From: a virus
Reading direction: 5' to 3' (one strand)
Length of the DNA: 33,909 nucleotides
Virus record (IMG/VR): IMGVR_UViG_3300040801_001703
Location: 1 to 33,909 of that record
How positions within the stretch are numbered: the stretch's first letter is position 1; every line of letters begins with the position of its first letter. The notes under the pieces are model-generated. The model worked only from the letters and a program-made list of their open reading frames with translations, made no database searches and had not been told where the DNA came from. This document shows, piece after piece, positions 1 to 33,909 of this stretch. The position numbers and the translations under genes are program-made.

Positions 1-71
1 ACATCATCGAGCGCTACCCGGAGATCATGACCGCATGGCAGTCGATACTCGCGATCGTCGATTCTCGATGA
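1..71 (+). CDS. C-terminal end of an unidentified protein (partial)
   Basis: Only the last 22 residues lie in the window; the first complete codon begins at base 3 and the TGA stop is at 69-71. The visible tail is IIERYPEIMTAWQSILAIVD plus two residues. The frame is supported because the next gene begins at an ATG (68-70) that overlaps this stop as ATGA, the same coupling used by many gene pairs here. Function cannot be told from this fragment. Confidence 0.5.
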   Translation, partial: IIERYPEIMTAWQSILAIVDSR

Positions 72-280
72 TGGGCCTCGGCGCCGATGGAGAGATCCCG
101 GCGCCCGATGGCACTATCGCGACCGCCGACCGCGTCATGCTCGCGACGCTCTACCCCGGGATCACGCCGGGCTCGCCCGTCGTGGATGACGATCCGGTCC
201 GGTCGAGCATCGTCGCAACCATGCTGCGGTCGATTCTGCGCTCCATGGTGAGGGGCATCTTCGACACGAGGGACGACTGA
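68..280 (+). CDS. Small hypothetical protein, 70 aa
   Basis: An acidic start (GADGEIPAPDGT) is followed by a hydrophobic-basic second half (IVATMLRSILRSMVRGIF). No family recognised. I chose the ATG at 68 because it overlaps the upstream stop as ATGA; an in-frame ATG at 35 would add 11 residues but would overlap the upstream frame by 37 bases, and a second ATG at 71 follows directly. It lies in a run of closely packed plus-strand genes leading into the packaging genes, so it is probably co-transcribed with them. Confidence 0.6.
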   Translation: MMGLGADGEIPAPDGTIATADRVMLATLYPGITPGSPVVDDDPVRSSIVATMLRSILRSMVRGIFDTRDD

Positions 281-282
281 CC

Positions 283-612
283 ATGGACACCACCGGCCAG
301 TACCGCGCCACGCTCACGAGCAACCAGACGATCACCGTGCGCGGACACGGGAAGTGCATCATCAAGGTGGACGGCGGCACCGGGAACGGCTTCGGCGGCG
401 GCACGGTCACCGTCGAGGACGACTGCGCCGGAGATCCGGGCACGTTCACCCCGACCCGCGACAAGGACGAGGCGCAGGCGGCGCTCGTGATCTCAAGCTC
501 GGGCCAGTGGATGCTGCCCTTCCCTCTGCAGTGCCACGTCGGCGTGCGCCTGACCTTCGCCGGCGCCACCGCGCCGAACCTGCACGTCGGCGTCCTGTTC
601 GAGCGCATGTGA
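283..612 (+). CDS. Small beta-rich hypothetical protein, 109 aa
   Basis: The ATG lies two bases after the previous stop, with GAGGGA about nine bases upstream. The sequence is rich in Gly, Thr and Val with alternating hydrophobics (QTITVRGHGKCIIKV, then GGGTVTVEDD, VGVRLTFAG and LHVGVLF), which suggests an all-beta fold. Such small beta-sandwich proteins are common in phage virions as decoration or fibre-associated proteins, but I recognise no specific family, so a structural role is only inferred. Its stop overlaps the next start as TGATG. Confidence 0.65.
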   Translation: MDTTGQYRATLTSNQTITVRGHGKCIIKVDGGTGNGFGGGTVTVEDDCAGDPGTFTPTRDKDEAQAALVISSSGQWMLPFPLQCHVGVRLTFAGATAPNLHVGVLFERM

Positions 613-1151
613 TGCTGGTCGTCTACGACGTGGATCAGGAGTTCTTCCTCGCGGTCTTTCCGAAGGCCGGCTGGCAGAGCATCCGTGACGCGATGAAGCG
701 GAACCGGATGCCCGAGATCGCCCCTGACGTGCTGCTCACGGAGCGCGGCCTGTCGCGGCCCTTGACGTGCTTCCTGCGCCACCCGCTGGCGCGGCTCACC
801 TCCGCGTGGCGCTACTTCCACCCCCATGCTCGCTTCGGCGCGGACGCTGCCGGTCTGGAGATCCCTCGCGGTGCTTCCTACGAGACCTTCGTGGACGCTG
901 TCCTCAGAGGCGTCAAGGACCCGCACTGGGATCCTCAGCTGCCGCGCCTGCCGCGGAGGCCGGACATCGTCTACCGCTTCGAGAACATTCAAGCGCACTG
1001 GCCCCGGTTCGGACTCGGGGATCTCCCGCACCTGAACGCATCGGCAGATCCTCTCGTCGGGCAGGATCCGACGTACCGGGAGCAGGAGCTGCGCGAGCAC
1101 TACGCACTGGATCTCGCGGTCTGGGAGTCCTCTCGTGCCTACGACGCCTAA
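612..1151 (+). CDS. Sulfotransferase-like protein (Sulfotransfer_2-type)
   Basis: The 179-residue protein shows the ordered landmarks of PAPS-dependent carbohydrate sulfotransferases. PKAGWQS (17-23) matches the 5'-phosphosulfate loop, RHPLARLTSAWR (56-67) the 3'-phosphate-binding RxPxxRLxSAxR motif, DPHWDPQ (103-109) the HWxPQ motif of the chondroitin/HNK-1 type group, and VYRFENI (120-126) the following conserved strand. Known members move sulfate from PAPS to a sugar hydroxyl; here the acceptor is unknown and could be host surface glycan or a virion component. The protein is shorter than most cellular members (250-350 aa), so it may be a minimal form. The ATG is coupled to the previous gene (TGATG); the end overlaps the small terminase gene by 17 bases. 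Confidence 0.7.
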   Translation: MLVVYDVDQEFFLAVFPKAGWQSIRDAMKRNRMPEIAPDVLLTERGLSRPLTCFLRHPLARLTSAWRYFHPHARFGADAAGLEIPRGASYETFVDAVLRGVKDPHWDPQLPRLPRRPDIVYRFENIQAHWPRFGLGDLPHLNASADPLVGQDPTYREQELREHYALDLAVWESSRAYDA

Positions 1152-1626
1152 GCCGAAGGCGAAGCCAGCGCCGAAGCGCAAGATCGGCCGCCCCACGAAG
1201 TACTCCGCCGCCCTCGCGATGAAGATATGCGGCCGCATGGTCGAGGGATGGTCGCTCCGCAGGATCTGCCGAGAGATGCCCGGCGCGCCCCACCTGAGCA
1301 CCGTGTGCGGCTGGCTGGCGGATCCCGGGCACCCCTTTTCAGAGCAGTACGCGCGCGCGTCTGCGCTGCGAGCGGAGCTGCAGGCGGACGAGATCGTCGA
1401 GATCGCCGACGGACTGCTGAGCGGCGACGGAGAGGACTGCTCGGAGCGGGTCCAGCGAGACCGGCTCGGGGTCGACGCCCGGAAGTGGGTCGCGGCCCGC
1501 ATGCGCCCGAAGCGGTGGGGGAACAAGGTCGACGTGGGCTTCGGCGATGCGCCTGACGGCGCCGAGGGTGGCAACATGGAGGTCACCTTGAACATCGTCA
1601 GGACCAGCAAGGGAGAGGGCGAATGA
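1135..1626 (+). CDS. terS: Terminase small subunit
   Basis: This 163-residue protein has the layout of a common phage small terminase family: a basic N-terminus, GRPTKYS (about 18-24), a helix-turn-helix with LRRICREMPG and STVCGWLAD, then FSEQYARA, ADEIVEIADG, VDARKWVAARM and PKRWGNKVDV. Small terminases recognise the packaging site and regulate the large subunit. The GTG at 1135 is chosen because it retains the GRPTKYS motif and has GGAG seven bases upstream; the next ATG would remove it. It overlaps the sulfotransferase-like gene by 17 bases and its stop overlaps the next start (ATGA). The large subunit lies about 700 bases downstream. Confidence 0.88.
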   Translation: MPTTPKPKAKPAPKRKIGRPTKYSAALAMKICGRMVEGWSLRRICREMPGAPHLSTVCGWLADPGHPFSEQYARASALRAELQADEIVEIADGLLSGDGEDCSERVQRDRLGVDARKWVAARMRPKRWGNKVDVGFGDAPDGAEGGNMEVTLNIVRTSKGEGE

Positions 1627-1841
1627 GCAACGCGCGCGAGAACGTCATGCGGCGCACGCCGCAGCAGCTGAGCGACCTGCAGCAGGACCGAATCTCGAAC
1701 GTGAAGGAGTACGGCGCCGATTTCTGGGATCTGCTCGACCGCATCGGCATCTCCAGCGGCCACTCCCGCGAGCTGCAGCTGGCGAAGGACCGCGTCGAGG
1801 AAGCGGTCATGTGGGCGACGAAGCACATCACCGCGCCGTGA
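1623..1841 (+). CDS. Acb2/Tad1-hook-like protein, candidate anti-CBASS sponge
   Basis: A 72-residue all-helical protein. The first helix region (QQDRISNVKEYGADFWDLLD, about 20-39) and the second (SRELQLAKDRVEEAVMWATK, about 48-67) resemble the helical-hairpin proteins typified by Pseudomonas phage Acb2, whose landmarks are a 'VKELGxxFxxLID' helix and an 'xxLAxTxxEEAxMWAxxxI' helix. Characterised members bind cyclic di- or trinucleotides and so block CBASS or Thoeris immunity. Assignment rests on motif recall, not on a search. The ATG overlaps the small terminase stop (ATGA) and has GAGG upstream. Sponge activity is inferred; many relatives are uncharacterised. Confidence 0.55.
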   Translation: MSNARENVMRRTPQQLSDLQQDRISNVKEYGADFWDLLDRIGISSGHSRELQLAKDRVEEAVMWATKHITAP

Positions 1842-2137
1842 TCGACGACATCTTCGGCGGCCGGCACCCCCTCAAGGTCCGGCCGATCTCAGAGGTGGCG
1901 CCGAGGGTCTGGGCGGCCATGCAGTCCATGGATCAGCGCCTCACGAACCAGCAAGCGGCGGCCGCAGTCGCGGACGAGCACGGGGTGGAGTTGCCAGCCC
2001 CGGGGCTTCATCGCGCGCACTGGTATCAACTTCTGGAGGAGAGGATCGATGGAGACCCCCTCGCTGTCCGTGCCCGAGAGGTCCGAGAAAGCGTCGAGCG
2101 CTCTCGGCGAGTCCGCAAGCGTCGAGACTCGCGCTGA
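1838..2137 (+). CDS. Hypothetical protein, possible winged-helix fold, 99 aa
   Basis: The preferred start is GTG at 1838, overlapping the upstream stop as GTGA; a GTG at 1811 in the same frame would add nine residues. The middle part, TNQQAAAAVADEHGVELPAP, reads like a helix-turn-helix or winged-helix segment in which a non-standard residue enrolment is scanned, and the C-terminus is strongly basic (RSRRVRKRRDSR). A DNA-binding role near the terminase is possible but unproven. Its last 89 bases overlap the next gene in another frame, which is longer than usual here. Confidence 0.55.
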   Translation: MIDDIFGGRHPLKVRPISEVAPRVWAAMQSMDQRLTNQQAAAAVADEHGVELPAPGLHRAHWYQLLEERIDGDPLAVRAREVRESVERSRRVRKRRDSR

Positions 2138-2330
2138 GGGTGATCGAGGCCACGAGTGGGGCTCTCGCCCGCTGATCGACTTCCAGTTCATGCGTCGGAA
2201 GGACTGGACCCGCCGCCGCTACACCCTGCTCAGGATCCGCGGCCGACTGATCTTCTGCGTCGGGACCAGATGGTTCCACGTGGAACGTCTGTGGCTGGGC
2301 GATCGCATGGTGATCCCGAAGGTCGGCTGA
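2049..2330 (+). CDS. Hypothetical basic protein, 93 aa
   Basis: The ATG at 2049 has a good GAGGAG ribosome site eight bases upstream. The first 40 residues are Ser/Glu-rich and look disordered; the rest is basic and beta-like (RRKDWTRRRYTLLRIRGRL, then IFCVGTRWFHVERLWLGDRM). No family recognised. It overlaps the preceding gene by 89 bases, and its stop overlaps the large terminase start as TGATG, so translation of the terminase is probably coupled to it. Confidence 0.6.
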   Translation: METPSLSVPERSEKASSALGESASVETRAEGDRGHEWGSRPLIDFQFMRRKDWTRRRYTLLRIRGRLIFCVGTRWFHVERLWLGDRMVIPKVG

Positions 2331-3646
2331 TGGCGGCTCGGGTGAACATATCCGAGGCCTTCGAGGGCCTCCTCGGCGACGAGCGGTACAAGGTCATGTT
2401 CGGCGGTCGGGGCTCGGCGAAGTCGTGGACGGTCGCGGACATCCTGACCGTGATCAAGGGCACCGAGCGGCCGCGCAGGATTCTCTGCTGCCGCGAGGTT
2501 CAGAAGTCCATCCGTGACTCTGTCCACGCCCTGCTGAGGGACCGGATTCGGCATCACGGCCTCGACGAGTACGGCAACGGGTTCTACCGCATCACCGATC
2601 GCGGGATCCGGGGCCGCAATGGCACCGAGTTCATCTACGCAGGCCTGAAGCACAACCCCGAGGGCGTGAAGTCCACGGAGGGGATCGACATCGCATGGGT
2701 CGAGGAAGCGGAGACCGTCAGCGACAAGTCGCTCGACATTCTCACGCCGACGGTGCGGAAGCCCGGTTCGCAGATCTGGCTCACCTTCAACCCCCGGTAC
2801 AAGACCGACGCCGTCTGGCAACGCTTCGTGAAGCGCCCCCCGCCTGACGGCCGGGCGTGGATCCAGAAGGTCACGTTCGAGGACAACCCGTGGTTCCCTG
2901 ACGTGCTCCGCGCCGAGATGGAGGACGACAAGGCCACGGACTACGAGAAGTACCTCCACAAGTGGCTGGGCGAGCTGCAGAGCTATGCTGAAGGCTCGAT
3001 CTACGCGGTGCAGATCAAGAGGGCTCGCGAAGAGGGGCGCATCCTCCCGCGGATCCCGGTGGTGACCACGACTCCGGTGCACACCGCATGGGATCTCGGG
3101 CGCAACGACCACACCGCAATCTGGTTCTTCCAGCACGTTGGCCCGATGATCCGCCTCGTCGACTACTACCAGAACCGGATGCAGGAGCCCGAGCACTACT
3201 GGCAGGTCCTGCAGGGCCGCGGCTACAACTACGGAGAGCACCTGCTCCCGCACGACGGCGGCCACGTCAAGATGGGCATGGGCAACCGCTCCCTGATCCA
3301 GCAGTTCCGCGAGCTCGGGATGAAGAACGTCCGGCGGGTCCCGCGCACGCCCGAGGTCATCGTCGGCATCAACCGCACCCGCCAGCTCTGGTCTGTCCTG
3401 CAGATCGCAGAGGAGCAGTGCGAGGACGGCATGGACTGCCTGATCGAGTACGCCTTCAAGTACGACGACTTGCGCGGGACGCACCTCATGCAGCCGCTGC
3501 ACAACTGGGCGTCGAACGGGGCGGACGCGCTCCGAATGATCGCCGAGGGCTACGACTGGAACGCCCCCGCTCCGGAGATCTCCGACCGACGCAAGCGCGT
3601 GATCCGCGAGAAACTCGGCTCGAAGACGGACGCGCACATCGTCTGA
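2330..3646 (+). CDS. terL: Terminase large subunit
   Basis: The 438-residue packaging motor has both expected parts. The ATPase shows Walker A GGRGSAKS (25-32), an adaptive-type CCREVQKSIRDSV segment, and Walker B IDIAWVEEAE (119-128) with the catalytic Glu pair. The RNase H-like nuclease shows AWDLGRNDHTAIW (Asp255, Asp260), HDGG (Asp309) and NGADALRM (Asp399) as likely metal ligands. This is the Terminase_3/PBSX-like group. It translocates DNA into the procapsid and cuts concatemers. The start at 2330 overlaps the previous stop and has AAGG seven bases upstream; the open frame extends further upstream, but that part is out-of-family. A short intergenic region with a promoter-like sequence follows. 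Confidence 0.93.
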   Translation: MAARVNISEAFEGLLGDERYKVMFGGRGSAKSWTVADILTVIKGTERPRRILCCREVQKSIRDSVHALLRDRIRHHGLDEYGNGFYRITDRGIRGRNGTEFIYAGLKHNPEGVKSTEGIDIAWVEEAETVSDKSLDILTPTVRKPGSQIWLTFNPRYKTDAVWQRFVKRPPPDGRAWIQKVTFEDNPWFPDVLRAEMEDDKATDYEKYLHKWLGELQSYAEGSIYAVQIKRAREEGRILPRIPVVTTTPVHTAWDLGRNDHTAIWFFQHVGPMIRLVDYYQNRMQEPEHYWQVLQGRGYNYGEHLLPHDGGHVKMGMGNRSLIQQFRELGMKNVRRVPRTPEVIVGINRTRQLWSVLQIAEEQCEDGMDCLIEYAFKYDDLRGTHLMQPLHNWASNGADALRMIAEGYDWNAPAPEISDRRKRVIREKLGSKTDAHIV

Positions 3647-3671
3647 CACGCCGGGCGCGGGTGCGTAGAAT
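3643..3671 (+). promoter_or_regulatory. Sigma-70-like promoter before the portal gene
   Basis: CTGACA (3643-3648) and TAGAAT (3666-3671) each match five of six consensus bases and are separated by exactly 17 bases. The -35 overlaps the terminase stop codon and the predicted start point lies about 25 bases before the portal ATG. This is one of few gaps in the late block. It would give the head genes their own transcript. No transcription data; the motif match is the only evidence. Confidence 0.45.
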
Positions 3672-3704
3672 CCGGCGACACTGGCACCCCGGAGACCCGC
3701 CCGC

Positions 3705-5834
3705 ATGGCCTTCGACCCCGAGCCGATGGACGAGGACGAGCTCCTCGTCTTCCTCCAGAACAAGATCGACAGCGCCATGAACGACGAAGACGGCGAGCTG
3801 TCCGACAACCGCGCGAGATCTCTCGATTACTACCTCGGCCGCCCGTACGGGGACGAGCGCGTCGGATACAGCAAGGTCACGACCCGCGAGTCGATGGAGA
3901 CCGTGGAGTGGATCCTGCCGTCCATCATGCGGGTGTTCGGTGCCGGCGAGCGATTCGTCGAGTTCGAGCCTGAGGGCAGGGCGGACATCGAGGCCGCGCA
4001 GCAAGACACCGACGTGGTCAACCATATCCTGCTCCGCCAGAACTTCGGCTGGGTGCAGATGTACCAGTGGGCCAAGGACGCCCTGATGTACCCGAACGGC
4101 TACGCGAAGATCTGGCCCGAGGAGCGGGAGTGGATCGAGACGAAGCGGTTCTCGGGCATCACCGCCGGCCAGAAGGCGGCCCTGCTGGAGGACGGCTGGG
4201 AGATCACCGAGGAGGAGGAGGAGGAGACCGTCGTCGATGTTGACGGCGTGGTGCAGCCTCTGAAGGTCTACGAACTCACGGCCGAGAAGCGATGCGAGAA
4301 GGTCGAGATCAAGTGGCAGTCGGTGCCCGGCGACGAGGTTCTCGTCGACGACGGCTGCAACAGCTGGAATCTCGACGAGGCCGGTTTCGTCGCGCACCGG
4401 CGGCCAGTCCCGTTCACGACGCTCGTCGAGATGGGATGCGACCCTGACAGGCTGTCGGAAATCGGCAACGCCGAGGATCACGACTGGAGCGACGAGCGCG
4501 TCGGGCGCCAGTACACCGACGACGAGAACCCCGCCAACGAGTCGACCGACGACGACTCCATGCGGCAGTACTGGGTCGAGGAGTGCTACGTTCGCGTCGA
4601 TTTCGACGGCGACGGCCTAGCTGAGCACCGCTACTGCCTGAAGATCGGGAACGAGCTGTTCGCGAATGACGTGGTCGACTTCCAGCCGTTCTGCTCGCTC
4701 ACGTCGATCCTGATGCCGCACCGCCACCCGGGCCTGTCGATGAACGACGCCGTGATGGACCTGCAGCGCATCAAGAGCACCCTCACCCGCCTCGTGCTCG
4801 ACAACGCCTACCGGATCAACACGGGCCGCACCTACATCGACGAGAACGCCTACGCAGAGCAGACCACGGAGCTGATGCAGGACGCGCAGGCGACGATGAT
4901 CCCGGTGCAGGGGCCGCCCCAGAACGCCGTGTTCCGCGAGCAGCACCAGCCGATCACGCAAGAGATGCTGTCCGTCATCAAGTACTTCGACGAGGACACC
5001 GTCATCCGCACCGGCGTGGCGCCGGGCATGGCGCTGGACCCGAAGGTGCTGCAGCAGTCGACCGAGGGGGCTTTCGCGGAGGCGATGACGAAAGCCTCGG
5101 AGCGCATCGAGCTGATCGTCCGCCTGATGGCCGAGACCGGTGTGAAGCAGCTCTGCCTGAAAGCGCACGCGCTCGCCCGCGCGCACGTCGACCGAGATCT
5201 CGTGATCCAGCTTCGCGGCGAGTTCATCGAGACGAACCCGTCGGCGTGGCGCGAGCGTGCGAGCATGACCGTCAACGTCGGCCTCGGGTTCAACAACAAG
5301 GAGCGCATGACCCAGCTGCTCGGCGCGATCCTGCAGGAGCAGAAGGAGATGCTCGGGCTCGGGATGGTGGACATGAGTCATATCCGCCACACGTTCGCGA
5401 AGATGATCGAGAACGCGGACGTGGGGCACGTCGACAGCTTCGTCCCGCCGGCCGAGGGGCGACAGCCCCCGCAGGCGCCGCCCGACCCTGTCGCCATGGC
5501 CTCCGCGCAACTGTCTCAGCAGCAGCTCCAGCTCGCCCAGCGGCAGCAGGAGCACCTCGAACGCATGGACCAGATGCGGTTCCAGCTGGACGCTGCACAG
5601 GCGCAGCGCGACGCCCAGATGAAGGCGATGGATCAGCGGCTGAAGGGCATGGAGCTGATGCTGAAGCGGCAGGCGCAGGCCTTCGAGAGCGCGCTCACGC
5701 AGGCGCAGACGGCGAAGGCCGCGGAGGAGGCACGAAGCCTCGACATCGAGAACGACGCGGCAGAGTCGGGCGTCACGGAGGCGCTCGAAGGGGTGACGCG
5801 CGCGCTGACGGCCGGTTCCGGCAGTGGCCCCTGA
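3705..5834 (+). CDS. Portal protein
   Basis: At 709 residues and directly after the large terminase, this is the dodecameric portal through which DNA enters and leaves the head and to which the tail adaptor attaches. Typical portal features are the early RARSLDYYLGRPYGDE region, RESMETVEWILPSIMRVF (about 63-80), PNGYAKIWPEE, then DAVMDLQRIKSTLTRLVLDN and the segment GMALDPKVLQQSTEGAF. Residues about 590-690 are Gln/Met/Ala-rich and predicted coiled coil, like the barrel helix of P22-type portals. An acidic run (EEEEEET) lies near residue 170. CGGAG sits 10 bases before the ATG. The end overlaps the next gene's possible GTG start. Confidence 0.88.
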   Translation: MAFDPEPMDEDELLVFLQNKIDSAMNDEDGELSDNRARSLDYYLGRPYGDERVGYSKVTTRESMETVEWILPSIMRVFGAGERFVEFEPEGRADIEAAQQDTDVVNHILLRQNFGWVQMYQWAKDALMYPNGYAKIWPEEREWIETKRFSGITAGQKAALLEDGWEITEEEEEETVVDVDGVVQPLKVYELTAEKRCEKVEIKWQSVPGDEVLVDDGCNSWNLDEAGFVAHRRPVPFTTLVEMGCDPDRLSEIGNAEDHDWSDERVGRQYTDDENPANESTDDDSMRQYWVEECYVRVDFDGDGLAEHRYCLKIGNELFANDVVDFQPFCSLTSILMPHRHPGLSMNDAVMDLQRIKSTLTRLVLDNAYRINTGRTYIDENAYAEQTTELMQDAQATMIPVQGPPQNAVFREQHQPITQEMLSVIKYFDEDTVIRTGVAPGMALDPKVLQQSTEGAFAEAMTKASERIELIVRLMAETGVKQLCLKAHALARAHVDRDLVIQLRGEFIETNPSAWRERASMTVNVGLGFNNKERMTQLLGAILQEQKEMLGLGMVDMSHIRHTFAKMIENADVGHVDSFVPPAEGRQPPQAPPDPVAMASAQLSQQQLQLAQRQQEHLERMDQMRFQLDAAQAQRDAQMKAMDQRLKGMELMLKRQAQAFESALTQAQTAKAAEEARSLDIENDAAESGVTEALEGVTRALTAGSGSGP

Positions 5835-5850
5835 GATGGAGTCGGACAGC

Positions 5851-6309
5851 ATGGCATCGATCGAAGAGCAGCTTTCGGGACTGCGAGCGCACGTTGATCT
5901 GAAGTTCGATCAGGTGTTCGACGGCATCACCGCCCTCAACGAGCGGACCAGCAAGACCGAGACGCTGATCACCTCTCACGATCGCTCCATCGGAAACCTC
6001 ACGCAGCGACAGAACGCCCCGATGTGGGGGCTGGCCGTCGGCCTGCTGGGCGTGACGGTCTCGGTGATCGTCCCGCTGGTCGGGGGCGCGCTGGCGTTCT
6101 CGATCCTGCTGACGCAGAACACGCAGGATCTTTCGGCGCAGCGAGATGACCAGATTCTGTCGCGGGTAGGCGTCATCGAGGGCGATCTGACGCGGATGCA
6201 GAACAGCTTCGGCGATGCCCGGGAGGAGCTGGCCCGCACCGCTGAGAAGACTCGCGCGCTCGAAGCGCGCCTCGATCGGATGCACGTGACCTACGGTGTC
6301 GGAGGCTGA
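5851..6309 (+). CDS. Coiled-coil protein with one or two membrane helices, 152 aa
   Basis: The order is a helical, heptad-like N-terminal half (SGLRAHVDLKFDQVFDGITA, NERTSKTETL), a long hydrophobic segment (about 60-87, WGLAVGLLGVTVSVIVPLVG then GALAFSILL), and a second coiled coil (RVGVIEGDLTRMQNSF, REELARTAEKTRALEARLD). The general plan resembles small phage membrane proteins such as XhlA-type haemolysin-associated proteins, but the flanking coils on both sides are unusual. Starts at GTG 5824 and ATG 5836 are also in frame; I favour ATG 5851 because GGAG lies nine bases upstream. Holin-like or DNA-ejection roles are possible but not shown. Confidence 0.65.
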   Translation: MASIEEQLSGLRAHVDLKFDQVFDGITALNERTSKTETLITSHDRSIGNLTQRQNAPMWGLAVGLLGVTVSVIVPLVGGALAFSILLTQNTQDLSAQRDDQILSRVGVIEGDLTRMQNSFGDAREELARTAEKTRALEARLDRMHVTYGVGG

Positions 6310-6312
6310 CCG

Positions 6313-9300
6313 ATGAGCCGACTCACGAGGGCGCTCGACGGCCTGAAGCAGGCGCAGGCGCAGCAGGCGCGGCGTGCGGCCGGGGCGCAGGCCTTCGACA
6401 CCTACCCGCTCGCGCCGGCGGAAGTGCCATGGGACGAGGACCGACTTCTCGTCAGCACCCGAGTGCCGCGGGGGAAGCAGGACGGGGTCGAGTACCGCGG
6501 CGGGGCCCCCAGCGATGGCGAGCGCCTGATCGTCGGCGTCGACGCACTCCGTCAGCCCGGCGGCGAGAAGGCCCTCGCGCAGAACGCGAACGTGCTCGCT
6601 ACGGACACGCTGGGCCTGCCTCGGAACCGCTACCGCAACCCGGACGCGCGCATCGCGGAGACGATCGATCAGGTCGCCCAGCAACTGGTGCGCCTGTACA
6701 GCGCGGTGCCGGAGAATGTCCGCGGCCGCACGCGGCAGTGGTACAGGGGCGCGAACCGATTCGCGAACGAGCAGGCTCGGCGCTTCAACAGGCCCCCGCA
6801 CGAGATGGCGGGCGTGCTCGCCGCGCTGTCGCCGCAGAAGGACTGGTTCCAGAACGCGGATCTCGCACGGCGCCTCGTCGAGATCAACGACCTGCACATG
6901 GACACCGTGGTCTCGCCCGAGATGGTCGCGAAGCTGCGGGACACCATCCAGAACGCGACAGTCCCGAAGGGCCGAAAGCGTCCGACTGAGATCGGCGGCG
7001 TGAGCCCGGAGCAGCTGGAGGCTTCGATCGGTACGCCGATGCGCGAGCTGCCCGCCGACCAGCAGGCCGTCGCGGTCCGCATGTTCGACGAGATGAACAA
7101 CCCGCGCGAGTATCCCGAGGTGACGCCCGAGGGCGACGTGATCGGCCTCGCCCGCGCAGGCGGCGGGAATGGCGAGCCGAAGAAGATCGCGTGGGGCTCC
7201 ATCGGCGAGATCCGCAAGGCGCTCTCGATCCTGCAGGACAGCAGTCCGGAAAACGTCAGCCGGCAGCTCGGGGGCGCGCACAAGGTCCGGAACTTCTACA
7301 ACAACATCCTCGATCCCGACGACCCCTTCAGCGTCACCATCGACACGCACGCAGTCGCGGCGGCTTTCCTGCAGCCGCTGAGCGGCAAGGCGACGGACGT
7401 GAAACGGAACCTATCCGGTGGTGATGGCTCCGGCTCCTCCGGGCCGCTCGGCCTGACGGGCACCTACCCGATCCTCGCGGACGCCTACCGGGTCGCGGCG
7501 GATGCCGTGGGCGTCTCCCCTCGCGAGATGCAGTCCATCACATGGGAAGCGATTCGCGGCGCGTTCCCCGACCACCTGAAGCGGAACAAGAAGTTCCTGA
7601 CCGCGGCCGGGCAGCTGGCGAAGGACCTGAAAGCGGGCCGCATGACGCCGGACGAGTACTTCGATGCGATCGCGGAGCTGTCGATCTCGAACGGAGGCAC
7701 GTTCTCGCCGATGTGGAGCGAGATGCGCGGCGCGATGCCGGGCGTGGCGCTCGCAGGCCTCATGACCGCCGCGATGCTGCCGGAAGATGCGGAAGCGTCG
7801 CCATTGCGGCGACTGCTGATGCCCGACGAGGATCTGCTGTACCGCGGCTCGACCACGTCGCTCGCCGATGAGCTTCAGCAGCTGGACGAGCTCGGCAATC
7901 AGCGCTCCCTGTTCTTCACGAACAGCCCGCACTACGCGAGCTACTACGCGGCCGGCGAAGCCACGGGGAGCCCGATCTCGTTCGACCCGGAGCGGGCCCC
8001 ACTGCCCGAGCGCACGGTGGCCGAGCGTGATGCGCTCCTGAACAGCATCGGCGAGGAAGCCCGCTCCCTGTCCCTGACGGACAACGAAGTGGAGTTCCTT
8101 GCGAGCGCCCGGGAGCGTCTGTCGTCGCGGCGCGGTCCGGTTCGCGATCGGCTCACGCAGAACCCGCGCTGGCAGCAGCTGCAGCAAGAGGTCATCGACG
8201 GCAACAATCCTGAGGAGTGGCTGGCGCGGACCATCGGCCTCGTCGGAGACCAGCAGATCCGAGAGAAGCCGGAGATCGCCGACCGGCTGAGGCGGCACTA
8301 CGAGCAGCTCAAGAGTCGCGACAACGCGGCCCGCTACGAAGAGATCCGGCAGATCGAGGATGCGGCGAAGCGCGAGGTCGCGGCGGAACTCGGCATCGAC
8401 CCCGCCTACTTCGAGATGGAGAACGCGCTCGATCGGCAGGGTGAGCTGTTCAACCGAGGCATGGGCGTTCCGCGGTACGCGGGCGCCCCTCAGGTCACCC
8501 CCGCTGGCGTCCGCACTGGCCGCACCCGCTGGACCGATGTCGAGACCGACATGGAGATGGCCGAGGGTGACCCGGAGTACCAGCAGCGGCTGCGCGACGA
8601 GGGCGTCGACACGCTCGCATGGAGCCCCGAGGGCCCCGGAGAGGTCGAGGGCACCCGCAACGCACCGTACGGCACCGAGCAGCTGCTGCTGCGCCCCGAC
8701 CGGCAGGTCCGGCCGATCTTCGACCCGGCAAGGCTCGCAGGCGTAGGGGGCGCAGCGGTAGGTGCCGGGATGCTCGCGCCGGAGGAGGCCGAAGCGGGAG
8801 TCGTTTCTTCCGCGCTCCGCGCGTCTCGCGGGCGCCCCGACGTGAACTCGGACACCGGCGAGCAGGCTCAGCCCGCTCTTGATATGTCCGACGCCGCGCG
8901 CATGGAGCGTGCGCGGGAGATGGGGTTTGAATACACGCGCGTGACGCGCGGCGCAGACTCTCCGCTGCAGCCGGGCAGCGAGGCGACGTGGGCGATGTTT
9001 GAGCGCAACCCCGACATCGAATACGGGGTTGACCGCCTGTCTTCGTACGGAGAACACGGCTGGCTGTCGCGTGCCGATGACGCGGTAGACGTGGAAGACA
9101 TACAGGCCGACATCGTGCGGTCCTTGCGCCGGCGCGGCCTGCAGGAAGAGTACCAAGCAACGGCTGCGAGCTTGGCGCGAGACGCTGCGCCAACGGACAT
9201 CGTTAATTCTGCGGGGCTCTGGGACTCTCCAGACTTGGTTCAGGCAGTCTACGAGGACGTGCTGGAGCCTCGCGGAATCAGTGCGGTTCGCACGCCGAAC

Positions 9301-11259
9301 GGACTTGTCCGGTTCCCTGACGATTACGGTGAATTCGCGAACACGCGCTCCGTCAACGCCGCCTTCGACCCCGCCGAGCGCGACAGCAGCGACCTTCTCG
9401 CAGGCGTGGGTGGGGCCGCAGTAGGCGCGGGCATTCTGGGCGCCGGCATGGCGCCGGAGGAGGCCGAAGCGGGAGTCGTTCCTTCCGTGCTCCGCGCTGT
9501 CGACACAACCGTTGACGCGGCGGAGGCTGCCGGCAAGGGTGCTGCTACACTTCTGGGGTCCGAAGGGCGCGCGTTCCGCACGCTCGAAAACGAGACGCTG
9601 GCGAGGGTCTACGATGAGCTCCGAGCACAAGGGCCAACGACCGGAGAGCGGGTCTTCGACGAAGTCGAGATCGGAGACGCCGACGGACTCCGAAGTCGAG
9701 GAGCTACTCCAGCTGCACGGTTTCGACTCCCCGAGCCGTATCAGGAGAGCGTTGCGCGAATCGGCCGAGCGTCGCCGGACCTGATCGAGATCTCCCCGGA
9801 CGATGCCGGGGCGCGGGTGTTCGCCGAATCGATCACCGCAGCGAAGGACGCGAATCGCTTCGGCGCCAGCGTCTACGTCTATCCCACCGACGAGTACAAG
9901 GGCATGCGCCTGTTCCTCACCGAGGACGGCGCGGCCGGCTACGCCCTGAAGCCGGATGGCGACATCGTCTCCGCATTCTCGGACGGCACGCACAAGGGCG
10001 TCGCTCAGAACATCCTGCTCCACGGCGTCGAGAACGGCGGCAAGAAGCTCGACGCCTTCGACACCGTCCTTCCCGAGATGTACTCGCAGATGGGCTTCGA
10101 TGAAGCCGCCCGCCTGCGCTGGGACGATGACGAGGCGCCTCCGGACTGGGACAAGGGGACCTTCGGTCGCTTCAACGATGGCGAGCCGGACGTGTCCTTC
10201 ATGGGGTACAGCGAAGCTCCGGCGCGCCCAGTCGAGCCGCGATACGTCGACGACTACGGGCAGGCCATGGACGCGCAGGAGGCAATGCTCCGCGCGCCTC
10301 GCGGGCGCACCGACGTGAACTGGGCGACCGGCGAGCAGGCTCAGCGGTGGACCCGCTCGCAGCTCGAACAGGGCAACTACGTGCTCGTGAATGTCCCGAC
10401 GGAGGAGCTGATCGAACGCGGGATGTCCGGGACCTTCGACGTGCGGAACCCGGAGAATCAGATCGGGGACCGCCTCTCGAAAGCGCGAGCCCGGATGGAG
10501 CGGGGCATGCCCATGGATCCGCCGGTGGTCGGCCTGACGCGCGACGGCATCGCCTTCGACGACGGCCGCCACCGCGCGCTGGCGGCGCTGGAGCTGGGGC
10601 AGGACACCATCCCCGTCATGGTCCCGCGTGACGATGCAGATCGGTTTCTCGCCCGCGTGCCGGACTCCTACCGGCGGCCTGCCGGAGAGGATCCGGGCGT
10701 CGGCGCCGCGCTCGACGAGTGGAACGCCGGCGGTGGTCAGGCGGGCGCAGTGCGCGGACCCGAGCTGGGCGCGATGGCGGGCCTCGCCGCCGCGGCACAG
10801 CAGTTCGCAGACATGCGAGGCGAGAAGGAGGGCTCGACGTGGCGGAGCTACATCGGCCGGATGCAGGACATGGGGACGAAGACGTTCGGAGCCGCGGAGA
10901 TGGCGGGGCACATCGGGTCCGGAATGATCGCGGACGCCGTGGGCGGCCTCGGTGGCATCGCCGAGCTGGTTTCCGGGTCGAGCGCCGCTGAGGCCGCTCG
11001 CCGCGTCGAGGACACGCAGAGCGCGATGATGCCTCGTGGCATGAGTCCGGCCGGGCAGGAGATCGGCATGGAGCTGCTGGGCGCGCTGGAAAAGGGCGGG
11101 CAGTACGCTCGCCGCGAGCACCCTGTGGCGACCAGCTACGTCGAGAATGTGCCCGGCTACTGGCGGGATCGCGTGGTGCCGGCGCTTCAGGAGCAGTTCG
11201 GGGCGGAGAGGGGGTCCGCGATCGCCGCCGCCCTGCGTACTGCGTCCGAGGCGTTCTGA
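6313..11259 (+). CDS. Large polyvalent protein: DUF7178-like, two ART-like, GNAT-like and ParB-like domains
   Basis: A 1648-residue modular protein with GGAGG eight bases before its ATG. Residues about 120-360 resemble a DUF7178-type region of phage polyvalent proteins (AALSPQKDWFQNADLA, then TIDTHAVAAAFLQPLS). An ADP-ribosyltransferase-like module runs from LLYRGSTTS (508-516) and FFTNSPHYASYYA to RPIFDPARLAG (about 820). A second ART-like module spans about 870-1020 (EYTRVTRG to SVNAAFDPAE). A GNAT-like module covers about 1170-1300 (GAAGYALKPDGDIVSAFSDG, GGKKLDAFDTVLPEMY). A ParB-like module covers about 1355-1446 (DDGRHRALAALELG). Gly-rich hydrophobic linkers ending in PEDAEA or PEEAEAG separate modules. 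Known polyvalent proteins are injected with phage DNA and act on host factors; that role is inferred, supported by its place between portal and scaffold. Domain calls are from motif memory. Confidence 0.75.
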   Translation: MSRLTRALDGLKQAQAQQARRAAGAQAFDTYPLAPAEVPWDEDRLLVSTRVPRGKQDGVEYRGGAPSDGERLIVGVDALRQPGGEKALAQNANVLATDTLGLPRNRYRNPDARIAETIDQVAQQLVRLYSAVPENVRGRTRQWYRGANRFANEQARRFNRPPHEMAGVLAALSPQKDWFQNADLARRLVEINDLHMDTVVSPEMVAKLRDTIQNATVPKGRKRPTEIGGVSPEQLEASIGTPMRELPADQQAVAVRMFDEMNNPREYPEVTPEGDVIGLARAGGGNGEPKKIAWGSIGEIRKALSILQDSSPENVSRQLGGAHKVRNFYNNILDPDDPFSVTIDTHAVAAAFLQPLSGKATDVKRNLSGGDGSGSSGPLGLTGTYPILADAYRVAADAVGVSPREMQSITWEAIRGAFPDHLKRNKKFLTAAGQLAKDLKAGRMTPDEYFDAIAELSISNGGTFSPMWSEMRGAMPGVALAGLMTAAMLPEDAEASPLRRLLMPDEDLLYRGSTTSLADELQQLDELGNQRSLFFTNSPHYASYYAAGEATGSPISFDPERAPLPERTVAERDALLNSIGEEARSLSLTDNEVEFLASARERLSSRRGPVRDRLTQNPRWQQLQQEVIDGNNPEEWLARTIGLVGDQQIREKPEIADRLRRHYEQLKSRDNAARYEEIRQIEDAAKREVAAELGIDPAYFEMENALDRQGELFNRGMGVPRYAGAPQVTPAGVRTGRTRWTDVETDMEMAEGDPEYQQRLRDEGVDTLAWSPEGPGEVEGTRNAPYGTEQLLLRPDRQVRPIFDPARLAGVGGAAVGAGMLAPEEAEAGVVSSALRASRGRPDVNSDTGEQAQPALDMSDAARMERAREMGFEYTRVTRGADSPLQPGSEATWAMFERNPDIEYGVDRLSSYGEHGWLSRADDAVDVEDIQADIVRSLRRRGLQEEYQATAASLARDAAPTDIVNSAGLWDSPDLVQAVYEDVLEPRGISAVRTPNGLVRFPDDYGEFANTRSVNAAFDPAERDSSDLLAGVGGAAVGAGILGAGMAPEEAEAGVVPSVLRAVDTTVDAAEAAGKGAATLLGSEGRAFRTLENETLARVYDELRAQGPTTGERVFDEVEIGDADGLRSRGATPAARFRLPEPYQESVARIGRASPDLIEISPDDAGARVFAESITAAKDANRFGASVYVYPTDEYKGMRLFLTEDGAAGYALKPDGDIVSAFSDGTHKGVAQNILLHGVENGGKKLDAFDTVLPEMYSQMGFDEAARLRWDDDEAPPDWDKGTFGRFNDGEPDVSFMGYSEAPARPVEPRYVDDYGQAMDAQEAMLRAPRGRTDVNWATGEQAQRWTRSQLEQGNYVLVNVPTEELIERGMSGTFDVRNPENQIGDRLSKARARMERGMPMDPPVVGLTRDGIAFDDGRHRALAALELGQDTIPVMVPRDDADRFLARVPDSYRRPAGEDPGVGAALDEWNAGGGQAGAVRGPELGAMAGLAAAAQQFADMRGEKEGSTWRSYIGRMQDMGTKTFGAAEMAGHIGSGMIADAVGGLGGIAELVSGSSAAEAARRVEDTQSAMMPRGMSPAGQEIGMELLGALEKGGQYARREHPVATSYVENVPGYWRDRVVPALQEQFGAERGSAIAAALRTASEAF
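8776..8871 (+). repeat. Polyvalent-protein linker, composite copy (A+B)
   Basis: This in-gene stretch encodes APEEAEAGVVSSALRASRGR followed by PDVNSDTGEQAQ. Its first part (A, 8776-8822) recurs at 9451-9497 with 45 of 47 bases identical; its second part (B, 8814-8871) recurs at 10287-10344 with 53 of 58 identical. Both spacings (675 and 1473 bases) are multiples of three, so the reading frame is kept. Confidence 0.85.
9451..9497 (+). repeat. Polyvalent-protein linker, copy of part A
   Basis: Matches 8776-8822 at 45 of 47 positions and encodes the PEEAEAG end of a Gly-rich hydrophobic segment after the second ART-like module. At protein level the similarity starts earlier, at the AGVGGAAVGAG part in both places. 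Confidence 0.85.
10287..10344 (+). repeat. Polyvalent-protein linker, copy of part B
   Basis: Matches 8814-8871 at 53 of 58 positions and encodes RAPRGRTDVN then ATGEQAQ between the GNAT-like and ParB-like modules. Copies of A and B, adjacent in the composite copy, are here separated by the GNAT-like module. Confidence 0.8.
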
Positions 11260-11268
11260 TGGCAGAAT
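11260..11268 (+). promoter_or_regulatory. Extended -10-like element before the gene at 11299
   Basis: TGG then CAGAAT (TGn plus a -10 matching four of six) lies in the 39-base gap after the polyvalent gene. It shares AGAATCCG and a following ACA with the portal promoter, and both lie about 30 bases before the downstream start codon. No good -35 is visible, so activity is uncertain. Confidence 0.3.
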
Positions 11269-11298
11269 CCGCAACAGATCAATGAGTAGAGCGCGCGA

Positions 11299-11658
11299 AT
11301 GACCACGTTCGTGTTCCAGCAGAACGGCACGAAGGTCGCAGTCGACGGGGAGCAGGCGCGGCTGGTGGAGCGTCTGAATGGCGGTCGCCGGCTGGTGCAG
11401 GCGACGCTTACCGCCGCGGCCCGGACCTACCTCGAAGCCGTCGCTGCGGCGCAGGCCGCCGCCGAGGAGGCCGTTCGCATGGATCAGGTCACCATCGAGG
11501 CGCTCTCCATCGAAGCGCGCAAGCGAGACGCGGAGCGCATCCCCTTCGTCGTCCGCCGCGGGGCCGCCTCGATCGAAGTCTCTCTGGACATGCTGTCCGT
11601 GGAGCCCGTAGACGGGCGGCGATCGATCGTCATCGACCTGCCGACAGGAGGCGCCTGA
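11299..11658 (+). CDS. Hypothetical protein, 119 aa
   Basis: Three parts are visible: a beta-like start (TTFVFQQNGTKVAVDGEQAR), an Ala/Glu-rich helix (about 36-75, including YLEAVAAAQAAAEEAVRM) and a beta-like end (RIPFVVRRGAASIEVSLDML, RRSIVIDLP). No family recognised. It follows a 39-base gap with a promoter-like element and has only a weak ribosome site (GAG-rich). It sits between the polyvalent gene and the scaffold gene, so a role in head assembly is possible. Its stop overlaps the next start as TGATG. Confidence 0.65.
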   Translation: MTTFVFQQNGTKVAVDGEQARLVERLNGGRRLVQATLTAAARTYLEAVAAAQAAAEEAVRMDQVTIEALSIEARKRDAERIPFVVRRGAASIEVSLDMLSVEPVDGRRSIVIDLPTGGA

Positions 11659-11948
11659 TGTCCCGACGCAGCGATGATCCCGAGCGGTTCCGGGCGTGGC
11701 TCAACGATCCCGTCACGAAGGAAGTCTTCGACGCGGCGCGCGAGACGCTCGTCCAGAGCATGGAGGCGCCCACGGCGCCGGGCGATGAGGAGGCGACCGA
11801 CCGTGTGCTCGACCTCGCCACGCGGCTGCAGGTGCTGGCGTGGATCCGCCGCATCGCCACCGTCGCCACGAATCGAGAGCAGCTCGCCGCCGGCATCGCT
11901 GCTCGCCAGATGCCTGATGCCGAACCCCGCGCAGGAGAGCCGCACTGA
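11658..11948 (+). CDS. Hypothetical helical protein, 96 aa
   Basis: AGGAGG lies six bases before the ATG, one of the strongest ribosome sites in the window. The protein is predicted mostly helical (FRAWLNDPVTKEVFDAARET, DRVLDLATRLQVLAWIRRI) with a disordered end. Small helical proteins upstream of the scaffold gene are common in podovirus head modules, but I cannot name a family. The stop overlaps the scaffold gene start as TGATG. Confidence 0.65.
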   Translation: MSRRSDDPERFRAWLNDPVTKEVFDAARETLVQSMEAPTAPGDEEATDRVLDLATRLQVLAWIRRIATVATNREQLAAGIAARQMPDAEPRAGEPH

Positions 11949-13054
11949 TGGCTGAAGCAGCCCGAGACGGATCCGTTGAGGAAGCCGCCGCCCGCATCGA
12001 GGCGGCGATGGACGAACAAGAGCAACACGAGGCCGAGGCGCTCGACGACGACGCGCCCGCCGACGAAGAGCAGGAAGAACTCGCCGCCGAAGAAGGCGAC
12101 GAGGAGACGACCGCCGACGACGAAGGCACCGAGGATGACCCCGACGAGGAGTCCGAAGAGGCCGACGACGAAGGCGAGGAGGAGGCCGAAGAAGAGACGG
12201 AGCCTTCCAACGAGGAGCCCATCGAGTCGTTCGCCGAGCTCGCCGCCGCGCTGGAGTCGGATCCCGAGGATCTGATGACCCAGCTCAAGGTGAGCGTGAA
12301 GGTGGCGGGCGAAGAGCAGGAGGTCACCCTCAAGGAAGCACTCTCCGGGTATCAGAGAGAGGCCGACTACGTTCGGAAGACGCAGGCTGTCTCCGAGCAG
12401 AAGCGCGCGTACGAAGAGCGCGCATCGAACGTCGCGCGCGCGATGCAGGTCGCCCAGCAGATCAGCAAGGCCGTCCACGAGCAGACGATGAAGACGCTCG
12501 CCGGCGAGCTGAACTCGGACGAGATGCAGGCGCTCATGAAGAGCAACCCGGCGCAGTACGTGATCCGCCGGGATGCGATTCGCGAGCGGGCTGCGAACCT
12601 TCAGCGCGTGCAACAGGCCGCGGTCCAGCACTACGAGCAGACCGAGAAGCAGCAGCAGGCCCAGTTTCAGGAAGACTTCGAGGCGTATCGCAACGAAGAA
12701 CTCGCACTCCTGCAGGAAACCGTGCCGGACTGGGGCGAAGCCTCGAAGTCCTCGGTGCGCGAGATCCTGCGCGAGGTAGGGTTCGGCGATGACGAGATCG
12801 GCTCCGTGGTCGACCACCGCTGGGTGCGTCTCGCCCTGATGGCAGCGAAGTCGTCGAAGGCCACCGAGGAGTCCGCGCCCCCGAAGGGCGTCAAGGCTCC
12901 GAAGGCGAAGCCGCCGAAGGCTCTGAAGCCGGGCAAGGAAGGGCAGGCGCGTCGACCGTCCCGCAGGCAGAAACAGCTGCAGGCGGCTCGGAAGAGGCTG
13001 AAGGCTTCGGGGTCGGTCTCGGATCTGGCCGCCGTGATCGAACAATCTCTCTGA
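11948..13054 (+). CDS. Scaffolding protein
   Basis: Placed directly before the major capsid gene, this 368-residue protein has the usual scaffold profile: a very acidic disordered first 95 residues, long helical segments in the middle (KTQAVSEQKRAYEERASNVA, RANLQRVQQ-type stretch, YEQTEKQQQAQFQEDFEAYR), and a basic C-terminus (KAPKAKPPKALKPGKEGQAR, then SRRQKQLQAARKRLK). Scaffolds drive capsid protein into procapsids and leave before or during packaging; the basic tail is where P22-type scaffolds touch the capsid protein. The segment LKEALSGYQREADYVRKTQ is commonly seen in scaffolds of this capsid group. No protease domain is evident. Confidence 0.8.
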   Translation: MAEAARDGSVEEAAARIEAAMDEQEQHEAEALDDDAPADEEQEELAAEEGDEETTADDEGTEDDPDEESEEADDEGEEEAEEETEPSNEEPIESFAELAAALESDPEDLMTQLKVSVKVAGEEQEVTLKEALSGYQREADYVRKTQAVSEQKRAYEERASNVARAMQVAQQISKAVHEQTMKTLAGELNSDEMQALMKSNPAQYVIRRDAIRERAANLQRVQQAAVQHYEQTEKQQQAQFQEDFEAYRNEELALLQETVPDWGEASKSSVREILREVGFGDDEIGSVVDHRWVRLALMAAKSSKATEESAPPKGVKAPKAKPPKALKPGKEGQARRPSRRQKQLQAARKRLKASGSVSDLAAVIEQSL

Positions 13055-13066
13055 GGACGACTTCTC

Positions 13067-14086
13067 ATGCCGCAACCGGCCAACGCATTCGACCGATACG
13101 ACCTCGCGACCGCGGGTGACACCGTCCGCGAGGACTTCACCGACATGATCTACGACATCTCCCCGACGGAGACGCCGTTCATCAACAACTGTGGCCGCGG
13201 CACCGCCTCCGCCACGTCGAAGGAATGGCAGATCGACGCCCTCGCGGATGCCGTGGACAACGGCTTCCACATCGACGGCGACGACTTCGCCGGCGACGCT
13301 CTCGACGACCCGGAGCGGATCGGCAACTACCTCGGCATCCTGCGGAAAGACATCGTGGTCACCCGCCGGGCGAACAAGGTGAACACCGCGGGCTTCCGCA
13401 AGGCGCTCGCCTTCCAGATCGCGAAGAAGGGCAAGGAGCTGAAGCGCGACATGGAGGCGACGCTGCTCGCCAACAACGCGGCCCTCGCGGGCGACTCGAC
13501 GACCCCTCCGCAGTTCGCCGGCGTCCCGGCGTGGCTGAAGACCAACACGTCTCGTGGCGGTACGGGCGCGGATCCGGCCCTGTCCAACACGACCTACGGC
13601 TTCCCGACCACGGCCGCCACCGACGGCACCGACCGGGCGCTCGACGAGTCGATCATCTCGGGCCTCTACGAGGACATCTACATCGCCGGGGGCAACCCGA
13701 AGGTGCTGATGGCCGGGCCGCGCGCGAAGGCGAAGTTCAGCCGCTACATGTTCGGCAGCGACGCCCGCGTCGCGACCCCGTATCAGGATCACGGGGCCAA
13801 CAAGAAGAACGGCCTGACGGTCGTCGGCGCGGTCGACGTGTACGTCGGCGACTACGGTGTCTACGAGCTGGTCCCGAACCGTTTCCAGCGCGAGGACGAC
13901 TTCTTCATCCTCGACATGGACTACTGGTCCGTGGACTACCTCGACGGCATGATCACTCAGGAGATCGCGAAGTCCGGCGACTCCGAGAAGCGCATGCTGC
14001 TCGTCGACTTCACGCTCTGCTCCAAGAACGAGGCCGCCAGCGGCGTCTTCGCGGACGTGGACGAGACGCTGGACATGGTCGCCTGA
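13067..14086 (+). CDS. Major capsid protein (SU10/DUF5309 type)
   Basis: The 339-residue protein is recognised by its start, NAFDRYDLATAGDTVREDFT then MIYDISPTETPFINNCGR, and by VTRRANKVNTAGFRKALAFQ, KELKRDMEATLLANNAA, the QFAGVPAWL segment, NPKVLMAGPRAKAKFS and YVGDYGVYELVPNRF. These fit the DUF5309/SU10 major head protein group, with the HK97 fold. It forms the shell of the capsid. The start has GAGGA about 10 bases upstream. It follows the scaffold gene by 12 bases and is followed by a very stable hairpin, which fits the need for high expression. Confidence 0.9.
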   Translation: MPQPANAFDRYDLATAGDTVREDFTDMIYDISPTETPFINNCGRGTASATSKEWQIDALADAVDNGFHIDGDDFAGDALDDPERIGNYLGILRKDIVVTRRANKVNTAGFRKALAFQIAKKGKELKRDMEATLLANNAALAGDSTTPPQFAGVPAWLKTNTSRGGTGADPALSNTTYGFPTTAATDGTDRALDESIISGLYEDIYIAGGNPKVLMAGPRAKAKFSRYMFGSDARVATPYQDHGANKKNGLTVVGAVDVYVGDYGVYELVPNRFQREDDFFILDMDYWSVDYLDGMITQEIAKSGDSEKRMLLVDFTLCSKNEAASGVFADVDETLDMVA

Positions 14087-14102
14087 TCCGGCAGCCAGCC
14101 CT

Positions 14103-14132
14103 GAGCCGGGTCGCCTTCGGGCGGCCCGGCTC
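14103..14132 (+). terminator. UUCG-capped hairpin after the capsid gene
   Basis: GAGCCGGGTCGCC (14103-14115) pairs with GGCGGCCCGGCTC (14120-14132) over 13 base pairs (one G-U) around a TTCG tetraloop. It lies 17 bases after the capsid stop and 20 bases before the next start. The downstream GTCTACCT is a poor T-tract, so it may act as a partial terminator or as a 3' stabiliser of capsid mRNA. Confidence 0.65.
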
Positions 14133-14152
14133 GTCTACCTGAAGAGGTGCCC

Positions 14153-14719
14153 ATGCACGCATTCAACGTCACCATCAAGACCATCGGCCGCACGTCGGCC
14201 ACGGCGGGCATCTTCCTGTACTGCCCGAAGCACCTGCATCGCGTCACTCGCAAGCTGGAGGTCGGCGAGGTGGTTCGGGTGTTCGAGGGCGCGCCGGGCT
14301 ACGAGGAAGTCATGGCCCAGCTCGACCGCGACGACTGCCCGCTGGAGATCACGACGAAGCCGGCCACGCGGCCGCTGATCTTCGAGGACGCCCAGACGTG
14401 CCAGTACAGCTCGCCTGCGAAGGACCGGCTGGTCATGAAGGCGTCGGAGCGCCAGCGCATCGCTGACGCGCTGGAGCGCTGCGAGGAGCAGATGCGCGCG
14501 GAGCACCTGAAGTTCGGGGCGGCCGCGGGCGCGGAGCCCGGCGAGATCCCTGTGCAGGAAGAGCAGCCGCCCGAGGCGACGCCCGGCGCGATTTCCCTCG
14601 CCGAGTCGCACGACGTGGATCTCCGCGACGTGGTCGGCTCCGGCGTCGGCGGCAAGGTCAAGGTGGCCGACGTGCGCGCCTTCGTCGAGGCTCGCGACGA
14701 GAGCGACAAGGCCGCCTGA
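14153..14719 (+). CDS. Head-region protein with C-terminal E3-binding-like domain, 188 aa
   Basis: Two parts are visible. Residues 1-130 have a beta-rich start (FNVTIKTIGRTSATAGIF) with several Cys (FLYCPKH, RDDCPLEI, DAQTCQY) and a helical stretch. Residues 147-181 (ISLAESHDVDLRDVVGSGVG, then GKVKVADVRAFVEAR) match the pattern of the peripheral subunit-binding (E3-binding) fold of 2-oxoacid dehydrogenase E2 proteins: 'xxLAxxxxVDLxxVxGxGxxGxIxxxDV'. They are joined by an acidic Pro-rich linker. AGAGG lies five bases before the ATG at 14153, so this is preferred over GTG 14147. A role as head decoration or head-completion protein is inferred from position. Confidence 0.65.
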   Translation: MHAFNVTIKTIGRTSATAGIFLYCPKHLHRVTRKLEVGEVVRVFEGAPGYEEVMAQLDRDDCPLEITTKPATRPLIFEDAQTCQYSSPAKDRLVMKASERQRIADALERCEEQMRAEHLKFGAAAGAEPGEIPVQEEQPPEATPGAISLAESHDVDLRDVVGSGVGGKVKVADVRAFVEARDESDKAA

Positions 14720-15045
14720 TGTCACGGCACGTTCTCGGTCGTTCGGAGTACTCGGAGTCGTCGCTCGTCTTCGAGGACGACTTCGTCTACACGGTCGAGA
14801 CGCAGCCGGGCCCCGTGATCGGCGCGATCATCGATCACTGCAAGCGGATCGCGAACGATCGCAGCAGCATCGTCACGAAGGCGATGGGGCGCCCGGCCGC
14901 GACGGTTCCGCGCGTCACCCGGGAAGAATGGCGCAAGGAATGGAAGAAGCGCCATTCCGACAGACTGAAGTGGCCCGAGTACCTCGTCATGAAGCTGAAC
15001 AGCTCTGACCACAAGTACCTGCGGACAGGGGTGAGGCGGCTGTGA
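14719..15045 (+). CDS. Hypothetical head-tail region protein, 108 aa
   Basis: This small basic protein has AIIDHCKRIANDRSS in the middle and ends KWPEYLVMKLNSSDHKYLRT then GVRRL. Proteins of this size and with a similar 'WPxFLxxKLNxxDxxxLRT' end are common in the same position of podovirus head modules; their function is unknown to me. Its start overlaps the previous stop as TGATG and its stop overlaps the next GTG as GTGA, so it is translationally coupled on both sides. Confidence 0.7.
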   Translation: MSRHVLGRSEYSESSLVFEDDFVYTVETQPGPVIGAIIDHCKRIANDRSSIVTKAMGRPAATVPRVTREEWRKEWKKRHSDRLKWPEYLVMKLNSSDHKYLRTGVRRL

Positions 15046-15668
15046 CGACGCGAGCGGCCCTGCTGGCGGACATCGACGCCTACTTCGTGCGGACGTTCGA
15101 GCCGGATCGTCAGAACGCGATCATCCGCGAAGCGGAAGCCTTCATCCGCCGGAACCTCCGGGTGCAGGAGATGATCGTCAGCGGGCAGCTCACGCTGGCG
15201 CCGATCGCCGGCACGGCGGCGGGATCCGTTGCGCTCCCCGACGGCTGGCTGGAGTTCCGACGAGTCTCGGTCGACTCGGTCGACGGCCCGAACCTGACGA
15301 TGCTGTCCGCGGAGGACTTCTTCTCGCGGCGCTCCTACTTTCAAGGCCACGGCCCCGAGGACGTGTACTGCATCGAAGGCGGCCAGCTCTACGCGGCACC
15401 CGGCGGCAGCAGCACCCTCAACGTGGGGTACTACACCGCGCTGGATCCGCTCACCGAGCCGACCGACACGAACGCGGTCCTCGCGAACGCCTACGACCTC
15501 TACCTCTACACATGCCTGATGGCGGCCGCCGAGTTCGAGCAGGACTTCGAGATGGCCGACAGGAACCGGGCGCGCGCCTCCGGCATCATCGAAGCCCTCA
15601 ACCGCAACAACCGACGCGCCCGGATCTCCGGCGGCGCCCCGCAGCAGCAGGTAGCGATAGGACCGTGA
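15042..15668 (+). CDS. Head-tail adaptor protein (gp4-like)
   Basis: The 208-residue protein fits phage adaptor proteins that sit below the portal: a helical start (RQNAIIREAEAFIRRNLRVQ), a beta part with SVALPDGWLEFRRVSV, the segment YCIEGGQLYAAPGGSSTLNV, a YYTALDPLT turn and a helical end with VLANAYDLYLYTCLMAAAEF and DFEMADRNRARASGIIEALN. The 'LPxDxLExR...L.....YY' layout is characteristic of adaptor proteins of SU10- and T7-like phages. It starts at GTG 15042 (GTGA overlap, GAGG five bases upstream). The neighbours, a nozzle candidate downstream and the capsid upstream, fit this role. Confidence 0.78.
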   Translation: MTTRAALLADIDAYFVRTFEPDRQNAIIREAEAFIRRNLRVQEMIVSGQLTLAPIAGTAAGSVALPDGWLEFRRVSVDSVDGPNLTMLSAEDFFSRRSYFQGHGPEDVYCIEGGQLYAAPGGSSTLNVGYYTALDPLTEPTDTNAVLANAYDLYLYTCLMAAAEFEQDFEMADRNRARASGIIEALNRNNRRARISGGAPQQQVAIGP

Positions 15669-15671
15669 CCC

Positions 15672-17156
15672 ATGCCACTGACGAAGCTACCGACGCTGGA
15701 GTTCGGCGACTGGCTCCCTGATCTCGGTCTGCACGAGAACCCCGGCACCCCGGAGGCGAAGAATGTCGTCCCGGTGCCGCGCGGCTTCGCCAGCCTGAGC
15801 TCGCCGGAGGCAATCTACGGTGCCCTCGACGCACCTTGTGTCGGCGGCTACTGGTCCCTCGACGAATCCGGCAGCCGCTTCAACTTCGGCGCGGACGCCA
15901 CGCAGCTCTACCGCCTGAACAACGTCACTGGCGCCATGGACAACGTGTCCCGGGTCGGCAACTACACGTCCACCGGCTCGTGGGACTTCGCTCGATTCGG
16001 GTCGCGCGTCCTCGCCGTGAGCCCTGACAACGACACCCAGTACTTCGACACCGAGGCTTCCACGCTCTTCGCGGACCTTCCCGGCTCGCCGCCTCGGGGG
16101 CGCACCATCGGCGTGGTTCGAGACTTCATCATGGTCGGCCGGATCAATGACGGCGGCGACAAGTTCGACACCGTGGCGTGGAGCGGCTTCAACAACTCGG
16201 AGATCTGGGGCACGAACTACAGCGCTCAGTCTGACCAGCAGACGCTGCCGGGTCGCTCCGGCGAGGTGCAGCGGATCGTCCCCGGTCAGGTCGGGCGGAT
16301 CCTCACCGAGAACAGCCTCTGGGTGGCGACCTACATCGGCCCGCCTCAGGTGTTCCGCTTCGACGAAGTGGTCCGCAACTCGGGCACGCCCGCGTGGCGC
16401 AGCGTCTGCTGGGCCTCCGGTCTCATCTTCTTCCTCGGGCACGAGGGCTTCATGGTCTGGGACGGCGGCGCTGCGCCTCCTCGCCAGCTCGGCGCGAACC
16501 GCGTCGACCAATGGTTCCGCGACAACCTCGCGGCAGACAGCGAGCGGCTCGTCATCGGCGCCGTCGATCGCCGGAACACGCTCGCGTACTGGGCCTTCCC
16601 GAGCAGCTCGTCGGGCACGCTCGACCGGGTGATCATCTACAACTGGTCGCAGGACCGGTGGAGCTACGGAGAGATGACCACGCAGTTCCTCGTCGAGTAC
16701 GCACCGCCCGGATTCAACCTCGACACCATCGACTCACTGCTGCCCGGCGGCATCGACGCGAACAGCTTCAACATGGACTCCGGCGCCTTCCGCGGGCAGG
16801 ACTTGGGGCTGGCCGTCTACACCTCGTCGAACGCCCTCGGCGGCCTGACGGGGCCGGCGCTCGCGGCCGAGATCCACACGCGGGAGTTCGATACCGGCTC
16901 TTTCCGGAACCGGATGATCGTCACCGAGGTCGAATCGCTGATCGAGGGCTCGCCGGCCACTGTCCGGGCGTCGGTGGGCACGCGCGAGCGACAGGGGGAC
17001 AATGTGGCATTCAGCGCTGCCGTCGAGCGCAACGCCATCGGCGCGCACGCCTGTCGCGCGTCAGGCCGCTTTCTCCGCGCGCGGCTTCAGACGACAGGTC
17101 CGTTCAAGCTGGCGCGCGGTGTCCGGCTGGTCGGAAGGGAGAAGGGTCGACGATGA
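15672..17156 (+). CDS. Tail nozzle / DNA-stabilisation protein (beta-propeller)
   Basis: The 494-residue protein has the propeller-like pattern of short-tail nozzle or P22 gp10-type proteins. It begins with GDWLPDLGLHENPGTPEAKN, the typical N-terminal gasket, then shows repeated blade-like strands: VLAVSPDNDTQYF, FIMVGRINDG, DTVAWSGFNNSEIW, NSLWVATYIGPPQVF, GLIFFLGHEGFMVWDGG, and RVIIYNWSQDRWSYGEM. The order adaptor then nozzle is standard in podoviruses. The end contains ATGA overlap with the next gene. It likely forms the hexameric tail tip through which DNA leaves. Confidence 0.8.
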   Translation: MPLTKLPTLEFGDWLPDLGLHENPGTPEAKNVVPVPRGFASLSSPEAIYGALDAPCVGGYWSLDESGSRFNFGADATQLYRLNNVTGAMDNVSRVGNYTSTGSWDFARFGSRVLAVSPDNDTQYFDTEASTLFADLPGSPPRGRTIGVVRDFIMVGRINDGGDKFDTVAWSGFNNSEIWGTNYSAQSDQQTLPGRSGEVQRIVPGQVGRILTENSLWVATYIGPPQVFRFDEVVRNSGTPAWRSVCWASGLIFFLGHEGFMVWDGGAAPPRQLGANRVDQWFRDNLAADSERLVIGAVDRRNTLAYWAFPSSSSGTLDRVIIYNWSQDRWSYGEMTTQFLVEYAPPGFNLDTIDSLLPGGIDANSFNMDSGAFRGQDLGLAVYTSSNALGGLTGPALAAEIHTREFDTGSFRNRMIVTEVESLIEGSPATVRASVGTRERQGDNVAFSAAVERNAIGAHACRASGRFLRARLQTTGPFKLARGVRLVGREKGRR

Positions 17157-17761
17157 ATCCACAGGACATGGTCCTCATGGAGATGCTGAAGCGGCGCGAG
17201 CGCGCCGGTGCGCCGCAAGGCGGCCCGAGGGCGCCCATGGCAGGGCCTCCGCCGCCCGCGGCGCAGCAGCGCCCTCCTGCGGCCCCTCCGCGCCCGATGG
17301 CAGGGCCGGGGCAGCCGAAGATGCCCACCGCGCCGGGGACCCCTCAGATGTCGATGCAGGAGCGTCGGAAGCAAGCGGGTCTGCTCGACGCCGTCTCGGA
17401 GAAGGTCGGCCAGAACCGCGAGACCTTCGCGCGCGCTCGCCAGCTGTACGAAGAGGTGCAGCCGTGGAAGGACCAGCCTGACCCGGCGACCGCCCGGAAG
17501 TGGAAGAAGCAGGGCGCCGAGCTGCTCAAGATCTTCGACGAGAACCCCGGCCTCGAACGCCGCTTCGCGCTCTCTCCGACCTTCAGGCAGTGGATGCAGG
17601 TGAAGGGCGGCTACAACCCGCCTCCGGCGGCTCAGCTCGCGCAGGTTCTGGGCGGCGCCTCTGGAGCCCGCAGTCCGGGCCTCGGACTGCTGAGCAGTGG
17701 TGACATGCCCGCGCCGCGCGCGTCCGGTCGCCGGCCCGCGCGCGGCCTGATGGGGCGCTGA
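17153..17761 (+). CDS. Pro-rich hypothetical virion protein, 202 aa
   Basis: The first 60 residues are Pro/Ala/Gly-rich and disordered (APMAGPPPPAAQQRPPAAPP), followed by a helical part with KQAGLLDAVSEKVGQNRETF, DPATARKWKKQGAELLKIFD and a Gly-rich end. No family recognised. The start ATG at 17153 overlaps the nozzle stop (ATGA). Its location at the head of a series of internal virion protein genes suggests it is a minor virion or ejected protein, but this is inference. Confidence 0.65.
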   Translation: MNPQDMVLMEMLKRRERAGAPQGGPRAPMAGPPPPAAQQRPPAAPPRPMAGPGQPKMPTAPGTPQMSMQERRKQAGLLDAVSEKVGQNRETFARARQLYEEVQPWKDQPDPATARKWKKQGAELLKIFDENPGLERRFALSPTFRQWMQVKGGYNPPPAAQLAQVLGGASGARSPGLGLLSSGDMPAPRASGRRPARGLMGR

Positions 17762-17765
17762 ACGG

Positions 17766-20204
17766 ATGCCTGTAGAAGATGCAGTCGACACGCGAGGCGG
17801 CGAGACCGGAAGGACTCCCGACGGCGGTGATCCGAACCCGGATCCGCCGCAGTGGCTGCTCGACCAGCTCAGCTTCTACAACGACTACGTCCTGCCTCGC
17901 GTATCGAGCACATCCGAAGGCTTCGAGTTCAGCGACGTGGGGAGCGCTGTCGCGGACATCGGCAGGATCGGGCTCACCGCGGCGGCGCTCGGGACCGGCG
18001 GGTTCGGCCTGACGCCGGATGGTGGCGCCTCGCTCGCGGCCATGTTCCTGCCGGACTTCAGCGGCTACGAGAGCACGGGCCCTTCGCTGGACTCGTCGCT
18101 CGAAGGCCTGCTCACGGCGACGGCGCCCTTCATCGGGTACAACGCGCCCGGCGGTCCGGGCTCCACCGATCCCGGCCTGCTGGAGCAGGCGCAGCAGGGC
18201 ACCTTGCCGCAGGACATCTGGGACCTGCTCGGAGGGGTGCTGGACATCCCGGGGCTTCCTCCCGTGCTGCCGCCCTCGCCGACGCCCTCGCCGACGCCTT
18301 CGCCGCAGCCGGCCCCGACGCCGACCCCGCAGCCGACGCCGACAGCGCCGCCGCCGCAGGTGGATCCCGCACCGGGCCCTGCGCCTGCGCCAGACCCGAC
18401 CCCGGCGCCAGACCCGACCCCTGACCCGGAGCCCGACACGGGCCCCGATGTGGTGATCACGCCCCCGCTGGACGACAATTCGACCGGCGGATCCACCGGA
18501 GGCACGGACATGCCAACGCTCGACGACATCCTCGGCGGAGTCAGCGGCCTGCTCGACGGCGCGTCGTCGGCGAACACCCTGCTCGGCGGCGACATCAGCA
18601 TCACCGACCTGATCGGCGCAATCTCGGCGGCGGGCGGTGCTGGTGGCGCTGGCGGCGAGGCGAACAACTTCATCTCCGACCTGTTCGGCAACGTCTCCAG
18701 CGGCGATGTCAGCAACGTCCTGTCGGATCTGATCGGCAGCATCGTCAACGAGGGCGCGACGCAGAACGCGAGCCTCAGCACCGGCAACACGACGCTCGAC
18801 AACGTCATCAGCGATCTCTTCGGCGACGTGGCGGGCGGCAGTGCGAACGCGACCGGAGGCAGCGTCAACTTCGGCGAGGGGGCCTTCAGCGGCCTGCTCG
18901 ACGGGCTCTTCGGGGGGCCTCTCGGGGGCGTCGGCGACGTGCTCACGGACATCGTCAACAACACGAGTCTCGCCGACGCGCTGGAGATCGCCGTCAACGT
19001 CACCGATCAGCCGCAGCCGACGGAGACATCGACGGCGCCGTGGGAGCAGCAGCAGCCGTTCATCCTCCGGGGGCTGGAGGAGGCGCAGGACGCGCTGGAG
19101 CGGGGCGGGCCTCGCTTCTTCGAGGGGCAGAACTGGACGGACCTGCCGCCCGAGCTTCGCGAGGCCTACGACAGCATGGTGTCGCGGGCTCGGTCGGGGT
19201 CTTCGGTGGTCGATGCCGCGCAGGGCGGCGTGGAGCAGCTGCTCGCGAACAACGGTTCCGTCACCGGCGACGTGGGCCGCGACGTGTATTCGGAGATCGC
19301 CCGCACTGGCGGGATCTCAGATCCGAGCGGCGTGCGAGACGTGGCCGCTCAAGGCATGGATCCCACCGCGCGCCGGAACCTCGTCGACACCGCGAGCGGC
19401 GCGTTCCTGACCAGCAACCCGTACCTCGATGACGTGTTCAACACCGCGGCGAGCCGCGTCACGGAGCGCTTCAACGAAGACATCCTGCCGGGCCTGAACG
19501 CAAGCTTCTCGGCGGCCGGCCGGGGCGGATCGGGGCTGAATCAGGTCGCCGCTGCGCGTCAGGCTGGCGAGACGCAGGACGCGCTGGCGCAGCTGGCTGG
19601 CGACATCTACGGAGGCAACTTCCAGTCCGAGCGGGACCGCATGGCGCGCGCCGGGGTGGATCTCGGGAACCTCGGCGTGGCAACCGGGCAGCAGGCGCTG
19701 CAGGCGGGCCAGAGCAATCAGGGCGCGGACCAGTTCCTCGCCTCGCTCGGCCTCGACGTGGATCAGGCGCGCACCGGCAACAGGCTCACCGGCGCCGGCG
19801 GCCTCGCAGCCACCGACGACCAGCTCGCCACGAACCTGCTGGCCGGTGGTCAGGTCGCGCCCGGCCTCGCCGCGCAGGACTTCTTCGACCTGAACTACCT
19901 GCAGCAGGCCGGCGAGGGCTACCAGTCGCAGGCGGAGCGTGAGCTGGCCGCCCGCATGCAGCGCTGGGACTTCGACCAGAACCGGCCCGAGGACGCGCTG
20001 AACCGTTACATCGACCGGACGAGCACCGGATTCGGCGAGTTCAGCGTCACCGGCCGCGACAGCAACCCGGCCGCGCCGTGGGCGGCTGCGCTCAATGCGT
20101 GGAACACCCTGAACCCGGCGAACCGCAGGCAGCAGGGCTCGCCTCCGGGCGCGACGCCGGGCATCAACCCGTGGGCCACTTCGCAGTCGGGGCTGCTGTC
20201 ATGA
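17766..20204 (+). CDS. Internal virion / ejection protein, 812 aa
   Basis: The second half carries a motif set seen in podovirus internal virion proteins: NPYLDDVFNTAASRVTERFN (about residues 555-574), GLNASFSAAGRGGSGLNQVA, ALAQLAGDIYGGNFQSERDR, then GVATGQQALQAGQ. The first half has a hydrophobic segment near residue 70, a Pro-rich low-complexity linker (about 168-226), and a Gly/Ala/Asn/Asp-rich region with repeated IxDLFGxVxxG units (NFISDLFGNVSSG, NVISDLFGDVAGG). Such proteins are packed in the head and ejected to help DNA cross the envelope. The ribosome site is weak; the gene starts four bases after the previous stop. Confidence 0.72.
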   Translation: MPVEDAVDTRGGETGRTPDGGDPNPDPPQWLLDQLSFYNDYVLPRVSSTSEGFEFSDVGSAVADIGRIGLTAAALGTGGFGLTPDGGASLAAMFLPDFSGYESTGPSLDSSLEGLLTATAPFIGYNAPGGPGSTDPGLLEQAQQGTLPQDIWDLLGGVLDIPGLPPVLPPSPTPSPTPSPQPAPTPTPQPTPTAPPPQVDPAPGPAPAPDPTPAPDPTPDPEPDTGPDVVITPPLDDNSTGGSTGGTDMPTLDDILGGVSGLLDGASSANTLLGGDISITDLIGAISAAGGAGGAGGEANNFISDLFGNVSSGDVSNVLSDLIGSIVNEGATQNASLSTGNTTLDNVISDLFGDVAGGSANATGGSVNFGEGAFSGLLDGLFGGPLGGVGDVLTDIVNNTSLADALEIAVNVTDQPQPTETSTAPWEQQQPFILRGLEEAQDALERGGPRFFEGQNWTDLPPELREAYDSMVSRARSGSSVVDAAQGGVEQLLANNGSVTGDVGRDVYSEIARTGGISDPSGVRDVAAQGMDPTARRNLVDTASGAFLTSNPYLDDVFNTAASRVTERFNEDILPGLNASFSAAGRGGSGLNQVAAARQAGETQDALAQLAGDIYGGNFQSERDRMARAGVDLGNLGVATGQQALQAGQSNQGADQFLASLGLDVDQARTGNRLTGAGGLAATDDQLATNLLAGGQVAPGLAAQDFFDLNYLQQAGEGYQSQAERELAARMQRWDFDQNRPEDALNRYIDRTSTGFGEFSVTGRDSNPAAPWAAALNAWNTLNPANRRQQGSPPGATPGINPWATSQSGLLS
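18268..18441 (+). repeat. Pro/Thr-rich low-complexity coding stretch
   Basis: This region encodes an irregular run of PTPSP, PTPTPQP and PDPTPAP units, built on a repeated CCGACGC/CCAGACCC theme. It marks a flexible hinge between the N-terminal and the Gly-rich parts of the 812-residue virion protein. Such runs are prone to length change by slippage. Confidence 0.7.
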
Positions 20205-21208
20205 GTCGAATCGATCAGCTGATGGCGAACCCGCAGTACATGCGCTCCCTGATGGCGCTCCGTCGCGCCAACGCCGGCGAGAGCGCCATCCAAGGCCTCG
20301 TTGAGGGGCAGGGGCTCGCGGAGCAGCGGCAGATGCTGCGCCGGCAGAACCGGCTGGATCGGGAGCAGCAGCAGCGCCTCGACGCGCTCCGGCGCCGCTT
20401 CGCCTCGCAGGCCCGTCCGGGCGGCGAGATGGGCGCGCGCGGGTATGGGCCGCCGACGCCTCCTCGCAGTGAGCGCGAGCGCGCGATCGGGCTGCTCGGC
20501 ACCGTGGACCCGGCGGCGGCCCTGAAGGAGCAGCTCAACCCCACCGCGGGCGGCCTGCGGGACTCGAACATCCCTTCGGACGTGCGCTCCGCGCGCTGGT
20601 TCGCGGGCCTCTCCCCGGAAGAGCAGCGTCAGGTGCTGACGTACCGCCGAGCGCCCTACTGGCAGGACACGGGCGGCGGCACGGCGGCTCCGCGCACCGG
20701 CCTGCCCACGGACCGTCCTCAGCCGACCCCTGCGGAGTATGGGACGCGCGAAGGCGTGGCGGCCGATGCCGCGAAGGATGTCGAGGCGGCTGGCGATGCG
20801 CGCAGAGAAGTCGGCGGCGCCCGGCTGAAGGCAGGCCAGACCCTGCAGGCGATTCGCAGCCTTCGGAACCACCCGGGACGCGCCGCGGCGACAGGCCGGT
20901 CGGCAGTGGTGCCGCTCATCGCGGGAACCGCGGCGTACGACTTCAACGAGCTGCTCGAACAGCTGAAAGGGAAGGTGTTCCTCGAAGCCTTCGAGTCGCT
21001 GAAGGGCGCCGGGACGATCACCGAGATCGAGGGCCTGAGGGCGGAGCGCGCGCTGGGCCGCCTCAACCGGGCGCAGTCGGAGGAGGCCTTCATGGAGGCG
21101 CTCCGCGAACTGGAAGAGGTCGTGCAGGCGAACCTCTCGCGGATCGAGGATCGCGCCGGCGGCGACTTCGGCCTCACCGACGAAGACCGCCGCCTGCTGG
21201 GCATGTGA
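20201..21208 (+). CDS. Internal virion / DNA-transfer protein, 335 aa
   Basis: The C-terminal third holds a recognisable domain of phage ejection proteins: TAAYDFNELLEQLKGKVFLE, AFESLKGAGTITEIEGLRAE and RALGRLNRAQSEEAFMEAL (about residues 246-310). This matches the 'LKGxxFLxAFxxLKGxGxITExEGxxAxxAxxRL' consensus I know from proteins labelled DNA transfer or internal virion proteins. The N-terminal part is Arg/Gln-rich and helical (AEQRQMLRRQNRLDREQQQR). The ATG at 20201 overlaps the previous stop (ATGA). It is probably packed with the neighbouring proteins in the head. Confidence 0.75.
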   Translation: MSRIDQLMANPQYMRSLMALRRANAGESAIQGLVEGQGLAEQRQMLRRQNRLDREQQQRLDALRRRFASQARPGGEMGARGYGPPTPPRSERERAIGLLGTVDPAAALKEQLNPTAGGLRDSNIPSDVRSARWFAGLSPEEQRQVLTYRRAPYWQDTGGGTAAPRTGLPTDRPQPTPAEYGTREGVAADAAKDVEAAGDARREVGGARLKAGQTLQAIRSLRNHPGRAAATGRSAVVPLIAGTAAYDFNELLEQLKGKVFLEAFESLKGAGTITEIEGLRAERALGRLNRAQSEEAFMEALRELEEVVQANLSRIEDRAGGDFGLTDEDRRLLGM

Positions 21209-21218
21209 GGAGACTCTT

Positions 21219-22895
21219 GTGGCCGAACCGAGCATCGAGCAGCTGCAAGCGCTGGGGCGCAGGTACGCGCAGGACGGCCGCGTGGAAGACGCCAAGCGCA
21301 TCGCCGGCATCATCCGTGCCCGGCAGGCCGGCGCCGCTCCTGAGGCCGCTCCGGCGCCCTCGCGGGCTGCTCGCCCTTCCGGCTCGATTGCGGACCCCAT
21401 CGCTCAGGGCGCCTTCCTTGGCTTCCCAGACGAGATCGCCGGTCTGCTCGGAGGCGCCGCTGAGGGCGTCAAGGCGGCTGCGTCCTTCGAGAACCCTATC
21501 AGTGCGGCCCGAGAGGGCTACACCGGGACGCGGGACGCGGCGCGCCGCAGGCTGGCTGGATACCGGGAGAGCAACCCGAAGACCGCGCTCGCGGCGGAGA
21601 TCGGCGGAGGCCTGCTCACGGGTGGCGTGGGCGCTGGTCGAGCCACGGCGGGCGTTACCGGCCGCGAGCTGCTGAAGCGGGGCGCAGCCTTCGGCGCAGG
21701 GACAGGGGCGGTGGCCGGCGCCGGAACCAGCGAAGCGGACTCCGTCGGCGGCCTGCTCGCCGATTCAGCGAAGGGTGCCGCGGTTGGCATGGCGACGGGC
21801 GCTGCACTGCCGGCGACTGGGCAGGCACTCGGCAGGGCCCGGAATGTCGCGAATCGGATGGTCTCCGGAGATCGGTACAAGCGTGCGGTGCAGCAGCTCG
21901 ACGACGCCGGCGTGACGATGTCCGTCGGCCAGAGGTCGGGGAACAAGGCGGCTCAGGCGACCGAGACGAACCTTTCGCAGATGCTGGTGGTAGGAGGCCC
22001 CTTCCAGCGCACGCTGGAGCGCCAGCGCCTGCAAGTGCAGCGGAAGCTCTGGGACATGATCGGCGTCCCGCGGGCGAAGATCCGCGACGACGGCCTGCTC
22101 ACAGACTCGAACCTGCGCGCCGCTGCGCGGAGCCTCGGCCGGGAGTACGAGGAAGCGCTCGGCAACAAGGCGGTGCGCCTCGACGACGACCAGTTCCTGA
22201 TGCGCCTCGGCGAGATCAAGGACCGCGCCCGGGAGTCTGGCGACGCGAGCCTGATCGACATCGCGAACAACGCCATCGCGGATCTGATGGAGGCCGCGAC
22301 CGAGCAGGCCGGGAAGTCCGGCCGCTGGTATCAGCAGCGCCGCTCGATGTACTCGCGGCTCTCCCGCACGAACCGGCCCGCCTCCAGCGTCTACGAGGAC
22401 CTGAAGGACGCGATGGACGAGCTCTTCATGCGGTCCGCCGGCGACGCGAAGGGAAACCTCGACAGCCGCTTCGCCCAGTTCAAGCAGCTGGAGCGGCTGT
22501 ACTATCGCGGCGCGGGCGGCGGAGACAGGATCGAGGGGTTCATCCCGCTGCAGTCGCTGGCGAACCTGTCGCGCCGCTCGCCGGGATCTCGCGAGTGGCG
22601 CAGGTTCACCGATGCCGCGGCGATCGTGCTACCAGACCGCATGCCGAACTCCGGCACGGCACCGCGGCTCGCGAACATGGACATGATCCAAGGCGGCGGG
22701 ATCGGCATGGGCCTGATGGCGGACCCTGTCACGACCGTAGGAACGCTCGGACTTGCCCGCGCCGCTTCGGAGGCTGCGGCCCGAGGGAAGTTCCCGACTT
22801 CGGCGAACGAGCTGGTGCCTCGGGGGGTTGCATTGCAACGACTCGGCCCCGGGGCGTCGGCTCCGGCAGCGGGTCTTCTTGCAGGTGATCGGTGA
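21219..22895 (+). CDS. Internal virion / ejection protein with membrane-active Gly/Ala helices, 558 aa
   Basis: GTG start at 21219 with GAGGAG six bases upstream. After a short helical start the protein has the segment DPIAQGAFLGFPDEIAGLLG (about residues 58-77), typical of phage injection proteins, then Gly/Ala-rich stretches (GGGLLTGGVGAGRATAGVTG, AAFGAGTGAVAGAGT) able to enter membranes. The later part is helical and charged (RSMYSRLSRTNRPASSVYED and the FKQLERLYYRGAGGG region). It likely acts with the two preceding genes in DNA ejection. Its last 167 bases are overlapped by an antisense gene. Confidence 0.7.
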   Translation: MAEPSIEQLQALGRRYAQDGRVEDAKRIAGIIRARQAGAAPEAAPAPSRAARPSGSIADPIAQGAFLGFPDEIAGLLGGAAEGVKAAASFENPISAAREGYTGTRDAARRRLAGYRESNPKTALAAEIGGGLLTGGVGAGRATAGVTGRELLKRGAAFGAGTGAVAGAGTSEADSVGGLLADSAKGAAVGMATGAALPATGQALGRARNVANRMVSGDRYKRAVQQLDDAGVTMSVGQRSGNKAAQATETNLSQMLVVGGPFQRTLERQRLQVQRKLWDMIGVPRAKIRDDGLLTDSNLRAAARSLGREYEEALGNKAVRLDDDQFLMRLGEIKDRARESGDASLIDIANNAIADLMEAATEQAGKSGRWYQQRRSMYSRLSRTNRPASSVYEDLKDAMDELFMRSAGDAKGNLDSRFAQFKQLERLYYRGAGGGDRIEGFIPLQSLANLSRRSPGSREWRRFTDAAAIVLPDRMPNSGTAPRLANMDMIQGGGIGMGLMADPVTTVGTLGLARAASEAAARGKFPTSANELVPRGVALQRLGPGASAPAAGLLAGDR

Positions 22896-23073
22896 CTGCT
22901 GCGAGATGGACAAGCCAGCCCATCGAGAAGAAGACCACCACCACGAGCCAGTCGGGCACGAGCTCCGGCCTCGCGATCATGCAGAAGGCGGTTGCGGCGA
23001 AAAGAAGCTGGACGGGCAGCGCCCACAAGGGGTGGGCGTTCAGGATTGCGCGATCGATGCTGGTGAGATTCAC
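22729..23073 (-). CDS. Small two-TM protein, antisense within the late block, 114 aa
   Basis: The only minus-strand gene within the late block. GTG start (23073-23071) with AAGGA seven bases upstream. Two hydrophobic helices are clear: WALPVQLLFAATAFCMIA (about 18-35) and WLVVVVFFSMGWLVHLAAV (about 42-60), with a Pro-rich polar tail. These membrane segments lie in the 207-base gap between plus-strand genes, where no plus gene is plausible; only the tail overlaps the upstream gene. Size and topology allow a holin or small membrane regulator. A TATCAT -10-like sequence (23108-23103) lies upstream, without a clear -35. Confidence 0.6.
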   Translation of the reverse strand: MNLTSIDRAILNAHPLWALPVQLLFAATAFCMIARPELVPDWLVVVVFFSMGWLVHLAAVTDHLQEDPLPEPTPRGRVVAMQPPEAPARSPKSGTSLGPQPPKRRGQVRAFLRS

Positions 23074-23102
23074 GTTCGTTTCCTTTGGCTGGGGTCCGCC
23101 GC

Positions 23103-23477
23103 ATGATAAATCAGCACGCGCAGGCCGCGCTCCTCGCGCAGATTCGCCCCGGCGACACCTCCGCGACGCTGGCGTTCACCGCTCCTGACGGGATCCGGGT
23201 CGAGGTGACGAAGGTCATTGCCTGCAACACTTCTGGCGCCGCGCGCGCGATCAGGGTGTTCCACGACGACAGCGGAGGCTCGACGTTCGACGAGACCACC
23301 GCTCTATGGTGGGATCAGGCGGTGCCCGCCGATGAGTCCTTCGTCGTGTGCTCCGAAGACACCGGAAACGGGATCACGCTGCAGGGCGGAGGCCAGCTCG
23401 CGGTCCGCTCAGATCTCGCGAGCGGCGTCACTTTCTCCATCTACGGGGTAGCGGAGCACCGCGCTCCGGTCTACTGA
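23103..23477 (+). CDS. Small beta-rich virion protein, 124 aa
   Basis: The protein is largely beta (TSATLAFTAPDGIRVEVTKV, AARAIRVFHDDSGGSTFDET, SFVVCSEDTGNGITLQGGGQ) and ends GVTFSIYGVAEHRAPVY. Small proteins of this style are frequent just before tail-fibre genes and may attach the fibre or decorate the tail; I recognise no specific family. The ATG at 23103 is preferred; an in-frame TTG at 23085 exists. The region before it carries the start of the antisense membrane gene, so divergent transcription is possible here. Confidence 0.65.
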   Translation: MINQHAQAALLAQIRPGDTSATLAFTAPDGIRVEVTKVIACNTSGAARAIRVFHDDSGGSTFDETTALWWDQAVPADESFVVCSEDTGNGITLQGGGQLAVRSDLASGVTFSIYGVAEHRAPVY

Positions 23478-23487
23478 GGACGCAACG

Positions 23488-26094
23488 ATGCCCGAGCTAC
23501 TCGACTGGGATCCGATCGCCGCCAACAACAACGGTGCGGCGCCCGACGGCTGGCCCGAGGGGATGGACTTCGACGAAGTGAACGACACCGGCCGCGAGGT
23601 GATGGCGGTCGTCGCCCGGTGGCTGGCCGACACGAATGGCTCTCTCACGTCGGCCGGCACCGCCAACGCGCAGACGCTCACGCCGAACGGCACCTATTCC
23701 GCGTACGCGCGCGGCATGCGTTTCAGCTTCCGGCCCGGCGCAGCGAACACGGGCGCCTGCACGCTGAACGTCGCTGGTCTCGGGGCGGCCGCGGTGCGCC
23801 TGCCGACCGGTGGCGCGCTGCCCGCCGGCGCGCTCGACCCGGACAGCATCGTCGAGGTGGTGCATGACGGCATCGACTGGGTGCTCGTGCAGGGTCTGGC
23901 GCGGGCGAACAGCATCTTCGATTCGGTCGGGATTGGCGAAACGTCGCCCGACGCGCTGCTGCACGTCTCGTCGACCAGCCAAGGCGTGGTCGCGGTCTTC
24001 GAGACCGACAACGGGGGCGCCGCTGCCGGGCCCGGCATCGAGCTGCGCCGAGCCAGCGGGACGCCGGCGGATCAAGACCAGATCGGATACCTGAACTTCA
24101 CCGGGACGAACGACGCCGCCGCGATCGAGGTGTTCGCAAGTATTCGGGGCGCCGCCGCTGACGTGACGGACGGCGCGGAGCGCGGCCAGCTTTCTATCCT
24201 GCTCGCCGACGGCGGACCGCCGCAGGCCATCTTCACGATGCTTCCGCGGACGTTCCTGATCGCCCGGGACTCGGACGACGCCTTCTCGGGCGGGATCCGC
24301 GCGATCGAAGGAACGGGCGACTACGAGTTGTTCAACGATGGCGGACTCACTTCGGGGGTGCGCGCGGAGAGCAGCTCCCTCGACCTCCGCACCAACGACG
24401 CTTCGCGCTTGTTCATCGGTTCCGCCGGCACCGTGGGCATCGGTACTCCCGAGCCGCAGGGGCGGCTGCACCTCACTACCAGCGGAGTTGCAACCGCGCC
24501 CCGCGCCGATGCCGATGAGCTGGTGGTCGAGGGCGGTGGTCAGGCCGGTGCCTCGATCATCGCGGGAGAGGCCAACACTGCGACGCTGTTCCTCGGCGAT
24601 ACGTCGGACGTGGATGCGTCCGTCATTCAGTACCGCCCCGCCGACAACGTGACTGCGATCGGCTGCAATGCTCCCGGCGACGCGCTGCAGCTCAAGGTGG
24701 CCGGCTTCACCACGGCGATGCACCTCACGGCGTCGGGCAGCGTCGGCATTGGCGTCACGGACCCCGCGTCGATCCTGCAGGTCGGCAGCGACGCCGGTGG
24801 CGAGTCCAACTACATCACCATCGGCAAGGGCTTCGACGTGGCATCCGGCATCCGCTGGAGCCGTGCCAACGTGATCGACGCGAGCATAGACGTCAGCGAA
24901 GGCGAGTCGATGCGGTTCCGTCTGGACGACGGCGACATCTTGACAGGGCAAGTCTTCAGCTGGGCAGCCGACAACTCCGAAATCATGCGTCTCGATGATC
25001 AGGGGCGCCTCGGACTCGGGCGGATCCCGGCGGTCAGCATCGACGTGGAGGACGACACCGACGCGCGCGTGCGGTTCGCGGTGGGCAGCACGACGGCGCA
25101 GCTGCAAGCGCTGGCGACGGAAGCTCGGCTCGTTGTGTCCGGTGCCACGGCCCCGATGGCGTTCTACGCCAACGGCTCGGAGTGGATGCGCCTGACGCAC
25201 GTCGGCCGGCTCGGCTTGGGGACGGCGGCGCCCGCGTCGAACCTGCACGTCGCGGAGGGTGGAGCCGACATTCTTCGCGCCACGACCACGGGCATAGGCA
25301 TCAAGACCGGGCCGGAGCCTTCGCGCGGCATCGTGCTTCAGGAGGAGCTCGCGGCGGGCTCGTGGATCCTGCAGCGCAGCTTCAGCAACACGCCATCCGC
25401 CGCCGGACACTTCGCCGTCGAGCGCGCACGCGGCACCGTGTCGGCTCCGCTGGTGTTGGCCGACGGAGACGACCTTCTCCGACTCCGAGGGCGCGGTTAC
25501 GACGGAGCCGACTACGAGGACGCGGCGTACATCGTGATGGCCGTGGACGGCGCTCCAGCGTCGTCCGGTGACACCACCGACATGCCGGGGCGAATCGAGT
25601 TCCACACGACCCCGGAAGGCTCGGACGCGCCGGTGGAGCGCGCGCGCATCACGTCGGACGGCAGGCTGCTAGTCGGGGCTATCACGGGATTGGCCAAGCT
25701 GCACGTCGCGGGCACTGACCAACAGCTGCTGTATCTGGTCGGCACGAGTCACGCCATCCGCATGGGCTCCACCGCCGACACCGCGTACGTCGAGGGCGTG
25801 GACGAGACTACCGGCACCGAAGAGTTGCGCCCGCTGCGGCTGCGCGGGTCGCCGCTTCGGCTTCTGGGCACTGGGTCGGCCGAGAGCGTAAGGATCGACG
25901 GGAACGGGCTGCTGGCGTTCTTCGGCGCGTCGCCCGTGGCGCAGCAGACGGCAAGCGGCGCCACCGGGCACGTCGCGGGCTCCGCTTCCGGCGTGACAGA
26001 GGACAGTACTTTCACCGGCGGCGTCGGCACCACCGCGTACACGATCGGCGACGTGGTGGCGGCGCTGAAGCAGCTCGGCCTGATCGCCAGCTAA
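23488..26094 (+). CDS. Tail fibre protein, 868 aa
   Basis: The N-terminal 130 residues (NDTGREVMAVVARWLADTNG, then GANTGACTLNVAGLG-like strands) resemble the base of phage fibre and appendage proteins. The body has at least six copies of a 'G(R/T/S)(V/L)GIG.xxPxxxLHV' unit, near residues 145, 315, 418, 507, 574 and 726, typical of beta-helical shafts. The end (FFGASPVAQQTASGATGHVA ... DVVAALKQLGLIAS) is a commonly reused fibre tip. GAGGA lies seven bases before the ATG. This is the last plus-strand gene of the late block and is a likely determinant of host recognition. Confidence 0.85.
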   Translation: MPELLDWDPIAANNNGAAPDGWPEGMDFDEVNDTGREVMAVVARWLADTNGSLTSAGTANAQTLTPNGTYSAYARGMRFSFRPGAANTGACTLNVAGLGAAAVRLPTGGALPAGALDPDSIVEVVHDGIDWVLVQGLARANSIFDSVGIGETSPDALLHVSSTSQGVVAVFETDNGGAAAGPGIELRRASGTPADQDQIGYLNFTGTNDAAAIEVFASIRGAAADVTDGAERGQLSILLADGGPPQAIFTMLPRTFLIARDSDDAFSGGIRAIEGTGDYELFNDGGLTSGVRAESSSLDLRTNDASRLFIGSAGTVGIGTPEPQGRLHLTTSGVATAPRADADELVVEGGGQAGASIIAGEANTATLFLGDTSDVDASVIQYRPADNVTAIGCNAPGDALQLKVAGFTTAMHLTASGSVGIGVTDPASILQVGSDAGGESNYITIGKGFDVASGIRWSRANVIDASIDVSEGESMRFRLDDGDILTGQVFSWAADNSEIMRLDDQGRLGLGRIPAVSIDVEDDTDARVRFAVGSTTAQLQALATEARLVVSGATAPMAFYANGSEWMRLTHVGRLGLGTAAPASNLHVAEGGADILRATTTGIGIKTGPEPSRGIVLQEELAAGSWILQRSFSNTPSAAGHFAVERARGTVSAPLVLADGDDLLRLRGRGYDGADYEDAAYIVMAVDGAPASSGDTTDMPGRIEFHTTPEGSDAPVERARITSDGRLLVGAITGLAKLHVAGTDQQLLYLVGTSHAIRMGSTADTAYVEGVDETTGTEELRPLRLRGSPLRLLGTGSAESVRIDGNGLLAFFGASPVAQQTASGATGHVAGSASGVTEDSTFTGGVGTTAYTIGDVVAALKQLGLIAS

Positions 26095-26101
26095 GGCGGG
26101 G

Positions 26102-26130
26102 GCGCGCCGAGCATCCAGAGCCCGGCGCGC
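26102..26130. terminator. Bidirectional hairpin between convergent blocks
   Basis: GCGCGCCG (26102-26109) pairs with CGGCGCGC (26123-26130) across a 13-base loop. It lies 7 bases after the fibre stop and 10 bases before the end of the facing minus-strand gene. No T-tract follows on either side, so it may separate the convergent transcripts only partly. Confidence 0.45.
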
Positions 26131-26140
26131 GCCCACCAGC

Positions 26141-26659
26141 TCAGACCGCCTCGCCGTTTCCCGAGTCGGCCATCCCCGTGCCCGGGAGGCTGGGCTGGCT
26201 CTCCGTCGGCTCCTCGGTCGCTTCCTTCCGCTCCGCGATGTCGACCCACACGGTTGAGTGCAGCAGTCCGCTCAGCTCTCCGATGCGCTCCTCGGAGACC
26301 CCGCTGACCTGAAGCCGGAAGGTGGTCTCCGCGACGCCGTGATGCTTCGGCGTCATCTTGAAGCTGTTCAGCTTCGCCGGGGCGCAGCGGATCATGTCCT
26401 CGTCGCGCCCCAGCACGTCCCGCAGGTCCGCGCGCACGTTCGAGTGCTCGTAGCTGGAGATCACCTTCGAGATCGACCCGCGCGGCGTCTGGTCGGTGTC
26501 GTCGAGCCACCAGTCGATCTCGGTGCAGAGGTACTTGCGGATCAGCTTCCGCGAAAGCGTCACCTCGAAGCCGAGATCCACGGCGAGCACTTCATCGTCG
26601 CCGTGCTTCTCGGTCCGTACGTTGATGGATTTCAGGGTGCATTCCATCCCCTTGGGCAT
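26141..26659 (-). CDS. Recombination-cluster hypothetical protein, 172 aa
   Basis: Last gene of the minus-strand early block, nine bases after the exonuclease stop, with GAGGAGGG just before its ATG. The first part is beta-like (ECTLKSINVRTEKHGDDEVL, AVDLGFEVTLSRKLIRKYL), the middle charged (RADLRDVLGRDEDMIRCAPA), and the end acidic and disordered, which is a general feature of ssDNA-binding proteins. Proteins with a 'xxxRTEKHGxExVxAxDLxxxxxV' start occur next to phage exonucleases, but I cannot name the family. A ssDNA-binding or exonuclease-partner role is a guess from context. Confidence 0.65.
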   Translation of the reverse strand: MPKGMECTLKSINVRTEKHGDDEVLAVDLGFEVTLSRKLIRKYLCTEIDWWLDDTDQTPRGSISKVISSYEHSNVRADLRDVLGRDEDMIRCAPAKLNSFKMTPKHHGVAETTFRLQVSGVSEERIGELSGLLHSTVWVDIAERKEATEEPTESQPSLPGTGMADSGNGEAV

Positions 26660-26668
26660 GGGCCCTCC

Positions 26669-27343
26669 TCACATTCTGATGGGGGTTTTCGGGAGCGTCG
26701 TCAGGTGCTCCCGGTACTCTTCGACCAGACGGTCGAAGGATTCGAGATCGGCCCAGAGAGCTCCGATGTAGTCCTCGTTCCGCTCCGCCTCGTAGACGAT
26801 GAGATCGGACCCGTACGAAGCGAGCGCCGGCGTGTAGTAGCAGAGGTGCCACCACTCACGGCCGCTGATCGCAAGGGACCCCTGCACCTGATCCCACTGA
26901 TCGCTGGGATCCATGTCGTAGAGCACTTTCCGAAGGCTCACGGGGCTGACGAAGCACTTGTATTCGCTTCCGCCGCGCGGGTCGATCAGACCATCGCCCG
27001 AGGCGCCGAAACGGCCGCAGGGCGTCGTGATGAACCCGGCGTGCCGGATCTCCTTCCTGATGCGGAAGGCGTGCCGCTCGCGCGCGTCAGGCTCCAGTTC
27101 ATGGCCTCGGCGCATCTGCCACGTCTCGAAGCCTTCGTCCATGGGCTCGCCGCTCAGGCGCTCCACGGCAAGCCTGAAGGCGTAGTCCTTCGCGGCGGAG
27201 CTGTAGTCGCCCTTGTTCGGGCCGCTCTTCAGCCGCTTCCTCACCTCGACGAACATCGAGGCAGTGACCTTTCCGCAGCGCAGCCGGTGCCACTCCGGCG
27301 ATCCCTGCTCGGTCTCGTAGATGACCGGATCACCCTCCAGCAT
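26669..27343 (-). CDS. Lambda/YqaJ-type 5'-3' exonuclease
   Basis: The 224-residue protein has the YqaJ viral recombinase pattern: GSPEWHRLRCGKVTAS (14-29), GHELEPDARERH (80-91, Glu84), ASGDGLIDPRGGSEYKC (114-130, with Asp117, Glu127 and Lys129 as the PD-(D/E)XK catalytic set) and DQWDQVQGSLAISGREWWHL (about 147-166, the conserved Q and W). It degrades the 5' strand of dsDNA ends so that the single-strand annealing protein encoded upstream can pair homologous strands. It overlaps the small gene before it by 14 bases. Length is normal for the family. Confidence 0.9.
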   Translation of the reverse strand: MLEGDPVIYETEQGSPEWHRLRCGKVTASMFVEVRKRLKSGPNKGDYSSAAKDYAFRLAVERLSGEPMDEGFETWQMRRGHELEPDARERHAFRIRKEIRHAGFITTPCGRFGASGDGLIDPRGGSEYKCFVSPVSLRKVLYDMDPSDQWDQVQGSLAISGREWWHLCYYTPALASYGSDLIVYEAERNEDYIGALWADLESFDRLVEEYREHLTTLPKTPIRM

Positions 27344-27503
27344 CGTCGCTCTCCCCCTCGTGGCGCTCGATGACGATCATGATCCCATCGGCCACCGCGT
27401 CGAGCGCGGCAGCCGACCTGCGGCAGTCCTCGGCCATCTGGCGAGCCCATGACGCCACGCCCTCCAGCTCCTGCCGGAGGGTCGGCTTCTCCTCGCTGCT
27501 CAC
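27330..27503 (-). CDS. Small helical hypothetical protein, 57 aa
   Basis: The GTG start at 27503 overlaps the ERF-type gene stop as GTGA and has GGAGG four bases upstream; the frame is open 51 bases further upstream, but that part would overlap the ERF gene. The protein is one amphipathic helix run (EELEG-type start, ASWARQMAEDCRRSAAALDA, VADGIMIVIERH). No family recognised. It lies between the annealing protein and exonuclease genes and may be an accessory factor of the recombination pair. Confidence 0.6.
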   Translation of the reverse strand: MSSEEKPTLRQELEGVASWARQMAEDCRRSAAALDAVADGIMIVIERHEGESDDAGG

Positions 27504-28330
27504 GATGCCTCCGAGTCGGCGGCGCCTTCGCGTTCCGAGAGCCAGTGATCGCACGCCTTGAATGCCGACGCGGGGATCTCCGCGAACGACTCGGGCGGGA
27601 CTCCCTGCTTCATGGTCCTCGCGACCAGCAGCAGGAAGCGCCCCTCAGGCACCCCGGCCGCCTCGCAACGGGCCTGCAGCGCCTGCGCCTGCTCCGGCGT
27701 CACCGTGCCCCCCTTCGGCTGCGCCGCAGCGGGCTCGGCCTTCTCGACGCCTTGCTGGCGGCCATCGTCGTCCTGATCGGATGCGGCCACGCCGGCGATC
27801 CCCATCAGGGTGTACCGCTGCAGGTAGGTGACGGTCGAGCCGACCGCCTGAATCGCGTTCTTCCCGCCGCTCTGGTCAGGCGACGCATGCAGCTCGGAGT
27901 GCTCGGAGTGCCCGTCCTCGTGAGACACGATGCAGCGGACGGTGATCTTCCCCTCGGTCTGCTCCTGCTCCCACCGGAACGACAGGCCTTCGGCACCCAT
28001 GCAGAAGCCGATGGTGTCCGCGACCTCGGACAGCGGGGAGTGCCAGTAGTCGACCACGTCACCGCTGCGCGTCGTGTAGTAGACGTGCCGGCTCTTCGCC
28101 ACCGGAGGGCACGCCGCCCGGAAACGGGACATCGCCGCGACCCATGCCTTGCGGGCCGCCTCGCGCTCCTGCTGTTGCGCCAGCTCGATCAGCTTGGCGA
28201 GGGTGTCCGGGTCCATCCCGCGGTCGATTGCCTTGGCAATCAGCATATGCGGGGTGACCTGCGCCGGGGCCGGCTGTCGACGTTCCGACGGCACGACGAT
28301 TTCGCCGCCGCTCTGCTTCTCTGCTTCCAT
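27500..28330 (-). CDS. erf: ERF-family single-strand annealing protein
   Basis: The 276-residue protein carries the ERF signature near residues 157-188: NAIQAVGSTVTYLQRYTLMG followed by IAGVAASDQDDDG, a strand-helix-strand element found in P22 Erf relatives. The preceding part has ARKAWVAAMSRFRAACPP and VDYWHSPLSEVADTI, also typical. ERF proteins bind ssDNA as rings and anneal complementary strands, here probably made by the exonuclease downstream. The C-terminal third is a separate helical region (TPEQAQALQARCEAAGVPEG) for protein contacts. GGAGAGGA precedes the ATG. A promoter with a palindrome overlapping its -10 lies about 40 bases upstream. Confidence 0.88.
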   Translation of the reverse strand: MEAEKQSGGEIVVPSERRQPAPAQVTPHMLIAKAIDRGMDPDTLAKLIELAQQQEREAARKAWVAAMSRFRAACPPVAKSRHVYYTTRSGDVVDYWHSPLSEVADTIGFCMGAEGLSFRWEQEQTEGKITVRCIVSHEDGHSEHSELHASPDQSGGKNAIQAVGSTVTYLQRYTLMGIAGVAASDQDDDGRQQGVEKAEPAAAQPKGGTVTPEQAQALQARCEAAGVPEGRFLLLVARTMKQGVPPESFAEIPASAFKACDHWLSEREGAADSEAS

Positions 28331-28365
28331 GGTCCTCTCCAGTAGGGTAGTCGGCAGGGGCGTGC

Positions 28366-28383
28366 ATTATTACACGCCCGTGT
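28366..28383 (-). promoter_or_regulatory. Early promoter with ACAC-N4-GTGT operator (site 1, before erf)
   Basis: On the minus strand ACAC-GGGC-GTGT (28383-28372) is followed at once by TAATAAT (28372-28366), a likely -10. A second inverted repeat, GGGCGTG/CACGCCC (28358-28364 and 28373-28379), surrounds the AT-rich box. No good -35 is present at 16-17 bases. Layout matches sites 2 and 3 upstream. Confidence 0.5.
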
Positions 28384-28393
28384 GCGGCGCGCG

Positions 28394-29305
28394 TCAGTAG
28401 TCGATCGAGAGCGCCGGCACCTTCTTCATGTCGATCGCATCTATCACCCGGGCCGACTGCGCCAAGCTCAACCCCGCGTGCGCCCGGAGCTGGGTCGAGA
28501 TCTCCGTCCGCACCTCTTCGCGGCGCGCCCGGTCGGCCGCCCTCCTTTCGGACTCCTTCTCCTTCCGGCTTTTCAGCTCTTCCTCGCGGCGCTCCTTCTC
28601 GGCGAGAAGCTCGGCGGCCCGCCTCTCGGCACGCTTCTCCGCCTCGGCGGCCTCGGCTTCGCGCCGGGCCCGGGCCTCGCGCTCCGCCTTCTCCCGGCGG
28701 AGCTCTTCCAGCTCGCGCTCCTGAGCCTCCGCCTCCTCCGCCTCGCGGATCCACCTTTCGAGCATCTCGATCGCTCGGATCTGCACGCTCGTGGCTTCGT
28801 TCGCGCGTTCGTGGAACGACTTCGGCGTCACCACCACATTCCGAACCTGCAGCAGCCGGCTGCGGAGATCGGCGGACGGCACGCGGGATCCGTCGGGGTT
28901 TCGATCGCTCTGGCTGGCGGCGCGCATGCCGGCGATCAGCGCTTCGATCTGCTGCTCGCGCTCGGTGCGGATCCGCTCCGCCTCGCGCACGGGCGCCATG
29001 ACGGCATCGATGGTCTGATCGATTTCGCCGACGAGGGCCTTGCCCGCCTCGTTCACCGCGGAGATCCGCGCGCGCATCTCCTCGGTCGCGCTCTTCCGGG
29101 TCCGCTCGATGTCGGCCTTCACGGTGCGGCACTGAGCCACCCAGCTGCGGAGCGGCTTCTCGCCGGCTTCTGGTGCCTCTTCGTACTTCGCGAGCACGGA
29201 GTGCTTCTCCGCGCGGATCCGGCCCACCTCGTTGTGGTACGCCAAGAAGATAGCCTCAGCCTCTGCCGGGGTCTCGTTCGTCGCGCTCTCTGCTGCGTTG
29301 GACAT
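28394..29305 (-). CDS. Coiled-coil protein, DUF1351-like, 303 aa
   Basis: The ATG at 29305 (TGATG overlap with the previous stop, GGAG/AGGA upstream) starts a 303-residue protein. Residues about 15-110 (IFLAYHNEVGRIRAEKHSVL, RTVKADIERTRKSATEEMRA, DQTIDAVMAPVREAERIRTE) resemble DUF1351-type phage proteins found beside ssDNA-annealing proteins. Residues about 170-265 are a highly charged single helix (Glu/Arg/Ala). The end, QSARVIDAIDMKKVPALSID, is also common in these. It probably serves replication or recombination, but the role is unknown. The frame is open further upstream without a credible start. Confidence 0.72.
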   Translation of the reverse strand: MSNAAESATNETPAEAEAIFLAYHNEVGRIRAEKHSVLAKYEEAPEAGEKPLRSWVAQCRTVKADIERTRKSATEEMRARISAVNEAGKALVGEIDQTIDAVMAPVREAERIRTEREQQIEALIAGMRAASQSDRNPDGSRVPSADLRSRLLQVRNVVVTPKSFHERANEATSVQIRAIEMLERWIREAEEAEAQERELEELRREKAEREARARREAEAAEAEKRAERRAAELLAEKERREEELKSRKEKESERRAADRARREEVRTEISTQLRAHAGLSLAQSARVIDAIDMKKVPALSIDY

Positions 29306-29670
29306 CAGTCCTCTCCTCGCTTCCAGACTGCAATGGGTCGACCGTGCGCTTCGGGGCGGCTGGTCGGTTCGTACCGATCGCGGACAAGACCCTCGTCGCG
29401 GATCAGCTTGTTCATGACGGCCCCGAGCACGCGGGGCTCCTCGCCGTCGAAGATGGGCAGGGACCGGCGGATGTCTTCGCTCGTCAGCTCGCCGCACGCA
29501 TCGAGAATCATGCGGCCCACTTCGACGCCGCGGCTGACGTAACTCGTCTTGCCGCGCGAGACGCGCTCCAGAGCCTCGTCTCGCGCCGCCAGACCCTTGC
29601 GACGCCCCTCGGCCTTCGGCGGGTCCTGCGGATCCATGGGGCCGCCTGCGAACAGGTCTCCGGTTCTCAT
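29305..29670 (-). CDS. Winged-helix-like hypothetical protein, 121 aa
   Basis: The start ATG at 29670 overlaps the preceding stop (ATGA); an ATG at 29685 would add five residues. Residues about 55-120 read as a winged helix: GRMILDACGELTSEDIRRSL, PRVLGAVMNKLIRDEGLV, and a wing with RPIAVWKRGE. The pattern 'xxLGAVxxxLxRxGxI....HGRxxxVW' is common among phage early proteins next to recombination genes; its binding partner is unknown. The first 45 residues are basic and disordered. Confidence 0.65.
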   Translation of the reverse strand: MRTGDLFAGGPMDPQDPPKAEGRRKGLAARDEALERVSRGKTSYVSRGVEVGRMILDACGELTSEDIRRSLPIFDGEEPRVLGAVMNKLIRDEGLVRDRYEPTSRPEAHGRPIAVWKRGED

Positions 29671-29879
29671 CGCTTCACCGCCCATGCCGCAACGCCCAGA
29701 GCCACCACGACTGCGAGCCAGTACAGCGTCGCGGCGATCGGCAGGCTGCTGCTCAGCAGCGCACCGAGGACCGCCCCGACCACTGCGCCGGCCGTGAAAT
29801 ACGCCAAGAGGCGCGGGGTGTCCGGGCCCGCGTCATGCCTGCGGCGCCCCCTTGATTGCCGTCTCTGTCGATCACCCAT
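29667..29879 (-). CDS. Small two-TM membrane protein, 70 aa
   Basis: A short Arg-rich N-terminus (GDRQRRQSRGRRRHDAG) is followed by two hydrophobic helices, LLAYFTAGAVVGAVLGALL (about 24-42) and TLYWLAVVVALGVAAWAV (about 51-68). The ATG at 29879 overlaps the previous gene by eight bases, and AGGAGGG is eight bases upstream. The topology allows a holin or membrane-stress protein; placement in the early block fits exclusion or host take-over better than lysis. No family recognised. Confidence 0.65.
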   Translation of the reverse strand: MGDRQRRQSRGRRRHDAGPDTPRLLAYFTAGAVVGAVLGALLSSSLPIAATLYWLAVVVALGVAAWAVKR

Positions 29880-30279
29880 GGATTCCGCCCTCCTCCGGCG
29901 CGGTGGTGCAGCTGTGCGGGTGCAGGTAGCGCCCCAGTTCGTAGTGCGTCCACCCACGGAGCGCCTGCGTCCGGTAGACGGTCCGGTTGCACTCCGGGCA
30001 CGCCACCGGCTCGGCCTGCCCTCGCGCGATGCGGAGCGCCATGTCTCGGAGGGTGCGCGCCCGGTCCCGGTCGGCGGTCTCGGCGGCGCCGCTGTCGGCG
30101 TACCCGGCCAGCTCCTCGATGCGCGCCGCGTCCTTGAGCATTGCTAGAGCGCGGTCGTTGCCGCGAGACATCTCCTCCAGAGAGGGCCTGCGCGGAGCCG
30201 CGTCAGCGCCGGATCGGTGCCGGGCGGCGTAGATGGCGACGAGTCTCTCGTGACGCTGTCTGGATGCTTCGTTGCTCAT
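29872..30279 (-). CDS. Hypothetical protein with zinc-finger-like C-terminus, 135 aa
   Basis: The start overlaps the previous stop (ATGA) and GGGAG is seven bases upstream. The first 90 residues are helical and charged (ASRQRHERLVAIYAARHRSG, RALAMLKDAARIEELAG). The end holds a likely zinc site: CPECNRTVYRTQALRGWTHY, then ELGRYLHPHSC, giving two Cys, two His (HPH) and a final Cys. Function unknown; the metal site suggests nucleic-acid or protein binding. Confidence 0.65.
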   Translation of the reverse strand: MSNEASRQRHERLVAIYAARHRSGADAAPRRPSLEEMSRGNDRALAMLKDAARIEELAGYADSGAAETADRDRARTLRDMALRIARGQAEPVACPECNRTVYRTQALRGWTHYELGRYLHPHSCTTAPEEGGIHG

Positions 30280-30530
30280 GCCGGGGCTCCCATGTCGATC
30301 TCAGTGATGCGGAACGGGGCCCCGTCCTGCTCCTCGCAGAGCGTGACTTCGTCGGGGCCTGTGATCAGCCAGACGTGCAGCAGTTCGGAGCGGGTGCAGT
30401 AGTGGGCGGCGTCGATGCGGCCCTTCACGGTGCCGGACGGGGAGTCGATGCGGACGCAGGCGTCATCGGCGGCCATGCGGTTCAGGATGCGGGCGATGCC
30501 GCTGCGGGACGTGCTCGTAAGATCGATCAT
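30276..30530 (-). CDS. Hypothetical protein, first gene of an early transcript, 84 aa
   Basis: The ATG follows an ideal GGAGGA site and is the first start after a promoter, an operator and a 5' hairpin. The protein starts MIDLTSTSRSGIARILNRMA and continues with beta-like segments (VRIDSPSGTVKGRIDA, LHVWLITGPDEVTLCEEQDG). No family recognised. Its stop overlaps the next start as ATGA, so it leads the gene chain at 30276-29305. Confidence 0.65.
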   Translation of the reverse strand: MIDLTSTSRSGIARILNRMAADDACVRIDSPSGTVKGRIDAAHYCTRSELLHVWLITGPDEVTLCEEQDGAPFRITEIDMGAPA

Positions 30531-30543
30531 GGCAGTTTCCTCC

Positions 30544-30569
30544 GGGTGCCGGCGTCATTGCCGGCACCC
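30544..30569 (-). promoter_or_regulatory. 5' leader hairpin before the gene at 30530
   Basis: GGGTGCCGGC and GCCGGCACCC form a perfect 10-bp stem with a six-base loop. On the minus strand it lies just after the -10 of site 2, so the stem starts close to the expected 5' end of the mRNA, and the GGAGGA ribosome site follows directly. It may protect the 5' end or affect translation. Confidence 0.6.
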
Positions 30570-30572
30570 ACA

Positions 30573-30600
30573 ATCATACACGAGAGTGTACCCGACGCAA
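30573..30600 (-). promoter_or_regulatory. Early promoter with ACAC-N4-GTGT operator (site 2)
   Basis: On the minus strand: TTGCGT (30600-30595) as -35, 16-base spacer, TATGAT (30578-30573) as -10. The palindrome ACAC-TCTC-GTGT (30589-30578), flanked by T and A for a 14-base dyad, fills the spacer and touches the -10. The ACTTGCG text at the -35 is shared with site 3. Confidence 0.6.
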
Positions 30601-30607
30601 GTTGTTC

Positions 30608-31162
30608 TCAGGCAACCTTGAACGCGGTGCTGCAGACCTCAGGGATCAGCTGCGCCCCGCCCTCGATCGCCACGTTCATCAGCGTCTCGTGGCTCCACTG
30701 GACGCCAAGGTCGTGGAGGACCATGACCCCGCGCTGCAGCGACAGCCCTCCGTAGCGGTGGTAGAGCCCGAGCATCACTGAGACGAAATAGGCGTCGTGC
30801 CGGTGCTTATTCCCCGCAATCTGGTGAGCCAGCTCGTGGAGCAGCGTCTTCGTATTCGACTGCCACTTCGAAATCGTGATCGTGCCGTTGTGGTACGAGG
30901 AGCTACGGAAGGCGTCGGATCGGGCCGCCTTGATCAGCGGCGAGGGTGCCAAGGCGTAGAGGCGGTAGTCCGACCAGATCCGACCAGCCAACCGCTGCAT
31001 GCTATCGATGGTTTCGGCAGTACTCAGAGGCAGGCGCATGTGCTGCTCCGCGTCGTAGCACCTCTGGCGCTGCTCATCCACGCTCGGCGCGACCGTGGGG
31101 GCGAGCAGCATCGGGCGCTTCGCGCAAAGGGTCTGCGAGATCTTGATCCAGCTGTTCTTCAT
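30608..31162 (-). CDS. HELAH metallopeptidase-like protein, 184 aa
   Basis: The zinc-binding motif HELAH (109-113) is preceded by a strand and Lys/Thr-rich turn (ISKWQSNTKTLL) and followed by HRHDAYFVSVMLGLYHRYGG with a possible third ligand at His120 or His122. This layout fits the SprT/WLM-like or ArdC-associated peptidase group. Residues 51-100 are a helical region with a DYRLYALAPSP segment. Phage HExxH proteins can target host factors or other phage proteins; the substrate is unknown. The ATG at 31162 has GGAG eight bases upstream, and a promoter with a perfect TATAAT lies just upstream. The open frame extends to about 31831, but this part has no start with a ribosome site and overlaps the next gene. 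Confidence 0.68.
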   Translation of the reverse strand: MKNSWIKISQTLCAKRPMLLAPTVAPSVDEQRQRCYDAEQHMRLPLSTAETIDSMQRLAGRIWSDYRLYALAPSPLIKAARSDAFRSSSYHNGTITISKWQSNTKTLLHELAHQIAGNKHRHDAYFVSVMLGLYHRYGGLSLQRGVMVLHDLGVQWSHETLMNVAIEGGAQLIPEVCSTAFKVA

Positions 31163-31178
31163 AGCGGTGACTCCATCA

Positions 31179-31200
31179 GGGCCGGCGGAAGTGCCGACCC
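31179..31200 (-). promoter_or_regulatory. 5' leader hairpin before the HELAH gene
   Basis: GGGTCGGC and GCCGGCCC (minus strand) form an eight-base-pair stem with one G-U and a six-base loop. The stem begins six bases after the -10 box of site 3, at the expected transcript start, and a GGAG ribosome site follows after four bases. Same layout as at 30544-30569. Confidence 0.5.
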
Positions 31201-31205
31201 CTTCA

Positions 31206-31233
31206 ATTATACACAAACGTGTTCGTCGCGCAA
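31206..31233 (-). promoter_or_regulatory. Early promoter with ACAC-N4-GTGT operator (site 3)
   Basis: On the minus strand: TTGCGC (31233-31228), 16-base spacer, then a perfect TATAAT (31211-31206). ACAC-GTTT-GTGT (31222-31211) occupies the spacer next to the -10. The TAA stop of the nuclease-like gene overlaps the -10, so the promoter is inside the end of that gene. Confidence 0.65.
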
Positions 31234-31668
31234 GTCTCGGCAGATGACAGCGAAGCGGCTCAAGGGGATCATCGCGAGCGGTTCTTCCTTGTCCCGATCC
31301 GCGCGGCCGCCCCATTCCACGCTGAGCCACGAGGGCCGAATCTCGGGAGGAACCCGGATTGCTCGGATGTGCGGATCGGCGTCCGGCCCGGAGATCGCAA
31401 GGACGGTGGGGAAGCCTTCCTGCACGTATTGAACGCCGCGGCGCCACTTGCTCCACGAGAGCATGATCGTGGGGTAGAGCTTCGCCCGCTGTTTCACCTC
31501 GATCACGCCGACCACCTCGCGCGGCGGCTTGATCACGCACCAGTCCCACTCGTAGTCCATCGTCATGTGCTTCACCTTCAGGCCTGTGGCGCCTCGCGCA
31601 GCAAGGTACTGCCGAAGGATGCGGCGCTCGTTCTTCAGGTCCTCTTCGGTCTGGTAGATCTTCCCCAT
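31207..31668 (-). CDS. PD-(D/E)XK nuclease-like protein, 153 aa
   Basis: GGAGG lies directly before the ATG at 31668. The protein has the pattern of small PD-(D/E)XK nucleases: a helix with an acidic residue (EEDLKNERRILRQYLAARG), YEWDWCVI with Asp42, VVGVIEVKQR with Glu57 and Lys59, then TIMLSWSKWRRGVQYVQEGF and a strand PTVLAISG. The spacing D-x14-E-x-K fits VRR-NUC or resolvase-like folds. The role could be DNA repair, recombination or host DNA attack; it is only inferred. In-frame codons upstream (to 31806) lack a ribosome site. The gene ends within the promoter of the next gene. Confidence 0.65.
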   Translation of the reverse strand: MGKIYQTEEDLKNERRILRQYLAARGATGLKVKHMTMDYEWDWCVIKPPREVVGVIEVKQRAKLYPTIMLSWSKWRRGVQYVQEGFPTVLAISGPDADPHIRAIRVPPEIRPSWLSVEWGGRADRDKEEPLAMIPLSRFAVICRDLRDEHVCV

Positions 31669-31946
31669 GGATCCTCCGCGCACAGTTCGCCCTCTTTCCC
31701 CGTGGAGGCGGTCCGGCCTCGCACGCCTGCAGTCGCAGGACACCTTCCGGTGCGGTACTCGATGTTCCCCACGCTTTCGCGTCAGCGGATCCCTTTCCGC
31801 CGGCATCGGCTCTGCTCGAAGCAGACTCCACGGGGCCGGGTCGACAGGGCAGGTCGGAGCCCGGACTTGTTCTTCGGCAGTTCGGTGTCGACTTCAGTGA
31901 GCGGCAGGGATCGACGGCCCTCTCGAACTTGCAGCGGCTCAGGCTG

Positions 31947-32021
31947 CAGAGAGCATGGCGTCAGGCGGAGGGGTATACTGAGCCGGCGCCACCCGGTCCT
32001 CTCCCCACGCGATGCTCTCTG
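31947..32021. other. Structured element: 14/15-bp stem enclosing a 45-base interior
   Basis: CAGAGAGCAT (31947-31956) pairs perfectly with ATGCTCTCTG (32012-32021); after one G-G mismatch GCGT (31958-31961) pairs with ACGC (32007-32010). The interior has smaller possible stems (GGAG with CTCC, CCGG with CCGG). Both strands would give a similar fold. It looks like a leader RNA, an antitermination-type element or a protein-binding site. Confidence 0.5.
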
Positions 32022-32030
32022 GGTGGTGCA

Positions 32031-32062
32031 GGCGGCCCGACCTTGGCAGGGGTCGGGCCGCC
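32031..32062 (-). terminator. 12-bp hairpin after the regulator operon
   Basis: GGCGGCCCGACC (32031-32042) and GGTCGGGCCGCC (32051-32062) form a perfect stem with an eight-base loop. It lies seven bases after the stop of the minus-strand gene at 32070. There is no clear T-tract on the minus strand (TGCACC follows), so termination may be partial or factor-dependent. Confidence 0.6.
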
Positions 32063-32069
32063 ACCCTTC

Positions 32070-32363
32070 TCACTTTCCGGTGTTGAGGTCCCGAGGCATC
32101 GACCTCGCGACTTCGATCTCCGGCTCCTGAGGCAGCGCGGGCGCGGCCGCCACCACCACACTGAAGTTCCAGCCGGGCATGTTGCCGTGCGTCGCGTTGA
32201 TCGAGTACAGGATCATGCCGTCTGCGTGGCCGTCGTTGATCGCTGCCTGAACGCGATCGGCGCGCCGTCGCAGCGCCAGCTCCAGCAGCTGCTGGCCGAG
32301 GTACTGCTCGACCACGTCTTCCGGTGCAATCTCGCGCTCTTCTCCCGGGTTTCCGTTGTTCAT
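32070..32363 (-). CDS. Hypothetical protein paired with the Cro-like regulator, 97 aa
   Basis: The ATG at 32363 overlaps the regulator stop as ATGA, with GGAG eight bases upstream, so the two are co-expressed. The protein has a helical start (EDVVEQYLGQQLLELALRRR), an alpha-beta part (ADGMILYSINATHGNMPGWN, FSVVVAAAPA) and a disordered end. No family recognised. It could be a co-regulator or an unrelated early protein. A strong hairpin follows directly. Confidence 0.65.
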   Translation of the reverse strand: MNNGNPGEEREIAPEDVVEQYLGQQLLELALRRRADRVQAAINDGHADGMILYSINATHGNMPGWNFSVVVAAAPALPQEPEIEVARSMPRDLNTGK

Positions 32364-32569
32364 GCTGATCGCTCCATGTTGACGAGATCCTCGGTCCGGA
32401 GCTTCCCTCCGCTCTTCGAGACGATCTCGTAGTGCCGGGCGGCGGGGATTCCGCGCGCCTTCCAATTCGTCAGCGTCTGCGGGCTGACGTTGAGCTTCGT
32501 GCGCGCCTTGGCGCGACCGCCGAGCCGCTCGATCACTTCGTCGAAGGTCAGAGCCTTCCGCTTGTTCAT
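32360..32569 (-). CDS. Cro/YdaS-like HTH regulator
   Basis: The 69-residue protein is almost entirely a helix-turn-helix domain: LTFDEVIERLGGRAKARTKL, then NVSPQTLTNWKARGIPAARH, like the Cro/YdaS group where a short domain with 'GGxxxLAxxLxVxxxxVxxWxxRGxIP' binds phage operators. GAGG lies eight bases before the ATG. It is the first gene transcribed leftwards from a divergent promoter region that carries an operator-like palindrome; it is the best candidate for binding the ACAC-N4-GTGT sites. No CI-type repressor with a protease domain is in the window. Confidence 0.78.
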   Translation of the reverse strand: MNKRKALTFDEVIERLGGRAKARTKLNVSPQTLTNWKARGIPAARHYEIVSKSGGKLRTEDLVNMERSA

Positions 32570-32601
32570 GTGCGCGTCCTCGCTGTCAGATGACGGCGGG
32601 C

Positions 32602-32645
32602 AGTATAAACGCGCGTTGACCCGATGCGCGAGAGTCGTGTACGTT
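32602..32645. promoter_or_regulatory. Divergent early promoter region with operator-like palindrome (site 4)
   Basis: For the minus strand TATACT (32607-32602) is a good -10 in front of the regulator gene; its -35 is poor. For the plus strand TTGACC (32616-32621) is a good -35, with TACGTT 18 bases later (32640-32645) a weak -10. The perfect palindrome AACGCGCGTT (32608-32617) touches the minus -10 and the plus -35, so one bound protein could affect both. AAAC-N4-GTTG resembles ACAC-N4-GTGT of sites 1-3. Confidence 0.5.
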
Positions 32646-32652
32646 CCACTTC

Positions 32653-32669
32653 CTCGGCGTGGGGCCGAG
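32653..32669 (+). promoter_or_regulatory. 5' leader hairpin before the gene at 32681
   Basis: CTCGGC (32653-32658) and GCCGAG (32664-32669) pair around a GTGGG loop; the 3' arm runs into the GAGAGGAGA ribosome site. As for the two minus-strand leaders, a stem sits near the expected transcript start and beside the ribosome site. Confidence 0.4.
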
Positions 32670-32680
32670 AGGAGACTGCC

Positions 32681-32938
32681 ATGAGTGCCGAACTGAACGA
32701 CTTCGAGACCCGTGCGCGAATCTGCCTGCTGGCCGGTCCGCCGATGTCGCCCTGCGAGGGCGGCAAGCCGGGCAGTGAGCCATGCCCGTCACGCCAGATC
32801 TGCGAGCTGAACCAGCTCGCCTGCCCGAACTACTACCGCTACGTCACCGAGGGGTCGCGATCGCTGCGTGGACAGCCCGCGAAGCGCTCTCGACGCTGGT
32901 ACGACCTGACGATGACCGACTTGGAGGAAGGCCTGTGA
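32681..32938 (+). CDS. Cys-rich small early protein, 85 aa
   Basis: ATG 32681 has a good GAGGAGA site seven bases upstream. Six Cys residues are spread as RICLLAG, SPCEGG, EPCPSRQICELNQLACPNYY, suggesting a zinc- or disulfide-stabilised core, followed by YRYVTEG and RRWYDLTMTDLEE. Small proteins with a 'CxxxxxxLACxxYxxYVxxG' pattern are common as first genes of phage early operons opposite the regulator; their role is unknown. The stop overlaps the next GTG as GTGA. Confidence 0.7.
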   Translation: MSAELNDFETRARICLLAGPPMSPCEGGKPGSEPCPSRQICELNQLACPNYYRYVTEGSRSLRGQPAKRSRRWYDLTMTDLEEGL

Positions 32939-33141
32939 GCCGTCGAGAGATCTGCAAGGGGTGCGAGCGCCCGTTCGACCCGCAGGCGGCCGAGTCGCTG
33001 ATCCACTGGTGCTCTCAGTCCTGTGCGAACAGGCATTCGCATTCGCGCGGACAGCACATCAAGGCGGGCCGCGCAGGCGCGAAGCGCTCGCCTTGGAGTC
33101 GGGTTCCCGCGGTGCCGACCTTTCGGGGGGGCGAGCGATGA
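32935..33141 (+). CDS. Zinc-ribbon-like small protein, 68 aa
   Basis: GTG start (GTGA overlap, GGAGGA just upstream). CKGCERPFDPQ and HWCSQSCANRHSHSRG give a CxxC...CxxxC arrangement typical of small zinc ribbons such as those seen in phage HNH or recombination-linked proteins. The rest is basic (KAGRAGAKRSPWSRVP). A nucleic-acid-binding role is plausible but unproven. The stop overlaps the next ATG (ATGA). Confidence 0.65.
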   Translation: MSRREICKGCERPFDPQAAESLIHWCSQSCANRHSHSRGQHIKAGRAGAKRSPWSRVPAVPTFRGGER

Positions 33142-33674
33142 CCATCGACACGCTGCCGCTGCAGGAGCTGCGAGAGGCTATCAGGAGCATCGCGGAGCAG
33201 GGGGACGTTGAAGCCCGCCTGATCATGGCCCTGATTGACGAGCGGGCCGAGCGAGTGGGCGCCACCGCCGAGCCCGCCCCGGAGCCGGAGGGGCTGAGGG
33301 AGGCGGCAACGCGGGCCATGATAGCCATGGACCACAACGTCCGCCGCCACGAGACAATGTGGGTGTCGGAGCAGCGCGAGCTCGCGGCGCGCCTCCGCAA
33401 CGCCCTCTCCCGCCCCGCCACTGCCGAGGGGGCGGAGAGCAGGCTGGCATCGCTGCAGAACCTGCCGAACGAAGTCCCGACAAGCTGGCTGGACCCGTTG
33501 CTGACCGGTCCAGAAGCGGTGTTGCCCAGCGACTTGGCCGCGTGCACGCCCCGCCACATCGAAGCCTTGCTGCGCGGCATACAAGATCGACAGCGCGCGG
33601 TCGTGCGGGCAGTCCTCGCCTCCGACGACGGGGAGCAGGCCCACCGGCCTGATGCGGGCGAGGAGGGAGGGTAA
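33138..33674 (+). CDS. Hypothetical helical protein, 178 aa
   Basis: The ATG overlaps the previous stop. The protein is mainly helical: LQELREAIRSIAEQGDVEAR, ATRAMIAMDHNVRRHETMWV, SEQRELAARLRNALSRP and PRHIEALLRGIQDRQRAVVR, with an acidic disordered end. No family recognised. It belongs to the rightward early operon, and its stop overlaps the next start as TAATG. Confidence 0.6.
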   Translation: MTIDTLPLQELREAIRSIAEQGDVEARLIMALIDERAERVGATAEPAPEPEGLREAATRAMIAMDHNVRRHETMWVSEQRELAARLRNALSRPATAEGAESRLASLQNLPNEVPTSWLDPLLTGPEAVLPSDLAACTPRHIEALLRGIQDRQRAVVRAVLASDDGEQAHRPDAGEEGG

Positions 33675-33909
33675 TGCCCGTCACCACGGGCTACTCCGAC
33701 GACGAAGTGCAATCAGGTCGCGAGGGCTGCGGCGAGCCATTGATCAGCGAGTTGGTGGCGGATGTGCGCGAGCTGACGGGCGAGGACTGGATTGCAGTTC
33801 GGCACTTCAAGCTTTGCGACCGGGCATGGTGGCGGAAGGCCGAACTCGTCGAGTTCTGGAGCATCGCGCGATACGTCGGCGGCGCCGGGCCTTGGCAGTT
33901 GCACGGAGG
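33674..33909 (+). CDS. Unidentified early protein (partial, runs off the window)
   Basis: ATG 33674 overlaps the previous TAA and the frame stays open to the window edge. The visible 78 residues include SDDEVQSGREGCGEPLISEL, VADVRELTGEDWIAVRHFKL and CDRAWWRKAELVEFWSIARY. No family recognised from this part; codon use fits the upstream gene. Confidence 0.55.
   Translation, partial: MPVTTGYSDDEVQSGREGCGEPLISELVADVRELTGEDWIAVRHFKLCDRAWWRKAELVEFWSIARYVGGAGPWQLHG

Follow-up and report, generated by a model that had tools for sequence, protein, structure and literature searches.

Our analysis shows that a gene in a 33,909-base virus record (here, the window) encodes a real, modular effector. It is of a kind already known as phage polyvalent proteins, is probably ejected through the phage tail, and is made up of modules with predicted activities. 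The window is a virus record in its own right, and the gene lies at positions 6313 to 11259 on the plus strand. It begins with an ATG preceded by a GGAGG ribosome-binding site and runs without an internal stop through 1,648 amino acids (aa), none of which is cysteine, so that the uninterrupted reading frame reported in the preliminary description of this DNA is verified.

The polyvalent gene sits in the head module of a podovirus. The upstream genes encode the terminase large subunit (2156 to 3646) and the portal protein (3705 to 5834, plus strand; phrog_1216, E 4e-114), the closest relatives of which are found in podophages, including Pseudomonas phage tf, pelagiphage HTVC106P, and others. 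The portal gene is followed by a gene for a 161-aa protein (5824 to 6309, plus strand), the polyvalent gene, two small genes (119 and 96 aa), the head scaffolding protein gene (11948 to 13054, plus strand; phrog_3927, E 9e-37), and, next after the scaffold, the gene for the major head (capsid) protein (13067 to 14086). The location “between portal and scaffold” given earlier is therefore right in outline, but direct adjacency does not hold, with one small gene intervening on the portal side and two on the scaffold side. Further downstream are genes for a virion structural protein (15672 to 17156), an ejection cluster, and a tail fiber (23488 to 26094). The cluster comprises an 812-aa DNA ejection protein (17766 to 20204, plus strand; phrog_4287), an internal or ejected protein described as “released from the phage upon host infection” (20210 to 21208, plus strand; phrog_2534, E 6e-16), and a 558-aa protein (21219 to 22895, plus strand; phrog_5880). 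In the 161-aa protein, which contains no cysteine, coiled-coil-like sequence lies on either side of a strong transmembrane-like stretch at the center (GLAVGLLGVTVSVIVPLVGGALAFSILL).

The earlier proposal of a multi-module polyvalent protein within the head module is supported both by the head-gene neighbors and by the separate occurrence of its modules in other phages. A tblastn search of 50,697 phage records with the whole protein returned pieces only and no full-length relative, and a whole-protein scan of viral contigs, the patterns of which were too specific, found nothing. The DUF7178 module and the GNAT module each have at least 80 homologous loci in viral contigs (with up to 56% identity for GNAT), and homologue coverage of the protein falls off sharply at the edges of these modules; thus, their modularity is more than chance. 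The modules are also mobile, as had been supposed. A segment containing DUF7178 (aa 84 to 497) matches gp40 of Roseobacter phage CRP-738, the gene of which is likewise located downstream of the portal gene, and aa 1130 to 1305, containing the GNAT module, match a “minor capsid protein” of Microbacterium phage Caron, to which GNAT is fused and which is located between portal and scaffold. Part of the latter segment matches a protein of about 3,125 aa in Limnohabitans phage DC33, and the ParB-like module stands separately in phage nACB2. Phage DC33 (L004; PQ492659.1) is assigned to the Inoviridae in its record, yet it has a 39-kb genome encoding this giant polyvalent protein, which contains one cysteine; its taxonomy therefore looks wrong. 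Within the protein of the window, third-position GC is lower in aa 808 to 1200 (8734 to 9912) than elsewhere (0.735 versus 0.884; P 1e-12), reaching a minimum of 0.50 around aa 1101 to 1140, which is consistent with a possible later or recent acquisition of the part comprising the second ART-like module, a linker, and GNAT.

Module 1 (about aa 116 to 459; 6658 to 7689, plus strand) had been described as DUF7178-like, in agreement with its match to PF23802 (E 2e-30), and we propose that it resembles HhH-GPD DNA glycosylases, a resemblance that the earlier description had missed and that makes it the most interesting of the modules. Its AlphaFold (AF2) model is confident, with pLDDT mostly above 90. 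When the 1,000 chains ranked highest by Foldseek were re-ranked with VIA-align, rows 1 to 15 were all 8-oxoguanine DNA glycosylases (AGOG and OGG1; Z 7.6 to 6.2, 153 to 211 residues aligned), with Z 7.6 over 197 residues for AGOG and Z 7.3 to 6.2 over about 160 residues for human or mouse OGG1. Unrelated rows did not exceed Z 5.9 or 90 aligned residues, with one exception (120 residues at Z 3.7). Because a Z of 7.6 counts as middling when the domain is helical, the match to the glycosylase fold is of moderate strength.

The hallmark of HhH-GPD proteins is a hairpin Lys followed by a VDTH motif bearing the catalytic Asp. Module 1 has the motifs LSPQKDW.QN..A and G..HKVRNF.NNI...VTIDTHA. Its candidate catalytic residues, Lys324 (nucleotides 7282 to 7284, plus strand) and Asp344 (nucleotides 7342 to 7344, plus strand), are located in GGAHKVRNFYNNI...VTIDTHA and are invariant in 71 of 71 nonredundant relatives; both are also retained (K..18..D) in a diverged DUF7178 copy of phage L206. 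The spacing of K324 and D344 is 20, compared with 19 for K249 and D268 of human OGG1 (hOGG1), to which they are candidate equivalents as judged by motif and spacing. In AGOG, the catalytic residues K140 and D172 (PMC3397491) are the equivalents of hOGG1 K249 and D268 and are required for catalysis (PMC9638937). As Lys and Asp are both kept, module 1 would probably have AP-lyase ability.

Profile comparisons did not recover this relationship. No match to PF00730 was obtained in a Pfam scan of 37 DUF7178 members, a DUF7178 profile search of the PDB gave no significant HhH-GPD match, and hhalign of DUF7178 against HhH-GPD sequences was not significant; with 15 Nth/MutY-type sequences, only the VTIDTH/MAVDTH motif was aligned (probability 0.3%). 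In the genomes searched for AGOG profile material, no member of the AGOG family turned up. Plain Foldseek against the PDB with half-models gave no significant match for module 1, which is uninformative because the poorly modeled region dilutes the half-model, a problem resolved by VIA re-ranking. We consider it quite likely that module 1 has the HhH-GPD DNA glycosylase fold, and we lean, with distinctly less assurance, towards its being an active glycosylase.

The glycosylase assignment appears to be new: the name DUF7178 is not mentioned in the literature searched, and no earlier assignment of this kind was found there. It would provide a testable enzymatic function for an unnamed phage domain that is widespread, being encoded by at least 562 stretches of viral contigs. 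Solo versions of DUF7178 of about 200 aa, such as the 198-aa protein of cyanophage S-CBP42, were found by Foldseek among viral models. Three Bradyrhizobium chromosome contigs (L300, L301, and L303) have DUF7178-bearing ORFs of 1,148 to 1,170 aa, possibly within prophages or other mobile elements. In phage L206, the diverged copy is part of a cysteine-free protein of 2,121 aa (177 to 6539, minus strand) adjoining the portal gene; its other parts are a methyltransferase-like stretch, LPD23, a cell-wall hydrolase (Hydrolase_2), and a PEEAEAG linker.

Two ART-like modules had been proposed, of which the first is weakly borne out and the second is not. Module 2 (ART1; about aa 499 to 806; 7807 to 8730, plus strand), which has a large insert and the motif YRG...FFTNSPHYASYYA, scored 19.7 bits against a profile of related ART modules, with 300 shuffles scoring 7.4 bits or less. 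The ART modules forming this profile belong to PF18760 (ART-PolyVal). The Pfam scan of the polyvalent protein gave no PF18760 match to module 2, and the predicted model is too poor for confirming the ART fold. Module 2 has YRG instead of YHG, and the Tyr of strand 2 is changed to Phe; because His and Tyr are both replaced, the module does not preserve the H-Y-[DE] triad. Module 2 can thus be weakly assigned as ART-like with an altered catalytic motif, possibly of the R-S-E type. Module 3 (ART2; about aa 850 to 1027; 8860 to 9393, plus strand) is a possible divergent ART. Its similarity to ART modules of the linker class is confined to the flanks, LDMSDAARMERAREMGF and RSVNAAFDP, and its core scored 12.1 bits against the ART profile, below the best shuffle (15.6 bits). 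The pLDDT of its model is about 40 to 75, and its third-position GC is lower than that of the rest of the gene. Searches of the phage records by tblastn with ART1 and ART2 gave no match even at E 1.

Module 4 (about aa 1130 to 1330; 9700 to 10302, plus strand; phrog_2563, E 1e-10) is acetyltransferase-like and has the GNAT fold, in keeping with the earlier description of it as GNAT-like. The best VIA-align match has Z 9.4 and rmsd 2.9 over 126 residues, and all 50 of the 50 matches listed are GNAT proteins or acyltransferases; among 33 members of the module 4 family, Pfam gave no match to an acetyltransferase model. Module 5 (about aa 1335 to 1465; 10315 to 10707, plus strand) likely resembles ParB and sulfiredoxin. 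In its Foldseek search, sulfiredoxin ranked first and third, and PadC, pNOB8 ParB, and Myxococcus ParB were among the 50 best matches. The ParB-like assignment made earlier is thus supported by consistent matches but not by their significance, which is low (E values of 0.35 or higher), and pLDDT is about 32 to 79, depending on the block. Module 5 shares 34% identity across aligned positions with an Acinetobacter phage protein, and its Arg-containing box, DDGRHRAL, is kept as DGRHR in nACB2, L168, and L169. An alignment of ParB modules found nothing in a first scan of viral contigs; a second scan yielded two loci, both distant. The protein ends in a helical, partly hydrophobic tail (aa 1490 to 1648; 10780 to 11256, plus strand) with low-confidence helices and a hydrophobic peak at aa 1534. 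Pfam matches to Polysacc_deac_2, DUF1266, NUDIX, UBA, and similar models were dropped as weak.

We consider it rather probable that the polyvalent protein is packaged in the podovirus head and ejected through the tail and that its modules act early in the host. The data show the gene and its position, its modularity, the absence of cysteine, the linker repeats, the fold matches of modules 1 and 4, and the invariant Lys and Asp; packaging, ejection, activities, targets, and linker function are inferred from them. Packed in the head, the protein would leave it unfolded through the tail along with the DNA, and its modules would act early once inside the host. A virion-borne glycosylase could mean early repair of the incoming genome or an attack on host DNA: module 1, as a predicted glycosylase, would remove bases that are damaged or modified from the phage genome before any transcription, or, alternatively, its target would be host or rival DNA, which would be nicked. 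The GNAT module may acylate host proteins or nucleic acids, the ART module(s), if active, may modify host proteins or nucleic acids, and the ParB/sulfiredoxin-like module may bind nucleotides or may bind or cleave DNA. The hydrophobic PEEAEA linker would keep the modules apart and allow the exchange of each one, and its probable fate is insertion into the inner membrane or cleavage at that site. The “counter-defence” role put forward in the preliminary description is not directly supported by these data.

Alternatively, the protein might be a structural one that assembles the head or organizes DNA, such as an internal scaffold or a MuF-like minor capsid protein, in which the enzyme-like modules would be inactive relics used for binding. 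The MuF/minor capsid position of the gene, the replaced catalytic His and Tyr of ART1, and the Caron relative, which has a VG15 domain and is annotated as a minor capsid protein, are in line with such a role. However, the invariance of K324 and D344 over 71 divergent glycosylase-like modules is unexpected of relics, and the modules swap freely among proteins that differ greatly in size and position. We therefore regard a structural role as unlikely.

Ejection through the tail is suggested by cysteine content. The four putative ejected proteins of the window, i.e., the polyvalent protein and the three proteins of the ejection cluster, have no cysteine in 3,350 aa (the phrog_2534 protein was counted over 332 aa, its start position being provisional), in contrast to 25 cysteines in 3,412 aa of the terminase, portal, capsid, and tail proteins (Poisson P 2e-11). 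Likewise, among nonredundant viral ORFs, the cysteine content is 0.033% in DUF7178/GNAT polyvalent proteins and 0.034% in linker ORFs, compared with 0.789% in other ORFs, and some proteins of the DUF7178/GNAT class have 3,000 to 4,700 aa without any cysteine. N4-type virion RNA polymerases (vRNAPs) also lack cysteine, an absence tied by those who described them to injection through the tail (PMC3915230, PMC2784036). The zero cysteine content common to the polyvalent protein and the ejection proteins, and not found in the other structural proteins, points to tail passage; it is the strongest indication obtained, short of proof, and the polyvalent protein is probably ejected in this way. Cysteine depletion as a property of the class appears to be new. 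These data also bear on the idea that the protein is an unpackaged late product acting in the producing cell, where it would modify host factors during morphogenesis. While a late-gene neighborhood by itself is no proof of packaging, the near-zero cysteine content is as in the phage's ejection proteins and unlike its other structural proteins, and polyvalent proteins at such a location have been predicted to be packaged (PMC5512222); action in the producing cell is thus improbable.

The hydrophobic, Gly-rich linkers noted earlier are three copies of one element, which set the modules apart and are located at aa 473 to 495 (7729 to 7797, plus strand; GAMPGVALAGLMTAAMLPEDAEA), aa 808 to 829 (8734 to 8799, plus strand; LAGVGGAAVGAGMLAPEEAEAG), and aa 1028 to 1054 (9394 to 9474, plus strand; LLAGVGGAAVGAGILGAGMAPEEAEAG). 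The element has about 26 residues, consisting of about 17 uncharged Gly, Ala, and Leu residues followed by P-E-[ED]-A-E-A and, in two copies, by G-V-V. An acidic-[AS]xA motif follows 6 of the 10 hydrophobic segments found in the polyvalent protein together with the three GNAT-retrieved relatives closest to it. In other ORFs, this holds for 4 of 522 segments (P 1e-9), and in other polyvalent proteins, giant ones of 2,000 to 4,700 aa included, for 1 of 148 (P 7e-8). A linker general to all polyvalent proteins was therefore ruled out; the element marks a subclass. A DNA scan of viral contigs for PEEAEAG gave two populations of matches: those after a hydrophobic stretch are almost all in long ORFs that have no more than one cysteine, and those without such a stretch are mostly in ordinary proteins. 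Most of the retrieved linker ORFs adjoin genes for the terminase, portal, scaffold, or capsid, and the modules present in the scanned ones are ART-PolyVal, GNAT, LPD23, cell-wall hydrolase, or DUF7178. Searching for the linker could reveal further effector modules independently of homology; near-zero cysteine and the linker are thus two sequence features by which tail-ejected effectors could be sought in any phage genome.

The position of the element varies. In CRP-738 gp40, a linker-type element follows the DUF7178 module at the end of the protein, and in several ORFs the element is N-terminal, with a Lys or Arg preceding the hydrophobic run, and resembles a signal peptide (e.g., MALRKFAESLLDAGAKSAPVVAGAGLLATPEEAEA followed by G in L278). 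The linker residues Pro at −6, Ala at −3, and Ala at −1 fit signal peptidase I. The N-terminal placement and this fit make cleavage or membrane insertion on entry a live hypothesis. In its fullest form, the linkers would be signal-peptide-like release sites cut in the inner membrane during ejection, e.g., by host signal peptidase I, yielding separate effectors that include a virion-delivered DNA glycosylase acting before phage gene expression; we offer this only tentatively, as a reading of low probability. The recurrence of a signal-peptide-like linker appears to be new. That the linkers are instead sites for a prohead protease that cuts the polypeptide into effectors in the prohead before DNA packaging is very improbable, for although they contain [A/S/L]-P-E and one prohead protease, SPN3US gp245, is known to cleave after A-X-E (PMC10052503), T-P-E, D-P-E, and other forms also occur in them, the hydrophobic run would be needless, and no protease was found among the scanned head genes of the window.

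In 2017, Iyer et al. described phage polyvalent proteins that contain ART, GNAT, and ParB modules (PMC5512222). Like those proteins (with ART-PolyVal, GNAT, and DdrB-like ParB modules), the protein of the window has several unrelated enzyme-type modules in one polypeptide and is encoded among head genes; it differs in its predicted glycosylase, a term with no occurrence in that paper. The words “linker,” “transmembrane,” “signal peptide,” and “cysteine” are likewise absent from its text, and thus neither the signal-peptide-like linker nor cysteine depletion is described there. Module 1 is similar to AGOG and OGG1 in its predicted fold and in having Lys and Asp at corresponding motif positions, but it has an insertion of about 85 residues, no significant sequence-profile match, and a predicted context of injection by a phage. 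The N4 virion RNA polymerase is also a giant, cysteine-free, ejected multi-domain protein with a beads-on-a-string layout, whereas the protein of the window has repair- and modification-type modules and repeated hydrophobic PEEAEA linkers and no polymerase. DNA glycosylases are known from phage-host conflict as bacterial anti-phage weapons, as in base-excision defense by Brig1 (PMC11078745); in contrast, the glycosylase predicted here is on the phage side, is probably virion-borne, and is found in another protein context.

On the minus strand, opposite the late genes, the window also encodes a phage recombination pair consisting of a RecE-like exonuclease (26669 to 27343) and an Erf-like single-stranded DNA annealing protein (27500 to 28330).

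Follow-up and report, generated by a model that had tools for sequence, protein, structure and literature searches.

Operator-like palindromes on four putative early promoters of a P22-like phage, and a Cro-like protein that may act on them

The operators of the phages N15 and phiKO2 are 16 bp long and have the layout T-A-(N)10-T-A (PMC4997575). CB, the prophage repressor of phiKO2, occupies five operators, whereas the Cro protein of this phage binds only OR3 (PMC4997575). The mycobacteriophages L5 and Bxb1 have 13-bp stoperators, which block elongation; these are oriented with transcription and for the most part do not lie at promoters (PMC6550527). A literature search for dispersed inverted repeats of the phiC31 type returned nothing usable.

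The DNA analysed here, called the window, is the full 33,909 bases of a viral record (Table 1). A search for an end repeat in the record found none, and the record may represent only part of a phage genome. Judged by its genes, the window belongs to a small and largely unannotated P22-like tailed phage. The small terminase is Sf6-type, the large terminase is 41-43% identical to those of the Manatee Spring phages, the portal is matched across podoviruses and a major head protein is present. Searches with the ERF, metallopeptidase, portal and terminase proteins found no close phage relatives in the collections searched, and repeated ACAC-N4/5-GTGT was absent from the distant relatives. An Rfam scan of the window gave no match. 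A single plus-strand ORF of 1648 aa (6313-11259) is located between the portal and scaffold genes, and far exceeds the length of the gene at the same position in the Manatee Spring relatives.

A run of minus-strand genes extends from 32569 to 26141 and encodes the Cro/YdaS-like regulator, a PDDEXK nuclease, a metallopeptidase-like protein, an ERF recombinase and a YqaJ exonuclease. The Pfam matches of the metallopeptidase-like protein are weak and below cut-off (WLM 0.005, SprT-like 0.03). The 84-aa gene is the first in a short row of genes on the same strand, and the 85-aa gene divergent from cro sits where relatives carry a CI-like gene.

Table 1. Positions of the genes and operator-like sites discussed in the text
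Feature	Position	Strand	Remarks
IMG/VR record IMGVR_UViG_3300040801_001703	1-33,909		window; 33,909 bases, 68% G+C
YqaJ exonuclease	26669-27343		follows ERF gene; PF09588 E 2e-10
ERF-type ssDNA-annealing recombinase	27500..28330	-	downstream of site 1; PF04404 E 4e-15, phrog_155
Site 1, operator-like TTACAC-GCCC-GTGTGC	28370..28385		-10 AATAAT 28366-28371 minus, weak -35
84-aa protein, no family match	30276..30530	-	downstream of site 2; ORF call
Site 2, operator-like ATACAC-GAGA-GTGTAC	30576..30591		between -35 TTGCGT and -10 TATGAT (30573-30578), minus
WLM/SprT-like metallopeptidase-like protein, 184 aa	30608..31162	-	downstream of site 3
PDDEXK endonuclease-like gene	31207..31668	-	PF24579 E 1e-12
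Site 3, operator-like ATACAC-AAAC-GTGTTC	31209..31224		between -35 TTGCGC and -10 TATAAT (31206-31211), minus
Cro/YdaS-like regulator, 69 aa	32360..32569	-	recognition helix VSPQTLTNWKARGIP
Site 4, operator-like ATAAAC-GCGC-GTTGAC	32605..32620		overlaps cro -10 TATACT 32602-32607 minus
85-aa gene divergent from cro	32681..32938	+	no family match

An earlier note, made from the sequence of the window, had placed the 12-base palindrome ACACNNNNGTGT (ACAC-N4-GTGT) at 28372-28383, 30578-30589 and 31211-31222, each copy touching a -10 box on the minus strand, and had proposed a search for it across the genome. The palindrome is found exactly at these positions, each copy does abut or overlap a minus-strand -10 box, and the window-wide search returned these three copies only. 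The same arms at other gap lengths from 0 to 15 do not occur in the window. The hexamers TATAAT, TATGAT and AATAAT are each found once in the whole record, counting both strands, and these single copies are the -10 boxes of sites 3, 2 and 1. The text ACTTGCG is common to sites 2 and 3, as the note had also observed, and TTGCG(T/C)-16-TAT(G/A)AT occurs on the minus strand at these two sites only. A scanner for promoter and terminator consensus sequences, which applies a strict hexamer rule, misses all four promoters.

Read on the minus strand, the sites are TCAAC-GCGC-GTTTATACT (site 4), AACAC-GTTT-GTGTATAAT (site 3), TACAC-TCTC-GTGTATGAT (site 2) and GCACAC-GGGC-GTGTAATAAT (site 1). Their register relative to the -10 box is identical at sites 2-4, and the -10 box of site 1 is shifted by one base; outside the core, sites 1, 3 and 4 are imperfect. 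Each promoter has a single site, and the four together span 4.2 kb. Site 3 falls inside the last codons of the PDDEXK gene. Site 4 also overlaps the -35 TTGACC (32616-32621, plus) of a divergent rightward promoter, and since it covers this element as well as the cro -10, a single dimer would block both divergent promoters.

Further features were observed around these promoters. A lone GTGTA half-site (32637-32641, plus) abuts TACGTT, the presumed -10 of the rightward promoter; the junction is that of the four operators, but the left arm is absent. The predicted transcripts of site 2 (30531-30569, minus) and site 3 (31163-31200, minus) begin with 5'-terminal GC-rich hairpins just before the ribosome site, GGGTGCCGGC-AATGAC-GCCGGCACCC and GGGTCGGC-ACTTCC-GCCGGCCC, respectively, whereas the leader of site 1 has no such hairpin.

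The note had named frequent occurrence by chance as a result that would speak against its proposal, and on this point the outcome is divided. The exact form was observed three times against a mean of 0.18 in 100 dinucleotide shuffles, and three or more copies were seen in 0/100. Allowing one mismatch gave 12 matches against 6.5 expected, so that the exact form alone stands out. In a look-elsewhere test over all 4+4 inverted arms with gaps of 0-12, however, several families had more extreme counts. The count of three is thus unexceptional among all such palindromes and by itself proves little, and it was dropped as sole evidence. The sequence-based case for operators rests on promoter position and family evidence.

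Local dinucleotide shuffles gave p values of 0.0007, 0.0013 and 0.0027 for the gaps holding sites 1, 2 and 3, and <0.0007 for that of site 4. The gap ahead of the PDDEXK gene (31669-32069), which served as control, gave p 0.68 and contains no operator-like site. This 400-bp gap is also free of annotated genes. It holds a plus-strand TATACT at 31974, after which comes a very stable structure, with a folding energy of -64 kcal/mol (z -2.9) for the stretch 31960-32075; this is possibly a small RNA. A scan of viral_contigs for TTG-N8-ACAC-N4-GTGTATNAT returned 41 stretches, about the number roughly expected, and the genes surveyed around approximately 20 of them revealed no common regulator. This lead was dropped.

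The 69-aa regulator was compared with known families and folds. It matches phrog_409 (E 4e-9), and scores 26.0 bits against Pfam P22_Cro (curated cut-off 30.2) and 28.7 bits against YdaS_toxin (curated cut-off 30). The AlphaFold model has a pLDDT of 86.6, with helices at 9-15, 19-26, 30-39, 43-53 and 59-63. The top nine fold matches found by Foldseek in the PDB are all Cro proteins, the closest being those of Xfaso-1, N15, XPH1 and P22, with E-values of only 0.01-0.3 and probabilities of 0.99-1.00. The model predicts a five-helix, all-alpha Cro fold with a helix-turn-helix, of the P22/N15/Xfaso-1 type.

A homologue search was started from the sequence of this protein, and was therefore independent of the palindrome. 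The relatives adjoin CI-like genes, and their control regions contain palindromes of the form TA[A/C]AC-N5-GT[G/T]TA. The TACAC...GTGTA form is found in L005 and L058, the two homologues nearest to the window's protein in recognition helix. In L005 (IMGVR_UViG_3300003375_000132), the nearest by helix (SQQVLTNWKARG versus SPQTLTNWKARG in the window), TTGACG...TACAC-TTTAA-GTGTATGAT lies just upstream of the start of the Cro-like gene, which is divergent from a CI-like HTH gene. L058 (helix SPQVVTNWKSRG) has ATACAC-ACGAA-GTGTAT, AAAC-AAACA-GTTT and TAAAC-TCGGT-GTTTATAAT, and homologues with PMAVTQW or PMAVSQW helices have TAAAC-N5-GTTTA. The half-sites are separated by 5 bp in the closest-helix homologues and by 4 bp in the window. 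The way in which the window's sites run into the -10 box recurs in L058 and L061, as a GTKTATRAT junction at cro.

An unguided search of 16 homologues returned AAAC-N5-GTTT as the top shared palindrome, with 11 occurrences at 6 loci; the maximum under the null was 4 loci, reached in 8 of 200 shuffles. In those records whose operator placement was checked, the sites are gathered into two groups around the regulator genes, separated by 0.8-2 kb in the manner of OL and OR. Such an operator was found upstream in 1/30 further genomic homologues with other recognition helices. A comparison drawing on L005/L061, L058, L052, L060, L068 and L069 paired (P/Q)Q..TNW helices with TACAC, and PM..TQW or PM..SQW helices with TAAAC. 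The half-site of the operator seems to vary together with the sequence of the recognition helix, which would tie the one to the other within a single Cro family.

A half-site matrix was built from 12 homologue operators, picked by eye from the listed palindromes and including none from the window, and was slid over the window at gaps of 0-12. Over all gaps the best two hits were site 2 and site 4, with 17.1 bits each and a gap of 4. At gap 4 the four sites rank 1-4, and the next hit scores 9.8; in 60 Markov-shuffled windows, gap-4 hits at that level had a mean of 0.25 and a maximum of 2. Site 4 was still first when the matrix was made from TAAAC-type homologues alone. The note had called the fourth palindrome, AACGCGCGTT at 32608-32617, related to the other three. 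By letters alone this did not hold, as 5/8 of the fixed letters of ACAC-N4-GTGT are matched, but the homologue-derived matrix does group it with them.

Taken together, we consider it probable, at roughly two chances in three, that one lambdoid repressor of the P22/N15 Cro/CI type, most likely the 69-aa Cro-like protein, has these four palindromes as its operators. A repressor dimer would bind TA(C/A)AC-N4-GT(G/T)TA at four minus-strand early promoters, where it would lie across the -10 box. Through site 4 it would act on cro, through site 3 on the metallopeptidase-like gene, through site 2 on the row headed by the 84-aa gene and through site 1 on the ERF/YqaJ recombination genes. Once bound, the repressor would bar RNA polymerase from the promoters and silence all these targets together, and without it the four promoters would fire soon after infection. 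What the analysis shows directly is the sites with their register and enrichment, the match to half-sites of the homologues and the predicted Cro fold; that the promoters are active, that a protein binds them, which protein this is and that the result is repression are what we infer here. The note had suggested one repressor controlling several early transcripts rather than one long transcript. That several early promoters share an operator, and that cro is one of the targets, is supported: the type of half-site, the overlap with the -10 box and the place beside the regulator all recur in homologous phages. The opposition to one long transcript is less clear-cut, since the targets all lie on one strand with short gaps, and the internal promoters may supplement a long transcript that reads through from the cro promoter.

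A bolder version of this proposal, which we hold as tentative and on balance unlikely, is a phage without CI in which a single autoregulated Cro-type protein serves as the global early-gene switch. Four early promoters would then each have one operator of N15 geometry, one of them dedicated to ERF/YqaJ, and dispersed single operators would replace the clustered OL/OR design.

The strongest of the competing explanations, though on balance unlikely, is that the main binder at the several sites is a CI/CB-type prophage repressor encoded off the contig, the Cro-like protein binding one or two sites (e.g. site 4) as a lytic repressor. As phiKO2 Cro binds OR3 only and CB binds five operators (PMC4997575), one Cro acting on four sites is not assured. 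The CI-like gene divergent from cro in relatives, and a record that lacks an end repeat and may be a fragment, fit this explanation as well. The CI position beside cro is however taken by the unrelated 85-aa gene, no integrase or CI-like gene was noticed in the gene list, and a scan of early genes of this fragment for a CI-like gene gave no match.

Host control of phage genes by LexA is known, and the sites could be boxes for a host transcription factor, e.g. a SOS-type repressor, that times the phage recombination genes. ERF and YqaJ are DNA-repair-like genes, and a palindrome with a 4-bp gap across the promoter spacer suits such a factor. Nevertheless, the half-site prediction came from phage Cro homologues and used no host data, and the top-ranking site is on the cro promoter, and we regard host control as very improbable. 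Antitoxin operators of the HigA type were also considered as source of the motif, and the literature search gave nothing decisive. Equally improbable, and already disfavoured, is that AT-rich promoter islands in a G+C-rich genome happen to hold palindromes: the corrected count and the near-expected number of unrelated viral stretches with a similar motif at promoter-like places would allow it, but composition-keeping local shuffles still give p <=0.0027 at all four gaps, the register is equal or within one base throughout, and the matrix predicted the four sites independently.

The four sites offer a testable operator set for this phage. Furthermore, the dispersed sites, if real, would give the recombination genes their own repressor-controlled promoters, so that they would not depend solely on a long PL-type transcript.

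Several known systems resemble this arrangement in part. The one-repressor, many-site organisation of L5 and Bxb1, with sites spread along the phage genome (PMC6550527), is similar in outline, whereas the sites in the window are symmetric and all four are on -10 boxes. The P22- and lambda-like CI/Cro switches of L058, L061, L060, L068 and L069 share the homologous Cro-like protein and the TA(A/C)AC...GT(T/G)TA half-sites, and in L058, L060 and L061 one right operator arm runs into the cro -10. In these switches the operators are clustered, with arms 5 bp apart, and a CI-like gene lies alongside. In the window the arms are 4 bp apart, the operators are single and scattered, and no CI-like gene lies alongside. 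As in a lambda-type CI/Cro region, site 4 overlaps the cro promoter and a divergent one. The gene divergent from cro is nevertheless 85 aa long and without family match, and there are no two or three clustered operators at OR/OL. A cI gene may lie elsewhere, on a missing part of the genome, and the locus is not classed here among the lambda-type immunity regions.

N15 and phiKO2 are similar in several respects. Their T-A-(N)10-T-A spacing equals the TACAC-N4-GTGTA geometry of the window, where it is complete at site 2, with sites 1, 3 and 4 keeping TA on the left arm only. The all-alpha Cro fold is shared, N15 Cro being among the top PDB matches, and the sites occur at more than one promoter. 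The N15/phiKO2 sites are however confined to OR and OL, beside cB and before repA, whereas in the window single sites precede cro and three other early genes, and a search turned up no CB-like gene among the early genes scanned. The arrangement proposed for the four promoters would be a variation on the well-known lambda-type switch.
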